Part shown: piece after piece, positions 1 through 64,000 of the stretch
Layout of the letters: each line of letters begins with the position of its first letter
How positions within the stretch are numbered: the first letter of the stretch is position 1
From: a virus
Direction: 5' to 3' (one strand)
IMG/VR virus record: IMGVR_UViG_3300044910_000908
Coordinates: 17,068 to 81,067 of that record
Length of the DNA stretch: 64,000 bases
Notes under the pieces: model-generated
The model's database searches: none
What the model was told of the DNA's origin: nothing
The model's input: the letters and a program-made list of their open reading frames with translations, nothing else
Made by a program: the position numbers and the translations under genes

Positions 1-308
1 ATTTTTGCAAATGGTTGTAAATGTTCTTTAATCATTGCTGCAAAAGGAAAAATCAATTCATCTGATAATTCACTACATAATGCTTCAATATTATTCATTC
101 CATTTGCTAAATAATAACGAGCCATATCTTTATCTATTATAGTTGTTCTAACTTTTCCAGCATATTTCATGTGTATAGATAAAATACGATCCTGTTCATT
201 AAATTCTGTTTCAAATTCAGGTTTATATTTTTGCAAATCTGATTTTAATTGTTCATTAATTTCAAGTAAATTTTGAATATTAATATTAGCTCTTAAATCT
301 TGTTCCAT
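1..308 (-). CDS. N-terminal part of an unknown protein, cut by the left edge
   Basis: An open frame starts at ATG 308 and runs off the left end (about 102 codons visible). The start is supported by TAGGAGATTACCAA just upstream. The visible part is charged and mostly helical-looking, with no motif I recognise. It lies directly downstream of the clamp gene and its hairpin, in the place where a T4-like genome could carry a clamp loader gene, but the N-terminus does not resemble gp44 (no P-loop so far). Function unknown. Confidence 0.7.
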   Translation of the reverse strand, partial: MEQDLRANINIQNLLEINEQLKSDLQKYKPEFETEFNEQDRILSIHMKYAGKVRTTIIDKDMARYYLANGMNNIEALCSELSDELIFPFAAMIKEHLQPFAK

Positions 309-334
309 TTGGTAATCTCCTAATTAGTATAAAA

Positions 335-362
335 GTTCAGGGATAGTTTATTATCCCTGAAC
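335..362 (-). terminator. Hairpin terminator after the clamp gene
   Basis: Perfect 11-bp stem (GTTCAGGGATA / TATCCCTGAAC) with a 6-nt loop. Read leftward it is followed by TTTTATAC. It sits 19 nt past the clamp stop codon. Confidence 0.7.
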
Positions 363-380
363 ATATTTATGTTTGTAAAA

Positions 381-1097
381 TTAGGCTGAAGTTTGAGAGA
401 ACATTCTGACTTCATGGCCTGATACAGAGATTAAAGCAGATGCATCACAGAATGTAATAATGACTTCTGAACCTGCTTCATTTAAAGCTGTTTTTAGCAA
501 TGGAGCAAATGTATCTAATGGAAGATAAGATGAAGATGAAGATGCATCTGAACTTAATTCTTCATAAGGAGTTGTTAATGAAGTGCTGAATACATCTTGA
601 TTGTTATCAGTAAATTCAACTACAACTTCATTCTTTTTCTTAAATAGGAAAGCAACATTTTCAGCACCCATTGCTTTACCACCATTTAATAACATTAAAG
701 CTTGTTCTTTACCAATAGTTACAGAACGAACTGGAGCATCATCAACATTTTTAGGATATTTAATTCGAGTTGGTGAAGTAGCTCTATATTGAACTGATGC
801 ATTAGAACCTTTGATATTTAGCATTGTAGCTTCATTTTTAGCATTAACATCAATATCAATAGATACATCAGAACCAAATAGTGCTAATCTAGATTTTAGC
901 ATTTTCAATCTTGTTAAACCTAATTTAGCATCTGTATCTAATTCTGGTAAATTTTTATCACTTAAAATTAGACAAGTATTATTTGTATTAATACCACTGA
1001 CTTTACCATCAGCAATAACAATAGCATCAATACCCACTAATTCGCAAACATCTAAAATAGTTTTCAACGCAGTAATATCAGTTGCACTTAATTTCAT
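381..1097 (-). CDS. 45: DNA polymerase sliding clamp, gp45-like
   Basis: Encodes 238 aa, close to the 228 aa of T4 gp45. It begins MKLS and has a gp45-like arrangement of two beta-rich halves joined by a linker (about residues 105-120, SPTRIKYPKNVDD), ending in a conserved-looking hydrophobic strand. Clamps of this family form a trimeric ring that holds the polymerase on DNA and, in T4, activates late transcription. It follows the polymerase C-terminal gene directly, as gp45 and gp43 lie near each other in T4. A run of serines near residue 190 is unusual and probably a surface loop. Divergent, so the call rests on length, N-terminus, context and general pattern. RBS: AAGGAGATATAAATT before the ATG. 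Confidence 0.6.
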   Translation of the reverse strand: MKLSATDITALKTILDVCELVGIDAIVIADGKVSGINTNNTCLILSDKNLPELDTDAKLGLTRLKMLKSRLALFGSDVSIDIDVNAKNEATMLNIKGSNASVQYRATSPTRIKYPKNVDDAPVRSVTIGKEQALMLLNGGKAMGAENVAFLFKKKNEVVVEFTDNNQDVFSTSLTTPYEELSSDASSSSSYLPLDTFAPLLKTALNEAGSEVIITFCDASALISVSGHEVRMFSQTSA

Positions 1098-1145
1098 AAT
1101 TTATATCTCCTTCGACTATTAAAAATAATATTATATCACACTTTT

Positions 1146-2351
1146 TTAAAATTGAACAATAGAATTTACTCTAACTGTTTGAGGTGTAGGAACCTCTAAT
1201 CCCATTGCTTCAAATACACCTAATAATTTTGCATTAATCAATTTCTCCTCAGATACTTTCATATCTATTTCAAAATTCTCTAAAAACCATTGAGGAAATT
1301 TTGTTAAATCCGCAGGAAATGCAAGTGTTCTAAAACCAAATTCATTTTCCTTTAATTCAAATACTTTAACTTTATCACCATTCATTATTTTTGGATGAAT
1401 ACTATCTTTATATTCATCAATTAAAACATTATAATTTACTGATGCTCTAATATGTCCAGGAACTGTCATCTTTCCTTTTCCATTCTTAGATTTCATTGGT
1501 TTACCATCTAATTCTGCAAAATAAGCTGAAGTATATAATTCCAAATTATTAGCTGATTTAGATATTCCTAACAAAATTACTTCTGATGGTGAAATTTCTC
1601 CACTTGTAAATAATTCTTTTCGTTGTTCATTAATATAAGTAGATACGTCAGGATAAGACATACCATCTAATATCCTATCAACAACATTCTTTAAAAACTT
1701 CTGAATGACTTTAGGTGTATCAGACTTCTTAATTTCAGAACCCATAGCTTTCATTTTATTAGTTCTAAAACCTTCTAAATCTACAACTTTTGCCATATAT
1801 TTTTTACGAGCTTGAAATAATGCTCGTTCAGCAACAATCTCTCTTCCACAAACAATTAATTTATCATATCCTGGTTGACAACAAAATGCATCAATCATGA
1901 ATTGAGGAAAACTTTCATTTATACCATCAGCAACAGCATCAGCAATTAATACAGCTTCTTCAATATCATTTGCACCAGTAGCAAAATAGGCCGAATCGGT
2001 GTCAGAATAGATAATTGTATGATTGTTAGCATTGTAAATATTTTGTACAACTTTTTTATCTAAATTAAAACTCTTAACTAAATTGGCTTCTTCTCCTGAT
2101 ATTAAATATGCAGCAGTATTTGCCATATGAGAAGTAATAGCTCTACCTGTAAAAGTAACAGAAGCCCCAATCATCTCATCAACGCCCCATCGAAAACCTT
2201 TTGCTAGTAAAGCTCCATAAGCTGAATTTAAAGAAATCTTTTTTGTAAGTTGTAATAAATCATAATGTTCTACTTGATGTTTAGCTTCTTTAATTTGTTC
2301 AGCAATTTCAGGTGTATAAAATTTTCCATCTATTTCAATTAATTTTGACAT
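1146..2351 (-). CDS. 43: DNA polymerase family B, C-terminal (palm/thumb) half, split gene
   Basis: 401 aa matching the C-terminal half of T4 gp43. Residues 34-49 hold polymerase motif B (KKISLNSAYGALL) and about 115-122 hold motif C (YSDTDSAYF), with the two catalytic aspartates. Later blocks KKYMAKVVDLEG, KAMGSEIKKSDTPK and SSANNLELY-like correspond to gp43 thumb motifs. The N-terminal exonuclease and motif A part is missing: the protein starts with its own ATG and RBS (GGGAGAATT) and its own early promoter. No N-terminal half is encoded in the rest of the window. The C-terminus ends VNSIVQF, comparable in position to the clamp-binding tail of gp43. Split gp43 genes (43A/43B) are known in some Aeromonas T4-like phages, where the break also precedes motif B. 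Confidence 0.9.
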   Translation of the reverse strand: MSKLIEIDGKFYTPEIAEQIKEAKHQVEHYDLLQLTKKISLNSAYGALLAKGFRWGVDEMIGASVTFTGRAITSHMANTAAYLISGEEANLVKSFNLDKKVVQNIYNANNHTIIYSDTDSAYFATGANDIEEAVLIADAVADGINESFPQFMIDAFCCQPGYDKLIVCGREIVAERALFQARKKYMAKVVDLEGFRTNKMKAMGSEIKKSDTPKVIQKFLKNVVDRILDGMSYPDVSTYINEQRKELFTSGEISPSEVILLGISKSANNLELYTSAYFAELDGKPMKSKNGKGKMTVPGHIRASVNYNVLIDEYKDSIHPKIMNGDKVKVFELKENEFGFRTLAFPADLTKFPQWFLENFEIDMKVSEEKLINAKLLGVFEAMGLEVPTPQTVRVNSIVQF

Positions 2352-2378
2352 AATTCTCCCATATTTTAATATTATTCT

Positions 2379-2407
2379 ATTATATCATAATTTATTTGAT
2401 TTGTAAA
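2379..2407 (-). promoter_or_regulatory. Early promoter, split polymerase gene
   Basis: Reading leftward: TTTACA (-35), 17-bp spacer ending in TGA, TATAAT (-10). It lies 27 bp upstream of the polymerase C-half start, so this half is expressed independently. Confidence 0.75.
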
Positions 2408-2496
2408 TAATTACATGTCACAGAATTACTTCATACAGTTCTAAACATATTCTCATCAATAATCTGGAATATGCATTTAAGTTCAAAGCGATTTTA

Positions 2497-3030
2497 TTAA
2501 TCTCTAACAACAATAACGTCTGGAATAGTGTGAACTAAATGATTAACAGCAACAAAATCAGTATCAACACCTGTTAAGTCATGGAGATATTTTAATGCTT
2601 TTAATAATTGTTCTTTACCATGTTCAGAGTTTACAACAATTTCATAAATTTCTAATGGTTCAGCAACTTGATAATTATATTTTTTTGAATATCGTTTTAA
2701 TCCACTAGGATATTTAATTCCTTCAAACAGTAATGTTTCAGCCCAACGAGGATACTGTTCTTCATCTAAAATAACCTGCAAAACTTGAGAAATAACATTA
2801 CTATGTGTAATTTCTTTATCAAAAAAAGTATAATTACTTTTTGATATTTGTATTGCTAAATCATGCAAAGCAAGATTATTGCCTAATTGTTTATCATATG
2901 TTTTTTCTTTTGGAGAACAGTATGAAACGCCAAAAAATAAATTACCATTTATGATTTGAGAAGCAATAGTTATTACACCATTTTTTTCAGCTTGCCGATG
3001 TCCCAATCTTGAAATTTTTACGTTACCCAT
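2497..3030 (-). CDS. Conserved-looking phage protein of unknown function
   Basis: 177 aa, start supported by GAGGAAATATAAA before the ATG. The N-terminus is beta-strand rich (VITIASQIINGNLFFGVSYC), followed by helices. No motif recognised and no membrane segment. Lies between an unknown gene and the split polymerase, separated from the latter by 145 bp that hold the early promoter. Confidence 0.7.
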   Translation of the reverse strand: MGNVKISRLGHRQAEKNGVITIASQIINGNLFFGVSYCSPKEKTYDKQLGNNLALHDLAIQISKSNYTFFDKEITHSNVISQVLQVILDEEQYPRWAETLLFEGIKYPSGLKRYSKKYNYQVAEPLEIYEIVVNSEHGKEQLLKALKYLHDLTGVDTDFVAVNHLVHTIPDVIVVRD

Positions 3031-3049
3031 TTTATATTTCCTCTGTTTA

Positions 3050-3553
3050 TTAATTATCTAATATTGTATCACTGCTATGTTTACAACCTTCATAATAACC
3101 ATTGCAATAATTTTCTCGTTGTATATCTTTTATTAATTGTTTTAATTCTTTTACACAATCAGTTGAATTACTAATTTTAACATTATTATCATATAAAAAT
3201 TGAATAATTTCTGCATGTGTAACAACTTTATATTCTGGTTGCGTCAATATTAAAGAAAAATCACATCCTTGCCCACCCAATCCAGCGTATTCAATCGTTA
3301 CTTCATTATCAAATATATTAAGAATATCACTGAAGAATTGATTTGCATTTTGTTCATCTAAACAACATTTTTGAACAGCAATTTCAAATGAAAATCCACT
3401 TTCCATTAAATGTAAAGTATGATAAATGCAACAAAATTTTAAAAATACTGTAGCATCATCCCAAAATTCTTTCCAAGCATCCCAATCTTCTTCTGTAATA
3501 TTAGGGTCAAATGTTAATGAATATTTTAAAGGAGTATTAATTAATAATTTCAT
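3050..3553 (-). CDS. Unknown protein, 167 aa
   Basis: Soluble, acidic, cysteine-containing protein (C41, C42, C63 and others) with no recognisable motif. Its ATG overlaps the stop codon of the upstream 58-aa gene (ATGA), which indicates translational coupling. Confidence 0.65.
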   Translation of the reverse strand: MKLLINTPLKYSLTFDPNITEEDWDAWKEFWDDATVFLKFCCIYHTLHLMESGFSFEIAVQKCCLDEQNANQFFSDILNIFDNEVTIEYAGLGGQGCDFSLILTQPEYKVVTHAEIIQFLYDNNVKISNSTDCVKELKQLIKDIQRENYCNGYYEGCKHSSDTILDN

Positions 3554-3726
3554 CTATTTTTTAATCTTGTTAATACATCAACATTATTATTCATAATTAT
3601 AGTTAACAAATCAATACACAATTCTTCATATTCTTCTTTTTCAGAAGAAGAAATAATTTTATTATCAATTTTTTGACGAAGTTCAATATACCTGTCGACT
3701 TGTTCTTTTTGAATATTATTAATCAT
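3550..3726 (-). CDS. Small charged protein, 58 aa
   Basis: Starts MINNIQKEQVDRYIEL, entirely helical-looking and rich in Glu and Lys. The RBS AAGGAACCCAATAAC precedes the ATG, and the stop codon overlaps the next gene by ATGA. No known family recognised. Confidence 0.6.
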   Translation of the reverse strand: MINNIQKEQVDRYIELRQKIDNKIISSSEKEEYEELCIDLLTIIMNNNVDVLTRLKNR

Positions 3727-3754
3727 GTTATTGGGTTCCTTTATAAGAAAGATT

Positions 3755-3780
3755 AGGACTATTATAACATAATAGTCCTA
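3755..3780 (-). terminator. Hairpin after the VWA gene
   Basis: 10-bp perfect stem TAGGACTATT / AATAGTCCTA with a 6-nt loop. Read leftward it is followed by the pyrimidine-rich ATCTTTCTTAT. It is 20 nt downstream of the VWA stop. Confidence 0.55.
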
Positions 3781-3799
3781 AAATTGAAACAATTATTTT

Positions 3800-4849
3800 T
3801 TAGAAATTTTCCCAATAGATAACATCTGTTCCTACTGGTAGAATTCTATTAACACTGGTAGATTGAACAAAAACTTTGAAATTAGAATGGTCACCAGGTC
3901 TAACTCGAACATCAGAATATTTAGGTAATCCAATCATATCTCTAGCAACATCACCAGAATAAACATGTTTAGATGTTTTATCTTGAATAAGAATTAATTT
4001 ATTTGCTTGGATTTTATTTTCTTTTTTAACTAATTCATAAAATGAAGCTCCACGTTTCATAGAACGGCCCAATTTATGTTCTACAAAGTCTTTAATTGCG
4101 TGACCTTCTGCAGCAGTTTGAACTGTCCATTGTAGAATTTCTGAAGAAATATCAGTTAATACAGATTTAACTTCTGTAAGTGATACTTTATCAAGTGAAG
4201 TATAAAATGAAGAAGTTGAAGTTGCACCAGTTGCACGACTTCTGAAATAACCACCAATTGCTTGAGTTGTTACTTGAGAAGCTTGGTCAAGACCTTTAGT
4301 TGTTTGTTCCCATTCCTGAATATTGCCTTCAAAAATATCTAATGTTTTAGCTAATTTTTTACCATATCCTTTAGGAACTCGAAATACAAATGACCATCGA
4401 TCTGTTGCGTGTAATTGTTTGATTTTACTAGCTAAAGTTATTGCATTCCATTTAATTGAAGCATTTTCTTCACCATCTGTAATAATCATCAGAAGAAATG
4501 ATGTATTGATATCAGATGCTTCAGGTAATGCTTCAAACATTTCAATCAATTCACCAACGCTATCATAAAGTGGTGTTCCTCTACCATTAGCTTCATAGTT
4601 GCTTTCTGGAATTGGTTTTAAAACAGTGACAGATGAATTAATGATTTCTCGTTTAACAGTAGCTGACGCACCAGCACCACAATTAACAACTGATACAATA
4701 ACATCTTGGTTATGTTCTATTGCATTTTGTTTAATACTTGCTATATTGGTATTGTAATCTCTAGCTGCTGCTTTAGTGATACCTCTCATTGAGGCGCTAT
4801 GGTCCAATGAAAAGCCGATGAAAGTTTTGATATTAGGTTGATTTTCCAT
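3800..4849 (-). CDS. VWA-domain protein with MIDAS motif
   Basis: 349 aa from the ATG that follows GGAGAATTTT. A longer frame exists 12 codons upstream but has no RBS. The von Willebrand A domain covers about residues 8-190: D16-x-S18-x-S20 (DHSAS), Thr92 in GRGTPLYD and TDGEEN at 124-129 make a metal-binding MIDAS. The C-terminal half is unassigned. VWA proteins often act as substrate adaptors for MoxR-type AAA ATPases (established for RavA-ViaA and CbbQ-CbbO), and this phage encodes a large double-AAA MoxR-like protein at 28436-31147, a plausible partner. Both early and late promoters lie upstream. Confidence 0.8.
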   Translation of the reverse strand: MENQPNIKTFIGFSLDHSASMRGITKAAARDYNTNIASIKQNAIEHNQDVIVSVVNCGAGASATVKREIINSSVTVLKPIPESNYEANGRGTPLYDSVGELIEMFEALPEASDINTSFLLMIITDGEENASIKWNAITLASKIKQLHATDRWSFVFRVPKGYGKKLAKTLDIFEGNIQEWEQTTKGLDQASQVTTQAIGGYFRSRATGATSTSSFYTSLDKVSLTEVKSVLTDISSEILQWTVQTAAEGHAIKDFVEHKLGRSMKRGASFYELVKKENKIQANKLILIQDKTSKHVYSGDVARDMIGLPKYSDVRVRPGDHSNFKVFVQSTSVNRILPVGTDVIYWENF

Positions 4850-4886
4850 AAAATTCTCCAAAAAGTATAAAGTTATTTTTCTCATA

Positions 4887-4916
4887 AAATTAGAAGGTTT
4901 TTAATCCTTCTAATTT
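4887..4916 (-). terminator. Hairpin between the nucleotidase and VWA genes
   Basis: 11-bp stem AAATTAGAAGG / CCTTCTAATTT, followed leftward by TTTTATG. The stem abuts the late promoter, so late VWA transcripts would begin in the hairpin. Confidence 0.6.
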
Positions 4917-4923
4917 ATTTATA
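4916..4923 (-). promoter_or_regulatory. Late promoter TATAAATA, VWA gene
   Basis: Exact T4-type late element TATAAATA on the minus strand, 67 bp upstream of the VWA start. Confidence 0.6.
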
Positions 4924-4929
4924 AAAAAT

Positions 4930-4957
4930 ATTATATCACATTTTTGAAGAATGTAAA
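4930..4957 (-). promoter_or_regulatory. Early promoter, VWA gene
   Basis: TTTACA, 16-bp spacer ending TGA, TATAAT, reading leftward. It overlaps the end of the nucleotidase gene. Confidence 0.65.
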
Positions 4958-5436
4958 TAATTTAAAATATCAAATTTAATTTTTGTCATTTCCCAATCAC
5001 CTGTATGTAAAATACCATTTCCACCCGCTTTATCCCATTCTTTAATATTCGTTTCTGCATCATCAATTAAAATATCACCTTTTGTATTAATCCAATGCTT
5101 TTTATTTCTTCCGCCTAATACAGTATGAACTTGAATATCAAAAGATAAATTTAATTTAACCCATTCTTTTTTATCATCTACTGCAGATAATAATTGTTGA
5201 GTTGGCAATGGAATAGCTGTTAAAACAAAAATATCATATTCATTTTTAAAAGACCAAATATAATCAAAGAATTCTTTAGCTCCAGGTAATACATCTAAAT
5301 GCAAAAATAAATTAGGAACTAATTCTAAACTACTCCAAGAAGTATGCGGAGAATAAGGTTGTCCAGTATGTTCTTTTACAAATTTATGGAAATCAGCAAA
5401 ACATCCATCAAGATCTAATGCAATTCTTCGTTTCAT
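4936..5436 (-). CDS. HAD-family 5'(3')-deoxyribonucleotidase-like protein
   Basis: 166 aa. HAD motif I is DLDGCFADF (residues 8-16), with the nucleophile and acid/base aspartates D8 and D10. VLTAIP is the motif II region, a Lys-containing stretch NKKHW follows, and DILIDDAETN is motif III/IV. This order and length match NT5C-type phage deoxyribonucleotidases, which dephosphorylate dNMPs. It sits just downstream of the ribonucleotide reductase genes, which fits nucleotide pool control. The ATG overlaps the upstream stop. Confidence 0.8.
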   Translation of the reverse strand: MKRRIALDLDGCFADFHKFVKEHTGQPYSPHTSWSSLELVPNLFLHLDVLPGAKEFFDYIWSFKNEYDIFVLTAIPLPTQQLLSAVDDKKEWVKLNLSFDIQVHTVLGGRNKKHWINTKGDILIDDAETNIKEWDKAGGNGILHTGDWEMTKIKFDILNYLHSSKM

Positions 5437-5636
5437 TTCATTTGTTCCTCTAATTTTTTATTAATTTCAGCAGCATATTCATGATAATCTGAGTATGGCA
5501 AATAATATTCTATTACTTTTAAAAATGCAGGAATATATTCTAAATCTTTATCAGCATCTCCTTTATATAAAGACAATTGTGTTTTAATATCTTTTTTTAA
5601 ATTTTCAACTATAACACCATCAATATAATTCATCAT
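5433..5636 (-). CDS. Small unknown protein, 67 aa
   Basis: Begins MMNYIDG after AGGAGAATTT. Acidic, helical, with no motif. It is coupled to the nucleotidase gene by an ATGA overlap. Confidence 0.6.
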   Translation of the reverse strand: MMNYIDGVIVENLKKDIKTQLSLYKGDADKDLEYIPAFLKVIEYYLPYSDYHEYAAEINKKLEEQMK

Positions 5637-5650
5637 AAATTCTCCTATTA

Positions 5651-6190
5651 TTAAGATAATAATCCATTAAGAGAAACACAACCATTTGGCAATACATAAG
5701 TATTTGATTGTGTTACTATTTCCCATGTTTGGTGCAAAGGTTTTATTACTTCTATTTTATCAACTTTTAAATAACTTTGTATAGTTTGAATAATTTCTTC
5801 TTGATTATTTCTGATATGAGTTAAATGAACTATTTCATCACCTTCAGAAAGATTTCTAATTTTAATGAAATCATCTTCTCTTGAGGGATAATGTGCAAGT
5901 AGTTTATGGTCTCCAGTGAAACCATATTCGGAATCGTCTTCAAATACAACTTTATAGATAGTAGTTAAACCATTATAAAAAACATGTTCAACTAATTCAT
6001 CACCATCTTCTCCAATTACATAAATTGGTTGAGGTAATTCATAAATGCGTTTAGATAATTCTGAAAATTGACAATTTTGAAATTCAAAATTTAATTCTCT
6101 AAATAATTGAACAATACTAATAGCTCTACTATCAGCCAAATTTAATTTATTACAACAATCATATAAAGCACTTGTTCCACTAGCTTGCAT
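5651..6190 (-). CDS. Stand-alone Hint/intein-like domain protein
   Basis: 179 aa. Residues about 45-179 follow the order of a Hint (hedgehog/intein) fold: a strand IYVIGEDGDELV, then a block resembling YNGLTTIYKVVFEDDSEYGFTG, TGDH at 92-95 in the position of the intein block B TxxH, an NLSEGDEI loop, and a C-terminal YVLPNGCVSLNG resembling intein blocks F and G with Asn175. There is no endonuclease domain and no clear extein, and Asn is followed by Gly-Leu-Leu-Ser-stop, so it may be a degenerate intein remnant or a domesticated Hint protein. It lies directly after nrdB. RBS AGAGGATACTT. Confidence 0.5.
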   Translation of the reverse strand: MQASGTSALYDCCNKLNLADSRAISIVQLFRELNFEFQNCQFSELSKRIYELPQPIYVIGEDGDELVEHVFYNGLTTIYKVVFEDDSEYGFTGDHKLLAHYPSREDDFIKIRNLSEGDEIVHLTHIRNNQEEIIQTIQSYLKVDKIEVIKPLHQTWEIVTQSNTYVLPNGCVSLNGLLS

Positions 6191-6206
6191 AAGTATCCTC
6201 TAGTTA

Positions 6207-7256
6207 TTAAAGAAATTTGGAAAAATCAATATCAGAAATGTCATTTACAATTGAATTAGATAGATAACTACTAATTTCAGTTTCTTGAGGAGCAACTTGA
6301 ACATTACTAGAATTAAAATGTTTTTCAATCCATGGTAATGGATGACTAATTTTTGCATTTTCAGAAGATAAACCGAGAGTTTTTAATTGTTTTGGTAATA
6401 GATAACCATCAATATAAGAAGTCAAAATTTCCTCATTTAAACCAATAATAGAACCATCTTTAAATAAATGTTGTGCCCAAATAATTTCTTGTTCAGCAGC
6501 GGATTTGAAAATATTTTTAGCTTTTTCTCTATTATCTCCTATAATTTGAATAAATTCTGGGTCATCTTTAGGAAGTAATTTCAATGTATGCTGAACAAAT
6601 GCTAAATGTTGAATTTCATCTCTAGCGATTAATTTTACAATTTTTCCAGAACCTTCTACTTTAGCTCTTTCAACGAATGAAAATGTTGATGCAAATGACA
6701 CATAAAAACGAATTGCTTCTAATGCATTAGCCGCTATTAATGCTAGATATAAATTTTCCTTATTAGGATTATTCACCATTTGATCATAGACTTTCGTGAC
6801 ATCATTTGCACAATCAGCTATTTCTTTTATATTAGGCATGTCATCTATAACAACTTTAGGGTCATTATAAATTGCTCTCAAAATATAAGTATAAGACATT
6901 GAATGAATACTTTCCATGAAAGACCACGTTAATAAACAATTTTCCATGGATGGATCTGTACAATGTGGCAAAAATACTAACGCTGGAGCTCTTCCTTGAA
7001 TGCTATCTAACAAAATCTGTCTTTTTAGATTTTCAGTAAAAACAAATTGTTCAACATCAGTTAATGAATTAAATGATCTTTTTTCTTGGCTCATATCTAT
7101 TTCATTTGGGCGCCAGAAAAAACTTTGCATTTTTTCATTTAATTTATCTAAAATTTCATATCTTGTAATCTCATATCGAGAAATACCATGACCACATTCT
7201 CCAAAAAATAATTTATCTGGATGAACTGACATTGTAAAAACTGAATTATTTGGCAT
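6207..7256 (-). CDS. nrdB: Ribonucleotide reductase class Ia, beta subunit
   Basis: 349 aa, close to E. coli NrdB (376 aa). Makes and holds the diiron-tyrosyl radical used by NrdA to reduce ribonucleoside diphosphates. Visible ligands and landmarks: LLDSIQGR (Asp ligand), ESIHSMSYTYILR (Glu, His and the radical Tyr), NALEAIRFYVSFA (Glu) and ARDEIQHLAF (Glu, His). The C-terminal DNIQVAPQE-like stretch and acidic tail would dock to NrdA. RBS AAGGAGAAAATAAT. It forms an operon with nrdA, 18 bp upstream. Confidence 0.97.
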   Translation of the reverse strand: MPNNSVFTMSVHPDKLFFGECGHGISRYEITRYEILDKLNEKMQSFFWRPNEIDMSQEKRSFNSLTDVEQFVFTENLKRQILLDSIQGRAPALVFLPHCTDPSMENCLLTWSFMESIHSMSYTYILRAIYNDPKVVIDDMPNIKEIADCANDVTKVYDQMVNNPNKENLYLALIAANALEAIRFYVSFASTFSFVERAKVEGSGKIVKLIARDEIQHLAFVQHTLKLLPKDDPEFIQIIGDNREKAKNIFKSAAEQEIIWAQHLFKDGSIIGLNEEILTSYIDGYLLPKQLKTLGLSSENAKISHPLPWIEKHFNSSNVQVAPQETEISSYLSNSIVNDISDIDFSKFL

Positions 7257-7274
7257 ATTATTTTCTCCTTATTA

Positions 7275-9533
7275 TTAAACTACACAAGCACCTGATTTAC
7301 AACCACCTTCTTCAATATTATCAGAAGAACCATCATTAACTTGATTGTAATACATAGTACACATTCCCATTTTATATGCAAATAATAAATCCTCAATCAA
7401 TCTTGACATTTTAATTTCACCTTTAGAAGGGTCATACGAAGTGTTGCATGAAATAAATTGATCATTATATTTCTGAAATACTGCAGTAGTTTTCAAGTAA
7501 TCTTTACTATCAACATTCCACAATGTTTCATATAAATGATTTAATTTGTTATATTCAGGAACAACTTGTGGTAATACTCCATCTTTAGAACCTTTAATAC
7601 TAATTAAATCTCTAGGAGGTTCAATACCATTTGTCTCATTAGAAATTTGAGATGATGTTTCACTTGGAAAAATTGTTGATAATGTTGCATTTCTAATACC
7701 ATATTTTTTCAAATCTTCTTTTAATTCATCCCATGGCATTAATGGAGCATTAACTGGAATTTTATTTAAATCTCTCGGAACAATACCATCATGATATTTT
7801 GTTCTTAATTCAATAGAACCAAATTCTTTTGCTAATTGATTAGATGCTTGAATTAAATAAAAATTCTGTTTCTCAATCATTGTTTCAGTCGCAAGTAATG
7901 CTTCATCTGTACCCCATTGTAATCTTCCTTTTGCTAACCAATGAGCATAACCAATTAAACCAATGCCTAATGGACGACATAATTTAGTAGCTCTTTCAGC
8001 AGCATCAATTGGATATTCTTGATAATCTAATAAAGCATCTAAAGCTCTAACACCCATTTCACAACAATCTTTTAAAATTCTTTCTTCTTTTTCAGATAAA
8101 TTCTTACTAAATTTACCCCAATTAGTAGCTAATAATGTACATAAATTTAATAATGAATTACCATCTCCAAGCGGAGTTGTTCGCTGTCCAATTTCCGTAC
8201 ATAAATTAGTCATATAAACTGGTTCATAATAAGGTGTTTGATAATTGACATTATCAGCATTAAAAATATAAATACGTCCAGTTTCATATCTTTCATTCAT
8301 TAATTTTGTAAAGTATTCAAATGCAGGAATAGTTTTCTTTACAACTTTATTTGAGTTTTCATATTTTTCATATAATTCTTCAAATTTTTCTAAATCTGGA
8401 GAATAAAAAGCTTCATATAAATCTGGAACTTCTTCAGGGCTAAATAATGTAATATTTCCACCTGTGATTAATCTTTTATACATTGTTCCATTAAGAGCAA
8501 CAACATAATCTAAAGTTCTAATACGAGTTTCTTCAGTTCCTTTATTGTTTTTTAATTCAATTAATTTTTCAAATTCTAAATGCCATCCAGGATAATTAAT
8601 AGAAGCTGAAGCCGACCTAATTCCACCTTGCGATACTGCTCTTAAAGAAGAATTCATTAATTTTAAATAAGGAATAACACCAGTTGTAATAGCATCTCCT
8701 TGTCTAACTTGTTGTCCTTCAGCACGTAATCTTCCAATATTTAAACCAATACCAGCTTTTCTTGAAGCATAATCAATAATAGCTGCTGATGTAGCTTTAA
8801 TAGAATTTAAGCTATCACCACAATCCATTAATGTGCAAGAAGAAAATTGTTTTACATTAGTTCTTAATCCAGCCATAATAGGTGTAGGAAGAGAAATATA
8901 ATGTTGGCTAACCAAATCATAAAATTTCTTGATGTATCCCATACGAGTAGCAATTGGGTACGCGCCAAATAATAATGCTGGAACTAAAATATAAGGGAAT
9001 TGAAATGTTTCATATACATGTTTAGTTTTTCTATTTTGAACTAAATATTTTTTACGCATTTGTTCTGAACCTGCATAACGAAATAAATCATCTCTATTAT
9101 GGTCAATCATATCATTTAAAATATTAAATTCTTCTTCATTATAAAATTCTAATAATTCTTTAGTATAAACACCTAATGCCACATTTTTCTTAACAACATC
9201 ATATAAATGAGGTGGTGTATTAGAACCAAATGCTTCTTTACGAATAGATAACCAATTTAATCTAGCAGCAACATGATCATAATTTGGAGTATCTTCATTA
9301 ATTAAATCTGCAGATGCTTTAATTAAAGTTTGGTGAATTGAAGAAGTTTTAATATTTGGAACGAAATGTGGATTAGCTGTCATTTCAATTTGAGAAACAG
9401 ATACGCCTTTAATTGGTGGAAAAATATCATCTCCATTACATGCCCAATTAATCACTTGATGAATTTTAGAAAGATCTAATAGTTCTTTTGTTCCATTTCG
9501 TTTAGTAACAAATATATTACTGGTTTGAGTCAT
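7275..9533 (-). CDS. nrdA: Ribonucleotide reductase class Ia, alpha subunit
   Basis: 752 aa, near full length for class Ia NrdA (761 aa in E. coli). Has an N-terminal ATP-cone-like start (VTKRNGTKELLDLSKIHQV), the active-site cysteine in SSCTLMDCGDS, NLCTEIG with the catalytic Asn, Cys and Glu, the second redox Cys in NLCTLLATN, and a C-terminal CKSGAC pair for thioredoxin or glutaredoxin reduction. Converts NDPs to dNDPs in the cytoplasm. No intein or intron interrupts it, unlike several T4-like relatives. RBS AAGGAATTTAT. Confidence 0.97.
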   Translation of the reverse strand: MTQTSNIFVTKRNGTKELLDLSKIHQVINWACNGDDIFPPIKGVSVSQIEMTANPHFVPNIKTSSIHQTLIKASADLINEDTPNYDHVAARLNWLSIRKEAFGSNTPPHLYDVVKKNVALGVYTKELLEFYNEEEFNILNDMIDHNRDDLFRYAGSEQMRKKYLVQNRKTKHVYETFQFPYILVPALLFGAYPIATRMGYIKKFYDLVSQHYISLPTPIMAGLRTNVKQFSSCTLMDCGDSLNSIKATSAAIIDYASRKAGIGLNIGRLRAEGQQVRQGDAITTGVIPYLKLMNSSLRAVSQGGIRSASASINYPGWHLEFEKLIELKNNKGTEETRIRTLDYVVALNGTMYKRLITGGNITLFSPEEVPDLYEAFYSPDLEKFEELYEKYENSNKVVKKTIPAFEYFTKLMNERYETGRIYIFNADNVNYQTPYYEPVYMTNLCTEIGQRTTPLGDGNSLLNLCTLLATNWGKFSKNLSEKEERILKDCCEMGVRALDALLDYQEYPIDAAERATKLCRPLGIGLIGYAHWLAKGRLQWGTDEALLATETMIEKQNFYLIQASNQLAKEFGSIELRTKYHDGIVPRDLNKIPVNAPLMPWDELKEDLKKYGIRNATLSTIFPSETSSQISNETNGIEPPRDLISIKGSKDGVLPQVVPEYNKLNHLYETLWNVDSKDYLKTTAVFQKYNDQFISCNTSYDPSKGEIKMSRLIEDLLFAYKMGMCTMYYNQVNDGSSDNIEEGGCKSGACVV

Positions 9534-9559
9534 ATAAATTCCTTATAATTAAATAATTT

Positions 9560-10864
9560 TTAAAATTGAATAATTTGCTTTTGTTTGTTAATATTACAAA
9601 ATTCAGCATCGTTTGTGATTTGCGAAATAGGAGCCATGGCTCTTTTTAAAGCGGTTGTTTTATTTGTTTTATTTCTTTCAAAAACATTAAATTGGCAACA
9701 ACTTATTTCTATACCAAAGGTAGTAAAACGACCTAATTCTGAAGCTTCTTTTAAATGGATTTCAGCTTGAGTATTTCCAGCTATTTCAAAAAAATCTTCT
9801 TGATGATTTCTAATAGCTATAATATATTTCATCATTGCTTCAGTATTAATTGGCATATCAGGAAATAGTTTTTTTAATGTTGCAGTAGCACCAGGACCAG
9901 CAACAACATAATCAGCATTTTCATCTAAATTTCCATGTGTTAAACTTTTGTCTTTATTTTGTAATTTTTTAAAATCATCATAATATTCAGCATCTATTAA
10001 TTCAGAACTACCAATTCCTGGCATCCTAGCTAAGTTTGAAGAAAAATGATATCCATAATAATTTCCAATTCCTCTTTCAAGAGTTAAAAAATTAAAAGAT
10101 TGTTCCATTGTTGGTTTATTCTTAAAAAATGGCACCCATTTTTTAGATAAATATTTGACCCAATGAATCATATCAGATGGACGCATTTTTCTTTCTTGGT
10201 GTTCTTTTAATAAATTTAATTCAGTGATTAATTTATTACTGTTATTAATATTTAGTATGTCAATAGATGATGGATTTTCTCTACAATAATTTCTAGCAGC
10301 TATTTGCAAACTTGTTCTTAATTCTGTTGTTCCCCATATTTTTTCTTTATTAGCAAAAGCTTTTTCTACATTAGACATTAATGTAAATTCATAATCCATA
10401 TCTTTTTCTAATAAATCAAAATTGATATATTTTGAATTAGTTGGAATTAAATAATTTAAATCTTCAGCAGTTCCTGTAATAATATCTAAAGTTCTTGCTG
10501 GTCCATAAAATTTTACAATTGCAGAATTTATTAGTTTATCCTCAAAACTAACATTATCTTCATAATATAAATGGGAATTTAACCAAATAATTTCATCATG
10601 AAATGATCTATTTGGATGGAAGTATGGAACAGGTTTATTATCAACAACAAAACCATATCCAAATCCTTTTTGATGTTTATATAATTTTGAAATATAATCT
10701 TCAAAAGTTTTAGCTTGCTGTTTATTTATCCTTACTTCCCATTCCCGCTTATTGAATTCTTTTATAAAATTTGCTAATTGTTTTTTTACTGTTTTATCTG
10801 CAAATGACAATATTTTTTCATCAGACATATTTTTAATATCGTTGTTAGAAAGTAATGATGCCAT
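9560..10864 (-). CDS. Putative DNA base hypermodification protein (HMUDK helical domain / aGPT-pyrophosphorylase-like)
   Basis: 434 aa. I recognise the spacing of the HhH-like helical family that includes the 5-hmdU DNA kinase helical domain and the alpha-glutamyl/putrescinyl thymine pyrophosphorylases: IVKFYGPARTLDII (about 115-128), GIGNYYGYHFSSNLAR (265-280), GPGATATLKKLF (323-334, the usual GPG-x-x-GL-like block), and a late FGIEISCCQFNVFERNK (383-399, where relatives have an LCEFdKY-like motif). Members of this family act on modified thymines in phage DNA. No P-loop kinase is fused. The C-terminus is KQKQIIQF, like the polymerase tail. The first codons overlap the end of the methyltransferase gene by 20 bp. 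Family membership is by eye, and the exact reaction is unknown. Confidence 0.55.
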   Translation of the reverse strand: MASLLSNNDIKNMSDEKILSFADKTVKKQLANFIKEFNKREWEVRINKQQAKTFEDYISKLYKHQKGFGYGFVVDNKPVPYFHPNRSFHDEIIWLNSHLYYEDNVSFEDKLINSAIVKFYGPARTLDIITGTAEDLNYLIPTNSKYINFDLLEKDMDYEFTLMSNVEKAFANKEKIWGTTELRTSLQIAARNYCRENPSSIDILNINNSNKLITELNLLKEHQERKMRPSDMIHWVKYLSKKWVPFFKNKPTMEQSFNFLTLERGIGNYYGYHFSSNLARMPGIGSSELIDAEYYDDFKKLQNKDKSLTHGNLDENADYVVAGPGATATLKKLFPDMPINTEAMMKYIIAIRNHQEDFFEIAGNTQAEIHLKEASELGRFTTFGIEISCCQFNVFERNKTNKTTALKRAMAPISQITNDAEFCNINKQKQIIQF

Positions 10865-11618
10865 TTATTTTTTTTCTCCGTTTCCAAATTCTAGGTAAAC
10901 TATTAAAACCTTTATGAACGAGTTCAAATTCTTCGTTTATTATTTGTTTTGCTAATCGTTGGGTTTGTCTACCAGTTAAAATAGTAGTATCATATTTATA
11001 TTTTTCAAAATGGCCATAACACGAAGGTGAACTAAAGCTTGCAGTTTCTATTAAATAGTTAGTTGACAAATCCATACAACTTTTTATAAAATCAAATGGG
11101 TCCTCAAAATGTTCAAAGGTTTCTAAACACAATACAACATCAAACTTTTCATCTTTTGGAAATTCATAAAAATTAATATTTTTATTATCAGAATGTAAAG
11201 AACACCATTTTTCACAACAAGAAATCTGATGGTCTACATTATTGAATGTATAAACTTGTTTAAAATTTGATTGCAATAATTTTTCAGTTGTAAATCCTAA
11301 ACCATTAAAAATATCAATAATAGAATATTCAGATAAATCAATATTATTTTTCTTAAAATAATTATTGAGTGCCCAAATACTATTATTTGAAGATACAAAA
11401 AAGCACCAAATACATTCTAATAAGTAATCTGTGGTAGAATAGATAGAAAAATCTGTTCTTTTAGAATTTACCCATAATTCACCTAATTTATCTGAATTTA
11501 TTTTTAATGCATTATAAAGTTCTTTTTTTGAATTAGAATTTAATAAAATTTCATTATCTTTTAATTCCGGAACACAAGCAATAATATTATCTATAAAATT
11601 TTTATGACTAAGCTTCAT
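10845..11618 (-). CDS. SAM-dependent methyltransferase-like protein
   Basis: 257 aa. A Rossmann-type methyltransferase core is visible: SIIDIFNGLGFTTEKLL (about 98-114) in motif I position, VYTFNNVD for the acidic end of strand 2, KFDVVLCLETFEHFEDPFDF (about 157-175) as motif IV with the EHFEDP post-motif seen in Methyltransf_11/23 proteins, and a basic C-terminus ending NGIITF. The glycine-rich loop is weak (FNGLG), so activity is not certain. It overlaps both neighbours and lies inside the putative hypermodification cluster, so a modified base or its precursor is a candidate substrate (inference). Confidence 0.65.
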   Translation of the reverse strand: MKLSHKNFIDNIIACVPELKDNEILLNSNSKKELYNALKINSDKLGELWVNSKRTDFSIYSTTDYLLECIWCFFVSSNNSIWALNNYFKKNNIDLSEYSIIDIFNGLGFTTEKLLQSNFKQVYTFNNVDHQISCCEKWCSLHSDNKNINFYEFPKDEKFDVVLCLETFEHFEDPFDFIKSCMDLSTNYLIETASFSSPSCYGHFEKYKYDTTILTGRQTQRLAKQIINEEFELVHKGFNSLPRIWKRRKKINGIITF

Positions 11619-12006
11619 GTCTTACATTTTCCTTCTCAGTTAAATTATGATCTAAATGTATTACATTAAGCCAAGAACCACAATTTTGCTCAATTATATT
11701 TTTTTGAATAGGGTCATCTTCAAAATGACAATTAATTTTAATTCCAATATTTTTCAATTTATTCAAAACTTGAGCTTTATGCATTCCAGAACTTTCTCTA
11801 GTTTTTTCATGAAATTGCAAATTGTTAAAAAATACTTTATTAAAAATATTTCTTTTTTCTAGCATTGAAATTGTTTCAACGTATTCTTCAAAAGACCTAC
11901 CAGTAATAATAATATCATTAGGACCTGGATAAACTCCTTCGATAGAGTTATTAATAAAAATAACTCCATCGATATCGTAACTATTAATAGGGGAATGATT
12001 AAACAT
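11608..12006 (-). CDS. HAD-like phosphatase
   Basis: 132 aa. YDIDGVIF (about 10-17) is HAD motif I, IITGRSFEEYVETISML is motif II, HKAQVLNKL supplies the motif III lysine, and FEDDP carries the motif IV acidic pair. The protein is short, with no cap domain. It sits immediately downstream of inositol phosphate synthase, separated by no spacer, so inositol phosphate or a modified nucleotide could be its substrate (inference). RBS GGAGAATAA. Confidence 0.65.
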   Translation of the reverse strand: MFNHSPINSYDIDGVIFINNSIEGVYPGPNDIIITGRSFEEYVETISMLEKRNIFNKVFFNNLQFHEKTRESSGMHKAQVLNKLKNIGIKINCHFEDDPIQKNIIEQNCGSWLNVIHLDHNLTEKENVRHEA

Positions 12007-13218
12007 TTATTCTCCTATCAATCTCAAATAATCCATTCCACCGCTATTATATTCATCCCATGCAAATTTAATTGCATCTTCAGGAGTTGTTTGTTTACTA
12101 GTAATATCTGTTAATTGACGATTAGCTAATGCTTCGCATTCTTTATAAGATAAATCATAAGTTAATTGTTTAGGCGGAGATTTTTGAGTAAACGCAGAAG
12201 GTCCTCTTAAACAACCAATAATTCCCATTTCTTTTGCAACTTTAATATATCTTAAAGCATCAATTACAACACCACTAGAATTTTCTGAATCTTGAACAGA
12301 TAATTTAACATCTACAGTAATTGGAGCATCTCCAAAACCTCTAAGATGTAAATTAAAGTAAGCAATTTTATTATCTTTTAAATAAGGAATAAAAGTTGAA
12401 GGACCAGCAAATAAAGCATCGTCATCAACAGGAATTCCTCTTAAATCATTTTGTGCTCTAATAACATTTTCTTTTGATACTTTTTTATGTTTTAATCTTG
12501 TTTGAACCATCATATTATTAAAATCGGTATTACCTCCAACGTTTAATTGTTGATGATAATCAACTATCATACCTCGACTAAATGCTAGTTCTTGTAACAT
12601 TTGAGATAAAATAGAAGCTCCAAATTGAGATTTCATATCAGAACCAATATAAGGAATGCCAGCACTAATAAATTTTTCTTCCCATTTAGGATGATTTAAT
12701 GTTAATACAGGAATACAATTCAAAAATGAAATTTTATGTTCAATACATTTTTCAGCCCACCATTCAGTTGCATTTTGAGAACCTACTGGCAAGTAATTGA
12801 TAATAATTTCAACGCCTGTTTCTTTTAGAATTTTATCAATATCACAAACATCTTCATTAGAAATTCTGAAACCCATTCTTTCTGGTTGAGTTTGCATATA
12901 ATCAGAAACACCGTCTAATACTGGACCCATATTAACAATTGGGCCATCAGGAACATCTTTACAAAATACTCTAGCGCAATTAGGTTGAGCAAAAATAGCT
13001 TCGCCTACTGGACGACCAACTTTTCTTCTATCAACATCAAAAGCTGCTACTACTTGAATATCAGCAGGATGATAACCTCCAATTCTGTCAAACATAACAC
13101 CGGGAATAGAATTTCCTTCAGCATCTTCATCATGATCTTTATAATATTCAAGGCCTTGATAAAGAGAAGAAAAACAATTACCAACACCAACTACACAAAC
13201 TTTAATTTTTTTTGACAT
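12007..13218 (-). CDS. ino1: myo-Inositol-1-phosphate synthase
   Basis: 403 aa, similar in length to actinobacterial and archaeal enzymes (about 360-390 aa). Rossmann NAD-binding start KVCVVGVGNCFSSLYQG, then YLPVGSQNATEWWAEKC, IPYIGSDMKSQFGASIL (cf. GDDxKSQxGxT), NVGGNTDFNNMM (a family signature), VDVKLSVQDSENSSG with a catalytic lysine, and FTQKSPPKQ (cf. MKSPPxQ). The enzyme converts glucose-6-phosphate to inositol-1-phosphate using NAD. It is rare in phages. Neighbours suggest use in nucleic acid or surface modification rather than lipid synthesis (inference). RBS AGAGGATTATAT. Confidence 0.9.
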   Translation of the reverse strand: MSKKIKVCVVGVGNCFSSLYQGLEYYKDHDEDAEGNSIPGVMFDRIGGYHPADIQVVAAFDVDRRKVGRPVGEAIFAQPNCARVFCKDVPDGPIVNMGPVLDGVSDYMQTQPERMGFRISNEDVCDIDKILKETGVEIIINYLPVGSQNATEWWAEKCIEHKISFLNCIPVLTLNHPKWEEKFISAGIPYIGSDMKSQFGASILSQMLQELAFSRGMIVDYHQQLNVGGNTDFNNMMVQTRLKHKKVSKENVIRAQNDLRGIPVDDDALFAGPSTFIPYLKDNKIAYFNLHLRGFGDAPITVDVKLSVQDSENSSGVVIDALRYIKVAKEMGIIGCLRGPSAFTQKSPPKQLTYDLSYKECEALANRQLTDITSKQTTPEDAIKFAWDEYNSGGMDYLRLIGE

Positions 13219-13256
13219 ATATAATCCTCTTTTTGTTTAAAACATTATTTACTTTT

Positions 13257-14294
13257 TTAAAATGTTACAATTTTATTAAATTGCTTAATTTCTGGTATAT
13301 TAGGTTTATTATTCCAATAATCCCATCTATGATATAGAGGTGCTAAATGAACATTTTTTGGACGTTCCATATAAGTGTTCATATAATCTATAGGTGATAT
13401 TATAAACATTTCTTGTGTTCTTGTAAACAGTTTCCAATTATTTTTTTCACATAATTGTTTTAATTTATTGTTAAAATATTCCATGATAATAGTTCTTTCT
13501 TTTTGAGAACCATAAAAAGGAGTATTTTCAAAAAATCCAGTTTTTGGAATTCTTCTAGATTCATCTTCAATAGGTAATAATTCAACTAATTCAATATTTT
13601 GAATATTTAAATCTAATAATTGGCGTTCATATTCTAATAATATTTCATCTATTTCTTTTTTTGGATCAGAATTTCTAAGTATATGATGTCTTATATCTAT
13701 ATTACCCCAATAACAAGTAATATAATTTAATTGAGTAATATCTATATTATTATCTTCTATTTCTTTTTTAATTGTTTTTCTTAAAACACCTTTTAAAGTT
13801 CTTCCATCTTTTCTCACAACCATTGCATTTGAATAAAATGTTGAAAAACTATGTGAATCACCAATTATCAATTTATCAGTATTAGGATTTAAATAATATT
13901 CTTTAACTTCTAAACATTTTTTTGAAATTGCTTCCCAATCTATAGCTTTCCAATAATCATCTGCTGTTTTTCTACTTGAACATAGAAATCCATAATCAGG
14001 CATTGGCATATCTAATGATATTAATTTTGCTGAAGTTGTTCCAATTCTTTCATAAAATTTAGCGTTTTCTATTGTAGCACCACCAAATAAATTTAAAGAA
14101 CCTTTAAATTCCATTCCATGATATAAATAAATTTCGTCATAATTATTCCAATCTTCATTATTATGTAAGACTTCAACTTGTTTATTCAATTCTTTAGATA
14201 ATTGACAAGCTCTTAAATGAGCCCATGCATTTTTATGAGAATATTTTGAATTAGTTAATTTTCCACTTACTAAATCTATAGCAATTTTAGTCAT
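13257..14294 (-). CDS. SGNH/GDSL-hydrolase-like protein
   Basis: 345 aa. Three SGNH-type blocks are visible: IIGDSHSFSTF (about 143-153, catalytic Ser after GD), CYWGNIDIRHHILR (about 190-203, block III with Asn) and NVHLAPLYH near residue 317 (His in the place of the D-x-x-H block). The N-terminal 110 residues are not assigned. SGNH proteins are esterases or acyltransferases. It is the first gene of the putative modification cluster, and its C-terminus FNKIVTF resembles those of the polymerase and two other cluster proteins. The RBS is weak (TGGATATAATTAA). Confidence 0.55.
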   Translation of the reverse strand: MTKIAIDLVSGKLTNSKYSHKNAWAHLRACQLSKELNKQVEVLHNNEDWNNYDEIYLYHGMEFKGSLNLFGGATIENAKFYERIGTTSAKLISLDMPMPDYGFLCSSRKTADDYWKAIDWEAISKKCLEVKEYYLNPNTDKLIIGDSHSFSTFYSNAMVVRKDGRTLKGVLRKTIKKEIEDNNIDITQLNYITCYWGNIDIRHHILRNSDPKKEIDEILLEYERQLLDLNIQNIELVELLPIEDESRRIPKTGFFENTPFYGSQKERTIIMEYFNNKLKQLCEKNNWKLFTRTQEMFIISPIDYMNTYMERPKNVHLAPLYHRWDYWNNKPNIPEIKQFNKIVTF

Positions 14295-14298
14295 TTAA

Positions 14299-14487
14299 TT
14301 ATATCCAATTTTCATGATCATTGAATTGATCTATAAACAATTTTCCAATTTCAGAATAAAAACCTTCTGGGTCTTCCTTTCGTTTATCATCCAATAAAGT
14401 TTTATTATCAATAAATCCAGTAAATCGAATAATACTATCTCCTGTTGATGCATTTGCTGCATCATAAATTCCTGTTAATTCAATCAT
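14299..14487 (-). CDS. Small unknown protein, 62 aa
   Basis: Acidic soluble protein starting MIELTGIYDA. RBS GGAGATTAAACCAA. No motif seen. It lies 4 bp before the SGNH-like gene, in the same transcription unit. Confidence 0.6.
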   Translation of the reverse strand: MIELTGIYDAANASTGDSIIRFTGFIDNKTLLDDKRKEDPEGFYSEIGKLFIDQFNDHENWI

Positions 14488-14492
14488 TTGGT

Positions 14493-14678
14493 TTAATCTC
14501 CAATTTCTCGTGCTTCTCTAATTGCTTTAAGCAAATCTTTAGCAAATTTTATATATTGTTCGCCAGAAATTGTTGTTTCATTAATAATTGAAGGTCCATA
14601 AATTTTACATAAAAATTGAGTAATATCAATATTATCAACATCTACACCTTCTTCATAATTCTTAATCACTGCTATCAT
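14493..14678 (-). CDS. Small unknown protein, 61 aa
   Basis: Starts MIAVIKNYEEGV after CAGGAGATAATT. Its first 17 bp overlap the end of the upstream gene. No recognised domain. Confidence 0.6.
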   Translation of the reverse strand: MIAVIKNYEEGVDVDNIDITQFLCKIYGPSIINETTISGEQYIKFAKDLLKAIREAREIGD

Positions 14679-15414
14679 AATTATCTCCTGTATATAATCT
14701 AACCATTGACATATTTTGTTCTTTTGAGTATTTTAAAAAAGCACTTAATATACTTTCATTAGGAGCTATTTTACAAGAAGTTCCCACAATCCCACCTTTC
14801 CATGAATTCTTTTTTGGTCCAACTTCTTTGGTATAAGTAATATCTACTTCTCGTTTAACAAAATCTTTTTTGAAATATTGTAACCAACACATTATACCAG
14901 AACCATGAGTCCAAACTCTTTCTTCCAAATAACATGTCACTATATTATCTTCACCATCATAATCTTTAAATTCTATTTTTACAGGTTTAATAGATTGTTT
15001 GATAATTTCTTTAGCACCAAAATCCCATTTTGCTCTTTTTTTAAAACAACTAAAGTCATTATAAATAATTCCTGCTAAAGAACCATCACCATGATATAAT
15101 GACCATTTTGCAAAATGCATTCGTTTCCATGGAATATCAAAAACTTTGCATTGACTTTGACCAAAGCCTTTTTCATCTTGAATTCCATAATAAATTAAAA
15201 AACTATCATCACATGTTGTAATATAATAACTACGAGGACATATTCTACCATAATACTTATTTGAATAACTATTCAATTCTTTTTCAATATGAGCTGGAAT
15301 TATCCAATTTGGAATTTTTAAAAAGTATTCTTTATTATGCCCATATTGAAAGAATATTTTTGCATATTCTCGTTCTTCAGTTCGAGATTTAATACCTATT
15401 CTAAATTCTTTCAT
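14662..15414 (-). CDS. Unknown protein, 250 aa
   Basis: Start taken at the ATG that overlaps the upstream stop (ATGA). A TTG four codons earlier is less likely. Rich in aromatic and basic residues with a beta-rich pattern (WSLYHGDGSLAGIIYND, WTHGSGIMCWLQYF). No signal peptide and no known motif recognised. Confidence 0.65.
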   Translation of the reverse strand: MKEFRIGIKSRTEEREYAKIFFQYGHNKEYFLKIPNWIIPAHIEKELNSYSNKYYGRICPRSYYITTCDDSFLIYYGIQDEKGFGQSQCKVFDIPWKRMHFAKWSLYHGDGSLAGIIYNDFSCFKKRAKWDFGAKEIIKQSIKPVKIEFKDYDGEDNIVTCYLEERVWTHGSGIMCWLQYFKKDFVKREVDITYTKEVGPKKNSWKGGIVGTSCKIAPNESILSAFLKYSKEQNMSMVRLYTGDNYDSSD

Positions 15415-15737
15415 TGAAATGACCAAGAAATATTTAATTCAGCATCTTGGTCATTTTCATAATTAACATCTGGAATTGAAAATGAACGTGCAGCTGTGTG
15501 TTCAGCTTTATAACCATTCTCTTTTAAAGTATTAATAATGCTAATTAAAGCTGAAGATGTCATTTCCCCAGTTATAACGTGTATATATGAATATTTTCCT
15601 TCTGTAGCATATTCCTGAATTTTATCTTCAATAACAGATAAATGTCTTTGAATGATTTGTTGTTCTTTATTTTGAATATGTTTATCGGCCAAATCCCTAG
15701 CAACAGTAGCTTTTAGCTCAAAAGGTTTAGTTATCAT
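15411..15737 (-). CDS. Unknown protein, 108 aa
   Basis: An N-terminal helix (KPFELKATVARDLADKHIQNK) is followed by an alternating alpha/beta region ending NISWSFQ. It overlaps both neighbouring genes by 4 bp, so it is part of the tightly coupled operon led by the MazG-like gene. Confidence 0.6.
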   Translation of the reverse strand: MITKPFELKATVARDLADKHIQNKEQQIIQRHLSVIEDKIQEYATEGKYSYIHVITGEMTSSALISIINTLKENGYKAEHTAARSFSIPDVNYENDQDAELNISWSFQ

Positions 15738-16018
15738 ATTTCAACATTCTCAACATTAATAGAACTCCATTTTTTTAATTTCTGGAATTTTGCATATTTA
15801 GCTTCATGTAAATCTTTATTAGATAATTCGTATTCTTGTTGAAGAAGAGAAATCATTGCTAAAGCGTCACCTAATTCTTCAACCAAATGTTGTTTATTTG
15901 TTTTACTAGGTTGATTAAAAGGATGATAAGAATCAATGCCAAATCGCTTGATTTTAGAAATCACCATAATACATTCAGCAAATTCTTCTTGAGCAATATT
16001 TAAGATTTCATTATCCAT
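15734..16018 (-). CDS. MazG-like nucleotide pyrophosphohydrolase
   Basis: 94 aa from the ATG that follows AGAGGATATACTAT. The all-alpha NTP-PPase pattern is visible: EEFAECIMVISKIKRFG (the E-x-x-E of helix 1) and VEELGDALAMISLL (E-x-x-D of helix 2), which bind magnesium and hydrolyse dNTPs or other nucleotides. It is first behind the early promoter at 16052-16080 and heads the operon that runs towards nrdA. Confidence 0.75.
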   Translation of the reverse strand: MDNEILNIAQEEFAECIMVISKIKRFGIDSYHPFNQPSKTNKQHLVEELGDALAMISLLQQEYELSNKDLHEAKYAKFQKLKKWSSINVENVEI

Positions 16019-16051
16019 ATAGTATATCCTCTTTAAATTATTTAAAAATAA

Positions 16052-16080
16052 ATTATATACCAATAAATGAATTTTGTAAA
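16052..16080 (-). promoter_or_regulatory. Early promoter, MazG-to-nrd operon
   Basis: TTTACA, 17-bp spacer, TATAAT reading leftward, 34 bp from the MazG start. No other early promoter of this type is seen until the polymerase and VWA region, so it may serve about 11 kb. Confidence 0.75.
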
Positions 16081-16088
16081 TATTTTTA

Positions 16089-16484
16089 TTATAATAATTT
16101 TAAATGGCCTGTAATTTGATCAATTATCTCAGATGGTGCTGGACCTATAGCAAAACAAGTATATGTAGGTTCATTAAATTCAGTTAATCCTAAATCTTGA
16201 ATTAATGATTTGGGAACTAATGGATAATTATCTTCAGTAAATTTATACAATTCTAATAGTTCTTCTAATGAATCTACACCAACACATATCTTTTTATAAT
16301 TTGTTTCCATCCAAATTCTAACTTCGTTTGGGCATAATATTGTATAAACATTACTTTCAGAATTATCAAATTTTCCACAATTTAAAATTGCTTTTAAAGA
16401 AGCATGAGCTCCTTGAGCAATCATTTTACCTTTGCGCATATTTAAATCTTTACGCATTACAATCACTTGCTTAATAGAACTCAT
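16089..16484 (-). CDS. Peptidyl-tRNA hydrolase 2 (PTH2) family protein
   Basis: 131 aa. The N-terminal block VIVMRKDLNMRKGKMIAQGAHA (residues 8-29) is a clear PTH2 signature (R-x-DL-M-GK-x-AQ-AHA), followed by YKKICVGVDSLEELLELY and a C-terminal TYTCFAIGPAPSEII that matches the TxxAIGP end of the family. PTH2 enzymes release peptides from peptidyl-tRNA. A second, more divergent PTH2-like protein is encoded at 38261-38659. RBS TTTGGAGATATGATTA. Confidence 0.85.
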   Translation of the reverse strand: MSSIKQVIVMRKDLNMRKGKMIAQGAHASLKAILNCGKFDNSESNVYTILCPNEVRIWMETNYKKICVGVDSLEELLELYKFTEDNYPLVPKSLIQDLGLTEFNEPTYTCFAIGPAPSEIIDQITGHLKLL

Positions 16485-16505
16485 TAATCATATCTCCAAA
16501 AATTA

Positions 16506-16724
16506 TTATTTTTTATATTTATTTTTGAAAATATCATTAAAAATAGAAGTAAAATCAGATTTGTTTGGAGATGCTGAGTGGTAAAAATCATCTTTTATTT
16601 GAACATCTTCATTATCACAAGAAGAACAAATATATTTTAATCCTTTAATTAAGGTGGCATCCCTAATTTCACCTACATACTTATCGCATACAGAACAATA
16701 AATTTTTCGTGGGGTTGCAGACAT
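16506..16724 (-). CDS. Small zinc-ribbon protein, 72 aa
   Basis: CSVC near residue 10 and CSSC near residue 33 form a two-knuckle zinc ribbon, followed by a charged tail ending KNKYKK. Possibly nucleic acid binding (inference). RBS AGAGGATATAGATA. It overlaps the stop of the upstream gene. Confidence 0.65.
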   Translation of the reverse strand: MSATPRKIYCSVCDKYVGEIRDATLIKGLKYICSSCDNEDVQIKDDFYHSASPNKSDFTSIFNDIFKNKYKK

Positions 16725-17071
16725 TATCTATATCCTCTTGTTGTATAATGTTCACCATATTGAACTCTTGATGCTGCACCTTCAACAACAAAATGTCCAT
16801 AACTTCCCATACATTGTTCATACAAATCTCTAAACACATATTCAGAAGCATAACCTTGATAATTAGTTTTTACTTCAGATTGAATAAAAGCTTGTTTATA
16901 ACATGATTCATAAGCTTTTCTCCAAGCTTGATAATTTACTCCAGAAGAGGAATTATGAGGATTAGGATACCAACCTGTATTATTTCCATATCTCCATTCA
17001 GGACCATACATATTTTCAGCAAAAACATTATTAACTGAAAATAATAAAATTGCTATTATTAGAGTTTTCAT
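16724..17071 (-). CDS. Secreted protein of unknown function, 115 aa
   Basis: Signal peptide MKTLIIAILLFSVNNVFA with cleavage after VFA. The mature part is aromatic-rich with two cysteines (C38-like and C79-like), which suggests a disulphide in the periplasm. RBS GAGGATATTAAGAAG. Confidence 0.65.
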   Translation of the reverse strand: MKTLIIAILLFSVNNVFAENMYGPEWRYGNNTGWYPNPHNSSSGVNYQAWRKAYESCYKQAFIQSEVKTNYQGYASEYVFRDLYEQCMGSYGHFVVEGAASRVQYGEHYTTRGYR

Positions 17072-17089
17072 CTTCTTAATATCCTCAAA

Positions 17090-17266
17090 TTATTGAATTA
17101 CTACTTGATTATCATGAACAAGAATTTGTGTTGGAAAACTTTCTACTAATTCGTATTGACCTAAATGATCATAACTAGAACAAATAGTAACCAATTCTAA
17201 TTTATTTAAATCAACACCAGCCATTTGTAATTGTAGCAAAGTGTTTAACATATCTTGAGCGTTCAT
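17090..17266 (-). CDS. Small unknown protein, 58 aa
   Basis: MNAQDMLNTLLQLQMAGV start after AAGGAATATCAG. Starts with a helix and ends with a beta strand IQVVNDH-like pattern. First gene after the early promoter at 17304-17331. No known family recognised. Confidence 0.6.
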   Translation of the reverse strand: MNAQDMLNTLLQLQMAGVDLNKLELVTICSSYDHLGQYELVESFPTQILVHDNQVVIQ

Positions 17267-17303
17267 CTGATATTCCTTTTTATCTTTTTCTGAATATGAT
17301 ATT

Positions 17304-17331
17304 ATTATATTCCAATTTTTAAAAAAGTAAA
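17304..17331 (-). promoter_or_regulatory. Early promoter
   Basis: TTTACT, 16-bp spacer, TATAAT reading leftward, upstream of the 58-aa gene at 17090-17266. Confidence 0.75.
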
Positions 17332-17358
17332 TAAGAAAATTAGAACTAGTTATCCTTT

Positions 17359-17868
17359 TTATCTAATAACATTAAATCCACGATTACGCATACAACTATC
17401 ATATGAACGTTTATAAGCTTCGTCAGATTTATACATTCCATATCCAGCGCCAGCAATACCTGCAGTACTTCCATACATTGCACCAGTTCCAGCATTGCCA
17501 TTAATAGCACCTATTGCTGCACCTGCTGCAGCTCCCAAAGCACCACCAACAAGAGTATCCTGAATAATTTCACCTGTTTGATTTGCAGATTGCGACGCTA
17601 ATTGCTCACATTCTGCATAAGCTCGTTGCATTTCATATGCACTATTTTGTTGTGGCTGAGGATAACCACCATATTGTTGTTGAGGATAACCTTGATTTTG
17701 ATATCCATATTGCTGCTGAGGATATCCTTGTTGTGGGTATCTATATTGTTGAGTTGGATAACCTTGAGAATAAGAATCTACAGTGGGACGATAGCCTCGT
17801 TGTTGGGCACATCCAACTAAAGAAAGTGAAATAATTGCAGTATTGATAATTAATTTTTTAGTGTTCAT
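17359..17868 (-). CDS. Lipoprotein with Gln/Tyr/Pro repeats and a glycine-zipper domain
   Basis: 169 aa. Signal peptide with lipobox LVGC at residues 17-20, then a low-complexity region built from repeats of YPQQQYG type (about 35-78), then a glycine zipper (GGALGAAAGAAIGA, about 105-125) typical of Gram-negative outer-membrane lipoproteins, and a C-terminal SYDSCMRNRGF motif. Probably inserted in the host envelope. Its role is unknown; exclusion or lysis timing are possibilities. Confidence 0.75.
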   Translation of the reverse strand: MNTKKLIINTAIISLSLVGCAQQRGYRPTVDSYSQGYPTQQYRYPQQGYPQQQYGYQNQGYPQQQYGGYPQPQQNSAYEMQRAYAECEQLASQSANQTGEIIQDTLVGGALGAAAGAAIGAINGNAGTGAMYGSTAGIAGAGYGMYKSDEAYKRSYDSCMRNRGFNVIR

Positions 17869-17910
17869 TTGAGCATTCCTCTAATATAACATGTCATCTA
17901 TTATTTATTT

Positions 17911-18204
17911 TTAAATATCTAAAACATCGCTAATATACATATCTTCGTAATTAGTAGTATTAACCATGTCAGATCCTAATTCTTTTATGAAGTTTAATCC
18001 AAATTCATAAAAATCTTCATCAAAATCTTGTGTTTTATAAAAGAATTCAATACATCTTTCAATTCTAGCTGTTTCAGCTTCAAATGATAATTTAGTTCTT
18101 TTATGTAATAATCTAAGACCAGCAATAACTTCTACAGCTTTTTCTAATTGAACCATTGCTTTCTTAGTTTCAAACATCGGTTTTTCAACAAATTTTTTAG
18201 TCAT
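17911..18204 (-). CDS. Unknown protein, 97 aa
   Basis: Start chosen at MTKKFVEKPMF behind GATGAGATTAAAACA. An upstream ATG has no RBS. Helical, soluble, acidic C-terminus. First gene after the early promoter at 18255-18282. Confidence 0.6.
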   Translation of the reverse strand: MTKKFVEKPMFETKKAMVQLEKAVEVIAGLRLLHKRTKLSFEAETARIERCIEFFYKTQDFDEDFYEFGLNFIKELGSDMVNTTNYEDMYISDVLDI

Positions 18205-18254
18205 TGTTTTAATCTCATCAGTTATTAAAAAATATATTTCATCGAACAAGGTAT

Positions 18255-18282
18255 ACTATAAACCTTTTTCCAGAAAAGTAAA
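18255..18282 (-). promoter_or_regulatory. Early promoter
   Basis: TTTACT, 16-bp spacer, TATAGT reading leftward. Confidence 0.65.
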
Positions 18283-18290
18283 TCTATTTT

Positions 18291-18599
18291 TTAAACCGAG
18301 TTATCATTTTCTTCAGGAACAACAACAAATTTAATTCTATTAGGAGCAATTGTTTCAAGAAATGTCATTGTTGGTGTATTACACAAATAAGATGATGAAC
18401 ATAAAATTTGAGGGTCACCACCTACTTCCAATAAACACTCACCTAAATTTATTAATAATTCATCAAAAGGTGATTGTTTTAATACACGTTTAGTATATTT
18501 CTCAATCTCAGTTCTAAAAACACTTTTATCAATAAAACCAGTACTACTCAATACAGAATATAATTCTTCTTGCTCCTGTTGTAATATATCATCATTCAT
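18291..18599 (-). CDS. Unknown protein, 102 aa
   Basis: Acidic protein starting MNDDILQQEQEEL after AGAGGAATCGC. No motif recognised. It is the last gene of the unit starting near 19488. Confidence 0.6.
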   Translation of the reverse strand: MNDDILQQEQEELYSVLSSTGFIDKSVFRTEIEKYTKRVLKQSPFDELLINLGECLLEVGGDPQILCSSSYLCNTPTMTFLETIAPNRIKFVVVPEENDNSV

Positions 18600-18614
18600 G
18601 CGATTCCTCTTCTT

Positions 18615-18722
18615 TTAAATAAATTCTGACAACTTTGCTTTACGAAGTTCTTGTTTAAGGTTTTTAATTTTATTATAATTAAAAAACCAACGTTTTAATT
18701 TTTTATATAGATTTAATAACAT
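18615..18722 (-). CDS. Very small basic peptide, 35 aa
   Basis: Starts MLLNLYKKLKRWFFN and ends KLSEFI. The GGAGATAAAGTC before the ATG overlaps the stop of the macrodomain gene. Strongly basic, helical, possibly nucleic acid or membrane binding. Too short for any family assignment. Confidence 0.45.
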   Translation of the reverse strand: MLLNLYKKLKRWFFNYNKIKNLKQELRKAKLSEFI

Positions 18723-18726
18723 GACT

Positions 18727-19191
18727 TTATCTCCTATAAAATTCAACAACTGTAACATCTTCATTATTAAAAATCTTTTCAATCATTGGTTTAACAGTTC
18801 CATCCCAATCACCACCAGCTAATCCACATCCAATTTGAGGAAATCCAAATCTTAATCCAGAAAATTCCCTTCTAACATTTGATAATGCTTTATGCATTGC
18901 ATCATAATTAACAACAACTTCATTATATCTTAAAGCTGTTCTTTCTTGAATATAAGCATTAACAATAATCAATTTAGCATCAATAACAACATAAGTAAAT
19001 TGGCCATTTAATTTTTCTTCAACTGACAATTTAGAATTCAAATCCATTAAATGGGCTTTTGGCCATTTAGTTTTGATTTGTTTTGCAATACCAGCACCCA
19101 TTATTTTATTAGTATTGCAACCATGAACTAAAACATCAATTTCTTCGTTTTCAGCTAAGGTAATTAAATTACCTGTTATATACTTAATCAT
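18727..19191 (-). CDS. Macrodomain protein (ADP-ribose binding or hydrolysing)
   Basis: 154 aa, a single macrodomain. Landmarks: ITGNLITL, VDVLVHGCNTNKIMGAGIAKQIK (the phosphate-binding GAGIA region), and FGFPQIGCGLAGGDW (the second loop, cf. P-x-IGCGLAGG). The IGCGLAGGDW loop is close to that of the TARG1/DarG-like and Poa1p-like subfamily, which removes ADP-ribose from nucleotides, DNA or protein. It may reverse ADP-ribosylation of phage components by the host (inference). See also NADAR at 40520-41101. Confidence 0.85.
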   Translation of the reverse strand: MIKYITGNLITLAENEEIDVLVHGCNTNKIMGAGIAKQIKTKWPKAHLMDLNSKLSVEEKLNGQFTYVVIDAKLIIVNAYIQERTALRYNEVVVNYDAMHKALSNVRREFSGLRFGFPQIGCGLAGGDWDGTVKPMIEKIFNNEDVTVVEFYRR

Positions 19192-19418
19192 GTCGGCTTA
19201 TACCATCCAGTTTGTTGTTCAATTTCAGTAAATTCATAATTTTCATTCTTATCATATCTTCCTATTTCAAAAGCTCCACAATTAGTACATCTATATGGAG
19301 CTACTTGAATACAACAAGAACCATAACTTTCCCATTCTGCAAAAGAACTTGCTTTACAGTATGGACAACTCTCAGAAGGGAGAGAATTCGTTTCATGTAT
19401 TACTCTAAAGCCTTTCAT
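19188..19418 (-). CDS. Small cysteine-rich zinc-finger-like protein, 76 aa
   Basis: Start set at MKGFRVIHET behind GGGGGAATTTATT; a GTG frame extends 5 codons further. CPYC, then CC, then CTNC make a probable zinc site. No further identity. Overlaps the macrodomain start by 4 bp. Confidence 0.6.
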   Translation of the reverse strand: MKGFRVIHETNSLPSESCPYCKASSFAEWESYGSCCIQVAPYRCTNCGAFEIGRYDKNENYEFTEIEQQTGWYKPT

Positions 19419-19487
19419 AATAAATTCCCCCACTTCTGTTTTTACCTTGACTAAACTATATCACATTTTTAATTTAATTTAATTGAA

Positions 19488-20030
19488 CTACTTATCAAAT
19501 TTGAAATCAATAAATCCTATTAAATGCATACCACTACTAGAAGTGAAATCTAATTTACGGGTTTTAGAAGTAATACAATCACCATTTCTGTCTTGTTCTG
19601 CAGTTGTTGGAGCAGGAGAAGTGTTGCCTTCAATAGTTAAAAATCCGGTTTTTTTAATTTCCTTAACGATACCACAATGTCCTGTTCCACCAGTTCCTTT
19701 TTGATATAGGAAAATTGAACCAACTGTTGGTTCTTTACTAACATATTTTCTGCAATTTTTATAACTAACCATAACAGAAGGTGTTAATAATTTTTTAATA
19801 ATTGTATATGCTTCTTTATTTTCTTTATATGCTTCCATATAAACAGCTTTAGTAAAAGCTGCACAATAAGGCCATCCAGGAATCCAGCCTGTATTACCCA
19901 TAATGTCTAATAATTCATCAGATAATTCATTAGGATTTTTTAATGATTTTGATGACCATTTAGCATTAGGAATTGTTTCATATAATCCAACATATTTAGA
20001 ACCAATATTTAAAACATTTTTAATTGACAT
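19488..20030 (-). CDS. CHAP-domain-like protein (putative peptidoglycan hydrolase)
   Basis: 180 aa from ATG 20030 behind GGAGATATTATAT; a TTG five codons earlier is less likely. The CHAP order is visible: GWPYCAAFTKAVYMEAY (catalytic Cys near residue 52), TVGSIFLYQKGTGGTGHCGIVKEI (catalytic His near 117) and TIEGNTS (the acidic or Asn partner). Such domains cleave murein peptides or amide bonds. It lacks a signal peptide, so it is either holin-dependent or a virion component. A late-type promoter element lies just upstream. Confidence 0.75.
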   Translation of the reverse strand: MSIKNVLNIGSKYVGLYETIPNAKWSSKSLKNPNELSDELLDIMGNTGWIPGWPYCAAFTKAVYMEAYKENKEAYTIIKKLLTPSVMVSYKNCRKYVSKEPTVGSIFLYQKGTGGTGHCGIVKEIKKTGFLTIEGNTSPAPTTAEQDRNGDCITSKTRKLDFTSSSGMHLIGFIDFKFDK

Positions 20031-20061
20031 ATATAATATCTCCAATAATAACAGAAATATA

Positions 20062-20069
20062 TATTTATG
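20062..20069 (-). promoter_or_regulatory. Late promoter variant CATAAATA
   Basis: CATAAATA on the minus strand, 32 bp upstream of the CHAP gene; one mismatch to TATAAATA. Confidence 0.4.
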
Positions 20070-20072
20070 ATG

Positions 20073-20582
20073 TTAAAAAAAATCACCTATAAATTTACCT
20101 GAGATATGTTTAAATAAATCATTAGGACCAATAACACAACATAATGGAATTTCTAATCCTGATTGAGTAAAATCTTTAGAAACTGGATGGCATAATGCAT
20201 TTGTTTTCTGTAGAATTGGATAATAAGAATAATAATCTTCTACAACATCTAGAACTTTTATTGTTGCTAATCTTGTTGTATTATCAACTGGATTCATTAA
20301 AAAAGCTGAATTTTCTACAATAGCACATTCATGAATTGGCAACCAATCTAATTGACTAGTATCATAGTCACTTACCATAATATGCCAAGTATATGGAATA
20401 AAAAATTCTAATCCATTAATTTCAATTTTAATTGCTGTTCCGTGATTTTCCTCTATAAATGTGATAGGAGATAAAGTAAAATCAAACATTGCAGCAGAAA
20501 ATGTCCAAAACCATTTTGGTAAGATTGGGGAATTATAACCATCAATAATATATGGTTTATGAAAATCTGGTAATATTAACAT
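20073..20582 (-). CDS. Unknown protein, 169 aa
   Basis: Starts MLILPDFHKPYIIDGYNSP after AGAGGATGTTAAAAAT. Aromatic-rich and globular, without membrane segments (ends HISGKFIGDFF). The first gene after the early promoter at 20611-20639. No family recognised. Confidence 0.65.
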   Translation of the reverse strand: MLILPDFHKPYIIDGYNSPILPKWFWTFSAAMFDFTLSPITFIEENHGTAIKIEINGLEFFIPYTWHIMVSDYDTSQLDWLPIHECAIVENSAFLMNPVDNTTRLATIKVLDVVEDYYSYYPILQKTNALCHPVSKDFTQSGLEIPLCCVIGPNDLFKHISGKFIGDFF

Positions 20583-20610
20583 ATTTTTAACATCCTCTGA
20601 ATAAAATTTT

Positions 20611-20639
20611 ATTATAATATAGTATTGTTAAAAAGTAAA
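20611..20639 (-). promoter_or_regulatory. Early promoter
   Basis: TTTACT, 17-bp spacer, TATAAT reading leftward, overlapping the end of uvsW. Confidence 0.75.
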
Positions 20640-22034
20640 TTAAACTTTTAAACTATATTCACCAACAATTGGATATTCTGCTTCTTTATAATATTTCAAT
20701 CTATCTTTAAAATGTTTTTTACTCCATTTTAAGGATGAATATACATCGGCAACATGAGCAATATCTTTATCATCAGATTGTCGTAAACTCCTACCTATTG
20801 ATTGAATTGCGCGAACAAATGATTTTCCAGCATCAATCATCATTAAGTTCATTACTCTGTCAATAGAAATACCAGTTGAAGCAATACCAAAGGTTGCAAT
20901 AATAATTAATGAATGTTCTGTTTCAAACATATCATAATGTTCTTTCCTATCATCAGTAGAAGTTCCTCCATGTAAAAATACAGCGCCTTCTATCATATTA
21001 GCTAATTTTTCTCCAAATTGAATAGAATTTACTAACACCAAAGTATTCCCATATTTTTCACATTGATTAATAATTAAATCAGCTAATACATCTAATCTAT
21101 CATTATTTTTTGCAAGATATGATTTCTCTGCTGAATAATCAGGAAAATTTTCTTTGGCTTTTTCTTTTATTTCAAATGATTCTATTTCTACAGGAGTAAG
21201 ATAACCATTATCCATAAGCCATCTTGCAGACATTTGAGTAATAATATTTCCTATTGCTACCTTTAAAGATAAAACATCAGAGGGAGATTTAGGCATAGTT
21301 CCAGTAACACCATATTTAAATGGGATATTCTTTGCATGAGTTGTTAATAATTCTTTAGCCACATTAGCTTTTGCACCATGCGCCTCATCCCAAATGATTG
21401 CTTTAATATCTGTTATTTCTAAGACTTTCGGATTGTTTTGTAAACTTTGCCATGTAGATACAATATTTGCATGGTAAATATCTTTTTCACTTCCACAATA
21501 TTTCCCAACATCTAAACCACATTTTACATACCATTCAAATGTTTGATTAACTAAATCATTTGAAGGAACTATAGTAATAACATTATGATTTAAATTATTA
21601 AATGCCTTAGATATTGCAGCAGTAACAAGCGTTTTTCCAAAACCGGTAGATAATATTGCAAATCCATTTTGCGCTTCTAATATTTGATTGGTAGCTAATA
21701 CTTGATGTTCGCGTAATATAACACCATGTTCTGCAAATATATCTTTATTAATATTTTCAGGATATTCATAATATTTTCTTTTATCATCTAATTCAATAGT
21801 ATATCCTTCTTTTTCTAATATAGGAATAATATCAAATAATAAGTTATAATAAGTTTTATTATTTAAATCATAAAATCTTATTTTGCCATCCCATCGACCT
21901 AACTTAAATTTGGGGTGAAATTTATAACCGTCAACATAAGCCGAAAATTTGTTATTAAGTAATTGAGTAGTTTCTGTTGCTAAACCTTTTAAAGTACAGA
22001 ATACCTCATCATGTATTGTTATTTTACATATCAT
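20640..22034 (-). CDS. uvsW: Recombination helicase UvsW
   Basis: 464 aa (T4 UvsW 503 aa). A superfamily 2 helicase: N-terminal UvsW-specific domain with FKLGRWDGKIRFYD (about 43-56), Walker A STGFGKT (129-135), motif II WDEAHG, motif III GVTGTMP, and motif VI QSIGRSLRQ. In T4 this enzyme unwinds R-loops and branched DNA and switches replication from origin- to recombination-dependent. It overlaps uvsY by 1 bp, as these genes are neighbours in T4. Confidence 0.95.
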   Translation of the reverse strand: MICKITIHDEVFCTLKGLATETTQLLNNKFSAYVDGYKFHPKFKLGRWDGKIRFYDLNNKTYYNLLFDIIPILEKEGYTIELDDKRKYYEYPENINKDIFAEHGVILREHQVLATNQILEAQNGFAILSTGFGKTLVTAAISKAFNNLNHNVITIVPSNDLVNQTFEWYVKCGLDVGKYCGSEKDIYHANIVSTWQSLQNNPKVLEITDIKAIIWDEAHGAKANVAKELLTTHAKNIPFKYGVTGTMPKSPSDVLSLKVAIGNIITQMSARWLMDNGYLTPVEIESFEIKEKAKENFPDYSAEKSYLAKNNDRLDVLADLIINQCEKYGNTLVLVNSIQFGEKLANMIEGAVFLHGGTSTDDRKEHYDMFETEHSLIIIATFGIASTGISIDRVMNLMMIDAGKSFVRAIQSIGRSLRQSDDKDIAHVADVYSSLKWSKKHFKDRLKYYKEAEYPIVGEYSLKV

Positions 22035-22489
22035 TATAGAACATCCTCTTCTAAAGAGGCAATTCTTATTTTAGTAATATTATTCATTTGCCAGTGAGCA
22101 ACATCTAATGCATCTAAAATTGCTTGAATTTTATATTTAATATGCTCAACTTCTAATAAACATTCACTAATTGTAATCCATTCTGGTTCTTGTTGAATAT
22201 ACATTTGCAAATCTTTTTTATCTAATTGTCGTTTAGAATTTTCTGTATATTTTTTCCAAAAAAAGCTTTCAGTATTTTCTTTAATTAACTTTAAACTATC
22301 GGTATAGGTTTTTAATTCATACGAAGCTTGTTTGAATTTACGAACTAATAATGGAAGTGTTTTACAAATATATTCAAGTTTTTTACCTTCCATATTAAAA
22401 AAATCTTGATGTTCTTCTATTAATAATTCATATTTTTCAATATATTTTTCAATATTGTCTAAGTTTTTTGTAATAGCTATAAATGACAT
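22034..22489 (-). CDS. uvsY: Recombination mediator UvsY-like protein
   Basis: 151 aa, near the T4 UvsY length (137 aa). All helical, with KKYTENSKRQLDKKDLQMYI and a terminal HIKYKIQAILDALDVAHWQMNNI that follow the T4 UvsY layout (basic DNA-binding middle, C-terminal oligomerisation helix). UvsY loads UvsX onto gp32-covered ssDNA. Its position between uvsW and uvsX/gp32 supports the call. RBS ACGAGGATAT. Confidence 0.75.
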   Translation of the reverse strand: MSFIAITKNLDNIEKYIEKYELLIEEHQDFFNMEGKKLEYICKTLPLLVRKFKQASYELKTYTDSLKLIKENTESFFWKKYTENSKRQLDKKDLQMYIQQEPEWITISECLLEVEHIKYKIQAILDALDVAHWQMNNITKIRIASLEEDVL

Positions 22490-22625
22490 ATATCCTCGTT
22501 AAGAACCATAAAAACACTAATAAAATTCCAAATAAAAATTCATCACCGGTACTTGATAACAATTTAGGTAATATAATTATTGTTAAATAAAACAATATTG
22601 AAATTTTGCACAATTTAATAATCAT
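22449..22625 (-). CDS. Possible small membrane peptide, 58 aa
   Basis: A frame with two hydrophobic segments (KISILFYLTIIILP and FLFGILLVFLWFL), overlapping the start of uvsY by 41 bp. Its ATG directly abuts the -10 of the early promoter, so it could only be translated from a longer transcript, and the RBS is poor. Doubtful. Confidence 0.3.
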   Translation of the reverse strand: MIIKLCKISILFYLTIIILPKLLSSTGDEFLFGILLVFLWFLTRIYVIYSYYKKLRQY

Positions 22626-22654
22626 ATTATATCACATTATCTCTTAAAAGTAAA
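22626..22654 (-). promoter_or_regulatory. Early promoter, uvsY-uvsW
   Basis: TTTACT, 17-bp spacer ending TGA, TATAAT reading leftward. Confidence 0.75.
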
Positions 22655-22690
22655 TAGGCTAGAAAATTATTTATGATTCTCTAGCCTATT
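22653..22690 (-). terminator. Hairpin terminator with a late-type element in its loop
   Basis: 11-bp stem AATAGGCTAGA / TCTAGCCTATT. The loop contains CATAAATA on the minus strand, and the 3' side is followed by TACTTTT. It would end the uvsX-side transcripts after the 60-aa gene. Confidence 0.6.
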
Positions 22691-22702
22691 TCTTATTTCT
22701 GT

Positions 22703-22885
22703 TTACTCAACAACAACTTCATCAGAAGATGATGAACTACCTTCTAAAGTTTCTAAAGTTTCTTTTACTAATCTAATTGCTTTAGATTTTGAAGTCACTA
22801 CTTCTTCAACAATAGAACCAGTTTCATCAACAGCTGATACTACATAACCACCTTTTAATACATCAATACTAATTGAACCTTTCAT
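22703..22885 (-). CDS. Small acidic protein, 60 aa
   Basis: Starts MKGSISIDVLKGGYVVSAVD, ends with SSSSSDEVVVE. The serine run and acidic tail resemble the tail of an SSB or an accessory factor. It lies directly downstream of uvsX. RBS AGAGGTAATAACAA. Function unknown. Confidence 0.65.
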   Translation of the reverse strand: MKGSISIDVLKGGYVVSAVDETGSIVEEVVTSKSKAIRLVKETLETLEGSSSSSDEVVVE

Positions 22886-22919
22886 TTGTTATTACCTCTC
22901 TTTTTATATTGTTAAAAAT

Positions 22920-23981
22920 TTATTCTTGTTCTTCATTTAATAATTCAGATAATTCTTCTTCTACTTGATTTACAACTTCTGTGTCCTGTTGTAATAACTT
23001 AGGATGACTGAATAATTTCTGAACCAATTCTTCATTCAATTGCTTACGTTGGAATTTAATATCTCCAGTTGGCAATGAACATGAATACCATGCTCCGCCT
23101 TTAGTCACAATACCATCTACTTCTAATGACTCAAGTAATCCTGAATAAGGAGACATACCAGTGGAATAAGGAACTTCAATTTCAACTTTAGAACCTAATT
23201 TAGCAAAACGAGTTTTAAAAGCTTCTACTCGCATACGAATACCAATAACTGCGCTATCTTCTCGTAATTTTAATCTTGTAATTAAACCAATAATTGAAGG
23301 GAAAAAACGTGTTGAATTAGTAATTGCCCATTCACCATCCCCTTTTAACGGGTCAGCTGGATAAACATGGTCGGTTAAAATAAAAGTAATCGGTAATCTA
23401 GCTATTCGAGATAAAATCATACGTAACATTGCTTTAGATCTTTTTGCTCTCTGACCCATGTCGCCTTTTACAACGCCTTCTTTATCATAATTAGTTTCTT
23501 CTGTTTCAGTAGAAAGCATTGCTAAACTATCTAAAAGCATTACAATTTTTGGAGCATCATAATTAAATCTTCCATATTCTTTTTCATAAGTTGAAAAGAA
23601 TTCAGAACATATAGAGTTGACATCTTCAATTGTTCCTACTTGTAAATATGTTAAATGTTCTTCATCTGTTTTTACTCCAAGTTTCCCAAGAAATTCCAAA
23701 TCAATAGCATTTTCACTATCCATTACCACAATATGTGCTCCAGCATCTTGAGCACTTTTAAGAATATTAGAAGAAAGAAATGATTTACCAGATCCACTTG
23801 GCCCAACAAAAGCAGTAATACGTCCTTCTGGAATACCTCGGAAAAAAGAACCTGATAAATTACGATTCAAAGCATAGTTACCAGTAGAATACCAGAAATT
23901 AGGCGCGCTAATTCCAACATTTACACCTTCAATTTTTTCTAAACCTTTTTTGAAATTTTTAAGAAATCCTAAACTTGCCAT
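22920..23981 (-). CDS. uvsX: Recombinase UvsX (RecA-like)
   Basis: 353 aa (T4 UvsX 391 aa). The N-terminus is followed by GRITAFVGPSGSGKSF (Walker A at 60-68), KIVMLLDSLAMLS (Walker B near 143-155), a TDHVYPADP block and an acidic C-terminus. It is the strand-exchange recombinase for recombination-dependent replication and repair. Upstream is gp32, downstream uvsY and uvsW, giving a compact recombination block. RBS GGAGGCTATAT. Confidence 0.95.
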   Translation of the reverse strand: MASLGFLKNFKKGLEKIEGVNVGISAPNFWYSTGNYALNRNLSGSFFRGIPEGRITAFVGPSGSGKSFLSSNILKSAQDAGAHIVVMDSENAIDLEFLGKLGVKTDEEHLTYLQVGTIEDVNSICSEFFSTYEKEYGRFNYDAPKIVMLLDSLAMLSTETEETNYDKEGVVKGDMGQRAKRSKAMLRMILSRIARLPITFILTDHVYPADPLKGDGEWAITNSTRFFPSIIGLITRLKLREDSAVIGIRMRVEAFKTRFAKLGSKVEIEVPYSTGMSPYSGLLESLEVDGIVTKGGAWYSCSLPTGDIKFQRKQLNEELVQKLFSHPKLLQQDTEVVNQVEEELSELLNEEQE

Positions 23982-24010
23982 ATATAGCCTCCATTTTTTG
24001 AATAAAAGAT

Positions 24011-24038
24011 ATCAGGATAGAATTAATTCTATCCTGAT
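24011..24038 (-). terminator. Perfect palindrome between gp32 and uvsX genes
   Basis: A 28-nt perfect inverted repeat with arms ATCAGGATAGAATT / AATTCTATCCTGAT, 12 nt past the gp32 stop and 30 nt before uvsX. Read leftward it is followed by ATCTTTTATTC. Confidence 0.65.
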
Positions 24039-24049
24039 TTTGGGGAGAT

Positions 24050-24976
24050 TTATTCGTCTTCTGATTGAGAAGCTGTTTGAGCAGCTTTTTGTTTTGCTCT
24101 TTCTCGTAATTGTGCTAAGACGTTAGAGTTAGAAGCTGACGCTGCTGCAGGTTCTTCACTTTTTGAAGTTGTTTCTTCAGTAGTAGTTGTTGTTGAAGTA
24201 GCAGTTTTTTGCTGTTCTTGTTCAACTTGTTTAGGAGTCGCAGCTGCAACATTACCACCAGTTTTAGCAGCCAATAGAAGAGTTTCAACTTCTGACATTG
24301 ACATAGGACGTTGTCTATGAGTTTTCAAATCTAGCAATTCAATACCAGCAATTACATCTTCAGATAGAGCTGATTGTTTAGGTGCAAAGCTTGATGTTGT
24401 ATAGCTATTGTTTTCACCAGATTTTGTTTTCTTAAATCTGAAATGATAACCTTCGAAAAAGTCATAAGGTTCTTTTTCCAAATCACCAGATTGGAATGCT
24501 GCTTGAATGATTTTGTAAATTTGTGGACCAAAATCTACTAATTTTACCAATTGTTCTTGGTCATGTTCTACAGGTGATTCGATTACAATACCTTGACCAA
24601 TATATGATACTTTTTTGTAGAATTTTTTACCTTCTGCTTCCCATTTAGCTTTTCCTACTAAATCTCCAGCGGCTTCACATTCTTTTGCTTTAGCATAAAG
24701 TTCTGCAGAATGCGTACAACATGGGCAAGAGCTTTCGCCATACATTTTAAGACATGGAATACGTTTCTTTTCGCCATTAACCCATAGTTCATGGATAACG
24801 TTTTCAACTAAGAAACCCATTGGGTTGTTTTCATCAGCGTCAGGAAGGAAACGGAAGATTGAGGTAGAGTCCTCAGGTGCAGACCAGAAACGAAAATAAC
24901 GAGAAGATGAATTGTTTTCATTGCCAGTTGTTTTTTGAGCAAATGCTGCTTTTAATGCTTCTAATTTTGTTGTCAT
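24050..24976 (-). CDS. 32: Single-stranded DNA-binding protein, gp32-like
   Basis: 308 aa (T4 gp32 301 aa). The zinc site follows gp32: a His in VIHELWVNG near residue 65, Cys in IPCLKMYGESSCPCC (about 76, 84-87). The basic N-terminus (LEAAFAQKT region) would give cooperative binding. The C-terminal third is Thr/Ser/Glu/Ala-rich and ends in an acidic SQSEDE tail for partner binding. Coats ssDNA in replication and recombination. It has one early and two late promoter elements upstream, so it would be made throughout infection. Confidence 0.92.
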   Translation of the reverse strand: MTTKLEALKAAFAQKTTGNENNSSSRYFRFWSAPEDSTSIFRFLPDADENNPMGFLVENVIHELWVNGEKKRIPCLKMYGESSCPCCTHSAELYAKAKECEAAGDLVGKAKWEAEGKKFYKKVSYIGQGIVIESPVEHDQEQLVKLVDFGPQIYKIIQAAFQSGDLEKEPYDFFEGYHFRFKKTKSGENNSYTTSSFAPKQSALSEDVIAGIELLDLKTHRQRPMSMSEVETLLLAAKTGGNVAAATPKQVEQEQQKTATSTTTTTEETTSKSEEPAAASASNSNVLAQLRERAKQKAAQTASQSEDE

Positions 24977-25028
24977 AAATTTTATATCCTATAAAGTTGT
25001 TTAAAATCGTAAAGTTGTTTTCTTAAAA

Positions 25029-25054
25029 TACAAGTTATTTATAAAAAACTTGTA
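25029..25054 (-). promoter_or_regulatory. Hairpin around a late promoter upstream of gp32 gene
   Basis: 8-bp stem TACAAGTT / AACTTGTA. The loop holds TATAAATA (minus strand, 25036-25043), 60 bp upstream of gp32. In minus-strand reading the hairpin could also serve as a transcript 5' structure. Confidence 0.5.
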
Positions 25055-25058
25055 TATC

Positions 25059-25066
25059 TATTTATA
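25059..25066 (-). promoter_or_regulatory. Second late promoter TATAAATA upstream of gp32 gene
   Basis: Exact TATAAATA on the minus strand, 83 bp upstream of gp32, in tandem with the copy at 25036-25043. Confidence 0.55.
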
Positions 25067-25130
25067 TGAAATTTACATGGCCGTCACTCGCCTCCATTAA
25101 AATTAAATTTATATCATCAATTGAATTTAC

Positions 25131-25159
25131 ATTATATCACAAATTGATGTAAATGTAAA
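25131..25159 (-). promoter_or_regulatory. Early promoter, gp32 gene
   Basis: TTTACA, 17-bp spacer ending TGA, TATAAT reading leftward. Confidence 0.75.
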
Positions 25160-25600
25160 TTAAAATTTTGCAAAATGTCTATATTTTTTTGTGATGAGTT
25201 CTTCTTGACATTCTAGAACATCACGTTCTAATGATAAATGATTATCAACAATTGTGAATGGCTCTACAATTCCGGTGCATCTAGAATATTTTATTTTTTC
25301 ACTTACTATTATTTTATTTAATTTTTTAACTAATAATAAACCTAATATATTACTTCTAATTGCAGTATTAATGGTAATACAATCATCAATAACTTTAAAG
25401 TATTCTTTTCCAATACCTTGTAATGTTGTAATATTTGCATGTATAAAATTAACATATCCATGACTTTCTTGAATATTAGATAATTTGTTTATATGCCCAA
25501 TATAAATGTCATCTAAAAAGGAAATACCCTCAAGTATTTCAGGTAAAGTTTTAAAATCAACTTTTCTACCATGAATAAAATGATGACGCGGACTTATCAT
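25160..25600 (-). CDS. Degenerate leucine-rich-repeat-like protein, paralogue A
   Basis: 146 aa. The middle has irregular repeats (INTTLQGIGKEYFKVI, then IRSNILGLLLVKKL) and the C-terminus is DVLECQEELITKKYRHFAKF. The next gene upstream shares TLxGxGxxYFKxI, IxSxxLxxLxVxxL and DxLECQEELI, so the two arose by duplication. The pattern recalls LRR-like proteins found in many large phages. Role unknown. Coupled to its neighbour at 25600. Confidence 0.6.
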   Translation of the reverse strand: MISPRHHFIHGRKVDFKTLPEILEGISFLDDIYIGHINKLSNIQESHGYVNFIHANITTLQGIGKEYFKVIDDCITINTAIRSNILGLLLVKKLNKIIVSEKIKYSRCTGIVEPFTIVDNHLSLERDVLECQEELITKKYRHFAKF

Positions 25601-26028
25601 TATCTTGCTTGATGTTTATAACCATTAATAATTAATTCTTCCTGACATTCTAATATATCAAAAGTTGTTTGATATTTTTTAAGAATATTCATGGGTTTTT
25701 CATCAATAGGATTAGGTTTCCAAAATGAACGAGATATAAAATAAAAGCCATGTAAATATCTAACTTTTAGAATACTTAACATATGAGATTTAATATTATA
25801 TGGCAATTCTAAAGTTCCATGAATAGTTTTAAAATATCTAGAACCCATACCTTCAAGTGTTTGTAAATTTTGCAATCTAGATAAATCAACATTACCACGA
25901 ACTATTTTTGTTTTAAGACCTTTAAGATGAGTAATGATTTGATTTCTTTCACCGAAATCAAATACTAATCCTTCATGAATTTCCTCAGGAAGATTTTTTA
26001 ATTCAGATAATTTAGTTACGTAAATCAT
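25600..26028 (-). CDS. Degenerate leucine-rich-repeat-like protein, paralogue B
   Basis: 142 aa. Contains HLKGLKTKIVRGNVDLSRL and TLEGMGSRYFKTIHGTLELP, a phage-type LRR pattern, and ends DILECQEELIINGYKHQAR. Homologous to the downstream gene. Its ATG overlaps the stop of the 55-aa membrane peptide gene. Confidence 0.6.
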   Translation of the reverse strand: MIYVTKLSELKNLPEEIHEGLVFDFGERNQIITHLKGLKTKIVRGNVDLSRLQNLQTLEGMGSRYFKTIHGTLELPYNIKSHMLSILKVRYLHGFYFISRSFWKPNPIDEKPMNILKKYQTTFDILECQEELIINGYKHQAR

Positions 26029-26192
26029 ACTTTTATAATATAACCTAATTCAAATAATAAGAAAAATGCAGAAAGCAATGACATAACAATCATTAATATT
26101 TTTATACTGGTATCAAGACTACAATCACTTCTCCAAAATACAGCAAATACTACATAAATTATTAAGTTTAAAATTAAATATAAAAATAACAT
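26025..26192 (-). CDS. Small membrane peptide, 55 aa
   Basis: Two hydrophobic segments (LYLILNLIIYVVFAVF and ILMIVMSLLSAFFLLFEL) separated by RSDCSLDTS. Start behind AGAGGTTAATTAAAAA, ATGA-type overlap with the downstream gene. Function unknown. Confidence 0.6.
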   Translation of the reverse strand: MLFLYLILNLIIYVVFAVFWRSDCSLDTSIKILMIVMSLLSAFFLLFELGYIIKV

Positions 26193-26199
26193 TTTTTAA

Positions 26200-27297
26200 T
26201 TAACCTCTTGTATTATTAATAATTCTAATACTATCTACTTCTGAATATCTAATACTTTGGGTAGAATAGTATTGATTAGTTACTACTTCTAGAGACATAG
26301 TTTTATCTTCACGTTGATGGATACGTTGTTCAAGCAAATATAATGGAGACATAAATTCAAATCCAATAATGTAATAATTATGTTGTCTCAAAATAGTAAC
26401 CCATTGTCTTCTAGATTTTGGGCTTAGATTTGTATTGTCAATAATAATATTTTTATTTTGTTTAATAAATTCATTGAATTTTTTTCTAGTATATTCATTG
26501 AATTTTTCTGCATGTTCATTACAATAATTCCAAGCTTGTTTATATAGTTCTTTTATATTTGTTGTATGTTCTGGAAATATGTTAGAATAATATTCAATTC
26601 TATAATTATCAAAACTAAAGATAACAGTATTAGCATCTTGCATTAATTTTTCAGAAACTGTGCTTTTTCCAGAACCAGAAGGACCAACCAAAATATAAGC
26701 AGTTAGACCTGAATTATGTTTTTGATCTTGTTCTTGGAGATATAGAGTTTCATTAACCCAATTAGTAACAAATGGAATTTTACTATCTTCAGTAATTCTC
26801 CCACCAGCATCTGATAATAGAACATCAGCAAACATTTGAAGATTTCCAGTCAATGCTCTTGTACTATCAATTCTAAAATCATTATAACATTTTCTACCAT
26901 AAGGCAAATGATTTTCAATCATCCATCTTACTTGACGAATTTGCAAATCAGTTAAACCAAAATTGTTATTAGATAATACATAATCTTCAAATATTCTAGC
27001 AGATACTAGTTCATGTCCAGCATATGATTTATGCTGACCACGTTTTTCTGTAAATTTTTCTACTTCACATTTTGGTTTACCAACATCATGAAATAGAAGA
27101 GCCAATTGAGAAAGTAGTCTTTCATTTTCACTTCTATTTAGAAAGAAGTGTTCTTTATAAAAACGAAGTGTCATTTGTGTATGGACGGCAGTATTTTCTT
27201 CTCTATGATAAGGAGAATTTTCCTGAGTCATGAGCATGTGATGCCAGTATGATGTTTTAGTAAAGTTATGATAGATGTCTTCAAATTGTGTAGTCAT
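26200..27297 (-). CDS. HD-Pnk: HD-domain phosphoesterase fused to polynucleotide kinase
   Basis: 365 aa in two domains. HD domain (about 1-185): metal ligands H39, H70-D71 (FHDVGKP), H95, H130 (ENHLP) and an Asp near 163 (LLSDAGGR). Kinase domain (about 198-350): P-loop GPSGSGKST (205-213), FSFDNYR with the substrate-binding Asp, IIIDNTNLSPKSRR and a lid-like QRIHQRED. This matches the HD-Pnk architecture described from Runella, where the HD part removes 2',3'-cyclic phosphates and the kinase phosphorylates 5'-OH ends, that is, RNA end healing. An RNA ligase at 59895-60533 could then seal. A direct link to the insertion-bearing tRNAs is an inference. Confidence 0.85.
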   Translation of the reverse strand: MTTQFEDIYHNFTKTSYWHHMLMTQENSPYHREENTAVHTQMTLRFYKEHFFLNRSENERLLSQLALLFHDVGKPKCEVEKFTEKRGQHKSYAGHELVSARIFEDYVLSNNNFGLTDLQIRQVRWMIENHLPYGRKCYNDFRIDSTRALTGNLQMFADVLLSDAGGRITEDSKIPFVTNWVNETLYLQEQDQKHNSGLTAYILVGPSGSGKSTVSEKLMQDANTVIFSFDNYRIEYYSNIFPEHTTNIKELYKQAWNYCNEHAEKFNEYTRKKFNEFIKQNKNIIIDNTNLSPKSRRQWVTILRQHNYYIIGFEFMSPLYLLEQRIHQREDKTMSLEVVTNQYYSTQSIRYSEVDSIRIINNTRG

Positions 27298-27326
27298 TTT
27301 ATGTCCTCTGGTGAAATCATAAATAC

Positions 27327-27355
27327 ATCATATCACAACTATGGAGAAAAGTAAA
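27327..27355 (-). promoter_or_regulatory. Early promoter, HD-Pnk gene
   Basis: TTTACT, 17-bp spacer ending TGA, TATGAT reading leftward. It overlaps the RBS region of the divergent plus-strand gene. Confidence 0.7.
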
Positions 27356-27799
27356 ATGAAAAATTATTCAATTGATGCATCAGTTCCTAATAGATTATGT
27401 CTTCCTATTCTTGAACAATTTCCTGATGTTCCTATTATGGGTGAAATTGTTTTTTTTAATCAATACCCTAGAGAAGGCATTTATATTTTTGTTGGTGATG
27501 GTTGGAAGCCGTTATTTTCAACAGAAAATAACATTTGGGCAGCTCCAATTGTTGCAGAACCTGAACAAGTCATTTTTGAATTGAATGTTGAGTATAATAC
27601 TGATGGCAAATCGATTGTTGTATATAAGGATAGGGTAAGATTACTCCCTACAGAATTTGCTGAAGTTGCTAATAATCTCATTGCATGGAAAGGAGATGAC
27701 CTTATTGGTGGAGAAGTTTTTGAATTCCAAATCTTTAATAAAAAAATACATTCGGTATTTGACATTAAAGCCTTTAATAGACGCAAGGGTATATGCTAG
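27356..27799 (+). CDS. Unknown protein, possibly structural; the only plus-strand gene
   Basis: 147 aa from the ATG behind GGAGAAAAGTAAA; an ATG five codons earlier has no RBS. Contains GEIVFFNQYPREGIYIFVGDGWKPLF, a pattern common in phage tail fibre and neck proteins (strand, then x-x-GDGWKPL), and a beta-rich C-terminal half. It reads against all other genes, from a start only 58 bp from the HD-Pnk start. Tail-fibre-like identity is tentative. Confidence 0.6.
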   Translation: MKNYSIDASVPNRLCLPILEQFPDVPIMGEIVFFNQYPREGIYIFVGDGWKPLFSTENNIWAAPIVAEPEQVIFELNVEYNTDGKSIVVYKDRVRLLPTEFAEVANNLIAWKGDDLIGGEVFEFQIFNKKIHSVFDIKAFNRRKGIC

Positions 27800-27890
27800 A
27801 GTCACTGGTTTTGTGTAACCTATTATAACATATTGGTGACTTTTATAAAGGTCGCCATGATAATCTCTGTTCTTATTCATTCTTCTAATT

Positions 27891-27928
27891 AAAATGGCTT
27901 ATTCTTTTATTTAAAGATAAGCCATTTT
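27891..27928 (+). terminator. Terminator of the plus-strand gene
   Basis: 12-bp stem AAAATGGCTTAT / ATAAGCCATTTT with a 14-nt loop, followed rightward by TGTTTTT. Confidence 0.7.
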
Positions 27929-27953
27929 TGTTTTTAAAGTCTTCTCTTACGAA

Positions 27954-28059
27954 AAAGTACACAACTATATTACGGCCTTGTTTTTTGATAAAATTTTTCT
28001 GATTTGCCGGAGCTCATGTTATTGATTTAATTCCTGTTATCCAAGAAAGTACACAACTA
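27954..28059. repeat. Direct repeat AAAGTACACAACTA, two copies
   Basis: 14-nt identical copies at 27954-27967 and 28046-28059, 92 bp apart, in the non-coding stretch. Confidence 0.7.
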
Positions 28060-28092
28060 ATGCTATCCCCTGTATTTTTATTTAAAATGATA

Positions 28093-28134
28093 TTTTTCGT
28101 AAAATTTTTTGGCGAGATTTTTTCGTAAAATTTT
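28093..28134. repeat. Direct repeat TTTTTCGTAAAATTTT, two copies
   Basis: Identical 16-nt copies at 28093-28108 and 28119-28134, 26 bp apart, in the same non-coding stretch. Confidence 0.7.
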
Positions 28135-28382
28135 ATAAGCAGAGGAAAAATTCTTTTTTATAAATTACTTGAAAAAGACATGTTATGCGAAATTCGTTAT
28201 CTTTATGTCATGTGATAAATTATATCAATTTTAAAAACCTGGTATTCATGGCGTTATTTCTAGAAGAATAGGTATAATAACTATAAGGTCGATTTCTGCA
28301 TGTATAGCCATGATTATCTGACAGGAGTTTTTATTTTTATGTATAGAATAGTGTCTTTTTTAATATTTTTTAGATAAAAATA

Positions 28383-28409
28383 AAGGAGAGATTTTTTAGG
28401 TCTCTCCTT
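28383..28409 (-). terminator. Terminator of the MoxR-like gene
   Basis: 9-bp stem AAGGAGAGA / TCTCTCCTT, followed leftward by TATTTTTAT, 27 nt past the stop codon. Confidence 0.65.
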
Positions 28410-28435
28410 ATTTACATGTTATAAAAGATTAAATG

Positions 28436-31147
28436 TTATTTAAGTTCATCTTCTACTATTCCAACAATTACTTCAGCTATACCAGCAAATTTATTTGTGA
28501 TTTCACCTAGTAATTCAGGATCCATTTTTTCTTTCATTTGTTGTCTAAAAGATTTCATACCTGCATTAATACTAATATAAACTGCATTAATTTTTTCATT
28601 ACTAAATTGATTAATCCATAATGCAAATACAATTTCTCTCATAAAGTTTTCTAATAAACTTACTTTAGAAGATGGGTCAGCTACAATTTTATCATCTTTT
28701 AAAATTTTAACATTATAATCATCTTTAAGAATATATTTGTCAGCACTTTCTTGGTCAACAATTTTATGCATAATTAAATCAGTTAAATCTTCTCTAAATT
28801 TACTCAAATCTACATTGTTTATGAAATTAATGAAATCACTATTTTCAGCAGCTGAAGTTGTGGCAGCTGCATCAAAATGTTCTTCAACAATATCCATTAA
28901 ACTTGAAGAGCGAGTATTAACTGCTTTTTTATAGAAAATATTTTCACCAATATCAATATCGGAACTATTCATAATCCAAGCTTTTAAATCATTCATAAAT
29001 TCATCAGATTCTAAACCGCCATGTTTAACAAAAATAAATGATAAATTACGTTTAAAATTTTTAAATATTTTATCTCTAACTCCATCTTCAACTTTTGCTA
29101 ATTCTTTTGCTGATAAATTATCTAATTGTTTTCTTCTTATAGAATTTATTGCTCTTTGTAAAGATTTGCTAAGCCCATAATAGAACATTGTGTATTCACG
29201 TGGAGATATCCAGACATCAGTTCCTAAATCTATATGGAATGGACGTTCTTTTAATGGAATAGTATGTTGTTTAGATTGAAATTTATTAGCAAATTTCTTA
29301 ATAATATCTAATGATATTTCTTGAGTAATATCTTCAGTTTTTGGAACTTTTTTATCTTTTAAATATTCCATTGTTGCATTCCAATCTGCACCTGCATCAA
29401 CAATATCTAATACATCACGCATATGTTTAGTTAATTCTTGAGCACCAACATCATGAGGATTAATCGCAGCTATCATCATTGCTTCTTCTGGCAATTTTAA
29501 TAATTCACCATGTTCTGAACTAGGACCAAAATTCTTTTCTAATAATACTCTACGAATTGCATTAAAAACTTTTGGACTATTTCTATTTAATTCATCAAAG
29601 AAAATTAAGTATTTAACTTTACGTTTTTTATATTCTTCAATTTTTTCCTGATAATCATCTGGATTATCTTGTTTTAATGTATAAAAATAAACTTTATCTT
29701 CTTCATGAATTTTTTCTAGTATTTGTTGATATAAACTAGGAATAGAAAAAGAAGTTTCAATTTTACCTGAACCATCTTTTTTTGGTATTGGCAAACCAAC
29801 AACATCTTCTGCGTTAATAGTAGATACATCTATATCAATAAATCTTAAATTCATTTTTTTTGCTATTGAAGTAGCTTGAGCTGTTTTACCAATACCTGGA
29901 GGACCAGCTATAACTGGAACATAAGTTCGATATTTAGAACCAAGTTTTTCGCGCATTTCAATTTGATGTTTTAAAGTATCTTTCCATTCAGTAATATCAT
30001 TAACAGCACTATGACTAACTTCAATATTAGAAGTTTGTTTAATCAATTCAGCAGTTGCTTTTAATACTTTGTTAACAAGTTCAGAATGACTTCCAGATAA
30101 ATAATTTCTAAAATTTAATTTCACATTTGATAATAAATTTTTAGCATCTTTTTCATCCTTAACAGGTAATGCTTCATTAATATAAAGCAATAATTGTTCC
30201 CATCTACGAGGAGATGTTCTAACTTCACTTTCAATATCTTCATGACTAATATCTTCATCTTCTAAAATATGATGAAATTTATTAATAATTTGAGGTTTTA
30301 ATTTAATATGTTCATCCTTCTCAAATTTATATACTAACCAAGAAAACCATTCACCTTTTTTAGGAGCTTCCATTTCAACATGTTCAAATTGTGTATTTGT
30401 AGGAATTTCATCAACACCTTGATCACCTAAATTAGTAGCATATACAATATATGTATTTTTTGGAATAGTATGAGCACCTATTTTACCATTTAATATTCCA
30501 CGTAACATATTACGAATACGCATAGATGTTTGTCTAAAAAATTCATCTAAAAATAAAATAACATTGTAAGAATTTCTAACTTCTTTAAATTCATCAGGTA
30601 TTGTTGTTTCATTACCACCAAAATATTCAAACAATTCAATAATATCTTTACCAGATCTATAAATTGCTGATAAATATTCACTATCTGGAATTTTACGAGC
30701 ATGCTTAATTAATGAATATAAATTACTATCAGCTAATTCAACTTTATATTCATCACCAGTTAATTGAGTATTTCCACCCTTCTTATTATCTGACAAACCA
30801 TCAAAAACAATAAATGGGATATTAATAATATGTTCTTCAACAATATGTGGAGCTTCAATAACAATTAATTCAATACCTAATAATCTTGAAAATAAAGTGA
30901 TACGCTGAGTTTTTCCAGTTCCAGGCTCCCCACTTAAAAGAATTCCATGATATTGATCAAATGCTTGATTATTATCCATACTATCAAAAATATTTTCAAA
31001 TAATTCTATAGTTTGTTCCATTCCAACAGTTGATGGAACAAATTCTTGTATATCTTCTTGTTTACTCATATCATCATTTTCCTGTGTTTTTTTAGGACGG
31101 GCCATTTCGTTAAGCAATTGTTGTTTTAAATTTGATTTTTTTTCCAT
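28436..31147 (-). CDS. Double-AAA MoxR/dynein-type ATPase
   Basis: 903 aa with two AAA modules. First: Walker A GEPGTGKT (73-80) and Walker B ILFLDEFFR with an arginine-rich helix after it. Second: Walker A GPPGIGKT near residue 415 and Walker B YLIFFDELNR, with AAINPHD as sensor 1. The order resembles MoxR/McrB-like ATPases that remodel protein complexes, often with a VWA partner; such a partner is encoded at 3800-4849. The role in the phage is unknown. RBS AGGTGTTATA. Confidence 0.85.
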   Translation of the reverse strand: MEKKSNLKQQLLNEMARPKKTQENDDMSKQEDIQEFVPSTVGMEQTIELFENIFDSMDNNQAFDQYHGILLSGEPGTGKTQRITLFSRLLGIELIVIEAPHIVEEHIINIPFIVFDGLSDNKKGGNTQLTGDEYKVELADSNLYSLIKHARKIPDSEYLSAIYRSGKDIIELFEYFGGNETTIPDEFKEVRNSYNVILFLDEFFRQTSMRIRNMLRGILNGKIGAHTIPKNTYIVYATNLGDQGVDEIPTNTQFEHVEMEAPKKGEWFSWLVYKFEKDEHIKLKPQIINKFHHILEDEDISHEDIESEVRTSPRRWEQLLLYINEALPVKDEKDAKNLLSNVKLNFRNYLSGSHSELVNKVLKATAELIKQTSNIEVSHSAVNDITEWKDTLKHQIEMREKLGSKYRTYVPVIAGPPGIGKTAQATSIAKKMNLRFIDIDVSTINAEDVVGLPIPKKDGSGKIETSFSIPSLYQQILEKIHEEDKVYFYTLKQDNPDDYQEKIEEYKKRKVKYLIFFDELNRNSPKVFNAIRRVLLEKNFGPSSEHGELLKLPEEAMMIAAINPHDVGAQELTKHMRDVLDIVDAGADWNATMEYLKDKKVPKTEDITQEISLDIIKKFANKFQSKQHTIPLKERPFHIDLGTDVWISPREYTMFYYGLSKSLQRAINSIRRKQLDNLSAKELAKVEDGVRDKIFKNFKRNLSFIFVKHGGLESDEFMNDLKAWIMNSSDIDIGENIFYKKAVNTRSSSLMDIVEEHFDAAATTSAAENSDFINFINNVDLSKFREDLTDLIMHKIVDQESADKYILKDDYNVKILKDDKIVADPSSKVSLLENFMREIVFALWINQFSNEKINAVYISINAGMKSFRQQMKEKMDPELLGEITNKFAGIAEVIVGIVEDELK

Positions 31148-31178
31148 TATAACACCTAATAAGTCCTTTGTAAAATTT

Positions 31179-31376
31179 TTAATTACCTTTTTTAATTTTA
31201 TGATATAGCTTAGGATTTCTAGAACGAATATCCTTTAAATGTTCTATAAACTCTGGCGTCCAGTCTTCTTTCGAAATGCCGATTGGTCTTTCAATATCAT
31301 CAGAAGAACTATCTTCTTCAAATAATACACTCTCATTTGCTAATTTGTTTTGATTATGAAAAAAATTCAATTTCAT
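31179..31376 (-). CDS. Small unknown protein, 65 aa
   Basis: Contains SSSDDIERPIGISKEDWTPEFIEHLKDI and a basic C-terminus. RBS AAAGGAAGTAGACA. Lies just upstream of the MoxR-like gene in the same unit. Confidence 0.6.
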   Translation of the reverse strand: MKLNFFHNQNKLANESVLFEEDSSSDDIERPIGISKEDWTPEFIEHLKDIRSRNPKLYHKIKKGN

Positions 31377-31440
31377 TGTCTACTTCCTTTAAAAATTATG
31401 TTTATTTTTTATTTATCTTATTCCAAACTTTAAACAAAAA

Positions 31441-31467
31441 AATAGGGAATTAAATTAATTCCCTATT
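31441..31467 (-). terminator. Strong hairpin terminator
   Basis: Nearly perfect palindrome, arms AATAGGGAATTAA / TTAATTCCCTATT, followed leftward by TTTTTTG, just past the Lys/Glu-rich gene. Confidence 0.75.
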
Positions 31468-31485
31468 TCATTTAAAAAATTTTTA

Positions 31486-31728
31486 TTACTCTGTTTTTGC
31501 GATTTCTTCACCAACAACTTCTTCAACAGTTTTAACTTCAACAATTGGTTCCTCTACTTTAACTTCTTCTTTAACAATAACAACTTCTTCTTTTTTCTCA
31601 ACTTTAGGTTGTTTTTCTTTCTTTTCAGATTTAACTTCACCTAATTTTGCTTGTAATTGTTCAGCAACTCCAGCTAAAGTTTCATTATCTTTTACAACTT
31701 TTAATAATTTTTCATAATCTTGTGACAT
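31486..31728 (-). CDS. Lys/Glu-rich low-complexity protein, 80 aa
   Basis: N-terminal helix (residues 1-32) followed by a Lys/Glu/Val tail (about 33-80) of the KKEEVVIVKEE type, probably disordered. Preceded by a late promoter and followed by a strong terminator, so likely an abundant late product. Function unknown. Confidence 0.65.
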   Translation of the reverse strand: MSQDYEKLLKVVKDNETLAGVAEQLQAKLGEVKSEKKEKQPKVEKKEEVVIVKEEVKVEEPIVEVKTVEEVVGEEIAKTE

Positions 31729-31767
31729 TATATAATCTCCATATTAAATTTTTATTAACCAAAAATA

Positions 31768-31775
31768 TATTTATA
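31768..31775 (-). promoter_or_regulatory. Late promoter TATAAATA
   Basis: Exact element, 40 bp upstream of the 80-aa gene; overlaps the stop codon of the next gene. Confidence 0.6.
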
Positions 31776-32496
31776 AAATTACTAAACTAGTTCCACAATT
31801 TGGACAGAATTTAGAGCTTTGTTTATTTTTTCTACCACATGTTGAGCATATAGGATTATCTTTTACAGTGATAGGTTTTTCAATTTTTGTATTATGAATT
31901 GATTGACCTTTTAATTTTAGTATAATACTATCAGTATTTAATTCATATTGTTTAATATTTGTCACAACTGAAAACTCTTGATTAGAAATTCCACCTGGAA
32001 CAGTTATACCATCATTAGAATTACTGGAATAACTAACAGCACGCAAAATTGGATTGCTATGATAGTTGTTGCAAGTAATTGGCGGAATGTAATATGGTTG
32101 TGGTCCATATAATGGTGCTGGAACATGAAGAGGATATGTTATTTTTTCAAATTGGTAATCAATTTTTATTAAACCATCTTCTAATTGATTACCTCTAAAA
32201 TTTTCTATTTCAGAAGTTTTTTCAATAAATTTGAATTTATTTCCTTGATTTAAATTATTATTTTTTATAAATCTTTCTATTTCAATAGTTTCATTGGCAT
32301 TAATTATTAATTCATGATTATCTAATACAGAATTTCCATCAATAAATATTTTTACTTTACAAGAAACAGAATTCAGATTTTTTAATATGATTGAATAAGT
32401 AGAACCAAATGGTAAATAAACTTCTTCACCATTATATTCTCTTAAAATATTTCCATTGCATTTTAAAGACACAACAAATTTTTTATGATATACCAT
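31771..32496 (-). CDS. Unknown protein with C-terminal zinc ribbon, 241 aa
   Basis: Beta-rich N-terminal two thirds (KIFIDGNSVLDNHELIINANETIEI), a Tyr/Pro-rich segment (PLYGPQPYYIPP, about 120-135), and a C-terminal double-knuckle zinc ribbon CSTCGRKNKQSSKFCPNCG (216-234). Family unknown. RBS AAAGGAGAAATAAC. Confidence 0.7.
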   Translation of the reverse strand: MVYHKKFVVSLKCNGNILREYNGEEVYLPFGSTYSIILKNLNSVSCKVKIFIDGNSVLDNHELIINANETIEIERFIKNNNLNQGNKFKFIEKTSEIENFRGNQLEDGLIKIDYQFEKITYPLHVPAPLYGPQPYYIPPITCNNYHSNPILRAVSYSSNSNDGITVPGGISNQEFSVVTNIKQYELNTDSIILKLKGQSIHNTKIEKPITVKDNPICSTCGRKNKQSSKFCPNCGTSLVIL

Positions 32497-32561
32497 GTTA
32501 TTTCTCCTTTTTGAAACGGCATACAGAGTAAATGCCCAAAATGTTTAAAACTCTGTTAAAA

Positions 32562-32595
32562 AATTAAGACCTTCGATATAATGAAGGTCTTAATT
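32562..32595 (-). terminator. Hairpin terminator
   Basis: 13-bp stem AATTAAGACCTTC / GAAGGTCTTAATT followed leftward by TTTTAACAG; ends the 63-aa gene unit. Confidence 0.7.
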
Positions 32596-32601
32596 AAAAT
32601 A

Positions 32602-32609
32602 TATTTATA
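32602..32609 (-). promoter_or_regulatory. Late promoter TATAAATA
   Basis: Exact element at the stop codon of the 63-aa gene, 106 bp upstream of the zinc-ribbon gene. The terminator hairpin lies between, so its output would have to read through it. Confidence 0.45.
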
Positions 32610-32796
32610 AAATTAATAATAAAACAATAATAGAAATTACAGCGCTTGTCAATAATGTTCCTACATCAAATGAAGCTGGAGCTTGTTGAATATTAACAAT
32701 ACTTGATTTAGTTTCAACAATTGGCAAATCTTGATATTCTCTAGCAATTAACGCCTTCTTTTCTTTCTTTAATTTATCAAATTCCTTTTTCAACAT
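32605..32796 (-). CDS. Small tail-anchored membrane protein, 63 aa
   Basis: Charged N-terminus (LKKEFDKLKKEKKAL) and a single C-terminal hydrophobic segment LLTSAVISIIVLLLIL. Coupled to the upstream 99-aa gene by a 1-bp overlap. Such pairs can be lysis or envelope proteins, but this is not shown. Confidence 0.6.
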   Translation of the reverse strand: MLKKEFDKLKKEKKALIAREYQDLPIVETKSSIVNIQQAPASFDVGTLLTSAVISIIVLLLIL

Positions 32797-33095
32797 TATT
32801 TAATCTCCGTTGTTAATTGTTCTTGTTTCATTTTTGTTACTGCTAATTCCACAGCTAAAGCCACAACAGACATACCAACGCTCATTTGGGCTGCACCTAA
32901 TTCTGCTAAAATTGTAGCAATAACAACTTCACGTTTAGCGGAACCAGTAATTAAATTTGGGTCTGCAGCTACTTGAGCAACTAATCTTTTAGCAATAGGA
33001 AGAACAACTTTTAATTCTTCATTTAAAGCTTTGTTAAATAGAACTGCTAAAAATTCACCCAAATCTCCAAAAAATTTTAATAACCATGCTTTCAT
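32796..33095 (-). CDS. Unknown protein, 99 aa, possibly holin-related
   Basis: Amphipathic helices with an N-terminal FFGDLGEFLAVLFNKAL and a hydrophobic end MSVGMSVVALAVELAV. The VLPIAKRLVAQVAADPN segment and the overall plan recall some holin-like proteins, but evidence is weak. Paired with a membrane peptide downstream. Confidence 0.6.
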   Translation of the reverse strand: MKAWLLKFFGDLGEFLAVLFNKALNEELKVVLPIAKRLVAQVAADPNLITGSAKREVVIATILAELGAAQMSVGMSVVALAVELAVTKMKQEQLTTEIK

Positions 33096-33119
33096 GAGTA
33101 TTCTCCTAATGTATTATAA

Positions 33120-33132
33120 AATAGTATTTATT
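33120..33132 (-). promoter_or_regulatory. Late promoter variant AATAAATACTATT
   Basis: 12 of 13 bases match the T4 late consensus TATAAATACTATT; 25 bp upstream of the 99-aa gene. Confidence 0.5.
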
Positions 33133-33137
33133 AAACA

Positions 33138-33171
33138 AAAAAGGACAATCTTTTTCAAGACTGTCCTTTTT
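33138..33171 (-). terminator. Terminator of the RCC1-like gene
   Basis: 10-bp stem AAAAAGGACA / TGTCCTTTTT followed leftward by TTGTTT. Confidence 0.7.
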
Positions 33172-33189
33172 GAGGTTTATAAGGAGATT

Positions 33190-35049
33190 TTATTTTTTAA
33201 AACCTTTTAGAGAAGTTGCATTTTCAGCATTATTGTGATTTGCTGATTTACCAGGTGCTGCTTGGTCGCCGTTACCATGGCCGTTATTATCATGTTTTGA
33301 GTCATGGTCATTATCATGATGATTTTTATATTCATGATGATTTTCTTTATGACCACCAGTACTTACTGAAGGTTGATTAACATAAACTATTTTTTCGATT
33401 ACTCTATCTACTGGAACTTCGATATATGTTTCAACAATTCTATCTACTGGAACTTCAACCAAAACTTCTTTAATAACCACTTTCATTTGAGCTTCAATTA
33501 ATGCTGCTTGTGTATCACTCAATGTTGTTTGACTAGATACCAAATCAGTTGAACACATTTTCAAATTAGTTGAAAGATTGCCATTATTAAATTCACTATT
33601 TACCAAATCACTTGATACTTTAGCTAATGAAGTTTCTGTTGTTGTTAATTGATTTTGCAATGCAGCTAATTGTGCTTTCAATGCTGCATTTTCTGCATTC
33701 AAATCAGTTTCAACTTGTCTTAAACTTGCAAGTTGAGTATCTTCTGCACCAACTTCACAACTATAAGGATCAGCAGCTGTATCAATACATTGTTTGATTT
33801 TCAGAACTACTGGGTCTACCCAACTTAGCAAGCTAATATCATTAGAAAGTTGATATTCTACTGAAGCAATTGTTCCATTATTTACTAGTGAAGCATTAGG
33901 GAAAGCATGTTTTTCAACAAAGCTATCATCACCTAATTGACCAGAAGAAGCAGCTCCAATACTATGATAACCACGACTACTTACAACAGTGAATGTTTCA
34001 TTACTAGCACCTACATATTGAACATTAGTTCCAGCTTCTTGGACTGGTGTAGCATAATCAGTTCTAAGATAACCACCTGAACCGATATAATTATGCCATC
34101 CCCAAGCACTTACAGAACCATTATTGTTGATTGCGAATGCTCCATTATTTGAACCAACTACAAAATCAACTCCAAATGCTCCTTGAACTTTAACTAATGA
34201 AGGATTACCAGCTTTACCAACATCAACATTAATCCAACCTGATTGATAAACATCTCCATTAGTTGTAACAATGTAACCCATACTTGCACCAACTGCAACA
34301 GCTTTAGCAACAACATTTGGTACTTTTACTGGTGTAACAACATCATCAAAGTTTCCTAAACCTAATTGACCTTTATCATTATGACCCCAAACATAAACAG
34401 AACCATCTGAACTTAAAGCTCTGAAATGTTCAAGATTAACTAGTGGATTAGTTGTTTGACCTTTGCCTGCAAATCTATAACCAGCCGCGATTGATGTGAT
34501 ATTTTCTGGAAGATTTGCAACAACTGTTGGAGTATGAGATGTGTTAAAATCCCATTCATAAACAACTCCTGAACCTTTAACATCACCTTCTTTCAGCATT
34601 AACATTTTAGTGCCACCAACTGCAACATCAATAACACCAGAGATGTTAACAGCTTGTGGAACAGTTGAAACATAGCTATCAGTTGGAGTGCCTTGAACTA
34701 GATTAGATACTGCACCCCAGAAGTAGACTGAACCATCTTCTTTTAATGCAACTGAGCGATTACCTGCAGCTGCAACATATTTTACACCAACCAGACCAGT
34801 ATGAACTGGAACTTTATATTTCACGTCTCTGTTCATTAAGAATGAACCACCTGAGTAGATAGGTTCTCTTGAAGCCATCGCACCTACTTGATTTAGTCTA
34901 TTATTACCTGCGGCATAGACATCGCCACTATCATTTACAAATACGTTATGATTAAATCCACCTGCAACTTTTGTTTGAATTGCTTGTGCATTCATTGAGA
35001 AGGTAGCAACGATTGCAGCTACCAATACTTTATTATATGTTGTTTTCAT
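33190..35049 (-). CDS. Secreted RCC1-repeat beta-propeller protein with coiled coil
   Basis: 619 aa. Signal peptide with cleavage after MNAQA (about residue 23). Residues about 25-385 hold RCC1/ATS1-type repeats, seen as GDVYAAGNNRLNQVG, GSVYFWGAV, GSVYVWGHNDKGQLGLG and similar. A coiled coil follows (about 435-520), then a repeat with PVDRIVETYIEVPVDRVIEKI, and a His/Asn/Asp-rich tail ending TSLKGFKK. An exported propeller of this kind is unusual for a phage. It may act in the periplasm, on the cell surface, or be an adhesin (inference). It has its own early promoter and terminator, so it is a stand-alone unit. RBS GAGGAGAAATACC. Confidence 0.85.
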   Translation of the reverse strand: MKTTYNKVLVAAIVATFSMNAQAIQTKVAGGFNHNVFVNDSGDVYAAGNNRLNQVGAMASREPIYSGGSFLMNRDVKYKVPVHTGLVGVKYVAAAGNRSVALKEDGSVYFWGAVSNLVQGTPTDSYVSTVPQAVNISGVIDVAVGGTKMLMLKEGDVKGSGVVYEWDFNTSHTPTVVANLPENITSIAAGYRFAGKGQTTNPLVNLEHFRALSSDGSVYVWGHNDKGQLGLGNFDDVVTPVKVPNVVAKAVAVGASMGYIVTTNGDVYQSGWINVDVGKAGNPSLVKVQGAFGVDFVVGSNNGAFAINNNGSVSAWGWHNYIGSGGYLRTDYATPVQEAGTNVQYVGASNETFTVVSSRGYHSIGAASSGQLGDDSFVEKHAFPNASLVNNGTIASVEYQLSNDISLLSWVDPVVLKIKQCIDTAADPYSCEVGAEDTQLASLRQVETDLNAENAALKAQLAALQNQLTTTETSLAKVSSDLVNSEFNNGNLSTNLKMCSTDLVSSQTTLSDTQAALIEAQMKVVIKEVLVEVPVDRIVETYIEVPVDRVIEKIVYVNQPSVSTGGHKENHHEYKNHHDNDHDSKHDNNGHGNGDQAAPGKSANHNNAENATSLKGFKK

Positions 35050-35108
35050 GGTATTTCTCCTCGGTTAATCTCATCGGATTTATATTCGTTCTTTCTGAAT
35101 ATGGTTAT

Positions 35109-35136
35109 ACTATATACCTTTTGGACAAAATGTAAA
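35109..35136 (-). promoter_or_regulatory. Early promoter, RCC1-like gene
   Basis: TTTACA, 16-bp spacer, TATAGT reading leftward. Confidence 0.65.
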
Positions 35137-35157
35137 CAGAAATTTATGTTAACTACA

Positions 35158-35334
35158 TTACACTTTAATACATTCAAAACTAGCTGAAATATCCGAATTA
35201 CTTTTCTTAATTAATTCAACAATTTGAGTTCCACCAACTTGACATAATTCATTTGAATGAAATTCTTGCTGCATTAAATCAACATTGGTATTAAATTTTC
35301 CAGCTAATACATAAAAGACAATTAATACATACAT
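35158..35334 (-). CDS. Small probably exported peptide, 58 aa
   Basis: Starts MYVLIVFYVLAGKFN behind a strong GAGGAG; hydrophobic N-terminus, then a soluble part with two cysteines. May be a short secreted protein. It is the last gene of the membrane-peptide group. Confidence 0.6.
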   Translation of the reverse strand: MYVLIVFYVLAGKFNTNVDLMQQEFHSNELCQVGGTQIVELIKKSNSDISASFECIKV

Positions 35335-35340
35335 TTTTTA

Positions 35341-35526
35341 TTACTCCTCAGCATAACACTTATAACCAAACCATTTACATGTAAATGATATGGGATCTTT
35401 TTCTTGGATAACTGATTGATTATCAGATGATGGTTCTTTTTCTGATAATAAGAAATGACTAATTAATGGAGGACCTAACACAAATCCTAATAAAAAAATA
35501 ATCATATATTTCATAAAACTATCCAT
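35341..35526 (-). CDS. Single-pass membrane protein, 61 aa
   Basis: Start at MDSFMKYM behind AAAGGAGAATTAAAT. One TM helix (MIIFLLGFVLGPPLISHFLL), then a Ser/Glu-rich segment and a C-terminal CKWFGYKC pair that could form a disulphide outside the membrane. Confidence 0.6.
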   Translation of the reverse strand: MDSFMKYMIIFLLGFVLGPPLISHFLLSEKEPSSDNQSVIQEKDPISFTCKWFGYKCYAEE

Positions 35527-35539
35527 ATTTAATTCTCCT

Positions 35540-35752
35540 TTATATGTTAGAGCATTTAACGCCAACTCCTTGGTCACTAATAATTTGTTGATCTATTCCA
35601 TTTGGTTCATAAGAAAATAAATAACCACCTTTGCAAACAGTATTATTTGCTTGACCAGGAACTGTTATTCCAAACATTGGTAATGCAATTGAAGTTAAAA
35701 TTCCTACAATAGCAATAACAATCATCAATTCTATTAATGTAAAACCTTTCAT
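35540..35752 (-). CDS. Type IV pilin-like protein with prepilin peptidase motif
   Basis: 70 aa. MKG-FTLIELMIVIAIVGIL is a textbook type IV prepilin N-terminus: short basic leader, Gly before Phe+1, Glu+5 and a hydrophobic helix. The globular part is only about 45 residues, with two cysteines (NTVCKGG and GVKCSNI) like the disulphide-bounded D region of pilins. It is far shorter than host pilins, so it may be a pseudopilin that interferes with host pili. RBS GAGGAAGTTAAATA. Confidence 0.8.
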   Translation of the reverse strand: MKGFTLIELMIVIAIVGILTSIALPMFGITVPGQANNTVCKGGYLFSYEPNGIDQQIISDQGVGVKCSNI

Positions 35753-35937
35753 TATTTAACTTCCTCTAATTGTAATCTATCAAAAAATAAAATCCATATT
35801 CTAATAAAACCTATTAGATAAGGAACAACAATAAAACATCCAACTGAAAATATACTGTTAACAAAAATTAAATATATCATCCATAAAACTGTTAACAAAA
35901 ATGTCATTGTTAAACTATCATGTAATAAAGTTTTCAT
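35752..35937 (-). CDS. Membrane protein, 61 aa, next to the pilin-like gene
   Basis: Start at MKTLLHDSLT behind GGGGAATAGTC; two or three hydrophobic segments (MTFLLTVLWMIYLIFV, VGCFIVVPYLIGFI). Its stop codon overlaps the pilin-like start by 1 bp, so the two are probably made together. Confidence 0.6.
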   Translation of the reverse strand: MKTLLHDSLTMTFLLTVLWMIYLIFVNSIFSVGCFIVVPYLIGFIRIWILFFDRLQLEEVK

Positions 35938-35977
35938 GACTATTCCCCAAATCTGTTTTTCTTCTGAATATGGTAAT

Positions 35978-36006
35978 ATCATAATACTTTATTTCTGAAA
36001 AGTAAA
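35978..36006 (-). promoter_or_regulatory. Early promoter, membrane-peptide/pilin group
   Basis: TTTACT, 17-bp spacer, TATGAT reading leftward, 41 bp upstream of the 61-aa membrane protein. Confidence 0.65.
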
Positions 36007-36021
36007 TAATTAAAAAAGTAT

Positions 36022-36192
36022 CTACTTATCAGATTTTTTATATTGTTTACACTCTTCTTTAGGTTTATCTTCAAACATATAACACCAATTACGTGTTGAA
36101 TAATTTAATTTATAATATTCACAATTAGAACATTGTTCTGGAACTTCTTCAAATAACGAAAAAGATAATTCTTCAAAAACTTTATTGCTCAT
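36022..36192 (-). CDS. Small cysteine-containing protein, 56 aa
   Basis: Acidic start MSNKVFEEL after GGAGATGATGAT, then CSNC at 21-24, C37 and C48, a possible zinc site. No family recognised. First gene behind the early promoter at 36220-36248. Confidence 0.6.
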   Translation of the reverse strand: MSNKVFEELSFSLFEEVPEQCSNCEYYKLNYSTRNWCYMFEDKPKEECKQYKKSDK

Positions 36193-36219
36193 ATCATCAT
36201 CTCCAAATACTATAAATTT

Positions 36220-36248
36220 ATTATATCATAAAAAGATAAAAAAGTAAA
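36220..36248 (-). promoter_or_regulatory. Early promoter
   Basis: TTTACT, 17-bp spacer ending TGA, TATAAT reading leftward. Confidence 0.75.
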
Positions 36249-37058
36249 TTAAATTTTTTCAATTTTTTCAATAGATTGTGGTCTTATATTGGTTAGTGTA
36301 TATATTCCATTATCATAATTAGGGTCTCTAAAGAACCTCTGAACTTGTGGTAAATCTTTTACTGAAATTGTAATTAAGAACCACTCAACTTCTTTCCCTG
36401 TCCTAATGTCAATATCTTGTTTATTTTTATTTGCTGCATATTTTAATTGTTTAATTAAAATATTTCTAACAACTTCTTCTGAAATAGCTAAATATATACG
36501 TTCAGGATGATTTGCTAATTTAGAATGTGTTTTAGGAACTAATCCAATTGTTCTAATTTTTTCAATATATTTGGAATTAGTAATATGATATAAAAATTCA
36601 GGAGCAAATTTCATATCTAATTCTATATCATATTTTGCTTCAAGATTGATCTCAATGTACTTAACTTTATCAAATTCTTTCAATGAATTCAATATTTTTT
36701 CAACAGAAATTGTTTTTCCTAATTGAAAAATTTCTCTTTTATTTTTATCATAAGCTTCATATAAAGAAATAAACCAACCATAATAGTTAGCTAATTTAAA
36801 AATTCCAGAAATTAAATCTTCATCTATCTTATTACTTTCGCATATAATACAAATTGTATTAGCTTCTCCAAATTTAGAATATTGCTTTTTGAATTTAAGA
36901 AAATCCCATTTTCGTAATAATCCAGAAATTGTAGAACTAATTGGATATGTTCTTATTAAACTTTCATTTAATAAAAGCTCCTCCTTATAAAATTCTTTAA
37001 ATTTTTTAAAGTGTTTAATACCTTCATCTTCATTAATAGTTATAGTTGGCCATTCCAT
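36249..37058 (-). CDS. ADP-ribosyltransferase-fold-like protein
   Basis: 269 aa. The C-terminal half carries FLYHITNSKYIEKIRTIGL (155-173), HPERIYLAI (184-192) and a terminal NGIYTLTNIRPQSIEKI (250-266). The Y-H-x-T start, following I-x-x-x-GL and the late P-x-x-I motif are those of ART-fold proteins such as Tpt1/KptA and DarT, which use NAD. The N-terminal 150 residues are unassigned. Which substrate, and whether it is active, cannot be told from sequence. NAD or ADP-ribose genes lie within 4 kb. Confidence 0.5.
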   Translation of the reverse strand: MEWPTITINEDEGIKHFKKFKEFYKEELLLNESLIRTYPISSTISGLLRKWDFLKFKKQYSKFGEANTICIICESNKIDEDLISGIFKLANYYGWFISLYEAYDKNKREIFQLGKTISVEKILNSLKEFDKVKYIEINLEAKYDIELDMKFAPEFLYHITNSKYIEKIRTIGLVPKTHSKLANHPERIYLAISEEVVRNILIKQLKYAANKNKQDIDIRTGKEVEWFLITISVKDLPQVQRFFRDPNYDNGIYTLTNIRPQSIEKIEKI

Positions 37059-37081
37059 AATATGTTTAATCTCTATTTGCG

Positions 37082-37585
37082 TTAAGTTAATATATGAGCT
37101 GATCCTGCGTTAAAATAAAGATATTCTATTTCAATATTATTAAGATGTCTAGACATTTCTCCAGTAAATCTTTTAATTAATAATACATCATATGGACCAA
37201 AATCAGATAATTCCCAAGAACGAAAATTAGCAATAGCATTCAATTTATTATTTCTAATTAAAAATTGTAATGATGATAAACATGAAGGAGAGTAAGCATT
37301 TCCTAAAAATTGAATAATCGCTCTTCTAGAAAAATTATCTTTTAATAATTCTACTGTGCATTTTGGTAATCCTTTAGACCACCAAAAACTATAATTATTA
37401 TATCTTTCAGTATCTTTGTATTCTAAAACTTGATTTATTTCTTGATAATGTTTATCTTCCCAATCAAAATAATAATTAATACTTTCATATCTAAAAGCAA
37501 TAGAAAAATTAATTATTTCTGAATAATTAGGATTTAATATTGAAGGTTCTAATGAATTAAATTGCTCAATTAAAATATTTGTCAT
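37082..37585 (-). CDS. Unknown protein, 167 aa
   Basis: Soluble and aromatic-rich (YYFDWEDKHYQEINQVL). No clear RBS precedes its ATG. Not recognised. It lies downstream of the structured element at 37611-37730. Confidence 0.55.
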   Translation of the reverse strand: MTNILIEQFNSLEPSILNPNYSEIINFSIAFRYESINYYFDWEDKHYQEINQVLEYKDTERYNNYSFWWSKGLPKCTVELLKDNFSRRAIIQFLGNAYSPSCLSSLQFLIRNNKLNAIANFRSWELSDFGPYDVLLIKRFTGEMSRHLNNIEIEYLYFNAGSAHILT

Positions 37586-37610
37586 TATTATAAAATTTTA
37601 TCAAAAAAAT

Positions 37611-37730
37611 ATTTATTCTTCCCTTTATGTAAGTAGATGATTTCCTCAATCACTCTAATCTCAAGGCCTTGATAGCATGAGGTGTTTTTCCAAAACAGGT
37701 TTTTAGAACTTAAAAAAGAGAAGAATAAAT
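37611..37730 (-). ncRNA. Structured element, possible small RNA with terminator
   Basis: An 11-bp perfect stem (ATTTATTCTTC at 37611-37621 with GAAGAATAAAT at 37720-37730) closes a 98-nt region that contains a 12-bp palindrome TCAAGGCCTTGA and a hairpin TGATT-GAGGA-AATCA (minus strand). Read leftward the closing stem is followed by ATTTTTTTG, a U-run. It is in a gap between two genes and may be a structured RNA or an elaborate terminator. Confidence 0.45.
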
Positions 37731-37735
37731 CAAAA

Positions 37736-38245
37736 CTAAAGTAAATTATAAGTCATATTAAATTCAGATCTTGCGATTCGATATACTTCATCATCAGTTA
37801 CTATGAGAGCATCACCTTCTTTTACTGTCATCGGTTCATTCCATACCGCCATAAACATAATGCTAATAGGTTTATTATTTACTCCAACTTTAGTAAGTAT
37901 AATTTCACCAACACTTGCAGCTTTTGCTAAAACTGTTAAATGCTTTTGACACAAAACTGTTTGCTGATTTTTTGCAAATTCAAAAAATTCCTGCTGTGAA
38001 TAAATTCCTCGTGGTTCCAATTGAGATTTAAGTTCTTCAGTCCAAAAGAAAACATTTCTAGCTTCAGGTTTAACTTTATAAACTGTCCATTCACCTAAAT
38101 TTTCAACAGGAATTTCATCGTATAATTTAGGAAATTTATTTGCTTTTACCAAATATTGTTCAGCTGGTGTATTATTATCATTACGAGCAACAACCATATC
38201 ACCTTCTTCTGCAGGACTTGATTTTGTTTCAATTTCTGTATTCAT
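37736..38245 (-). CDS. PGDYE-like phage protein, 169 aa
   Basis: The C-terminal part KPISIMFMAVWNEPMTVKEGDALIVTDDEVYRIARSEFNMTY follows the pattern of the PGDYE domain found in many phage proteins (KPIPV, EG, GD, E-x-Y, F-x-x-TY). The N-terminal half has EWTVYKVKPEA. Role unknown. RBS AGGATAAAAC. Confidence 0.55.
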   Translation of the reverse strand: MNTEIETKSSPAEEGDMVVARNDNNTPAEQYLVKANKFPKLYDEIPVENLGEWTVYKVKPEARNVFFWTEELKSQLEPRGIYSQQEFFEFAKNQQTVLCQKHLTVLAKAASVGEIILTKVGVNNKPISIMFMAVWNEPMTVKEGDALIVTDDEVYRIARSEFNMTYNLL

Positions 38246-38260
38246 GTTTTATCCTAAAAA

Positions 38261-38659
38261 TTATTTAGCTAGTGAAAATTGTTTCAATGCAATTAAAAAT
38301 TGTTTTTCTTCATTTGACAATTCCGTATCTTCTATAATTCCAATAATTTCATCATGTCCATATAACCTTTCAGGAACAATGACTCCAATACTTGTTAATG
38401 CATTACCAATTCCAGGTTCGTTAAATGTATCAAATGGCAAACCTGATTTTTTCACAAGTTCGAGAAAACTTACTAAATGTTCTGTCATACCACCATTCAA
38501 AACAATCATAGTTTTGAAATTATCAGCCCAATCATGTAATGCATATTGAAGTGCATCTTGTTTTTGATATTTTCTAAACAATTCATGAACAACATGAGCT
38601 GCTTGAATACCGTTTTGAATGCTTGATAGATACATGTTATTGATAAAATATGCTCTCAT
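38261..38659 (-). CDS. Second PTH2-fold-like protein, divergent
   Basis: 132 aa from MRAYFINN behind TTTGGAGAATAAAAACA. SSIQNGIQAAHVVHEL is in the place of the GKxAAQxAHA helix, WADNFKTMIVLNGG matches the central strand, and PGIGNALTSIGVIVPERL the C-terminal strand. The catalytic-type residues of PTH2 are only partly kept, so it may bind tRNA without hydrolysing peptidyl-tRNA. See the closer PTH2 at 16089-16484. Confidence 0.5.
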   Translation of the reverse strand: MRAYFINNMYLSSIQNGIQAAHVVHELFRKYQKQDALQYALHDWADNFKTMIVLNGGMTEHLVSFLELVKKSGLPFDTFNEPGIGNALTSIGVIVPERLYGHDEIIGIIEDTELSNEEKQFLIALKQFSLAK

Positions 38660-38664
38660 TGTTT

Positions 38665-38946
38665 TTATTCTCCAAAAATATTTAAATCGTTTGCTATTTC
38701 TAATAATATATCTCCATGACACCTTTGAGGTGCGCAAAAACATACTAAGTTCTTATTCTTTAATTCTTTCATTGCAAGCGTTATTAGTTCAGGATGTTCA
38801 TTTAAATAATTTTCATATTTTTCTATCACTTCATCTCGTGAACCATCTTTCCCAATAACAAAAGGATTTCCAAATTTACTTCCTCTCCCAATATAAACAT
38901 CATCTTTAGAAATGACATCTTTATGTTTGTTTAAAACTCTACACAT
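38665..38946 (-). CDS. DUF4326-family protein
   Basis: 93 aa. GRGSKFGNPFVIGKDGSRDEVIEKY and ELKNKNLVCFCAPQRCHGDILLEIAN are characteristic of DUF4326, a small family common in phages and thought to handle nucleotides or ADP-ribose-related substrates. Cys and His in CFCAPQRCHGD are the likely site. It lies beside sirtuin and NADAR genes. Confidence 0.75.
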   Translation of the reverse strand: MCRVLNKHKDVISKDDVYIGRGSKFGNPFVIGKDGSRDEVIEKYENYLNEHPELITLAMKELKNKNLVCFCAPQRCHGDILLEIANDLNIFGE

Positions 38947-39118
38947 TTTCTATTAATTGTTTAATCTCTTTACGAGAAATTTCTTTTCCATTTAATCTGA
39001 ATTCATCTGAGGCCATACCCCATTTTCCATGAGAAGTGTATAAAAACATACCAGTAAATTCGTCAATAAAAAGATTATGGGTTTCAAAATATTGTTTTAA
39101 TTCAGTAAGTGAATGCAT
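38939..39118 (-). CDS. Small unknown protein, 59 aa
   Basis: Starts MHSLTELKQYFETHN behind GGAGATATTACG and overlaps the DUF4326 gene by 8 bp. Contains FLYTSHGKWGMASDEFRL, a short beta-rich segment. First gene after the early promoter at 39151-39179. Confidence 0.6.
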   Translation of the reverse strand: MHSLTELKQYFETHNLFIDEFTGMFLYTSHGKWGMASDEFRLNGKEISRKEIKQLIENV

Positions 39119-39150
39119 CGTAATATCTCCAAGTCATCAAATTTAGAATA

Positions 39151-39179
39151 ATTATATATTAGTTTGTTAAAAAAGTAAA
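39151..39179 (-). promoter_or_regulatory. Early promoter
   Basis: TTTACT, 17-bp spacer, TATAAT reading leftward. Confidence 0.75.
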
Positions 39180-39195
39180 ATTTATTTTCATCACT

Positions 39196-39249
39196 CCGCT
39201 ATTCTTTTCAAAAATCGTAATGGGCTTGATGAATGAAAGTGAATAGCGG
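39196..39249 (+). terminator. GC-rich hairpin with plus-strand U-run
   Basis: 9-bp stem CCGCTATTC / GAATAGCGG with a 36-nt loop, in a gap after the sirtuin gene. Only on the plus strand is it followed by TTTTTCTTC, although no plus-strand gene is known here. On the minus strand no T-run follows, so its orientation is unclear. Confidence 0.4.
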
Positions 39250-39286
39250 TTTTTCTTCTTTATTTAAAATTCTTGCAGCTTCTTTT

Positions 39287-40021
39287 TTACTTAGAAAACT
39301 TAGCCATTATTTGAGCTACTGCAATAGGAACAGTTGCTGAACCTCTTCCTCTAAAACAAGTATAAAGTTCTTCAAATTTATATCTTAAATCAGTATATGC
39401 TGGAGTTGGATTACATTCATAAATTTTAGCCATATTTGAAGCAGCATTTCTAACTAAATTAGCGGCTGGCCATACTTGACCACTAGTCCCAACTACTAAC
39501 ATAACTAATGAATTATCAGCTGCAGTTTCTGCTAATTTAAAATCTTGCTCATTTAAATCTTCTCCAAACCAAACCACATTAACTCGCATATTAGCACCAC
39601 AACAAGAACATATAGGAACTTCTGCTAATTCCCAATATTCTGCTTCATTAGTAGTATATTCGCAAGTTTGACATCTTAATGCTTTTAAATCTCCATGTAA
39701 TTCAATTACATTTTTTGAACCTGCTTGTTGATGAAGTCCATCAATATTTTGGGTAATTAAAAGAAAATCATGTCCTTGTTTTTCTGCCCATTCTTCTAAT
39801 TTTACTAATTCTTCATGGGCTCTATTAGGTTTAATTGTTTTAAGATTATCATATCTTTGTTTATAAAAATCCCAAACTAATTGTGGATTTTTTTGAAATC
39901 CTCTTGGAGAAGCAACATCTTCCACTCTATGATTTTCCCATAAACCATTATTATCCCTAAACGTTGGAACACCACTTTCTGCTGATACTCCTGCACCAGT
40001 AAATACTGTTATATATGACAT
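39287..40021 (-). CDS. Sirtuin (Sir2-family NAD-dependent deacylase)
   Basis: 244 aa, like bacterial CobB. GAGVSAESGVPTFR (8-21), the Y-x-x-R pair in FYKQRYDN typical of class III desuccinylase-type sirtuins, TQNIDGLHQQAGS, ELHGD with the catalytic His, zinc ligands CQTC and CSCC, VVWFGE and a GTSGQVWPAA block. It deacylates protein lysines and consumes NAD. Phage sirtuins may counter host NAD-based defences or alter host enzymes (inference). RBS AAGGAGTTATAAGAAAA. Confidence 0.92.
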   Translation of the reverse strand: MSYITVFTGAGVSAESGVPTFRDNNGLWENHRVEDVASPRGFQKNPQLVWDFYKQRYDNLKTIKPNRAHEELVKLEEWAEKQGHDFLLITQNIDGLHQQAGSKNVIELHGDLKALRCQTCEYTTNEAEYWELAEVPICSCCGANMRVNVVWFGEDLNEQDFKLAETAADNSLVMLVVGTSGQVWPAANLVRNAASNMAKIYECNPTPAYTDLRYKFEELYTCFRGRGSATVPIAVAQIMAKFSK

Positions 40022-40026
40022 TTTTC

Positions 40027-40278
40027 TTATAACTCCTTATCTAATTCAAAACATTCATTTATTGCTTTACATATAATAGGGAAAGCTCGAGGAATATATT
40101 CTATTAAAAACATTATTGAAACAAAAACATTTACTCCTGGAATGAGCGCCAAAAAAGCATTCCACATTAAATCTCTACGAGTTCTAATTGCTATACTAAG
40201 AGCAAATGCTTTATCTGTCAAAATCACCCAAATTGCTATGATGTTAATCAAGTAAGATAATGCCATTATGAAATTCAT
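40027..40278 (-). CDS. Membrane protein, 83 aa
   Basis: Two hydrophobic stretches (ALSYLINIIAIWVIL and NAFLALIPGVNVFVSIMFLIEY). RBS GAAGGTGTAAA. Overlaps the upstream membrane protein gene by 4 bp. Confidence 0.6.
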   Translation of the reverse strand: MNFIMALSYLINIIAIWVILTDKAFALSIAIRTRRDLMWNAFLALIPGVNVFVSIMFLIEYIPRAFPIICKAINECFELDKEL

Positions 40279-40505
40279 TTTACACCTTCAAAATTAATTG
40301 AGAATGGAGCATAATGGAACAATAGATACCAACAATAAACAACAAATACGTAAAATATAAGTGTCCAAAACTTAGTAGCAAAAGTATTTGGAACTCCTCC
40401 AATATTATACTGCCCAAGATTATTGACAGCAGCCAAATATCCTGCAACTACCAAATAAAGACAAATTGCCAAACAAAACAACCAACCTAATATCTGGAAA
40501 AACAT
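40275..40505 (-). CDS. Membrane protein, 76 aa
   Basis: Two hydrophobic stretches (LGWLFCLAICLYLVVAGYLA and FWTLIFYVFVVYCWYLLF). RBS TGGAGTATAAATA. Paired by overlap with the next gene, probably a two-component membrane product. Confidence 0.6.
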   Translation of the reverse strand: MFFQILGWLFCLAICLYLVVAGYLAAVNNLGQYNIGGVPNTFATKFWTLIFYVFVVYCWYLLFHYAPFSINFEGVK

Positions 40506-40519
40506 TATTTATACTCCAA

Positions 40520-41101
40520 TTATTTTTTTCTAAAATCTAAAATTTGTATCTCTTTTTCTAACACTAAACAATTTTCCATTATTGGAGCATTGACAACTTT
40601 AAAGTTTTCCGAATTATCATCTTCCTGAATAACTTGTCTAACAACCATATGTAAATGACCTAATGCATTAAACCCAACTAATTCACTCCCATCTTCATTT
40701 GGTTTGGCGCCCCAAAAATCATCCTTCTTTGAAATCTCCACAATATCTCTTGTTCCAGTTTCAATTAATGCATCACGATATTTTTTATGCTGAGCAGCTT
40801 TGAGACGTAAACACCAATACATAATTTGAACTCTATCGTCATCAAAACCTCTATACGTATGCGTTTTCCGATACTTTTTGGATACCATCTTAGCACCCAT
40901 ACCACTTTTCTGTTCTAATATCTCTTGCTGAATTTCAGGATGAAACACAAATCTCATCATTTGATAAAGATTTTCTGTTGATGGAACTAAAATGTCTTTA
41001 GACAATCTTATCGGAAATCCTCCAGTCATATTACCGAATTCACCCCATTTATCTTTTGCTCTAGAAAAAGCACATACCTCTTCAACTTTATAAGTATTCA
41101 T
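40520..41101 (-). CDS. NADAR-family protein (ADP-ribose / guanine ADP-ribosylation related)
   Basis: 193 aa. The family pattern is clear: CAFSRAKDKWGEFGNMTGGFPI, STENLYQMMRF with STE-YQ, HPEIQQEIL, SGMGAKMVSKKYR, MYWCLRLKAAQHKKYRDALIETGTRDIVE, FWGAKPN and GFNALGHLHMVVR. NADAR (DUF1768) proteins hydrolyse ADP-ribose-type N-glycosidic bonds; some act as antitoxins that remove ADP-ribose from guanine in DNA. It could protect phage DNA from DarT-type toxins (inference). RBS GTGGAGATAAAAAG. Confidence 0.88.
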   Translation of the reverse strand: MNTYKVEEVCAFSRAKDKWGEFGNMTGGFPIRLSKDILVPSTENLYQMMRFVFHPEIQQEILEQKSGMGAKMVSKKYRKTHTYRGFDDDRVQIMYWCLRLKAAQHKKYRDALIETGTRDIVEISKKDDFWGAKPNEDGSELVGFNALGHLHMVVRQVIQEDDNSENFKVVNAPIMENCLVLEKEIQILDFRKK

Positions 41102-41137
41102 CTTTTTATCTCCACTTTCAATTTTTTATAAAGTTTT

Positions 41138-41165
41138 ATTATAACATATTTTTAGAAAAAGTAAA
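41138..41165 (-). promoter_or_regulatory. Early promoter, NADAR-sirtuin unit
   Basis: TTTACT, 16-bp spacer, TATAAT reading leftward. Confidence 0.7.
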
Positions 41166-41179
41166 TACTTCCACTTTAG

Positions 41180-41560
41180 TTATTGAATTCCCAATACTTT
41201 TTTATCTTCTGCTGATAGTTTTTCTAAAACTTTTTCTAATTTTTGTTTTTCTTCAGATACATTTTCAATGGTTTCATTTAATTGTTTAATTTTAACAATT
41301 GCATTTGCATAAGATGATTTTCCACTAGAATACAAAGTATTTACTGTAGTAGCTCCTTTACAATCTACATATACAACTGGAACGTTTCTTGTCTTTATAT
41401 CTAACTCTCCAGCATAGCCAAGATAACAGCCTTCTGGTAATTTTTGAGAAACAAAATCAGCAGAAGCTTTAATTTGCGCTTCTTTTTGTGCAACTTGTTC
41501 AGGAGTAAGGGGATCACAACCTATCAACAACAGTAATGATAAAAGTGTTAGTATTTTCAT
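41180..41560 (-). CDS. Lipoprotein, 126 aa
   Basis: Signal peptide with lipobox LIGC (about 12-15). Mature part has C43-like and C67-like cysteines and a C-terminal coiled coil (KIKQLNETIENVSEEKQKLEKVLEKL). Overlaps the upstream gene by 4 bp. Envelope protein of unknown role. Confidence 0.7.
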   Translation of the reverse strand: MKILTLLSLLLLIGCDPLTPEQVAQKEAQIKASADFVSQKLPEGCYLGYAGELDIKTRNVPVVYVDCKGATTVNTLYSSGKSSYANAIVKIKQLNETIENVSEEKQKLEKVLEKLSAEDKKVLGIQ

Positions 41561-41733
41561 TTTTTAACCTCCAAACATTGTCCCCAATCATATTTTTTTA
41601 ATTCTTTGCTAAATTGTTCATTTGCACTTCTACATAATTCTGCAGATGAAAAACCATCAATAGTTAATGGCCCACCAGTTGCTGATTGAGCAAAACCAGT
41701 TGAAAGATACAGCACTAAAACCCAAGTAGTCAT
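41557..41733 (-). CDS. Small exported peptide, 58 aa
   Basis: Hydrophobic start MTTWVLVLYLSTGFAQS with a likely signal cleavage after FAQ/S; mature part contains two cysteines. RBS GGAGAAAAAA. Coupled to the downstream lipoprotein gene. Confidence 0.6.
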   Translation of the reverse strand: MTTWVLVLYLSTGFAQSATGGPLTIDGFSSAELCRSANEQFSKELKKYDWGQCLEVKK

Positions 41734-41750
41734 TTTTTTCTCCGTATTGA

Positions 41751-42410
41751 TTATTCTTTAATTTCTTCAATTCTTATAAACTCATTTCTGGCTAAATTAC
41801 TTTTAAATTTTTCAGCTTTCTCAAGTGTATCAAAATTTCTAATTTCAACCTGATCACGATTTTTAAATAAAACAATAAATGTAGATGCTGTATATTCACC
41901 AATAATATCATATTCTTTTACTTTATCATGTGATAATACCCTACCAGTTACATCAAATCTGATAGTAGCAAGTTCATTTTTATTTTTTGGGCTTGAATAA
42001 ACACCAATCCATTGAGCAGTAGTAGAAAATCTTGAGTCATTAACAAATTCAATAATTTTTACTTTAAAACCATTTCTCAATTTATACAATTTATTTCTTT
42101 CTATTTGTTCTAAATCATTAGGCCTTTGTTCATCATCATCAATAATTTTCATTAATGAACCATAATCAAAATCAAGTCGATATTTTATAGTAGATCCAAC
42201 TGATACTCCATAAACTTTGTTTTTTACAGGTGCATATCTACCAACTGTAACACCATTAAGTGAATACCAAAGAGTTTGGGAATGTTTGTTATAAAAAATC
42301 TGTCTAGAACTTTCAATAGGAAGTCCATTGATTTTAATCACTTGATGAGTAACATAAGAATTGAAATCAGTTTTTTTAATTGTTATTGAATTTGCTGTTA
42401 TCTTTTTCAT
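41751..42410 (-). CDS. Unknown protein, 219 aa
   Basis: Beta-rich protein (QTLWYSLNGVTVGRYAP, TAQWIGVYSS, FDTLEKAEKFKSNLARNEFI). No family recognised. Single gene behind the early promoter at 42446-42474. RBS GATGGAGATAGTAAA. Confidence 0.65.
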   Translation of the reverse strand: MKKITANSITIKKTDFNSYVTHQVIKINGLPIESSRQIFYNKHSQTLWYSLNGVTVGRYAPVKNKVYGVSVGSTIKYRLDFDYGSLMKIIDDDEQRPNDLEQIERNKLYKLRNGFKVKIIEFVNDSRFSTTAQWIGVYSSPKNKNELATIRFDVTGRVLSHDKVKEYDIIGEYTASTFIVLFKNRDQVEIRNFDTLEKAEKFKSNLARNEFIRIEEIKE

Positions 42411-42445
42411 TTTACTATCTCCATCATCATTTTTAATATAGATAA

Positions 42446-42474
42446 ATTATATAATATTTTTAATCAATCGTAAA
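42446..42474 (-). promoter_or_regulatory. Early promoter
   Basis: TTTACG, 17-bp spacer, TATAAT reading leftward. Confidence 0.65.
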
Positions 42475-42479
42475 TAAAT

Positions 42480-42947
42480 TTAATTTCTATCTTCAAATTC
42501 AGCTTTAAGTTTTAAGTATTCTTGGTATTTTTTATTGCGTCTGAGTTCTGCTGCTTTTTTTACTTTTTCCTGTTCAATTCTTTCTCGTTCTTCTTCTTGC
42601 TTTCTAAACTTTTCGGTATTTTGCAAGGCAAGAGTTACAATTGTTTTGCTGGAGTCAATCAGAAATTGTTCTAAAATTTCTAATGGAACCAAAACATATT
42701 CGTTATAGTCTTCATAACTTCCATAACTGCCAATCTGATATGACCATTTTAATGAAACGTAATCACCTTCATCATCTAAATACTCTACCGAAACTTCATC
42801 TTCAAAATATGAATAGTGGGATACACTATCATACCCTTTGATTTTTCGCAACTTAGCAAATTGGAAAAAATATTGTTGGCCAAATAACAATCCGAGGTCA
42901 TTTACTTCACGAGCCGCTTTAATTTTTTCTTTTAATGTAATAGTCAT
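42480..42947 (-). CDS. Unknown protein with C-terminal coiled coil, 155 aa
   Basis: Aromatic-rich first two thirds (YFEDEVSVEYLDDEGDYVSLK) and a charged coiled coil (about 112-155). RBS AAAGAGAAAATAAT. Confidence 0.65.
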   Translation of the reverse strand: MTITLKEKIKAAREVNDLGLLFGQQYFFQFAKLRKIKGYDSVSHYSYFEDEVSVEYLDDEGDYVSLKWSYQIGSYGSYEDYNEYVLVPLEILEQFLIDSSKTIVTLALQNTEKFRKQEEERERIEQEKVKKAAELRRNKKYQEYLKLKAEFEDRN

Positions 42948-42968
42948 ATTATTTTCTCTTTATTTAAT

Positions 42969-43421
42969 TTATAATCCCACGAACCTCATATTACACACAG
43001 TAGAACAAAATGTATATCGACCTTCAATTCTCGCATCTTCTTCTTTTATTTTCGTACCACATTCGGCACACTCGCACATCCCATCAAACTCTTCATAAAA
43101 TAATTCTGGACTAGTAGATGCCAGTTTCCAACTTGGAAACTGTTTAACAGTTGGGTCAACAACTCTACCATCAGGATATTCACACCACCAATGTTCCTGT
43201 TTTCCCCACATTGGACAATGATAATATCCTCTAACCAATCTTAACTCGTCATCCTCTGTACATAACTGTTCGGAATACTCTCTACACTTCCCTCTATACA
43301 TCAAATAATAATTTTCTGTAGTTGGGCCAATATTTTTTTCCATAGAATTATGTAATTCTAAAAATTCTTCATTGGGCATATTGTTCAACAATTCTTTTAT
43401 TATATCAAGATTATGTGTCAT
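42969..43421 (-). CDS. Unknown protein with a C-terminal zinc finger, 150 aa
   Basis: Start at MTHNLDIIK behind TTTGGAGTAGATGT. The C-terminal CECAECGTKIKEEDARIEGR and CSTVC form a two-knuckle zinc finger. Central WGKQEHWWCEYPDGRVVDPT is notable for tryptophans. No family recognised. Confidence 0.65.
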   Translation of the reverse strand: MTHNLDIIKELLNNMPNEEFLELHNSMEKNIGPTTENYYLMYRGKCREYSEQLCTEDDELRLVRGYYHCPMWGKQEHWWCEYPDGRVVDPTVKQFPSWKLASTSPELFYEEFDGMCECAECGTKIKEEDARIEGRYTFCSTVCNMRFVGL

Positions 43422-43471
43422 ACATCTACTCCAAACTGGTATTTTTATCACTCTCGTCAATTTTTGTAATA

Positions 43472-43499
43472 ATTATATACTAATTCTAGCCAAAGTAAA
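43472..43499 (-). promoter_or_regulatory. Early promoter
   Basis: TTTACT, 16-bp spacer, TATAAT reading leftward, upstream of the zinc-finger gene at 42969. Confidence 0.7.
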
Positions 43500-43535
43500 T
43501 ATTAAAATTAGACATATTTAACATTTTTGCAATGC

Positions 43536-43760
43536 TCATTTAATATTAAGTTCTTCCTCAATTTTGTGTAAGAATAAACATGCTGTAGCATGTAAATCAC
43601 GTAGTTCTTTTTCTATTTCGCTTGCTTTTTTGAATGTGTATTGGTATTCTTTATTATCCGTATCAGCGTACATATTAGCATAAGTACTTGCAATTTGCCG
43701 ATGATAATTTGCTCGTTCAATGATATGATCAGCTAGTTTATTGCAGGTATCAAGTTTCAT
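43536..43760 (-). CDS. Small helical protein, 74 aa
   Basis: Acidic and basic helices (YANMYADTDNKEYQYTFKKASEIEKEL). RBS TTTGGAGTAGGTAA; overlaps the upstream gene by 4 bp. Function unknown. Confidence 0.6.
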   Translation of the reverse strand: MKLDTCNKLADHIIERANYHRQIASTYANMYADTDNKEYQYTFKKASEIEKELRDLHATACLFLHKIEEELNIK

Positions 43761-43957
43761 TTACCTACTCCAAAATGTTCTTGAATGTTGTTTTCATATG
43801 GTGTAGGAGCAAATGGATCACTATTCTGCGCAATAACACTAATACATTCTTTTATTATTAAATCAGCAAATTCTTCAAGATTTTGCTTATCTTGCTCTGT
43901 TTGAGCGCACCATTCCAATCCTGCCTCTGCTATTAAAGTAGTTACTATCTGGTTCAT
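43757..43957 (-). CDS. Small unknown protein, 66 aa
   Basis: Helical, starts MNQIVTTLIAEAGLEW, contains FADLIIKECISVIAQN. RBS AGAGGATTTAGA. Overlaps both neighbours. Confidence 0.6.
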   Translation of the reverse strand: MNQIVTTLIAEAGLEWCAQTEQDKQNLEEFADLIIKECISVIAQNSDPFAPTPYENNIQEHFGVGK

Positions 43958-44259
43958 TCTAAATCCTCTATTAATTTAAGAGCAATATCATATCGATATT
44001 CATATTGTAAATTTCTCATCTCGCAACCGCAAAATAAATCTCCATCTTGAGGACCCATACATCCACAAGCTCTAGAAAACGGTTTTTCAAATAGTTCATC
44101 AGGGTTATTAAAGAACTCTAATCCTCTAATAAAATTATCGCATAAATTAACTAATAATTCTGGAGTCAGCTGTTTAACATTAGGCTTTTCAAGTTGTCTA
44201 AGTTTATCTGTGAGTTCTTTAGCTTGAAGTAATTCAACATTTGTAAATTTTAAAAACAT
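43954..44259 (-). CDS. Unknown protein with cysteine cluster, 101 aa
   Basis: CGCMGPQDGDLFCGCEMRN (67-85) holds four cysteines, a probable metal site. RBS GAGGAATAAAAA. No family recognised. Confidence 0.6.
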   Translation of the reverse strand: MFLKFTNVELLQAKELTDKLRQLEKPNVKQLTPELLVNLCDNFIRGLEFFNNPDELFEKPFSRACGCMGPQDGDLFCGCEMRNLQYEYRYDIALKLIEDLE

Positions 44260-44262
44260 TTT

Positions 44263-44568
44263 TTATTCCTCAACTTTTTTAAATAAATCAATATCCATAA
44301 TTTTTACTAGTTTAAATTCTAGTAATTCACGTTTTAGATCTGGAATTGGAGTATAATAGCCATGATCATAATTTGGATTTCCATCGTATATTGTATATCT
44401 AGACAAAATTTTAGTTAAGAAAATAAGTTGATTTGTTTCATCAATATGAAATTCAGAAGCATCATAACTATTTCCATCTTCATAAAGAAAATAACCTTCA
44501 TTTAAATATTTTTGAACATTTTTAGCCCAATTTAAAACAAAAGCCCAACGTTTATCATGCTTGTTCAT
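44263..44568 (-). CDS. Unknown protein, 101 aa
   Basis: Basic, aromatic-rich protein starting MNKHDKRWAFVLNWAKN. RBS AAGAAGAGATCAAA; overlaps the upstream gene by 4 bp. Confidence 0.6.
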   Translation of the reverse strand: MNKHDKRWAFVLNWAKNVQKYLNEGYFLYEDGNSYDASEFHIDETNQLIFLTKILSRYTIYDGNPNYDHGYYTPIPDLKRELLEFKLVKIMDIDLFKKVEE

Positions 44569-45089
44569 TTTGATCTCTTCTTATTAGTGATTAAAAATTG
44601 TTGTTTATTTTTTTCCCAGTGACTTGGCCAGAAGTAGTTACAGTGTGAACAACATCTCATATTCTCAGCAGGTTCCAAAAACCTTTCATACCTGGCATAA
44701 TGAACTGGATTTTTGACATATAATCTGGCGCGATGGGTAACAACAACTCGTTCCTTCAGAACCTCATCTTCCCACCATTCTGGCATACTTGAATTAGTGA
44801 GAGGATTATCAGACATAATCTGAAAATGTTTTTGAAGTTGCAGAGTATTTTTTTCTACATTAAATCCACGTTCAATACATTCTTCACGAATACGCTTTGT
44901 ATATAACCATAAAGCATATTCATGACCTTTCCACATTAGAACTGCGGGATGATTTCGCCAACGTGCATTAGGATTAATTAACAAAATGTCTAAAATTTGG
45001 CGACTTTCAGTCAACTGCTTATTAAGTCGTTTATTATCCAAATACTCAGCGGTAGCAGAAAAACTATATTCGTTTAAAAACGTTTGCAT
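44565..45089 (-). CDS. Pyrimidine-dimer DNA glycosylase / endonuclease V-like protein
   Basis: 174 aa from ATG 45089; a TTG five codons earlier is in the RBS region. MQTFLNEYSFSATAEYLDNKRLNKQLTESRQIL and RWRNHPAVLMWKGHEYALWLY follow the pattern of the Pyr_excise (PF03013-type) proteins: the N-terminal Thr, the L-D-x-R-L-x-K-Q motif and the W-x-x-HP-x-x-MW block. These are annotated as dimer glycosylases or related DNA repair enzymes. First gene behind the early promoter at 45129-45157. Confidence 0.7.
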   Translation of the reverse strand: MQTFLNEYSFSATAEYLDNKRLNKQLTESRQILDILLINPNARWRNHPAVLMWKGHEYALWLYTKRIREECIERGFNVEKNTLQLQKHFQIMSDNPLTNSSMPEWWEDEVLKERVVVTHRARLYVKNPVHYARYERFLEPAENMRCCSHCNYFWPSHWEKNKQQFLITNKKRSK

Positions 45090-45128
45090 CGTAAAAATCT
45101 CCAATTCATCTTTTTTAAATTATGAAAT

Positions 45129-45157
45129 ATTATAATACAATTTACCGTAAATGTAAA
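45129..45157 (-). promoter_or_regulatory. Early promoter
   Basis: TTTACA, 17-bp spacer, TATAAT reading leftward, in the glycosylase-like unit. Confidence 0.65.
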
Positions 45158-45158
45158 A

Positions 45159-45878
45159 TTATTTTTCCAATTCTTCTTTTAGAATTCTATTGACTTCAGC
45201 AGGAATAAATTTACCTTGACCAGCTTTCATAATTCTACCAACAAAAAATCCAATAACCTTTTGATTACCTTCTTTATATTGTTGAACTTCTTTTGGATTT
45301 TCAGACATTAATTGATTTACTACACTAACAATAACAGAACTATTATCCTGTTGTTCTAATCCTAATTTTTCTAAAATTAAATAAACATATTCATCATTTA
45401 TTTTCATTTCATCTAGCATTGGCCTAATGTCTTTTACAACTAATAGTTTATTAGAAATTAATGATAATAATTCAAACAATTTATGTGGTTCAAATTGATA
45501 TTGGCTAATAACTAATTCTACAAATAATGAAGCTAATATTTTTCTTTCAACTTGTATCCATTTATCTAATACAATAAACAAGTTAAGATAATAAGCATAA
45601 AGTTCAAATAGCGTATTTTTCTTATCTAATGGAGTCAATTCAGAATAATCTGGAAGATAATCAACAATTAATCCACCAATTCTAATAAGTTCATCTTTAG
45701 AAGCTTCTGGCAATAATTCAGCATACACTTGTAATAAAGTGCTCATTGTTTGTAATTGCTTGTAATTATCAACAACATTAAATGCTGCTGAACAACTATT
45801 AACAGAAGTCAATTGCTGAGAAAAAGATAATTGAGTATCTGATTTGTTAGATAAAATTTCTTGTTTTAAACTAGTCAT
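45159..45878 (-). CDS. Helical protein with GatB/YqeY-type C-terminal tail
   Basis: 239 aa. The last 52 residues, from VVNQLMSENPKEVQQYKEG to NRILKEELEK, match the GatB/YqeY tail: ENP-x-x-V-x-x-Y-x-x-G, GFFVGRIMKAGQGK, P-x-x-V-N-x-x-L. In GatB the tail helps bind tRNA during transamidation. The N-terminal 185 residues are helical and have no amidotransferase kinase domain, so this is a detached tail on a new body, or a partial YqeY-like protein. A role with tRNA is likely but unproven. Confidence 0.75.
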   Translation of the reverse strand: MTSLKQEILSNKSDTQLSFSQQLTSVNSCSAAFNVVDNYKQLQTMSTLLQVYAELLPEASKDELIRIGGLIVDYLPDYSELTPLDKKNTLFELYAYYLNLFIVLDKWIQVERKILASLFVELVISQYQFEPHKLFELLSLISNKLLVVKDIRPMLDEMKINDEYVYLILEKLGLEQQDNSSVIVSVVNQLMSENPKEVQQYKEGNQKVIGFFVGRIMKAGQGKFIPAEVNRILKEELEK

Positions 45879-46098
45879 CTTCAGGTATATAATCTAAATT
45901 GTTTGAAATTTCAGTTCCAATAACTTCCTGAATGTTAATTTCAGCAATTTGTTTGAAACATTTTTGTGCATCTTTTCTCGACGTAAAAGAACTAACAACT
46001 AATCTTGAAGTATTTTCATCAATTTCACTCCAAATTACTTTATCATTGTTCTCAATATCAGCAAGAACTTTATTACCATATCTAATGTAGTAAGGCAT
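45871..46098 (-). CDS. Small unknown protein, 75 aa
   Basis: Start at MPYYIRYGNKVLADI behind AAGGAAAATAAA. Small mixed alpha/beta protein (SRLVVSSFTSRKDAQKCFKQIAEI). Overlaps the GatB/YqeY-tail gene by 8 bp. Confidence 0.6.
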   Translation of the reverse strand: MPYYIRYGNKVLADIENNDKVIWSEIDENTSRLVVSSFTSRKDAQKCFKQIAEINIQEVIGTEISNNLDYIPEDD

Positions 46099-46108
46099 TT
46101 TATTTTCC

Positions 46109-46444
46109 TTATATTTTAATTTTGTTGTCTTCAAATTTTAATAAAATTGGAGAATGTCGTACAGGAGTAGAACTATAACTTGTTGAAATAATGTCAATAT
46201 AATCAACATTTGATCCGTATATTGCAGGATGAGAACAGAAATTATTAACAGGTCCATATTTTTGTACAAACAAAAATACAGGTTCATGGTAATTAGAATG
46301 AAATTTACATTCTACCTGTTCGCCTTCCTCAAGGTTTCCAGCTAAGAAAAAATCTTCTCCTAAATACAGGATACTTTCATCTTGTTCAAAAGCCGGCTGT
46401 GATCTAACCTTTGATAATTTTGAATTCAACACTTTCACTAGCAT
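46109..46444 (-). CDS. Unknown protein, 111 aa
   Basis: Beta-rich, starts MLVKVLNSKLSKV, with LYLGEDFFLAGNLEEGEQVECKF and YGSNVDYIDI. RBS TTGGAGAATAAAG. No family recognised. Confidence 0.6.
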   Translation of the reverse strand: MLVKVLNSKLSKVRSQPAFEQDESILYLGEDFFLAGNLEEGEQVECKFHSNYHEPVFLFVQKYGPVNNFCSHPAIYGSNVDYIDIISTSYSSTPVRHSPILLKFEDNKIKI

Positions 46445-46446
46445 CT

Positions 46447-46650
46447 TTATTCTCCAACTTTTTTAATTTCCATTAATTCTTGTTGAACTTGAGGTTTTTC
46501 TATTTCTCCAGGAATTTCAATAATATTATGATTTTTAATATTATATTCTGAAAATATAAAAGCTGCGAGTAACATAAACACTGTAGCAATTACCATAATA
46601 ATACTTGTGATGAAAACTTCTTTTAAACTATTTTTATTTTGCTGTTGCAT
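46447..46650 (-). CDS. Single-pass membrane protein, 67 aa
   Basis: One TM helix (VFITSIIMVIATVFMLLAAFIF, about 10-31) with a C-terminal soluble part. RBS AAGGAGTTTAAGAT. Confidence 0.6.
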   Translation of the reverse strand: MQQQNKNSLKEVFITSIIMVIATVFMLLAAFIFSEYNIKNHNIIEIPGEIEKPQVQQELMEIKKVGE

Positions 46651-46653
46651 ATC

Positions 46654-47472
46654 TTAAACTCCTTCAAAAATTTGACCTTCATTATTTAAAAAATAAGTAA
46701 CACCTGTTTTATGATTAATGATTGACAATAGAGCATCATCTTTATATCTATTATGTTTCATAAAACATGCTCCTGTATCCATATAAACATGTTTTTCCAA
46801 TCGTAATACTTTCATATCTTCTTTATCTAAGAAATGAGGAGTATGTCCTACATAAGTAGTGGATAATTCAGAAGAATGATATCTAAAAGGATTATCATTA
46901 ATGAAATAATCACTTTCATAATCTTTGTAAATATTTCTACCCCATATTATTTCTTCTTCTTCGGTTGAAGTAAAATTCCAAGTATCAACATCTTTATTAC
47001 TAACTCCAAAAATACTTTTAAAATTCAATAATTCAGCATGACAGACATTGAACCGATTTTCATTTTCACCAACAACCATTATAGTCGGAATATTTTCAGA
47101 CATCCAAATAGCAATTTCTGTTAATTCATCATCATTTTCAGAAAAAATCCAATTGCCACCATTTGATAACCATAAATCGTAATCATTAGGACTTTTAAAA
47201 ACAATTGAATTAATCATCATATCCTCATGATTTCCTTTTACAAAATACCAATTATCTCGAATTCGAAATTCTCTTAAAAGTTCAATTGACTTTGGTCCTC
47301 TATCAACCAAATCACCAACTGAAAATAGTCTGTCATTAGAATTAAAACCAATATGATCTAATAATACCAGTAATTCGTCAAACATACCATGCAAATCACC
47401 AACAATATAATCATTGCCTAATGAATTAGATGGTAAATATAAAAGTTTAGGAGATACTTTAAGACCGTTCAT
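46654..47472 (-). CDS. PPP-family metallophosphatase (Ser/Thr phosphatase-like)
   Basis: 272 aa. GDLHGMFDEL, VGDLVDRGPKS and KGNHEDM are the PPP signature motifs with both metal-binding sets, and YVGHTPHF and DTGACF complete the site. Resembles lambda NinI, phage bis(5'-nucleosyl)-tetraphosphatase/PrpA-type enzymes. It dephosphorylates proteins or nucleotides. RBS GAGAGGAATAAA. Confidence 0.9.
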   Translation of the reverse strand: MNGLKVSPKLLYLPSNSLGNDYIVGDLHGMFDELLVLLDHIGFNSNDRLFSVGDLVDRGPKSIELLREFRIRDNWYFVKGNHEDMMINSIVFKSPNDYDLWLSNGGNWIFSENDDELTEIAIWMSENIPTIMVVGENENRFNVCHAELLNFKSIFGVSNKDVDTWNFTSTEEEEIIWGRNIYKDYESDYFINDNPFRYHSSELSTTYVGHTPHFLDKEDMKVLRLEKHVYMDTGACFMKHNRYKDDALLSIINHKTGVTYFLNNEGQIFEGV

Positions 47473-47861
47473 TTTATTCCTCTCAATATTTCAATTTCTT
47501 GTTCTGATAACCCTAGTTGAACTGCTTTTAATAAGACTTTTTCTTGTCGTTCTTTTAATTCAGCTTCTTCTTTTATTTTTTTCTCTTGTAATTTATCTTC
47601 ATTAGAAGGTAATATTGGGCTACAACGATAATACCAATTGTTTTTAATTAAATACCCTTTGAGTGGAATAACATCAGCATCGCAACCTTGAATACCAGCT
47701 CTTTTTGCTAATCTTAATGCTGTTGCTTTACAATCACAAACATATTGAACATACATCCTGCCTCGTCCTTCAGATAAATCTGTATTATTCCATACTCCCC
47801 AAACATCTTGTTCAGCTTCAATTTTGGGAAATTGATCGTTTTCAACCATTATATTATCCAT
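47469..47861 (-). CDS. Unknown protein with coiled coil, 130 aa
   Basis: The N-terminus (WGVWNNTDLSEGRGRMYVQYVC) is followed by a coiled coil of Glu/Lys (about 90-115). RBS AGGATATTGAA; overlaps the phosphatase gene by 4 bp. Confidence 0.6.
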   Translation of the reverse strand: MDNIMVENDQFPKIEAEQDVWGVWNNTDLSEGRGRMYVQYVCDCKATALRLAKRAGIQGCDADVIPLKGYLIKNNWYYRCSPILPSNEDKLQEKKIKEEAELKERQEKVLLKAVQLGLSEQEIEILRGIK

Positions 47862-47870
47862 TTCAATATC

Positions 47871-48578
47871 CTAGATTTTATAAAAAATACAGCAATAAAT
47901 TTTTGATGTTAAATCTAATCTCCCATCTTTCAAATAAAGACTTGAACTTATAGATGGAGTAACTAATATGATTGAATTTAAATCATAATTTTTCTCAACT
48001 TGTTCAGAATACATATCAAAGAATTGTTCTTTATTTTTCTTAATTATTCGTTTAACATATACTCCTGAAATTCTTTCAACACTTTTTGAATAGTAATTCA
48101 ATAATGTAATATTATTAAAATCAAGTTGTCCAGAAGTATCAGATTTATCTAAAACAATATCATCAATACATGTATAAAAGAATACACTCATAACATCTAT
48201 ATTCAAATCATCATGTCTTTTGTTTATATCTTTAAGAAAATCAACATTACCTTTAGCTGTTTGACCATTACTATAATGCTTGAATTCAACTGATAAATCA
48301 GGAAATTGTTGTTTATCTACATTATCATTTTCAAATATTGCTAAATCAATACTACCCTGTAATGAACTATAAAAGGGTTTAAACTCACGAATATATTGAT
48401 GTTCATTAACATTGTTCATATCGAGATAATGTGTTAAATTATCAGCCAAATATAATTCAGCTTTAGAACGCATCAGATTAGTTATTTCTCGTTTACCTAT
48501 TCTGGTATTGAGATTGGTTTTAATATTTTCTATTAATTCTTCTTTTAAATGTGAGTTCATCTTCTTAATTGTATCCAT
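47871..48578 (-). CDS. Unknown protein, possibly PD-(D/E)xK-like nuclease fold
   Basis: 235 aa. GSIDLAIFE and LSVEFKHYSNG (an ExK-like element) could form a PD-(D/E)xK site, but the spacing is not convincing, so the nuclease call is speculative. First gene behind the early promoter at 48599-48627. RBS AGAAGAT. Confidence 0.5.
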   Translation of the reverse strand: MDTIKKMNSHLKEELIENIKTNLNTRIGKREITNLMRSKAELYLADNLTHYLDMNNVNEHQYIREFKPFYSSLQGSIDLAIFENDNVDKQQFPDLSVEFKHYSNGQTAKGNVDFLKDINKRHDDLNIDVMSVFFYTCIDDIVLDKSDTSGQLDFNNITLLNYYSKSVERISGVYVKRIIKKNKEQFFDMYSEQVEKNYDLNSIILVTPSISSSLYLKDGRLDLTSKIYCCIFYKI

Positions 48579-48598
48579 ATCTTCTAATGTATGGATAA

Positions 48599-48627
48599 AT
48601 TATAAATCAATTTTGAGGAAAAGTAAA
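48599..48627 (-). promoter_or_regulatory. Early promoter
   Basis: TTTACT, 17-bp spacer, TATAAT reading leftward. Confidence 0.75.
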
Positions 48628-48654
48628 TACTTATTTTTGATATGTTGATAACAA

Positions 48655-48682
48655 AAAAGAGGAATTTTAAAATTCCTCTTTT
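48655..48682 (-). terminator. Perfect-palindrome terminator
   Basis: 28-nt perfect inverted repeat, arms AAAAGAGGAATTTT / AAAATTCCTCTTTT, followed leftward by TTGTTATC; 20 nt past the lipoprotein stop. Confidence 0.7.
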
Positions 48683-48701
48683 AATGTCTTTTTCTTAAAG
48701 A

Positions 48702-48974
48702 TTATTTATGTTGCTGTTTTTTAAATAATCTATCTAATTTTTCGTTAACGTCTGCGGAATATTGAGCAGCACGATTTGCTGCTTGTTCAGCTCTACTTGC
48801 TTTAACTTGAGCATCTTGAGCTGCCATTTTAGCATCATTTGCACTCAAATTAGCTGCATCAACACGACCACTTACACTATCAATTTGACTTTGTAAATTT
48901 TCAATATCACTAGTTGATGCACAACCAAACATAACAATTGACATTACTAAAATCATTAAACTTTTTACTACCAT
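48702..48974 (-). CDS. Lpp/OprI-like outer-membrane lipoprotein
   Basis: 90 aa. Signal peptide with lipobox MFGC (about 15-18), then an uninterrupted Ala-rich heptad helix (SQIDSVSGRVDAANLSANDAKMAAQDAQ and on) ending NEKLDRLFKKQQHK, the plan of Lpp and Pseudomonas OprI. Host Lpp links outer membrane and murein. A phage copy could replace or compete with it, affecting lysis or envelope stability (inference). Terminator and RBS AGGAGAAATAGA frame it as a stand-alone gene. Confidence 0.75.
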   Translation of the reverse strand: MVVKSLMILVMSIVMFGCASTSDIENLQSQIDSVSGRVDAANLSANDAKMAAQDAQVKASRAEQAANRAAQYSADVNEKLDRLFKKQQHK

Positions 48975-48998
48975 TCTATTTCTCCTAAAAATATAAAA

Positions 48999-49439
48999 TT
49001 ATTTAGCTTCTGCTCTCGCATAAAGCATTTTTGGTGCTTTTTCAAAATACAAAAATAAAGCAGGACATAACCATCCAGGAATATTAGGCAATTCAATATT
49101 TGGATGGTTCCAAACATACCAATTACCAACAATATCTCCTAAATACATTTTTCCTTCTTTAACCCATTTTCCTTCTAATTGATAACCTTCAAAAGGTTTA
49201 TCACTAAAAATTAATTTAAAACCTTTATCAGCATCTTTAATTGGTTGAGTAATATAATCAGTCACTAAATCAGTTCCAGATACTAATGCTTCATACTTCA
49301 AACCTACTCGTTCATCGTCAAATACCCAAACATCTTGTCCTTCTATCTGATTTCCTTCACCATCATCCATAACATAAGCTGTTCCAGATAATCGATAAGG
49401 ATAAATTTCTAACATCTTTGTTTTCTTTCTTCCAAACAT
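48999..49439 (-). CDS. DUF6717-like protein, 146 aa
   Basis: IYPYRLSGTAYVMDDGEG, VWVFDDERVGLKYEALVSGTD, FKLIFSDKPFEGYQLEGKWV, GNWYVWNH and GWLCPALFLYFEKAPKMLYARAEA follow the DUF6717 pattern (WVFDDE-x-VGL, GF-x-L-FS, GWLCPALF). Function unknown. A second possible start is MLEIYPYRL, eight codons in. Confidence 0.65.
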   Translation of the reverse strand: MFGRKKTKMLEIYPYRLSGTAYVMDDGEGNQIEGQDVWVFDDERVGLKYEALVSGTDLVTDYITQPIKDADKGFKLIFSDKPFEGYQLEGKWVKEGKMYLGDIVGNWYVWNHPNIELPNIPGWLCPALFLYFEKAPKMLYARAEAK

Positions 49440-49455
49440 ATAATGACTCTATTAT

Positions 49456-49559
49456 TGGAGCTCGAGAGAGGATTTGAACCTCCGACCGGCTGATTGTTCA
49501 ATACTCTCTTTAGAAAGCATTCAACAAATCAGCTGCTCTACCAACTGAGCTACTCGAGC
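49456..49559 (-). tRNA. tRNA (Thr-UGU or Val-UAC) with a 28-nt insertion in the anticodon loop
   Basis: 104 nt against the usual 76. Acceptor GCTCGAG / CTCGAGC, U73, encoded CCA, intact D arm (GCTC AGTTGGTA GAGC), anticodon stem GCTGA / TCAGC, variable loop CGGTC, T arm GGAGG TTCAAAT CCTCT. The anticodon loop is 35 nt instead of 7, the excess being a 9-bp hairpin (AATGCTTTC / GAGAGTATT, loop TAAA). Removing 28 nt gives a normal loop: TTTGTAA (Thr, UGU) or TTTACAA (Val, UAC), depending on the join. A late promoter element lies 10 bp upstream. Confidence 0.8.
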
Positions 49560-49568
49560 AATATTTTT

Positions 49569-49576
49569 TATTTATA
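49569..49576 (-). promoter_or_regulatory. Late promoter TATAAATA upstream of the insertion-bearing tRNA
   Basis: Exact element on the minus strand, 9 bp before the tRNA 5' end, a spacing that would start transcription at or near the mature 5' end. Confidence 0.55.
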
Positions 49577-49602
49577 ATATTTTAAAAGTAATGTAATAAC
49601 CA

Positions 49603-49743
49603 TTAACTTTCATTTACTCCACGTTTAGTTAATTCTTTTTTAATCAACGCGTTTCTTTTCTTTTTATTGCCGTAAGCTGCTTGCAATTTATCAATTTTCA
49701 TTGTTGCTAATACTTGACCATGTTTTGAAACTTTTGCTGACAT
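49603..49743 (-). CDS. Small basic protein, 46 aa
   Basis: MSAKVSKHGQVLATMKIDKL, rich in Lys, with NKKKRNALIKKELTKRG. Strong RBS AAGAGGAGAAGTTA. Probably nucleic acid binding. No family recognised. Confidence 0.6.
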   Translation of the reverse strand: MSAKVSKHGQVLATMKIDKLQAAYGNKKKRNALIKKELTKRGVNES

Positions 49744-49786
49744 TAACTTCTCCTCTTTGTTGTAATAAAATATTTCTTAATATTCT

Positions 49787-49948
49787 TTATATAGCAGAAA
49801 ACATTAAGAAATATTCTACATATTTCCTGTTGAAGTGTTTAACTTTTCTTTTATAAGAAGTTTTATCTTCTTCAACTTTTGGTTTATTAAATTGATGACA
49901 ATGTTTTGCCACAAAATTATTTATTATTGGTTTGTTTTTCTTTTTCAT
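49787..49948 (-). CDS. Small basic protein, DUF7230-like, 53 aa
   Basis: MKKKNKPIINNFVAKHCHQFNKP matches a pattern of small phage proteins (basic, N-x-VAKH-x-x-x-FN-x-P, then K-x-Y-x-RK-x-KH). The tail is NRKYVEYFLMFSAI. Strong RBS GGAGAAATTAAAT. Confidence 0.6.
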   Translation of the reverse strand: MKKKNKPIINNFVAKHCHQFNKPKVEEDKTSYKRKVKHFNRKYVEYFLMFSAI

Positions 49949-49950
49949 AT

Positions 49951-50115
49951 TTAATTTCTCCTATTATAACAATCTGATTGCCAATGACCATTATTATTTA
50001 TATGACATATTTTTTCACTTGACATATTAGGTAATTTTACATCCATAACATAACCAAGTGATACTATCAATATCAATAATGTAAGTAGTATTAATTTTAT
50101 TGTAAATTTATCCAT
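49951..50115 (-). CDS. Single-pass membrane protein, 54 aa
   Basis: Start at MDKFTIKLILL behind AGAGAATGCAAAG. One TM helix (LILLTLLILIVSLGYV) and a C-terminal C-x9-C pair. Overlaps the upstream gene by 8 bp. Confidence 0.55.
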   Translation of the reverse strand: MDKFTIKLILLTLLILIVSLGYVMDVKLPNMSSEKICHINNNGHWQSDCYNRRN

Positions 50116-50293
50116 CTTTGCATTCTCTTTGCCAAACAACGTGATTACTATTATTTCCTTTAACATATACAACACACTGTTGTAATCCTGCTTTTGCCAT
50201 TTGTTCATTTTCTGTTTTGCTTATATTGTCTGATATAAGCAAATAAATTAGAAAGAAAATTATACAAAAAATTAAATAATTATTTTTATCCAT
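50108..50293 (-). CDS. Single-pass membrane protein with C-x-x-VWQREC tail, 61 aa
   Basis: TM helix (YLIFCIIFFLIYLLI), then GLQQCVVYVKGNN and VVWQREC. The tail resembles that of the 77-aa protein at 59198-59431 (GLKEC...VWQEEC), so the two are related. The cysteines probably pair outside the membrane. Confidence 0.6.
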   Translation of the reverse strand: MDKNNYLIFCIIFFLIYLLISDNISKTENEQMAKAGLQQCVVYVKGNNSNHVVWQRECKDG

Positions 50294-50727
50294 TAAACAA
50301 TTCTCGCTTCTTCAAATTTAACTAATAATTTGCCAATACTATCATTATTCTGTTTAACTAAATAATATCCATAATAATAATCGCATATACCATCAATAAT
50401 TCCTTTATCTAATTGTGTTCCTATTTCATAGGGTGGTTCAACATTATTTTCTTCAAACCATTTTTTTCGTTCTTTTTGTAAATAATCATTAGCTATATAA
50501 TCTAAATCATCCAATGCGTTTACAAATTGTAAATCTACATCCCAACCATAATGGGTATCTAAATATTTCCCAATTTCATATCCATCGGATATTGAAGAAT
50601 ATCGATAACCATCTATCAGTATAGATAAATCGCATCCATGCTCTTTTGAAAAAGGTTCAAATGCTTTTTGTAGTAATTCAATTGTTTCTGTTGGTGCTTT
50701 AGGATATTTATCCATTGGATGTGTCAT
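50293..50727 (-). CDS. Unknown protein, 144 aa
   Basis: Acidic, helical, Tyr-rich C-terminus (GICDYYYGYYLVKQ). RBS GAGGAAATAAAT. No motif recognised. Confidence 0.6.
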   Translation of the reverse strand: MTHPMDKYPKAPTETIELLQKAFEPFSKEHGCDLSILIDGYRYSSISDGYEIGKYLDTHYGWDVDLQFVNALDDLDYIANDYLQKERKKWFEENNVEPPYEIGTQLDKGIIDGICDYYYGYYLVKQNNDSIGKLLVKFEEARIV

Positions 50728-50729
50728 AT

Positions 50730-50939
50730 TTATTTCCTCGTTTTAACTTTAAATAAGGTTGGACCTTCAATTAATACTTTTTCACATTTAAAATTTATCT
50801 GACTTGACGATAAATTAGTAAATACAACTTTTTCGTCTGATAAACATTTACTTTGGCTAATTGTAATTTCTTCTTCTGTTGGTTTTCTTTCAACAGAGGA
50901 ACATCCAACAACTAATAAAATTAATATTAAATATCTCAT
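50730..50939 (-). CDS. Small lipoprotein, 69 aa
   Basis: Signal peptide with lipobox LVVGC (about 9-13), then CSSVERKPTEEEITIS-type mature part with two further cysteines. The RBS is poor; translation may be coupled to the upstream kinase gene, whose stop overlaps its start region by 1 bp. Confidence 0.6.
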   Translation of the reverse strand: MRYLILILLVVGCSSVERKPTEEEITISQSKCLSDEKVVFTNLSSSQINFKCEKVLIEGPTLFKVKTRK

Positions 50940-51448
50940 TATAAATATTTTTTAATAAATTCAAATTTTACTTCATTGCTATTAACATCAATATAAGAAC
51001 AATTAAATTTATTTAAAATACTTTTAATTTCTTCAGATAATTCTTGTGATTGAGCTTCATCTTGATTTCTACCAATTTGCTGATATTCATGTGTTCTATG
51101 TAAAAAGAAATTAATGTTCTCATAAGAATTAAAAATTTCAGAAGTTAATTCAGCAAGTAAAGGATAATAAGATAATTCCTTTGATTGATAAGCAATATTC
51201 ATAATTAAAGGACTATCAGTAATTACATAATCCACCTTACCTTGCAATCTTAATAATCTTCTATGTTGCTTAGCAAAAATATATAACTGGTCAGAAAATA
51301 AATTCTGACGTTCTTCCCATACTGCATCCTTAGCATATTCAGTAATCTCCTCTACATTATATCCTGCTATTTTCATATCAGCAAAAATGCGAGCTCTTAA
51401 AGTTGATTTACCACTACCAGGAGCCCCGATTAGATTAATGATTTTCAT
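50939..51448 (-). CDS. P-loop nucleotide kinase-like protein
   Basis: 169 aa. Walker A IGAPGSGKST (6-15), then IITDSPLIMNIAY (DRSP-type motif with the catalytic Asp, about 75-87), a HRTHEYQQIGRNQDEAQ lid-like stretch. The pattern fits AAA_28/NadR-type or deoxynucleoside/gluconate-like kinases; the substrate is not readable. RBS AGGTAGTATA. Confidence 0.7.
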   Translation of the reverse strand: MKIINLIGAPGSGKSTLRARIFADMKIAGYNVEEITEYAKDAVWEERQNLFSDQLYIFAKQHRRLLRLQGKVDYVITDSPLIMNIAYQSKELSYYPLLAELTSEIFNSYENINFFLHRTHEYQQIGRNQDEAQSQELSEEIKSILNKFNCSYIDVNSNEVKFEFIKKYL

Positions 51449-51451
51449 ATA

Positions 51452-51763
51452 CTACCCTAATATGCTTGTTAAAATATTTTCAGGAATACTGCTGTCATCA
51501 ACAGAACAAACTCCTTCATAATTAAAATGAACTGGAGTATTATCATTGTAATAATATTCTCCGCCTTTCCATCCTTCAAAGTGATGATTAACAGCATCTT
51601 TAAGATAATCTAACATTTGTTGGATAGTAATATCATTTTCATTTGGTGGAAAACTTACATGATCATAATATCCTCTATGAGCATGTGGATAACCAAATCC
51701 AAAAGCACAAACTTTATCTTTTGGCTGAGTTTCTAAAAGCATTCTTAATTCTTTTATAGTCAT
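51452..51763 (-). CDS. Unknown protein, 103 aa
   Basis: LRMLLETQPKDKVCAFGFGYPHAHRGYYD and WKGGEYYYNDNTPVHFNYEG; a pattern I associate with small phage proteins, but no function. RBS GAGGATGATTAA. Confidence 0.6.
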   Translation of the reverse strand: MTIKELRMLLETQPKDKVCAFGFGYPHAHRGYYDHVSFPPNENDITIQQMLDYLKDAVNHHFEGWKGGEYYYNDNTPVHFNYEGVCSVDDSSIPENILTSILG

Positions 51764-51964
51764 TTAATCATCCTCTCCTCTATCCCAATTCAAATTAAGT
51801 GCCTCTTGATAACCATCCATAAATATTCCATTTCTCCATTCATCAAATTGGGCAAAATCGATTTTGCGCTGTTTAACTAATTCAAACACCGTTTCAGGAG
51901 TCATTTGTTTAATTTCAAAATCATAAAATGAACCATCTGATAATGTTATTTGTATACAACTCAT
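51764..51964 (-). CDS. Small unknown protein, 66 aa
   Basis: Acidic, with MTPETVFELVKQRKIDFAQFDEW. RBS AGAGGATATAGAA. Confidence 0.6.
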   Translation of the reverse strand: MSCIQITLSDGSFYDFEIKQMTPETVFELVKQRKIDFAQFDEWRNGIFMDGYQEALNLNWDRGEDD

Positions 51965-51994
51965 TTCTATATCCTCTTATTAATCTATGAGTAT

Positions 51995-52023
51995 ATAATA
52001 TACCAAAACTATTAAAAAGTAAA
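51995..52023 (-). promoter_or_regulatory. Early promoter
   Basis: TTTACT, 17-bp spacer, TATTAT reading leftward. Confidence 0.65.
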
Positions 52024-52026
52024 TAT

Positions 52027-52305
52027 TTAAATTTGATATTTGAATTTACTTAACAATTTATTTGCTTCTTCTTTATTATTTTCCAATACTGCTTTTAGAT
52101 CTTGCTCATGTTTTGCTTCTAAAATATTTAATTGTTCTTTAAGCTTTAATCCAGCTTCTTCAGGAATAATGAATTGAGGTCTAAATAACGCATTTCCATA
52201 ACTTCCGATTTTTACTAAACCATCATCTCTCACTTCATCAATAACACCGCATAATAAATATGGAAATCTATCATACTTCCAAAATGCCATTAAATTTTTA
52301 TCCAT
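52027..52305 (-). CDS. Unknown protein, 92 aa
   Basis: N-terminal small beta domain (MAFWKYDRFPYLLCGVIDEV, ALFRPQFI) and a C-terminal coiled coil (AKHEQDLKAVLENNKEEANKLL). RBS GAGGTAAAATCTA. Confidence 0.6.
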   Translation of the reverse strand: MDKNLMAFWKYDRFPYLLCGVIDEVRDDGLVKIGSYGNALFRPQFIIPEEAGLKLKEQLNILEAKHEQDLKAVLENNKEEANKLLSKFKYQI

Positions 52306-52519
52306 TAGATTTTACCTCTTCAAAATAAAAATGCAACGTTTGTTCTTTAGAAATTTGTTTATAACATCTTGCAATGTCACAACGAAAACTATCCATTCTG
52401 AATAAACATAATTGACATTTTTCATTTAAAGTAGATGAAACCATTTTTACTAATGGTCCACCACCTACGTAGTGTGCTTCACCAATTTTGAAACCATTAA
52501 CTGTTATATCTTCTGACAT
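52298..52519 (-). CDS. Small cysteine-rich protein, 73 aa
   Basis: NEKCQLCLFRMDSFRCDIARC gives four closely spaced cysteines, probably a metal or iron-sulphur type site. Preceded by GEAHYVGGGPLVKM. RBS AGAGAATATAAC. Confidence 0.6.
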   Translation of the reverse strand: MSEDITVNGFKIGEAHYVGGGPLVKMVSSTLNEKCQLCLFRMDSFRCDIARCYKQISKEQTLHFYFEEVKSNG

Positions 52520-52803
52520 GTTATATTCTCTTCATCTGTTTGTGTAAATAAAAAAGCTTCTGATTTACTATCATTATACATCACAATCTCGTAAAAGTAA
52601 ATATCTTTTTTATTTAAAACACCTCTAAAAGACTTATCAATATTCAGCATTTGCGGTAAATTTGCAACTTGATTAAAGAATTTTACAACTCTATCTCTAT
52701 AAGTTTCTGAACTATCTTGAGCTAATTTGATTGTTACTCTGGTGGGAGTAATAGTCAATTTAAATCGACTATTACCTTTATCTTGAATTTCTAATGTTTT
52801 CAT
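52504..52803 (-). CDS. Unknown protein, 99 aa
   Basis: Alpha/beta, starts MKTLEIQDKGNSRFKLT, with a YDSKSEAFLF region. Single gene directly behind the early promoter at 52839-52866. Confidence 0.6.
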   Translation of the reverse strand: MKTLEIQDKGNSRFKLTITPTRVTIKLAQDSSETYRDRVVKFFNQVANLPQMLNIDKSFRGVLNKKDIYFYEIVMYNDSKSEAFLFTQTDEENITCQKI

Positions 52804-52838
52804 CTTTTTATATACTCTTTTTTCATCGAATTTGAAAT

Positions 52839-52866
52839 ATTATACACTAAATCCCAAAAAAGTAAA
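52839..52866 (-). promoter_or_regulatory. Early promoter
   Basis: TTTACT, 16-bp spacer, TATAAT reading leftward, overlapping the end of the deacetylase gene region. Confidence 0.65.
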
Positions 52867-52873
52867 ACTATTT

Positions 52874-54064
52874 TTAATAAAATCTCAAAATTGTTTTATA
52901 GGTATTGGCTAATGGAGCAGGCATAGTCATTAAAACTTTATTAACCGTTTCTACTTTTACATTATTATCCTGTAAATATTGTAGAACTTGTTCATATTGA
53001 ATTAATGGATAATTTTCATCAGTTGTAGTTTCAGGGTAAAATGAATGAAAATTTAATATTAACCATTCATTATTGGCTATGGCATTGTCAATCCACTTCT
53101 CAATCAACCCTACTGGTGTCCATTTATCAACACTAATTCTATTGATATTGGTTCTATCCACTATTGGTAAAATATTATTCATTCCATCAATATTTAACAT
53201 TGCTAAATAATTACTTTTTACAACATTAGCAACTCTATCATTATGAATACCATTAGGATAAGCGAATACTGAATTCCCCTTAGTATTGTTAGATGTTAAG
53301 TAATTTTTAGTAGTGGAAATAATAGAACTTAATTTAGTAGCTGATACAGTTTTAAGATTGTATTTTACTGAATGTCCGCCAATTTCCCAATTTGAACTAT
53401 TAATCTGATTGAATTCTGTAGTTGATATAAATGGAGATGTATTAAAAACATTCTCATCAATATAAATACTTGTGTCAATATTATAACTTTGAGATAATTG
53501 TAAAGCATCCATTATTGTTTCATTGCCATCATCTATAGTTATTGAAACAATTGGATTAGTTCCTGTGCTAGGAATAATTTCTAAATTTGAAATTTGTGCT
53601 GAAATTCTGGATCCGCCTCTATCTCGCAATCTCCACATAAATGAATTAATTTGAGATGCATTAGGAGAACCGTATTTGTATAATTCACTAAAAGGAATAA
53701 CCACATTTATCCATTGATTATTAGTAGGAGATTGAATATGCCAACTTAAATCAATTTCATATGTATTATTAAAATCAGTTCCAGAACTTGAAAACATTAA
53801 AGAAAATTCATCTAATTGGGACCAATCAGAAACTTTAATTCTTGCTCTAATACCTGATTTTTCGATAGAAATAGGAGTATCATAATAAGAAAAAACTCCA
53901 GAATATTCCATCCATCCTGTAGTGTTTAAAGAAATAATATTAGAAGTTGTATTAACTGAATACGACGTGTAATCATAATATTGATATAATTCCTGTTTTA
54001 CAATTTTACTATATGTTAATGTTGGCAATAACATTAACATAATAAATACTATTTTTTTAATCAT
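52874..54064 (-). CDS. Secreted polysaccharide deacetylase with beta-sandwich domain
   Basis: 396 aa. Signal peptide MIKKIVFIMLMLLPTLTYS, then a beta-sandwich (about 25-165) of carbohydrate-binding type, then a NodB-like domain: VSITIDDGNETIMDAL (motif 1, about 172-187), EIGGHSVKYNL (motif 2, where the usual H-S-x-x-H has Tyr in place of the second His), SVFAYPNGIHND (motif 3), and LILNFHSF (motif 5). The enzyme removes N-acetyl groups from surface polysaccharides. The missing second metal-binding His may mean altered or lost activity. RBS AAGGAGATTAGAATAT. Confidence 0.8.
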   Translation of the reverse strand: MIKKIVFIMLMLLPTLTYSKIVKQELYQYYDYTSYSVNTTSNIISLNTTGWMEYSGVFSYYDTPISIEKSGIRARIKVSDWSQLDEFSLMFSSSGTDFNNTYEIDLSWHIQSPTNNQWINVVIPFSELYKYGSPNASQINSFMWRLRDRGGSRISAQISNLEIIPSTGTNPIVSITIDDGNETIMDALQLSQSYNIDTSIYIDENVFNTSPFISTTEFNQINSSNWEIGGHSVKYNLKTVSATKLSSIISTTKNYLTSNNTKGNSVFAYPNGIHNDRVANVVKSNYLAMLNIDGMNNILPIVDRTNINRISVDKWTPVGLIEKWIDNAIANNEWLILNFHSFYPETTTDENYPLIQYEQVLQYLQDNNVKVETVNKVLMTMPAPLANTYKTILRFY

Positions 54065-54153
54065 ATATTCTAATCTCCTTTATTAATATCTCGTAAAATT
54101 AATCTTCTAAATTTCTTATCAACATCATGAGACCAAACTCTATGATTTAAAAT

Positions 54154-54284
54154 AAGAATGCTCTGCTGACACGGAGGGACTCGAACCCCCAACCCTCTGA
54201 TTAAGTGAAGAACTCTCTATCCATGAAAGTTCTTGGGTCAGTCAGATGCACTGCCATTGTGCTACATGTCAGCAGAGCATTCTT
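54154..54284 (-). repeat. 18-bp inverted repeat extending a tRNA acceptor stem
   Basis: Arms AAGAATGCTCTGCTGACA (54154-54171) and its exact complement (54267-54284). The inner part is the acceptor stem of the tRNA at 54166-54271; the outer 12-13 bp lie beyond the tRNA ends. Confidence 0.8.
54166..54271 (-). tRNA. tRNA-Asn(GUU), with a 34-nt insertion in the anticodon loop
   Basis: Acceptor TGACATG / CGTGTCA, G73 (the Asn discriminator), D arm GCAC AATGGCA GTGC, anticodon stem TCTGA / TCAGA, variable loop GGGTT, T arm GGGGG TTCGAGT CCCTC. No CCA is encoded. The loop is 41 nt instead of 7; the excess is a 10-bp hairpin (AAGAACTTTC / GAGAGTTCTT, loop ATGGATA). Joining CTG to TTAA restores the Asn loop CTGTTAA. 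The related CTTTC/GAGAG arms also occur in the tRNA at 49456. The acceptor stem is extended by an 18-bp inverted repeat. Confidence 0.8.
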
Positions 54285-54312
54285 TATATACTTTTATTTA
54301 TTAAAAATCCGG

Positions 54313-54350
54313 GGACTCCAGTTTGAGCATTGTTAAGAGGCTTGAAGTCC
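54313..54350 (-). other. 8-bp hairpin between a tRNA and the 113-aa gene
   Basis: GGACTCCA (54313-54320) pairs with TGAAGTCC (54343-54350) with one G-U. Read leftward a CCGGATTTTT follows, so it may be a terminator for the unit upstream. The gap 54285-54364 holds nothing else recognisable. Confidence 0.4.
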
Positions 54351-54364
54351 AATTGTTATTTTAT

Positions 54365-54463
54365 TTATTCAATAAAATTAATCTTAAAACAAACTCTGCC
54401 TTTAAATGATTTCCACCAAGTAATAACAAAACTATCAGCTTTTTCAATTTGCTCTTTTTCAGA
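54365..54463 (-). other. In-frame open extension behind the stop of the 113-aa gene
   Basis: After the TAA at 54464-54466 the same frame stays open for 32 codons (EKEQIEKADSFVITWWKSF and on, ending KINFIE) before the next stop. The composition looks coding. See the finding on possible readthrough or truncation. Confidence 0.35.
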
Positions 54464-54805
54464 TTAAGCTCTATGCTTAAACTTATCAACAAAAATGTCA
54501 ATACCTTTAAGAAATAAAAATACACTGAAAAGACCAATATATGTTCCTATACATATCAACCCTAGACCCAAACTAGTAACTTCTGGCCATATTTGTTCTG
54601 GATGATACCCACCTATTACTATAATTCCAAGACAAATGATGGGCCAAATTAACAAACAAAATACGAATACAGATAAAAGTGATAGTTTAAAAGCTCCAAC
54701 GAAAACTTGTCTAACATATTTACAAAAATTTTCACTAGGATAGACATGATCAAAACTAGCTAATTTATAATGTAAGGAAGATTTTTTAAAATTTAAAGTT
54801 TTCAT
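54464..54805 (-). CDS. Two-TM membrane protein, 113 aa
   Basis: Hydrophobic segments LSVFVFCLLIWPIICLGIIVI and LGLICIGTYIGLFSVFLFL, ending DKFKHRA before TAA. Its stop may be a recent truncation. Overlaps the upstream gene by 4 bp. Confidence 0.65.
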   Translation of the reverse strand: MKTLNFKKSSLHYKLASFDHVYPSENFCKYVRQVFVGAFKLSLLSVFVFCLLIWPIICLGIIVIGGYHPEQIWPEVTSLGLGLICIGTYIGLFSVFLFLKGIDIFVDKFKHRA

Positions 54806-55200
54806 TTTATATTACTCATTTTGTAAAAGGTTTTTTCAGTTATTGTAAAACTGCCATTCGTCAATAACTTTTTTTGCATTCCATATTTTTTCATCAACTC
54901 ATAAACATTTATTGTTGTATCAGTTTCTGCTTGATTGCCAAATTCTTTTAACTTAAACCAACTAATATGAACAACTTTCCAAGCATAATAGAAAAAATGA
55001 TTAATATAAATTATATCCTTTTCTCTTTCAGTCAACTCCAAATCTTCTAATAAAGATTGATATTGAATATCAACTTCACCATAAGGGAATCCAACTGAAT
55101 CAGAATTATTCATTATATAATAACTTCTAGCAACTGAAATAATTTTTGATAATTTTGTTTCTTCAGTAGCAGCAATTTTAAAAGCAGTCTCAACGTTCAT
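54802..55200 (-). CDS. Unknown protein, 132 aa
   Basis: Start at MNVETAFKIAATEE (a GTG precedes it, inside the RBS GGAGATAA region). Helical, soluble. First gene behind the early promoter at 55227-55255. Confidence 0.6.
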   Translation of the reverse strand: MNVETAFKIAATEETKLSKIISVARSYYIMNNSDSVGFPYGEVDIQYQSLLEDLELTEREKDIIYINHFFYYAWKVVHISWFKLKEFGNQAETDTTINVYELMKKYGMQKKLLTNGSFTITEKTFYKMSNIK

Positions 55201-55226
55201 CACTTATCTCCAATTTGTTAAGATAA

Positions 55227-55255
55227 ATTATATAATACTTCTCGTTAAAAGTAAA
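55227..55255 (-). promoter_or_regulatory. Early promoter
   Basis: TTTACT, 17-bp spacer, TATAAT reading leftward. Confidence 0.7.
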
Positions 55256-55258
55256 CAA

Positions 55259-55585
55259 TTATTTTTCTTTACCTGCATTTAAATTAAATACATCTTCAAT
55301 TCTACTATCAACAAAAGCTTCTTCAAGTTTATATCTCCAAACAGCAAAACCAGCCTCTTTTAAATCTTCAACTAATTTAATTGTTCTTACACTTAAATCA
55401 TCTCTATCTTGAGAATGACCTGTCATGAATGTATCATATTTAGAACGTTCTTCAGTATCATTTTCTCGTTTCTTCATTAATAAATCAGCTACTTTGAAAT
55501 TATGTTTCTTTGCAAGTTGTGAAGCTTCTTGCAATCTTTCATCAAAAACTGGTTCAATTGTAATATGACATTCTAGATACAGCAT
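55259..55585 (-). CDS. Unknown protein, 108 aa
   Basis: LYLECHITIEPVFDERLQEASQLAKKHNFKVADLLM and DTFMTGHSQDRDDL. Alpha/beta. The ECHITIEP stretch is a known phage-protein pattern, but no function is assigned. RBS AGAGGAGAATTAA. Confidence 0.6.
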   Translation of the reverse strand: MLYLECHITIEPVFDERLQEASQLAKKHNFKVADLLMKKRENDTEERSKYDTFMTGHSQDRDDLSVRTIKLVEDLKEAGFAVWRYKLEEAFVDSRIEDVFNLNAGKEK

Positions 55586-55597
55586 TTAATTCTCCTC

Positions 55598-56131
55598 TTA
55601 TTTCCATTGATGTTTTCTTTTAGATTGAGTTTTCCAGCTTTTATCATTATAACTATGTTTTTCTCTATCCCAGCTATCAGGTGGAATAGCTTTATTTCTG
55701 TATTTCACATTTAAATCTAAATCAATAATATCAATATCTTTAATAGCTTCTTTATTGCTTCTAAATGTTTTGATATTAATATAATGACCCCATGTTTTTT
55801 TCTTTCTACCATGGCGACGATTATGATGTTTTTTATTATCTTGTTTTTTACGTTCTTTCAAGAATTCCAAATATTGGATATCGATATATTCTTTAGGGAA
55901 CCAATTTCCATCTTCATCATGAACAGAATAATAAGTTCTATAAATGAAAGAATTTAATGGTTGTTCATGAGTTCTATAAATCCAATCCCAATCTTTAAAA
56001 TCATTTTTTATATAATAATAATTATATTGGAAATGTTTAAAAAATTGTTTCCAGTTTTCAAAATAATAAAATTTAATATGATTACTAACAGTATAATAAA
56101 CATAAATGCCATTTTGATTTTGAATTTTCAT
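55598..56131 (-). CDS. Basic, aromatic-rich protein, 177 aa
   Basis: Start at MKIQNQNGIYV behind GGAGACCCTTACA. Very basic and Tyr/Trp/Lys-rich (KKQDNKKHHNRRHGRKKKTW), probably nucleic acid binding. No family recognised. Confidence 0.6.
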   Translation of the reverse strand: MKIQNQNGIYVYYTVSNHIKFYYFENWKQFFKHFQYNYYYIKNDFKDWDWIYRTHEQPLNSFIYRTYYSVHDEDGNWFPKEYIDIQYLEFLKERKKQDNKKHHNRRHGRKKKTWGHYINIKTFRSNKEAIKDIDIIDLDLNVKYRNKAIPPDSWDREKHSYNDKSWKTQSKRKHQWK

Positions 56132-56209
56132 TGTAAGGGTCTCCATATTGTTAAGTAAAATTACCTAACGGAAACCTTCATTTTTTAGATGTAATATTTT
56201 TTTCATATT

Positions 56210-56386
56210 TTATTTAATTCCGAATTCTTCTTCAATCATTTTTCTATTATAAACAAATTTTCTATTTTCAGCAATATGCATTTTATCTCGATTTAATTCT
56301 AATTCTTCTTCATTATCAAAATTAAACGAAAACCAAGTTGTTGTATCATCTTCTTCTTTATTATCTGTTTTGTTTAATGCTATCAT
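56210..56386 (-). CDS. Small acidic protein, 58 aa
   Basis: MIALNKTDNKEEDD start behind AAGGAATTTATC; ends EEEFGIK. No motif. Confidence 0.6.
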   Translation of the reverse strand: MIALNKTDNKEEDDTTTWFSFNFDNEEELELNRDKMHIAENRKFVYNRKMIEEEFGIK

Positions 56387-56420
56387 GATAAATTCCTTAA
56401 TAATTTAAATTCTTAAATAA

Positions 56421-56448
56421 ATTTTATCACAAATTTTTAAAAAATAAA
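56421..56448 (-). promoter_or_regulatory. Weak early promoter
   Basis: TTTATT, 16-bp spacer ending TGA, TAAAAT reading leftward; two bases off the usual motif. Confidence 0.4.
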
Positions 56449-56458
56449 ATTATTAATG

Positions 56459-56815
56459 TTAAAACTGTTTGTTATTTAACGTTAAATTAGCAGCAATTAT
56501 TGCTAATTCTTGCGGAGAAATAGTTTCTGCCCAATGGATAAAATCTGCAAGTGAATGAATCCATAACAACCATCTATGGTTAATTTCATCTACTTGCGAT
56601 AAGGTTGGTGTTAATTGATGTCTAATTACATCACACCGCTTAAAGATACCATCTTCAGCAATTTCTCCTTCTGTATCTTCTGATAAAGCAATCCAATCGC
56701 CTCTTTTAAAATATTTAAATAATCCAGTAGATGTTTCAATTTCTTGACCAGATAACAATGCTTTCAAAACCATAGCCACTGTTGCAGGTGATGTTTCAGA
56801 TTGTTTATTCAACAT
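56459..56815 (-). CDS. Unknown protein, 118 aa
   Basis: VAMVLKALLSGQEIETSTGLFKYFKRGDWIALSEDTEG; then ISPQELAIIAANLTLNNKQF. Might be a small regulator, not recognised. RBS GGAGAAATGTT. Confidence 0.6.
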   Translation of the reverse strand: MLNKQSETSPATVAMVLKALLSGQEIETSTGLFKYFKRGDWIALSEDTEGEIAEDGIFKRCDVIRHQLTPTLSQVDEINHRWLLWIHSLADFIHWAETISPQELAIIAANLTLNNKQF

Positions 56816-56847
56816 AACATTTCTCCAATATTTTCAACATGGATAAT

Positions 56848-56876
56848 ATTATAAACAGTTTTTCTGCAAAAGTAAA
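56848..56876 (-). promoter_or_regulatory. Early promoter
   Basis: TTTACT, 17-bp spacer, TATAAT reading leftward. Confidence 0.75.
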
Positions 56877-56879
56877 TAA

Positions 56880-57080
56880 CTATTTAAAATAATCTGGAAC
56901 TTTATTTTCCTGTATTTCTTCATTACAAAATCTATAGATATCGTCATGAGAATTTGGATAAAAATTTCTAATCAATTTATCTTCTAAATGTTTAATAGCA
57001 TGGTTCCAAATAAATTTTGCTTGATGTTCTGAAACGGTAGAACCTTCTAAATATTTTGAATAAACTTCTTCAAATTTCAT
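56880..57080 (-). CDS. Small unknown protein, 66 aa
   Basis: Start at MKFEEVYSKYLEG behind GAGGATATTAGC. Contains AKFIWNHAIKHLEDKLIRNF. Helical, no family recognised. Overlaps the upstream gene by 4 bp. Confidence 0.6.
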   Translation of the reverse strand: MKFEEVYSKYLEGSTVSEHQAKFIWNHAIKHLEDKLIRNFYPNSHDDIYRFCNEEIQENKVPDYFK

Positions 57081-57298
57081 GCTAATATCCTCGTTTTTCC
57101 CAACCATTTTCTACCCGTTTTTTCATCAATCAAAATTTCAGTCTCTGTACCCACCAATTGTCTAGACTTACGGTCAAAAACCATCCCATACTGCACACTA
57201 TACTTCACACTCCTTGCATAACTCCTTGTCTCCGCTACTATCACCCACCCAACAACAATAATCAACAACCACATTACAATCATAATAACATCAATCAT
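57077..57298 (-). CDS. Single-pass membrane protein, 73 aa
   Basis: TM helix (VIMIVMWLLIIVVGWVIVAE) and a soluble C-terminus with SRQLVGTETEILIDEKTGRKWLG. Overlaps both neighbours. Confidence 0.6.
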   Translation of the reverse strand: MIDVIMIVMWLLIIVVGWVIVAETRSYARSVKYSVQYGMVFDRKSRQLVGTETEILIDEKTGRKWLGKTRILA

Positions 57299-57447
57299 AC
57301 AAATGCAGCAAATACGCCAAACATTTGGAAAATGCCTACTAAAATTTCAACAGAACCTTCACATCTATGTCCTTGATTATATCTAAAATTACCAATATAA
57401 ATTAACATAAATCCTAATAAAACTAATCCTAAAAATAAATAAAGCAT
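57295..57447 (-). CDS. Two-TM membrane peptide, 50 aa
   Basis: MLYLFLGLVLLGFMLIYIG, then NQGHRC, then VGIFQMFGVFAAFV. RBS GCGAGAAATTTTT (weak). Overlaps the next gene by 4 bp. Confidence 0.5.
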   Translation of the reverse strand: MLYLFLGLVLLGFMLIYIGNFRYNQGHRCEGSVEILVGIFQMFGVFAAFV

Positions 57448-57459
57448 AAAAATTTCTCG

Positions 57460-57729
57460 CTAGTCGTGATAATGGTGATGTCTATGATAATCGTGATGGT
57501 GGTCCCAATCTCTTCTTCTACGATGAGGTCTCGTATCTCTATATACATCATATCGTTCTACATAATGAGGAGTAGTATAATATGGTTGAGGAGTATATTG
57601 GAAATAAGCATAAGGATTTACAACAACAGGAGGTCGATAATAAGGATTACCAAAACCTAAATAAACATCAACATCTGCTAATAATGAAGGAGATATTGAC
57701 AATAGTAATAACATTAATATTTTTTTCAT
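57460..57729 (-). CDS. Secreted His- and Tyr-rich protein, 89 aa
   Basis: Signal peptide MKKILMLLLLSISPSLLA, then a Tyr/Pro-rich middle (PYYRPPVVVNPYAYFQYTP) and a C-terminal His/Arg/Asp tract (HHHDYHRHHHYHD). Metal binding in the periplasm is plausible. RBS AAGGATTTATAAA. Confidence 0.65.
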   Translation of the reverse strand: MKKILMLLLLSISPSLLADVDVYLGFGNPYYRPPVVVNPYAYFQYTPQPYYTTPHYVERYDVYRDTRPHRRRRDWDHHHDYHRHHHYHD

Positions 57730-57730
57730 T

Positions 57731-58318
57731 TTATAAATCCTTCAAAATTAATCGTAAGTGAGCTTTATCATTTCCATATGACCAAATCCTATCATCAAAA
57801 TCTGCATCATAAGAACCATGATGTAATTTAACAGATTTTTCAACAATTGTTTTATTTTTTAAATCAATAATATCAACAATAATATCAGTATCTTTACTTA
57901 AAGATGTCCATAATTTTCTTGCTCCAAAAAATTGTTCTAAATCGCCTAAAATATTAAATTTTAATTTTTTAACAAAATATCGATATAACTGTTTAGCAAT
58001 TCCTTTACCTTGTTGTGTATTAATAACTTGAATTAAATCAACATTTTTTAAATTATTTACATTAGGAAAATGTTCATCTGATAAATCACATTCAACAATA
58101 ATTTTATAGTTAGTATCTTCTTGTTCTTGAATAATTTTATAATGATTTTCCATTTGGATTAATTCAAAAACAAAATCTCCAACTTTAAAATCATCTAATT
58201 TTAAATATTTGTTTTGTTTAACAAAATTAGATAATATTCCTAATGATGATTGGGAAATATAATCTCCCTCTCGTGCTATAGACATTTCTGTTAAATTGAA
58301 GATTTCTTTAACAAGCAT
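57731..58318 (-). CDS. Unknown protein with the N-terminal tag ML[VL][KR]EIF, GNAT-like middle
   Basis: 195 aa. N-terminus MLVKEIFNLTEMS. Middle VINTQQGKGIAKQLYRYFVKKL has a weak acetyltransferase-like feel (Q-x-G-x-GIA-x-x-LY), but the fold is not certain. The downstream neighbour begins with a similar peptide. Such shared N-termini in T4-like phages mark proteins packaged into the capsid and cut by the prohead protease (inference). The RBS is weak. Confidence 0.5.
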   Translation of the reverse strand: MLVKEIFNLTEMSIAREGDYISQSSLGILSNFVKQNKYLKLDDFKVGDFVFELIQMENHYKIIQEQEDTNYKIIVECDLSDEHFPNVNNLKNVDLIQVINTQQGKGIAKQLYRYFVKKLKFNILGDLEQFFGARKLWTSLSKDTDIIVDIIDLKNKTIVEKSVKLHHGSYDADFDDRIWSYGNDKAHLRLILKDL

Positions 58319-59158
58319 TTATTTTAAAGCAGCAATCATTTCATTAACTTCTTTTAAATCTTCATCATAAAAACGTGACCAAACTTTAACTACTTTCATT
58401 GCATGTTTAGCAATCGCTTTAATTTCTTTAGCCCATTCTTTAATACCTTCTTTTAAGGTTGTTCTTAAAGCTGGAGATTTTTCTGTAATAGAAATTTTAG
58501 TATGTTCTTCAACTAATTGTTTTACTTGTTCTTCTAATTCAGGAACCATTTCAACTAACTTTTCTAAAATTGCGCTATAATCAACTTTTTCTGATTTAAC
58601 AGTAGTTTTTTTAGCTAATGTTAATGTTGCAGAAACAGTATCAACAATACGAGTTAATACTTCATCATCTGCATTAAACAATTCAACAACTTCTTCTTTA
58701 ATATTTTCATTCAATTCACCTTGAACTTTTTGCAATTGTTCAATACTTTTTTGTAATTTCTTATATTTAGAAATCAATTTAGTAAATTTACCACTTGTAT
58801 TACCAGTTAATGTCACAATGACTTTTTCAACTTGTCCTTTTGTTTTCTTTTCTTCATATTCTAACTCAGTTTTTCTGCTTTCAGAAATTGTTGCAGAATC
58901 AAAAAGCTTTTTAATTTTTTTTGCTTCAGGTAGCCAAGATTCCACATTAACTCTACCATCATATTTATAAAACTCATTATTCAACGGAGTTATAATTTCT
59001 TGTTGAAATTTTCTATAATAAGGATTGTTCTTATTCTTTTTAACTTCATTATAAATCAATGTCATTTCTGATTGTGGATTCTTTTTTACCCACTCTGACA
59101 TCGTCATGTTTTTTGATAACTTTCTTGTTTGTGATGGAAAAATTTCACGTAATAACAT
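58319..59158 (-). CDS. Helical protein with the N-terminal tag MLLREIF, 279 aa
   Basis: Start at MLLREIFPSQTRKLSKNMT behind TTTGGAGTATAATAAA. Highly charged, coiled coil at about 120-170 (SKYKKLQKSIEQLQKVQGELNE) and again to the C-terminus. The N-terminal peptide resembles that of the downstream 195-aa protein. Could be an internal head protein. Confidence 0.55.
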   Translation of the reverse strand: MLLREIFPSQTRKLSKNMTMSEWVKKNPQSEMTLIYNEVKKNKNNPYYRKFQQEIITPLNNEFYKYDGRVNVESWLPEAKKIKKLFDSATISESRKTELEYEEKKTKGQVEKVIVTLTGNTSGKFTKLISKYKKLQKSIEQLQKVQGELNENIKEEVVELFNADDEVLTRIVDTVSATLTLAKKTTVKSEKVDYSAILEKLVEMVPELEEQVKQLVEEHTKISITEKSPALRTTLKEGIKEWAKEIKAIAKHAMKVVKVWSRFYDEDLKEVNEMIAALK

Positions 59159-59197
59159 TTTATTATACTCCAAATACTATTTAAATAATTATTTATT

Positions 59198-59431
59198 CTA
59201 TTCAGAGATAATTAATGGTTTTTTATCACACTCTTCTTGCCAAACTTTAAAATACTCTCCTCGTCCTGGAACTAAAAAAGAACATTCTTTTAAACCTTTT
59301 TCATATCTAAACATATCATAATCATAATCTTGTTTAATCCATAAACCTACAAATATTGCTATTATAAAAACAATAATTATTATTGTTTTTTCAGTTGGAC
59401 CTAATTTATTAAAATCATTACTATTTGACAT
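59198..59431 (-). CDS. Single-pass membrane protein related to 50108-50293, 77 aa
   Basis: TM helix (TIIIIVFIIAIFVGLWI), then GLKECSFLVPGRGEYFKVWQEEC. Shares the GL-x-x-C...VWQ-x-EC tail with the 61-aa protein at 50108-50293, so the two are paralogues. RBS TATGGGAGAAATAA. Confidence 0.6.
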   Translation of the reverse strand: MSNSNDFNKLGPTEKTIIIIVFIIAIFVGLWIKQDYDYDMFRYEKGLKECSFLVPGRGEYFKVWQEECDKKPLIISE

Positions 59432-59905
59432 TTATTTCTCCCATAAGTTTTTCCACCATTGATTAGTTTCAACATTTAAAGTTGCTTGATGTTGTATTTG
59501 AAAATCAAACCAAAAATCTTTAATTCTACAACAATCTTCTAATGATAATCTATTATGATCTATCATATCATGAAATAACCAACAATGTTTAAATACATTT
59601 AATTCTTCAGGATTTATACCAATCTCATTATGAATACATTCTCCACCAATATATCCTAAACCATTTGAAAGATATTGTGTTGAACAATACAAAATAATAT
59701 CATCTTCTTTATGTTCTTCTACATCATTCTCGTTAATTAATCCATAAATTTTTACAGATAATTCAAAATCATCCAAAGGATTATCATTATCATTTAATTG
59801 ATTTAATAATTGTGATTTATAAAATTCAAAAACTTTAACAATAGTTTGTTCTATTTTTATTAATCTTTCGTTTAAAGTTTCTAAATACTTATAATCAATT
59901 GTCAT
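59432..59905 (-). CDS. Unknown protein, 157 aa
   Basis: Helical, acidic; HKEDDIILYCSTQYL and FKHCWLFHDMIDHN. RBS TTAGGTTAAAAA. It overlaps the RNA ligase gene by 11 bp, so it may be functionally linked. Confidence 0.6.
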   Translation of the reverse strand: MTIDYKYLETLNERLIKIEQTIVKVFEFYKSQLLNQLNDNDNPLDDFELSVKIYGLINENDVEEHKEDDIILYCSTQYLSNGLGYIGGECIHNEIGINPEELNVFKHCWLFHDMIDHNRLSLEDCCRIKDFWFDFQIQHQATLNVETNQWWKNLWEK

Positions 59906-60533
59906 TTTTTAACCTATTAGGTATTATTGGTTTATTCATCCAATGATCGTCTGTGACAACGTGGTTCTTTCTAACATATTTGGCAACACTATGTTTAAAT
60001 GCTGATATATGAAAAATATCTTTTAATCTAATTACAAATCCTTCTTGTTTTTCAAAATTCATTGTATTAATTAATTCATTTATAATATCTTCATTATACA
60101 TTCCATCATATAATACTGGAACTGTTGTTAATCCTAAGTTTCTACATTCTTCAACAGTATCATCCCAATGACAACATAAATCATTAGAATACGTTGAAAA
60201 TACTTCAAAATAAGAAGTTAAATTATCGTAAGGAATACTGTGTTGAGCATAAAGATTTTCACCACAAAATCTTAAACTTTCATGAACTTGATATGCAATT
60301 AAAGGAACAACATTGCCTTTAATCCAATTTCGAGAAGGATGATTATTACTATCAATAGAACGAGCGTGAAGATAACCATCAGCATAAATCGTGGTATTTT
60401 CGCCATCTCGTTTTTCAGAAATGATAATATGTTTATTTTTAAAATGGTCCATATTCCTCAGAACTTTATCATCTGATGTAGCACCAGGTGATTGAGGAAT
60501 ATGGAATGTTCTTTGATATTTAATTCTGTCCAT
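59895..60533 (-). CDS. RNA ligase, Rnl2/Rnl5-like
   Basis: 212 aa. RTFHIPQSPGATSDD at the N-terminus, motif I K41-RDGE (SEKRDGENTTIY), motif III-type GENLYAQHS (91-99) and YFEVFS (108-113), motif IV EGFVIR (164-169), motif V KYVRKN (185-190). All nucleotidyltransferase motifs are present. It joins RNA ends via AMP transfer. Together with the HD-Pnk at 26200-27297 it makes a complete RNA heal-and-seal set. It overlaps the next gene's region and is followed by a 157-aa partner. Confidence 0.88.
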   Translation of the reverse strand: MDRIKYQRTFHIPQSPGATSDDKVLRNMDHFKNKHIIISEKRDGENTTIYADGYLHARSIDSNNHPSRNWIKGNVVPLIAYQVHESLRFCGENLYAQHSIPYDNLTSYFEVFSTYSNDLCCHWDDTVEECRNLGLTTVPVLYDGMYNEDIINELINTMNFEKQEGFVIRLKDIFHISAFKHSVAKYVRKNHVVTDDHWMNKPIIPNRLKNDN

Positions 60534-60982
60534 TACAAACTTTTCAACAAATTTTCAGGTTTAACCATTTCTTTATTGATATAAAAATGGCCGTGGGAAA
60601 ATACAACTTTTTTATCATTTACTTCAAGCATAATTCCACGATTTTTAAAAGGAATATGCTTTGTATTCAAGACATCTTTCAAAGATTTCAAATCAGTGAA
60701 TGATAATTTTTTAGAAGAATCACCTCTTCTTTTACCAGAAGAAACTTCTTCATGTTCTCCATTTTTACGCATTTCTTTTAATTCTTTATTAAGAGCAATT
60801 AATTTTTCATCCATCGCTCTATGGGTTTCTTTAACAAGTTTATAAGTTGAAATTGCTACTTCATCATTTGGATTATCTTTTTTATATGCTCTAGCAACTT
60901 CTAATTCTTTATTAACAACTAGTTTTTGTTTAGCAAATTCTGCTTTTGCTGCCAATTTTTCTTTGTATGTTTGAGTTTTCAT
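60533..60982 (-). CDS. Basic coiled-coil protein, 149 aa
   Basis: Start at MKTQTYKEKLAAKA behind GGAGAATTAAG. Coiled coil (about 5-80, LAAKAEFAKQKLVVNKELE) with a basic linker (SSGKRRGDSSKK) and a C-terminal beta-rich domain (RGIMLEVNDKKVVFSHGHFYI). Possibly nucleic acid binding. It abuts the RNA ligase gene by 1 bp. Confidence 0.6.
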   Translation of the reverse strand: MKTQTYKEKLAAKAEFAKQKLVVNKELEVARAYKKDNPNDEVAISTYKLVKETHRAMDEKLIALNKELKEMRKNGEHEEVSSGKRRGDSSKKLSFTDLKSLKDVLNTKHIPFKNRGIMLEVNDKKVVFSHGHFYINKEMVKPENLLKSL

Positions 60983-61044
60983 CTTAATTCTCCAATTCAT
61001 CTTTTTGAGGGGTTTTTAATTCAGTATTTTCTGAACTTGGATAT

Positions 61045-61072
61045 ATAATATACTATCTATCGGAAAAGTAAA
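61045..61072 (-). promoter_or_regulatory. Early promoter, RNA ligase unit
   Basis: TTTACT, 16-bp spacer, TATTAT reading leftward. Confidence 0.6.
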
Positions 61073-61110
61073 CAATTATTTTCAAAAAAGTGTTAATTAC
61101 TTAACAAAAT

Positions 61111-61184
61111 TGGAGCAGATTGTGAGAATCAAACTCACTTCTCTTGGGCGGAAACCAAGGGCACAATCAATATACCAAATCTGC
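61111..61184 (-). tRNA. tRNA-Gly(UCC)
   Basis: 74 nt with encoded CCA: acceptor GCAGATT / AATCTGC, U73; anticodon stem CTTGG / CCAAG, loop TTTCCGC with anticodon TCC; T arm GTGAG TTTGATT CTCAC. D loop is short (ATTGATT) and lacks the usual GG, a small oddity. No insertion here. Confidence 0.85.
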
Positions 61185-61215
61185 ATATTTAAAATTAATT
61201 GTAGCATATTTTTAC

Positions 61216-61223
61216 TATTTATA
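61216..61223 (-). promoter_or_regulatory. Late promoter TATAAATA between the tRNA half and tRNA-Gly
   Basis: Exact element on the minus strand, 31 bp upstream of tRNA-Gly and abutting the tRNA 5'-half. Confidence 0.5.
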
Positions 61224-61261
61224 AATGAATCTCGGCGCTCTACCAATTGAGCTACACCTGC
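61224..61261 (-). pseudogene. 5' half of a tRNA, ending in the anticodon loop
   Basis: GCAGGTG (acceptor), TA, D arm GCTC AATTGGTA GAGC, G, anticodon stem 5' side CCGAG, then loop ATTCATT (CAT would be a Met-type anticodon). No 3' side follows: the next bases are the late promoter. No matching 3' half (needing CTCGG and CACCTGC) was found in the window. May be a broken tRNA or one half of a split tRNA. Confidence 0.6.
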
Positions 61262-61265
61262 ATTA

Positions 61266-61535
61266 TTATTTTAAAGTTAATTCATATCCTCTAATATAAC
61301 TTTTAATTTTTCTTTCACGCCATTCTAATAAAACATAAGGTAAATCAAAATACTCATTGTTTTGATTATTTATAACAATAATTCTACCATACCAATATTT
61401 ATTAGTAAATAATCTTGTTATTTTCCAAATAGCAATATCAAATAATGCATTCATTATTCCCATTAACGTCCAAATTAAACATGGAATTGCTATTAAACAA
61501 GTTAAAAACCAATAATACAGTTTCAGATATTTCAT
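61266..61535 (-). CDS. Membrane protein, 89 aa
   Basis: TM segment LTCLIAIPCLIWTLMGIMNALF (about 12-33) and a soluble C-terminus with DLPYVLLEWRERKIKSYIRGYELTL. The RBS is weak (AAGTAAATTAATA). Confidence 0.55.
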   Translation of the reverse strand: MKYLKLYYWFLTCLIAIPCLIWTLMGIMNALFDIAIWKITRLFTNKYWYGRIIVINNQNNEYFDLPYVLLEWRERKIKSYIRGYELTLK

Positions 61536-61537
61536 TA

Positions 61538-61750
61538 TTAATTTACTTGGTATAATCTAATAGCAGTAGTTTTTGAGGCACTAATACCTGCACTATCAAA
61601 TACTGATACAACTTGTTTTTCGTGTGTAATAATCGAAGTATAAGCTTCATTTGCTTCTGCATAAGAATCAAATTCTACAACATCTTGCGCAACAGAAGTA
61701 TGACCAGTTTCAGATACAGCAACAGTTTTTACTAAAATTTTATGTTTCAT
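61538..61750 (-). CDS. Small unknown protein, 70 aa
   Basis: MKHKILVKTVAVSETGHTSVAQDVVEFDSYAEANEA; beta-rich with a middle helix, resembling small phage proteins of unknown function. RBS AGGAAGAAGAA. Confidence 0.6.
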   Translation of the reverse strand: MKHKILVKTVAVSETGHTSVAQDVVEFDSYAEANEAYTSIITHEKQVVSVFDSAGISASKTTAIRLYQVN

Positions 61751-61811
61751 TTCTTCTTCCTCATTATGTTTTTTGAATATGTGTTAATTATAAAGAACTA
61801 GTTATCAAAAT

Positions 61812-62162
61812 TTATAGAAATTTGGCTATATCAAGCTCAATCATAATTTCATACTCATACCATCTATGACGAGAAAAATTATGTTCTTTAAACTCTTTAA
61901 AATGATTAATGACTTTAGGACTATATTTCAACTCCTCTAACTTAACCAAAAGCGCATCAAGATATGTGATGATATTATTCTTAGCCCAAGAACTCAATAT
62001 CTCTCGTTGAGATTTTTGAACCTCTTCTTCAATAGTAAAATCAGAATTATAAATCCCTTCAGGAGTAATAATACCAGCTTTTACTAGAAGTCGTCTTTTA
62101 TCTTCAACTGTTAATTTATTTATTTGCTCAATAATCAAATCTATTTTGTTATCATCAATCAT
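61812..62162 (-). CDS. Unknown protein, 116 aa
   Basis: Start at MIDDNKIDLIIEQI behind AGGAAATAAT, just downstream of the tRNA at 62181. Helical, contains KLTVEDKRRLLVKAGIITPEG. No family recognised. Confidence 0.6.
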   Translation of the reverse strand: MIDDNKIDLIIEQINKLTVEDKRRLLVKAGIITPEGIYNSDFTIEEEVQKSQREILSSWAKNNIITYLDALLVKLEELKYSPKVINHFKEFKEHNFSRHRWYEYEIMIELDIAKFL

Positions 62163-62180
62163 ATTATTTCCTATCAAAAA

Positions 62181-62257
62181 TGGTACTACCGGTCAGAGTC
62201 GAACTGACACTGTCTGGAATCTAAATCCAGTGCCTCTGCCAATTGGGCTACGGTAGC
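62181..62257 (-). tRNA. tRNA with anticodon UAG (Leu-type) but class I body
   Basis: 77 nt with encoded CCA: acceptor GCTACCG / CGGTAGT, A73, D arm GCCC AATTGGCA GAGGC, anticodon stem CTGGA / TCCAG with loop TTTAGAT (TAG), variable loop ACAGT, T arm GTCAG TTCGACT CTGAC. Bacterial tRNA-Leu normally has a long variable arm, so a short-variable-arm body with this anticodon is odd. Confidence 0.8.
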
Positions 62258-62260
62258 ATT

Positions 62261-62509
62261 TTAATCTTCAATTTCTATTAAATCTAATTCCCAATTTTCA
62301 TAGGAACTTCCATCTGCATTCCAAACATATTCCCAATCTTCAGCATAAAAACAAGATTCTAAACAAACATCTTGAAAAGAAACATTTATCCAATGCCCAT
62401 TTCTCATTCTAACTTTTACAGGTTGTTTAGAATTTAATATTCTATTCAAAAGTGTATATGTAAAAAAACTAAATTCGTTTTTATCTCTCAACAATTTTTC
62501 ATTTAACAT
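62261..62509 (-). CDS. Unknown protein, 82 aa
   Basis: Beta-rich (WINVSFQDVCLESCFYAEDWEYVW) with a C-x-x-x-C pair and an acidic end. RBS AAGGATTCTATAAT. Confidence 0.6.
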   Translation of the reverse strand: MLNEKLLRDKNEFSFFTYTLLNRILNSKQPVKVRMRNGHWINVSFQDVCLESCFYAEDWEYVWNADGSSYENWELDLIEIED

Positions 62510-62679
62510 ATTATAGAATCCTTAAATTCTTCATATAGATAATTGTCTTCAATAGCTTCAATTAATGTATGACCATTACAAATAATTCTATCACCTTGAC
62601 AATTATTCATAATAAATTCTGAATATTCTTCATAATATTCATCATTATCAAACTTTGTTTCAAATTCTTCTGTTGTCAT
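62503..62679 (-). CDS. Small acidic protein, 58 aa
   Basis: MTTEEFETKFDNDEYYEEYSEF start behind AGGACAATTTAAT; overlaps the next gene by 7 bp. Contains HTLIEAIEDNYLYEEF. Confidence 0.55.
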   Translation of the reverse strand: MTTEEFETKFDNDEYYEEYSEFIMNNCQGDRIICNGHTLIEAIEDNYLYEEFKDSIIC

Positions 62680-62690
62680 ATTAAATTGTC

Positions 62691-62912
62691 CTATTGAACT
62701 ATTTCACATTCACCATGAACTTCAACAAATTTATCTATGATGGTCGTTAATTCAGGACTGAATCCATAATCTTTGCCCATACCAATATACAACTCTTTGT
62801 ATTTAGCTTCATAAAATGGAACAAATCGATCTTTTTCCATTATTGTAATAGATTCATTATATCCATAACCTATCTCTTCTGCAAAAACTGCTAAATCACC
62901 AATGTCATACAT
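62691..62912 (-). CDS. Small unknown protein, 73 aa
   Basis: MYDIGDLAVFAEEIGYGYNESITIMEKDR; beta-rich, acidic. RBS AGGAGTTAAATAA. Confidence 0.6.
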   Translation of the reverse strand: MYDIGDLAVFAEEIGYGYNESITIMEKDRFVPFYEAKYKELYIGMGKDYGFSPELTTIIDKFVEVHGECEIVQ

Positions 62913-62936
62913 TTATTTAACTCCTATATTTGTTTA

Positions 62937-63092
62937 TTAAAATTTTGGAAATATTAACAATTCATGAGGTATTGTTAATAATATTGTTATTATATTAATA
63001 ACTGTAAATATTATTCTGCTTGATTGGGACATTGAAGACATAGATACTCCTATCAAACTTATGAATCCCCACCAAAATAAAACATTTCCCAT
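62937..63092 (-). CDS. Small two-TM membrane protein, 51 aa
   Basis: Start at MGNVLFWWGFISLIG behind AGGAAAACAGAAA; second hydrophobic segment IIFTVINIITILLTI. A longer upstream frame would overlap the previous gene. Confidence 0.55.
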   Translation of the reverse strand: MGNVLFWWGFISLIGVSMSSMSQSSRIIFTVINIITILLTIPHELLIFPKF

Positions 63093-63114
63093 TTTCTGTT
63101 TTCCTAAATTTATT

Positions 63115-63426
63115 TTAAAGACTTTTAACAATTTTAAATATTCGTATTCCATCTGAAACACTTAACCCATCTTTATGCATTTTATTTTTCAATTTTACTG
63201 CTTTTTTCAAATACTCGCAATGGGCATGCCCGTTCCAATCATGGGTATTATTTTTTATTTCATATTCCCAACTGCATCCATCAACATGGTTCCAAGTGCA
63301 AAGCATTCCGTGTAACTGAATTGCAAGTTTTTCGTCATCTGAAAGAGCTTGTTCATGCTTCAACTGCTCTTTCAATAAAGCAATCTCATTTTCTTTTTCT
63401 AATATTTTTTGCTCTATGCTAGTCAT
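63115..63426 (-). CDS. Unknown protein with coiled-coil start, 103 aa
   Basis: Start at MTSIEQKILEKENEIALL behind GAGGATTAAGACG. Coiled coil (1-35), then WNHVDGCSWEYEIKN. First gene behind the early promoter at 63464-63492. Confidence 0.6.
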   Translation of the reverse strand: MTSIEQKILEKENEIALLKEQLKHEQALSDDEKLAIQLHGMLCTWNHVDGCSWEYEIKNNTHDWNGHAHCEYLKKAVKLKNKMHKDGLSVSDGIRIFKIVKSL

Positions 63427-63463
63427 CGTCTTAATCCTCAAGTGGTTTTTAAATTATGATTAA

Positions 63464-63492
63464 ATTATAATACTGTTCTCTTCAAAAGTAAA
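63464..63492 (-). promoter_or_regulatory. Early promoter
   Basis: TTTACT, 17-bp spacer, TATAAT reading leftward. Confidence 0.75.
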
Positions 63493-63510
63493 CTTAATTT
63501 TAAAAACTAC

Positions 63511-63804
63511 TTAACATTTTTCAACATCAAACTTATAACCTAATTTCTTTGCTATAATTTGTTTTGTTTCTTCATTCCCTTCCTTTATAGCTAGTTCCAA
63601 ATTATAAGATGGGAATGCTGAAATACCACCACATTTTATACATTCTCCTGCGATAAAGGTAGTATGATATCCCCCACCTAATTGCATATAACTATATTCT
63701 TTATCACCGTTAGTTCTAATTTCTCCATAACAATCGCAAAGTTTGCCAACATTCGGCTTGCTTACTAATTCTTTTGCTTTTTTGAAAAATTTACTAAACC
63801 ACAT
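63511..63804 (-). CDS. Zinc-finger-like protein, 97 aa
   Basis: Start at MWFSKFFKKAKELV behind GGAGAATAAA; an alternative start 11 codons upstream overlaps the previous gene's stop. CDCYGEIR and CIKCGGI hold a possible zinc site. No family recognised. Confidence 0.6.
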   Translation of the reverse strand: MWFSKFFKKAKELVSKPNVGKLCDCYGEIRTNGDKEYSYMQLGGGYHTTFIAGECIKCGGISAFPSYNLELAIKEGNEETKQIIAKKLGYKFDVEKC

Positions 63805-63833
63805 TTTATTCTCCATATTTCTGATATCAATGT

Positions 63834-64000
63834 TCATTTCTTCACTTCAAAAACAATTTCACATCCACAACCAAACCATTTCCAGTTATCTAAATAGCTG
63901 AAATTAATTAAATCTCGTCTTCGCACTTCATATATTTCATATGCCAATTTTTCACTTCTATGAACATTCAACTTTCTAGCAAGATATACTTTCACCTTAA
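63834..64000 (-). CDS. C-terminal part of an unknown protein, cut by the right edge
   Basis: The frame is open from the right edge down to TGA at 63834-63836. Visible end KWFGCGCEIVFEVKK, with an upstream basic part (YEVRRRDLINFSYLDNWKW). The first visible GTG could be a start, but the open frame continues to the edge. Confidence 0.55.
   Translation of the reverse strand, partial: KVKVYLARKLNVHRSEKLAYEIYEVRRRDLINFSYLDNWKWFGCGCEIVFEVKK

Follow-up and report, generated by a model that had tools for sequence, protein, structure and literature searches.

Two tRNA genes in the window, a 64,000-nt stretch of viral DNA (positions 17,068 to 81,067 of IMG/VR record IMGVR_UViG_3300044910_000908), have interrupted anticodon loops and raise the question of what the surplus nucleotides are and how a decoding tRNA could arise from such genes. 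Enzyme-spliced tRNA introns are a hallmark of archaea and eukaryotes; to our knowledge, every tRNA intron of bacteria or phages whose mechanism is known is a self-splicing group I intron. The first-pass annotation had described anticodon loops too long by 28 and 34 nt, and the Rfam tRNA model and ARAGORN bear this out. ARAGORN detected neither gene without introns and, with introns allowed, found both, with inserts of 28 and 34 nt. The two genes, A and B, comprise the following features (the 6/8 ruler is described below).

49456..49559, minus strand: tRNA-Thr(UGU) gene A, CCA encoded, anticodon loop interrupted (Rfam tRNA, 59.5 bits; phage tRNA-Thr match)
49496..49523, minus strand: putative hairpin intron of A, 28 nt, UGAAUG CUUUC UAAA GAGAG UAUUGAAC (6/8 ruler, pairing table)
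49504..49517, minus strand: core of A, CUUUC-UAAA-GAGAG, with the conserved U.G wobble (sequence and pairing)
54166..54271, minus strand: tRNA-Asn(GUU) gene B, U1-A72, G73, CCA not encoded, anticodon loop interrupted (Rfam tRNA, 54.2 bits; phage tRNA-Asn match)
54205..54238, minus strand: putative hairpin intron of B, 34 nt, ACC CAAGAA CUUUC AUGGAUA GAGAG UUCUUCAC (fold, 6/8 ruler, pairing table)
54213..54229, minus strand: core of B, CUUUC-loop-GAGAG (pairing table)

The Rfam model matched A at 49559-49459(-) and B at 54271-54166(-), and in both assigned the surplus nucleotides to the anticodon loop. Folding of the interrupted loops (35 nt in A, 41 nt in B) recovered the hairpins with shared CTTTC and GAGAG inner arms that had been proposed. 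The fold of A was better than 200/200 shuffles (z -5.6) and its helix runs on through the anticodon nucleotides up to the anticodon stem; that of B was weaker (z -2.0, with 10/200 shuffles equally good). Of the restored loops suggested earlier, Asn for B and Thr for A are supported, but Val for A is not, as G1-C72, C2-G71, the BLAST matches and the ruler all fit Thr. The spliced form of A is 81.6% identical to a phage tRNA-Thr over its whole length without gaps (BLAST), with the insertion site between nt 36 and 37 and a predicted mature loop of UUUGUAA. The top match of spliced B is a phage tRNA-Asn (whole length, 83% identity); assuming Asn CUGUUAA as the product, the insert of B separates nt 34 from nt 35. 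Body-only nearest-isotype matching singled out no isotype for several diverged tRNAs, including B.

A search for other phage tRNAs with such an insert, suggested in the first-pass annotation, was productive: the same hairpin design occurs in 19 sequences at 15 tRNA loci, spanning seven isotypes and eight phage lineages. Most pattern-scan matches were chance hits or ordinary tRNAs and were removed on structure; the scan also picked up a genuine archaeal intron (L291). A single covariance model captures the hairpin element in other phage tRNAs too, far beyond chance, and the inserts are alike across isotypes and phages (for example, the window Thr and L168 Asn inserts, z 7.5). What is seen looks like a new intron class of one recurring design in the tRNA genes of several unrelated large phages. 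Sequenced carriers include the Aeromonas phages Aeh1, Ah1 and PX29, in which the interrupted gene is tRNA-Arg(UCU) and the existing annotation is tRNA-Glu, none or tRNA-Lys. The class thus accounts for misannotated or "missing" phage tRNAs. The insert occurs in several independently sequenced isolates, which rules out an assembly error for the family. In 250 bacterial genomes, scanned without a positive control, there was no match. To find close relatives of the window phage, we searched with a neighbouring protein, which gave none, and with the phage's RNA ligase, which gave six relatives whose loci lack tRNAs; consequently, there is as yet no intron-less orthologue for A or B.

Anticodon loops are known insertion sites for group I introns, and the inserts might be degenerating group I introns, or else random palindromic insertions. 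We regard this as very improbable. The insertion region is the same, but group I introns are self-splicing ribozymes of hundreds of nucleotides, and the phage hairpins lack such a core; at 26-34 nt they fall far below the size of a group I core (P3-P8). The Rfam search of the window returned only tRNA matches and no group I, group II or other catalogued RNA, in keeping with the earlier rejection of group I introns. Random insertion is contradicted by the recurrent covarying structure and by near-identical inserts in different isotypes.

Intron-less partners define what would be removed. The intron-less tRNA-Arg of phiAS5 has CTTCTAAGCAC and its PX29 orthologue CTTCT-26 nt-AAGCAC, and this comparison makes the exon boundaries unique. 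The 315-kb phage L185 carries an intron-less tRNA-Lys(TTT) and an intron-bearing tRNA-Lys(CTT) with all 80 non-loop bases identical and a difference at the wobble base. Thus, an uninterrupted homologue with exactly the joined exons exists for PX29 tRNA-Arg and for L185 tRNA-Lys. The predicted anticodons also extend the phage tRNA sets: the Aeh1 tRNA cluster has no other Arg, and phage G004 has no other tRNA for any of its four predicted anticodons.

Large phages face anticodon-nuclease defences, and the hairpin could be retained, with the genes serving as anticodon-nuclease decoys or other non-decoding RNAs. Evasion of anticodon nucleases by phage tRNAs is the subject of a published study (PMC10264068). 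A retained hairpin nevertheless appears improbable: seven isotypes keep their exon boundaries, their identity elements and a coherent anticodon, the predicted anticodons fill gaps in the tRNA sets, genes without the intron, whether orthologous or paralogous, encode ordinary tRNAs, and the unspliced molecule has no anticodon loop. For the decoy role raised at first there is nothing specific in favour. The spliced mini-intron also raised then is strongly supported, as far as sequence can tell: intron-less partners exist, the splice ruler is constant, the helix covaries and the mature anticodons are coherent.

The inserts share a design in which a covarying helix of 20 bp runs through the anticodon arm and includes the core C-W-U-Y/R-G-W-G. 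In order, the precursor helix comprises the 5-bp anticodon stem, a bulged nt 32, four pairs from nt 33-36, six further pairs and the five-pair core. The U.G at the third core pair is invariant (19/19 introns), 92.1% of helix cells are paired compared with 68.6% after shuffling, and changes on both sides occur in 16/20 helix pairs. Excision from 6 nt 5' of the core to 8 nt 3' of it leaves an exact 7-nt loop with a coherent anticodon in 17/19 introns. The exceptions are B and the L048 Leu tRNA, which depart from the 5' half of the ruler by 3 and 4 nt, respectively; in B the 8-nt distance is kept at the 3' site and the 5' site has 3 extra nt. The ruler held in cases found after it had been written down, namely Met CTCATAA, Asn CTGTTAA, Lys CTTTTAA and Trp CTCCAAA, the last in a tRNA with A1-U72 and G73. 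The idea that the site is fixed with respect to the anticodon was rejected: what stays constant is the distance to the core, and the predicted cut follows nt 36 in some tRNAs but nt 35 in others. The sequences themselves show that the class exists, how it is built, where its exons end and that ligases are present; precise removal of the intron is very probable.

The design also bears on whether these are bulge-helix-bulge introns of the archaeal or eukaryal type, cut by a tRNA-splicing endonuclease of the EndA family. EndA/SEN introns are likewise short, lie in the anticodon loop, pair with anticodon nucleotides and resemble the phage class in presumed removal by an endonuclease and a ligase, and the archaeal intron was among the pattern-scan matches. 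However, the phage class has no bulge-helix-bulge, no EndA gene and a bacterial host, and usually interrupts the tRNA between nt 36/37 or 35/36. Its splice sites lie in a paired helix, with cuts staggered by 2 nt in a continuous helix, rather than in two 3-nt bulges 4 bp apart; only nt 32 is bulged, and positions beside both cuts are paired in most sequences. EndA (PF01974) was absent from 14 phage records, searched on the phage side only, and was found in 4/4 archaeal controls. This origin is therefore extremely improbable. Nothing contradicts the earlier statement that phages are not known to have bulge-helix-bulge introns, yet phage tRNA introns as such are not new: unclassified ones, also located in phage tRNA genes, were reported in Lak megaphages (PMC6784885). 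Lak-A1 gave no match to intron model R1 at E<=1, and the core is absent from both its long tRNAs.

We consider it rather probable, from sequence comparison, that the inserts form one class of small introns cut by host RNase III or an equivalent and sealed by a phage RNA ligase; both the occurrence of splicing and the nuclease are what we infer. The precursor would fold into an almost continuous 20-bp helix, and an endonuclease specific for double strands, most likely the host's RNase III, would cleave the 5' strand 6 nt ahead of the core and the 3' strand 8 nt past it, leaving a 2-nt 3' overhang. A phage-encoded RNA ligase would then join the tRNA halves into a normal 7-nt anticodon loop; joining is assumed because decoding is not expected of a tRNA whose anticodon loop stays cut. 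RNase III substrates have staggered cuts with a 2-nt 3' overhang and a helix of about 20 bp (PMC11780869), and the predicted cuts, 2 nt apart on opposite strands, have this stagger and geometry (2-nt 3' overhang, helix 20 bp) in 17/19 introns. In the distal box of RNase III, U-G wobbles are enriched (PMC11780869). A precedent comes from bacterial 23S rRNA, from which RNase III excises intervening sequences (review: PMC8708148); there, too, staggered double-strand cuts remove a hairpin from a structural RNA. Those sequences are 100-200 nt long, lie in rRNA and are not religated, whereas the phage anticodon loop must be resealed. Two features count against RNase III: core conservation exceeds its known requirement, no strong consensus being reported (PMC8708148), and the helix, at 20 bp with a bulge and many mismatches, is short for a substrate of this enzyme. 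The RNase III gene was absent in all 13 phages tested, so the nuclease would be the host's. That it is RNase III or a close functional equivalent seems moderately likely.

It is possible, though unlikely, that a dedicated phage or host endonuclease instead reads the U.G core of the same introns and leaves a 2',3'-cyclic phosphate and 5'-OH, with a kinase/phosphatase healing and an RNA ligase sealing the ends, as in T4 tRNA repair. The conserved core sequence with its invariant U.G and the constant 6/8 distances suit a core-bound ruler enzyme, and the window phage encodes both an RNA ligase and a kinase-like candidate.

59895..60533, minus strand: ATP-dependent RNA ligase, PF09414, PHROG 24030, candidate sealing enzyme (domain matches)
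26200..27297, minus strand: HD-type N-terminal domain and C-terminal P-loop polynucleotide-kinase-like domain, candidate end-healing enzyme (Pfam AAA_33, 4.7e-19)

The latter, presumably an HD-Pnk from its motif, matches T4 polynucleotide kinase weakly, its HD-type domain was read by eye, and as a candidate it would be needed only if the nuclease leaves a cyclic phosphate and 5'-OH. Against a dedicated enzyme, no nuclease emerged as a candidate, metal-independent RNases do not typically cut a helix with a 2-nt stagger, and RtcB occurs in phages G004 and G005 only, for which reason RtcB-type joining was rejected as a general route.

Under RNase III-type cutting as under dedicated cleavage, a ligase is required, and joining by a phage ligase is likely. 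An RNA ligase (PF09414 and/or PF09511) is present in 11/12 intron-bearing records, with the G004 and G005 matches under the curated cut-off (E 2e-6); the remaining record is a 44-kb fragment. PF09414 also occurs in 3/6 intron-less tRNA-rich control records, and the association is weak because RNA ligases are common in large phages. Aeh1-type phages encode a homologue of T4 Rnl1. In T4 anticodon-loop repair (PseT/Pnkp and Rnl1 against PrrC), a phage RNA ligase likewise rejoins a cut anticodon loop, but there a host toxin causes single-site damage, whereas two programmed cuts around an encoded hairpin are predicted here. The early suggestion of a repair substrate comes close in one sense, that joining is probably by a phage RNA-repair ligase.

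Whether phages have an enzyme-based tRNA splicing of their own, with mobile hairpin introns, RNase III-type double cutting and phage ligase joining, is in our estimate an even chance. If true, this would be a third tRNA splicing route beside self-splicing and the EndA/SEN pathway, and would give phage RNA ligases a physiological, constructive job besides damage repair. Because a hairpin intron of conserved structure recurs in large phages, T4-like ones among them, and some of these isolates were sequenced long ago, tRNA splicing by enzymes becomes open to direct tests in bacteria. A further question is whether the intron shields the anticodon loop, for as long as the phage ligase has yet to be made, against host defences that cut tRNAs.

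Gene B has one further peculiarity, a perfectly complementary leader and trailer.

54272..54284, minus strand: 5' leader arm of B, AAGAATGCTCTGC (perfect complement of the 3' trailer)
54154..54166, minus strand: 3' trailer arm of B, GCAGAGCATTCTT (complement of the leader arm)

Their pairing lengthens the acceptor stem by 13 bp. The extended stem was rejected as an intron-linked trait, since it is present also in intron-less phiAS5; extensions of at least 9 bp were found in just 5/789 intron-less phage tRNAs.

The Rfam tRNA model detects four tRNAs in the window, which sits within an 81-kb virus contig. All four lie on the minus strand, and two carry a surplus in the anticodon loop.

Window tRNAs with a surplus in the anticodon loop
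49559-49459, minus strand: tRNA A, Rfam tRNA 59.5 bits
54271-54166, minus strand: tRNA B, Rfam tRNA 54.2 bits

Both were missed by ARAGORN at default settings and recovered when introns were allowed, with introns of 28 nt (A) and 34 nt (B) in anticodon loops of 35 and 41 nt as encoded, bearing out the first-pass annotation of tRNAs with overlong anticodon loops. After the predicted splicing, the loop of A reads TTTGTAA, specifying Thr(UGU), on a tRNA with G1-C72, C2-G71 and an encoded CCA; that of B reads CTGTTAA, probably specifying Asn(GUU), with U1-A72 and G73. The best annotated BLAST relatives of full-length spliced A are phage tRNA-Thr and those of spliced B are phage tRNA-Asn, although these comparisons include the loop and hence are not fully independent; Thr is also the isotype nearest to the body of A without its loop. 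The hairpin insert first proposed is present, but pairing is not confined to an inner hairpin: the anticodon nucleotides are themselves paired to the insert's 3' portion, forming an almost continuous helix that reaches the anticodon stem. The leader and trailer of B (window 54154-54284) also lengthen its acceptor stem by 13 perfect bp, so that the tRNA caps a 20-bp helix. A similar extension is seen in Aeromonas tRNA-Arg genes, with or without an intron, and extensions of at least 9 bp occur in only 5/789 intron-less tRNAs.

These mini-introns represent a real, recurrent class in phage tRNAs, with a conserved structure. When 2.9 million viral contigs were searched for the pattern CTTTC-loop-GAGAG with a T arm after it, most matches were noise, but unmistakable tRNAs bearing the window-type insert were among them, including those of the Aeromonas phages Aeh1 and Ah1. 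Additional patterns, ARAGORN with introns allowed and a covariance model enlarged the set to 19 sequences from 15 tRNA loci. These loci specify Thr, Asn, Arg, Lys, Leu, Met(CAU) and Trp and are spread over eight phage lineages, namely the window phage, Aeromonas straboviruses and the contigs G003, G004/G005, L119, L168, L185 and L306. The model, trained on twelve anticodon arms, matched tRNAs on which it had not been trained; window B falls short of E 1 in this search because of its extra nucleotides.

Covariance model matches not used in training
L168, Asn: E 2.5e-8
L276, Lys: E 4.1e-8
L035, Asn: E 1e-5
L306, Trp: E 1.4e-4
L048, Leu: E 0.004

Public annotations of Aeromonas phage intron genes
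NC_005260.1 114904-115008: Aeh1, tRNA-Glu (105 nt)
GU396103.1 101162-101261: PX29, two-piece tRNA-Lys

Both labels are probably wrong, each gene encoding tRNA-Arg(UCU); the insert-bearing tRNA of Ah1 has no public annotation. No Arg was found among the other tRNAs of the Aeh1 and Ah1 clusters, and the anticodons predicted from intron genes were absent among the intron-less tRNAs found in G004 (0/4) and G003 (0/2). One tRNA of the G004 phage has the anticodon CUA; ARAGORN labels it Pyl, and it may act as an amber suppressor. Introns in Lak megaphage tRNAs were reported earlier and called enigmatic and unclassified (PMC6784885); the covariance model found no member of the present class in Lak-A1. 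In the Aeh1 genome paper, Arg-UCU is missing from the tRNAs listed for this phage, three tRNA pseudogenes are tabulated and no such introns are reported (PMC1524935). No description of the class was found in the literature searched, most subscription journals being outside its coverage.

From its base, the helix comprises the five anticodon-stem pairs, a bulged nt 32, paired nt 33-36, six pairs, one of which is frequently mismatched (often as G.G), and, at the top, the core C-W-U-Y.../...R-G-W-G. In twelve aligned anticodon arms, 92.1% of cells in this 20-pair helix are paired vs 68.6% in shuffles, both-sided changes occur in 16/20 pairs and the covariation score is 0.64 vs 0.21. Pairing drops to about 50% in slid registers, a somewhat favourable control, the structure having been drawn from the same sequences. 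All 19 sequences have U.G as the third core pair while adjacent pairs vary, which points to recognition of that wobble.

The intron-less tRNA-Arg(UCU) of Aeromonas phage phiAS5 occupies the same locus as the PX29 intron gene, and alignment of CTTCT-AAGCAC with CTTCT-TATGAACTTTTACGAGAGCACATAAG-AAGCAC gives a unique intron position between nt 36 and 37. The 315-kb phage L185 has two tRNA genes, about 1 kb apart, whose 80-base bodies are identical. One is an intron-less tRNA-Lys(TTT); the other bears an intron and on splicing gives CTCTTAA, a Lys(CTT) isoacceptor, with a boundary that can shift by as much as 2 nt. Taken with the remaining cases, these pairs yield a single ruler, with 6 nt from the 5' cut to the core and 8 nt from the core to the 3' cut. 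The ruler yields a coherent anticodon and an exact seven-nt loop in 17/19 sequences, with U33 in 16 of these 17, and is obeyed by the Met, Asn, Lys and Trp cases discovered after its formulation, the last on a tRNA with A1-U72 and G73. Since cuts fall after nt 36 in some tRNAs and after nt 35 in others, it is measured from the core rather than the anticodon. The exceptions, window B (with an additional ACC on the 5' side) and the Leu tRNA of L048 (with an additional UUCA), retain the 3' distance of 8 nt. Judged by sequence comparison, splicing of the mini-introns is very likely.

In the paired helix, the predicted 5' cut faces the bond two nt inside the 3' cut, so that the excised hairpin would bear a 2-nt 3' overhang. 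Such a stagger is the hallmark of RNase III: the enzyme cleaves the two strands at sites two bp apart, and U-G wobbles are commoner in its distal box in both B. subtilis and E. coli (PMC11780869); one-strand cutting by the E. coli enzyme needs only a 12-bp stem (PMC8708148). Genes for RNase III (0/13 phages) and EndA (0/14) were not found, and RtcB is present only in G004/G005 among the phages screened. An ATP-dependent RNA ligase, an enzyme common in large phages, is present in 11/12 intron-bearing records, including the window (59895-60533). RNase III ends carry 5'-P and 3'-OH and are directly sealable by such ligases; in this model, RNase III would excise the hairpin and the phage ligase would seal the halves directly. 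Were an alternative nuclease to leave cyclic phosphates, the ends could be prepared by a candidate kinase protein of the window (26200-27297), which we take to be an HD-Pnk-like end-healing enzyme. We infer the whole mechanism of cutting, healing and sealing from sequence, with RNase III plus phage ligase as the leading but unproven route.

Introns are alike beyond the core across isotypes and phages (window Thr vs L168 Asn, z 7.5; window Thr vs L035 Lys, z 7.4), part of this likeness being owed to the shared core. When 84,980 bacterial and archaeal genomes were scanned with a strict pattern, six matches appeared, one of them an archaeal tRNA intron, and no bacterial case was among them. Together with the intron-plus/intron-minus pairs, these results suggest a phage-borne element that moves between tRNA genes.

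Other inserts were also observed. In the 230-kb phage L086, two tRNAs (9817-9983 and 11735-11890) contain inserts of about 80 nt that are related to each other, with TTATGNGAG..., TATAGNCTCC and CTTCAAAGTT in common, forming a second, larger class in which Rfam matches the tRNA only. Contig L296, from a Ruminococcus genome bin, has four tRNAs (4372-4614 and 6546-6802) with an insert of about 36-48 nt in each; the inserts have a ACAGCAAT/ACTGCAA-like sequence in common and may form a third class. In tRNA-Asn of the contigs L095 (4109-4237), L104 (6138-6267), L100 and L102, an insert of about 55 nt with ACTTT...AGAGT-like arms lies in the anticodon-stem 5' strand. Elsewhere in the window, neighbouring Sir2 and NADAR domain genes (39287-40021 and 40520-41101) and an ORF matching the CBASS inhibitor Acb3 family are predicted to serve NAD-related and nucleotide-signal counter-defence, and a 619-aa protein (33190-35049) has RCC1-type repeats, which are uncommon for a phage.

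What the first reader, a model, noticed from the sequence alone, without database searches (positions are those of the whole stretch)
61224..61261. tRNA 5' half that ends in the anticodon loop and meets a late promoter
The half runs cleanly from acceptor to the anticodon loop (ATTCATT), exactly where the other two tRNAs have insertions, and then becomes TATAAATA. It may be a broken gene, or one half of a split tRNA whose 3' half lies outside the window.
Basis: partly seen in the sequence, partly recalled or inferred. Interest (0 to 1): 0.6.

Follow-up and report, generated by a model that had tools for sequence, protein, structure and literature searches.

The report
Orphan tRNA half, probably a remnant
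A phage genome carries the first half of a transfer-RNA gene that stops in the anticodon loop with no matching second half in the available sequence, so it is most likely a broken leftover, although checking it led to genuinely strange interrupted, nested and rearranged tRNA genes in other phages.

Summary
On the minus strand, 61261-61231 is a clean tRNA 5' half (acceptor, D-arm, 5' strand of the anticodon stem), followed by ATTCATT and AT-rich DNA. No 3' partner exists in the 81,067-base record, but relatives are 160-178 kb, so about half the genome is probably unseen. The tail does not fold. TATAAATA is not enriched, so the late promoter is unsupported. About 40 nt downstream lies an intact tRNA-Gly(UCC). 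Lone tRNA halves beside intact tRNAs recur in other phages. A decayed remnant is the best reading (about 0.8); a split tRNA is possible but unsupported (about 0.06).

The surroundings are more interesting than the half. Two other tRNAs of this phage, Thr(UGU) and probably Asn(GUU), carry 28- and 34-nt hairpin inserts in the anticodon loop, and the phage encodes an RNA ligase and a kinase-like end-healing candidate. In other IMG/VR phages I found complete tRNAs or CCA-ended minihelices nested in the anticodon loop of a second tRNA. In 12 of 111 pattern matches, excision would leave exactly a 7-nt loop; in bacterial and archaeal genomes, 0 of 124. Some phages also have circularly permuted tRNA-like genes. 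No RNA evidence was available.

The parts
61231..61261 (-). tRNA 5' half, positions 1-31: acceptor 5' strand GCAGGTG, TA, D-arm, position 26, anticodon-stem 5' strand CCGAG
   Evidence: sequence; D-arm core not expected by chance; aligns to annotated phage tRNAs
61224..61230 (-). ATTCATT, where the anticodon loop would lie; reads UCA at 34-36 if uninterrupted, identity not determinable
   Evidence: sequence
61185..61223 (-). AT-rich spacer between the half and tRNA-Gly with TATAAATA and an extended -10-like site (TTTATA-16-TACAAT, preceded by TG)
   Evidence: half plus spacer folds no better than shuffles (z 0.49)
61111..61184 (-). intact tRNA-Gly, anticodon UCC
   Evidence: ARAGORN, Rfam 48.0 bits
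49459..49559 (-). tRNA-Thr(UGU) with a 28-nt hairpin insert, most likely between positions 36 and 37 (49523-49496)
   Evidence: Rfam 59.5 bits; fold z -6.14; tRNAs without the insert but with the loop TTTGTAA in L122 and L123; best isolate match is a tRNA-Thr of Cronobacter phage CR9
54166..54271 (-). tRNA with a 34-nt hairpin insert, probably tRNA-Asn(GUU) (insert about 54238-54205); flanks extend the acceptor helix to about 18 bp (54282-54155)
   Evidence: Rfam 54.2 bits; folds; Asn assignment inferred from U1-A72, G73 and the CTG+TTAA register
62181..62257 (-). intact tRNA-Leu(UAG)
   Evidence: ARAGORN, Rfam
59895..60533 (-). RNA ligase, 212 aa, with the nucleotidyltransferase motif EKRDG
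   Evidence: PF09414 E 7.3e-24; PHROG RNA ligase E 9.5e-63; sequence
26200..27297 (-). end-healing candidate, 365 aa: weak N-terminal HD match plus C-terminal polynucleotide-kinase-like P-loop domain
   Evidence: PF13671 E 4.7e-19; HD E 0.0012, below cut-off; PHROG polynucleotide kinase E 4.8e-19; weak match to T4 polynucleotide kinase in PDB

Best explanation
The element is a remnant of a tRNA gene. A deletion or recombination event removed or replaced the sequence from the anticodon loop onwards, leaving a non-functional 5' half beside an intact tRNA-Gly(UCC) gene in an accessory region of a T4-superfamily phage. Shown: the 5' half, the absence of a partner in the record, the lack of structure in its tail. 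Inferred: the loss event and the lack of function. One specific route is that tRNA-Gly had been inserted into the outer tRNA's anticodon loop, as seen intact in another phage (L100), and the outer 3' half was then lost.
For: No 3' half by exact pattern, canonical T-arm scan or permissive scan, whose best score does not exceed shuffles. The half plus tail folds no better than shuffles (z 0.49), whereas the insert-bearing tRNA at 49 kb folds with z -6.14. Orphan 5' halves that end near the anticodon arm and run directly into another tRNA gene occur in other phage loci: L109:3138, L055:1887 (-), L067:3252 (-), L231:12354. The reciprocal arrangement, a tRNA 3' end followed by a second T-arm with no detected outer 5' half, makes up 71 of 111 viral and 62 of 124 bacterial/archaeal pattern matches. 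The neighbouring gene at 60533-61000 has no relative in IMG/VR, nor has the gene next to the 49-kb tRNA, as expected of an accessory region. Partial tRNA genes left by integration of elements are documented in prokaryotes (PMC9897764).
Against: The surviving half is unusually clean: acceptor strand, D-arm and anticodon-stem strand show no visible decay, so the loss is recent or the half is kept. It ends where other tRNAs of the same phage carry inserts. The phage encodes an RNA ligase and a kinase-like protein that could serve split or interrupted tRNAs. About half of the genome is probably not in the record.
Confidence: 0.8

Rival explanations
1. 5' exon of a split tRNA: the 3' half lies in the unsequenced part of the genome, and the two RNAs are joined in trans by the phage's end-healing and ligase proteins.
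For: RNA ligase at 59895-60533 and HD/kinase protein at 26200-27297. Separated 3' and 5' tRNA halves that look functional (7/7 acceptor complementarity, sometimes encoded CCA) exist as permuted genes in other phages. Record incomplete (relatives 160-178 kb).
Against: No orphan 3' half among the T-arms of the 81 kb. The tail of the half has no stable structure and no partner sequence to pair with. The anticodon cannot be assigned.
Confidence: 0.06
2. Decayed nested tRNA: tRNA-Gly(UCC) once sat inside the anticodon loop of the outer tRNA and the outer 3' half was lost. This is a specific case of the remnant reading, so its probability is contained in that of the best explanation.
For: In L100 a complete tRNA-Gly(UCC) is nested in the anticodon loop of a tRNA-Asn. 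12 of 111 viral matches to a nested-tRNA pattern leave exactly a 7-nt loop, against 0 of 124 in cellular genomes. The half is followed by tRNA-Gly(UCC) on the same strand.
Against: A 39-nt spacer separates the half from tRNA-Gly, whereas most nested units start directly at the exon end (two have a roughly 30-nt spacer: L062, L276). No trace of a 3' half follows tRNA-Gly.
Confidence: 0.12
3. Functional short RNA: a stable tRNA half or decoy acting on host tRNA enzymes or nucleases.
For: Intact D-arm and acceptor strand; a promoter-like site lies nearby.
Against: No fold beyond chance, no copy with the same 25-base start in 12 phage records searched, no own promoter or terminator shown.
Confidence: 0.02
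4. Assembly chimera in a metagenome contig that joined a tRNA half to foreign sequence.
For: Single metagenomic contig; tRNA sequences are repeat-like and can cause misjoins (general knowledge; not tested).
Against: Gene direction and AT-rich composition continue without a break across the site.
Confidence: 0.03

Closest known systems
Partial tRNA genes left by integration of genetic elements in prokaryotes (PMC9897764)
   Same: one half of a tRNA gene without its partner, next to other elements
   Different: here in a T4-superfamily phage, with no integrase or attachment repeat identified
Split tRNA genes of archaea such as Nanoarchaeum (from general knowledge)
   Same: a 5' half ending in the anticodon loop
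   Different: no 3' half found and no complementary joining sequences
T4 tRNA repair: polynucleotide kinase and RNA ligase mend anticodon-loop breaks made by PrrC (discussed in PMC10264068)
   Same: the phage has a ligase and a kinase-like protein
   Different: the ligase belongs to PF09414, not the T4 Rnl1 family PF09511, and the kinase protein has an HD-like N-terminus, as in bacterial HD-Pnk (from memory, not tested)

Membership tests
tRNA gene remnant | only one part of the cloverleaf present, no partner | tested here: met
   limited to the 81-kb record
tRNA gene remnant | no transcript or function | not testable with these tools
   needs RNA from infected cells
split (trans-spliced) tRNA | separate 3' half with complementary acceptor and anticodon-stem strands | tested here: inconclusive
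   not found in the record, but about half of the genome is probably missing
split (trans-spliced) tRNA | complementary sequences or bulge-helix-bulge at the junction | tested here: inconclusive
   tail unstructured alone (z 0.49); no partner to pair it with
circularly permuted tRNA | 3' half directly upstream of the 5' half | tested here: not met
   no 3' half upstream of 61261
nested tRNA | complete outer tRNA on both sides of the inner one | tested here: not met
   no outer 3' half after tRNA-Gly
T4-type late promoter TATAAATA | motif enriched over chance in the record | tested here: not met
   12 and 6 copies against 15.7 and 13.1 expected; placement before late genes was not tested
intron-containing tRNA (for 49459-49559 and 54166-54271) | removing the insert restores a canonical tRNA with a 7-nt anticodon loop | tested here: met
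   Rfam alignments, folds, counterparts without insert for Thr
intron-containing tRNA (for 49459-49559 and 54166-54271) | the insert is excised and the exons joined in RNA | not testable with these tools
   needs RNA from infected cells
group I intron (for the same two tRNAs) | catalytic core, normally more than 200 nt | tested here: not met
   inserts are 28 and 34 nt; Rfam reports only tRNA
archaeal BHB intron (for the same two tRNAs) | two 3-nt bulges separated by a 4-bp helix | tested here: not met
   predicted folds show a continuous or symmetric-loop hairpin

The most novel reading that the evidence does not exclude
The half is the 5' exon of a truly split phage tRNA whose 3' half lies in the missing half of the genome, joined in trans by the phage's own end-healing and RNA ligase proteins, in a phage that also splices short hairpin inserts out of two other tRNAs.
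Probability: 0.05. Interest if true: 0.85.

Novelty: new member of a known kind. Interest (0 to 1): 0.33.

Why it matters
As a remnant the half only shows turnover of phage tRNA genes. Its context matters more. Phages carry tRNA genes interrupted by hairpins, by complete tRNAs or in permuted order, and many of the sequences would become canonical tRNAs after excision and joining. If that happens, phages would run tRNA splicing in bacteria, perhaps cutting with ordinary tRNA-end processing enzymes and joining with phage RNA ligases, which would give these ligases a role beyond repair. This is directly testable by RNA sequencing of infected cells.

Tried and rejected
Recoded genetic code: opening TGA or TAG barely changes coding coverage (0.752 to 0.764 or 0.769) or gene lengths, so no need for a UCA suppressor was seen. 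tRNA-Gly 3' end as partner of the half: 6/7 acceptor pairs, but it belongs to an intact tRNA and its score is within the shuffled range. Repeats at the break: no repeat of the junction; the repeats found elsewhere in the segment are promoter-like sequences and tRNA D-arms. Other phages with the same inserts in tRNA-Thr or tRNA-Asn: two IMG/VR scans with strict patterns found none. Rfam families for the inserts in other phages: none. RNA ligase PF09414 as a marker of nested tRNAs: over the cut-off in 6 of 12 records with nested genes and 5 of 12 without, so no support; T4-type ligase PF09511 in 1 of 12 and 2 of 12. A first version of the permuted-gene scan returned nothing because of a fault in my D-arm pattern and was redone. 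Literature: no report of short introns, nested or permuted tRNAs in phages was seen in the open library, which lacks most subscription journals.

Full report
What is there. On the minus strand of the window, 61261 to 61231 is a tRNA 5' half: acceptor strand GCAGGTG, TA, D-arm GCTC-AATTGGTA-GAGC, G26 and anticodon-stem strand CCGAG, followed by ATTCATT and TATAAATA. The D-arm core is not expected by chance in this sequence, and the stretch aligns to annotated tRNAs of many phages, in some to about position 34-35. Standard tRNA finders do not report it because nothing follows it. About forty nucleotides downstream of the half begins an intact tRNA-Gly(UCC).

Is there a 3' half? The window is the end part of an 81,067-base linear virus record. 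I took the remaining 17 kb and searched the whole record. There is no exact CTCGG...CACCTGC partner (the one hit is the reverse complement of the half itself). The only convincing T-arms recovered belong to the complete tRNAs. A permissive structural scan gives a best score of 21 against 19-21 in Markov-shuffled genomes. The record is probably incomplete: its inositol phosphate synthase gene is 65% identical to that of Stenotrophomonas phages of about 160 kb, and the nearest long IMG/VR relative, 83% identical in that protein, is 178 kb with 43 tRNA matches.

The promoter. TATAAATA is not enriched in this 27.7% GC record (12 and 6 copies, 15.7 and 13.1 expected). A sigma-70-like site with an extended -10 lies between the half and tRNA-Gly, but such sites are no more common than in shuffles. 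A repeated sequence with GTTTACTTTT found at several places in the record looks like a T4-type early promoter (recalled consensus, not tested formally).

How common are lone halves? In tRNA-bearing phage loci that I had fetched for other reasons, 5' halves that stop in or near the anticodon arm and run into another tRNA are found at L109:3138, L055:1887, L067:3252 and L231:12354. The sample is biased, because many loci were chosen by a pattern that brings a D-arm and a T-arm close together. A tRNA 3' end followed by a second T-arm without a detected outer 5' half is common in both phages (71 of 111 matches) and cellular genomes (62 of 124). A broken tRNA half next to an intact tRNA is therefore ordinary, and partial tRNA genes are documented elsewhere (PMC9897764).

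The other two tRNAs. The tRNA at 49559-49459 becomes a canonical tRNA-Thr(UGU) when 28 nt are removed after position 36; phage tRNAs without the insert have a similar stem and the loop TTTGTAA, and the best isolate match is a tRNA-Thr. Its insert extends the anticodon stem into one long hairpin (z -6.14 for the whole, -7.01 for the arm). The tRNA at 54271-54166 fits tRNA-Asn(GUU) when 34 nt are removed, judged from U1-A72, G73 and the register CTG+TTAA; other registers are possible. Its flanks extend the acceptor stem to about 18 bp. Two IMG/VR scans found no other phage with inserts at these places in these tRNAs. The phage encodes an RNA ligase of PF09414 near the half and a protein with a polynucleotide-kinase-like domain and a weak HD match. 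Together these could heal and seal RNA breaks; that they act on these tRNAs is inference.

What the comparison uncovered. Searching IMG/VR for tRNAs with 45-75 nt between D-arm and T-arm gave at least 120 stretches, many of them genuine tRNA bodies with inserts in the anticodon arm. One recurrent insert lies between positions 29 and 30 and has a variable hairpin followed by ACAGCAA. Relatives of it in cultured phages are annotated as undetermined or pseudo tRNA (Synechococcus phage B23, Aeromonas phage Ahp1_CNU-2021). A scan for a 3' half directly upstream of a 5' half found 9 of 71 adjacent orphan pairs with full acceptor complementarity (G-U allowed), some with encoded CCA: circularly permuted tRNA-like genes.

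The clearest case is nesting. In L100 a complete tRNA-Gly(UCC), from its first base to its CCA, sits in the anticodon loop of a tRNA-Asn, and taking it out leaves exactly CTGTTAA. A pattern scan for this layout gave 12 of 111 viral matches with a paired anticodon stem and exactly 7 loop bases left, with anticodons such as GUU, UGU, UAU, UUG, UUU and UCU; the same analysis of matches in GTDB genomes gave 0 of 124. A simple mechanism, inferred only, is that RNase P and the 3'-end nuclease that mature the inner tRNA also free the outer exons with joinable ends. RNA ligase families did not separate nested from other phages, so the joining step is unsupported.

Conclusion. The half is best explained as a remnant (0.8), possibly of a nested arrangement with tRNA-Gly (0.12 as the specific route). 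A split tRNA is not excluded (about 0.06) because about half of the genome is missing and because permuted and interrupted tRNA genes do exist in phages. Interest is set for the half and its immediate context; the nested tRNAs deserve a study of their own.

Noticed in passing
L100:2123-2272; also L239:5316, L241:13478(-), L242:3330, L248:7447(-), L250:11057, L251:8073, L258:1359, L277:3363(-), L282:4498 and 5134, L337:4097(-), L051:4219: Nested tRNAs in phages: a complete tRNA or a CCA-ended minihelix lies inside the anticodon loop of another tRNA in exact register, so that its excision leaves a canonical 7-nt loop. 12 of 111 viral pattern matches against 0 of 124 in bacterial and archaeal genomes.
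   Followed up: partly
L233:1860-2330 (G001), L051:6188-6213, L142:5907-5934(-), L103:6055-6077, L069:1214-1239, L107, L128: Circularly permuted tRNA-like genes in phages: 3' half followed by 5' half with 7/7 complementary acceptor strands (G-U allowed), sometimes with encoded CCA; apparently several in a row in G001.
   Followed up: partly
L046, L108, L111, L120, L133, L144, L159 and others; Synechococcus phage B23 MN695335 220408-220517; Aeromonas phage Ahp1_CNU-2021 11731-11844: Recurrent short insert between tRNA positions 29 and 30 with a variable hairpin and the motif ACAGCAA, in IMG/VR phages and isolates, annotated as undetermined or pseudo tRNA; no Rfam family.
   Followed up: partly
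L063, L116, L142, L146, L151, L084: Another recurrent insert in phage tRNA anticodon arms with a core like CATGGTGAAGGACC.
   Followed up: no
L085, L096, L122, L130: A third recurrent insert with the motif GTTCCTA in the anticodon arm.
   Followed up: no
window 49459-49559 and 54166-54271: tRNA-Thr(UGU) and probable tRNA-Asn(GUU) with 28- and 34-nt hairpin inserts in the anticodon loop; the second also has an acceptor helix extended to about 18 bp by its flanks.
   Followed up: yes
window 26200-27297 and 59895-60533: Candidate RNA end-healing protein (HD-like plus kinase) and RNA ligase of PF09414 in the same phage.
   Followed up: partly
L012, L013, L015: Phages sharing the RNA ligase carry tRNAs with anticodon CUA, probably amber suppressors.
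   Followed up: no
window 61045-61090 and several other places in the record: Repeated GTTTACTTTT-type sequences, some upstream of genes, like T4 early promoters.
   Followed up: no
L024/L029 (G005, 167 kb): Strange AT-rich tRNA-like genes with a roughly 27-nt anticodon-loop insertion and a shared AGCCAAAAAAGC sequence.
   Followed up: no
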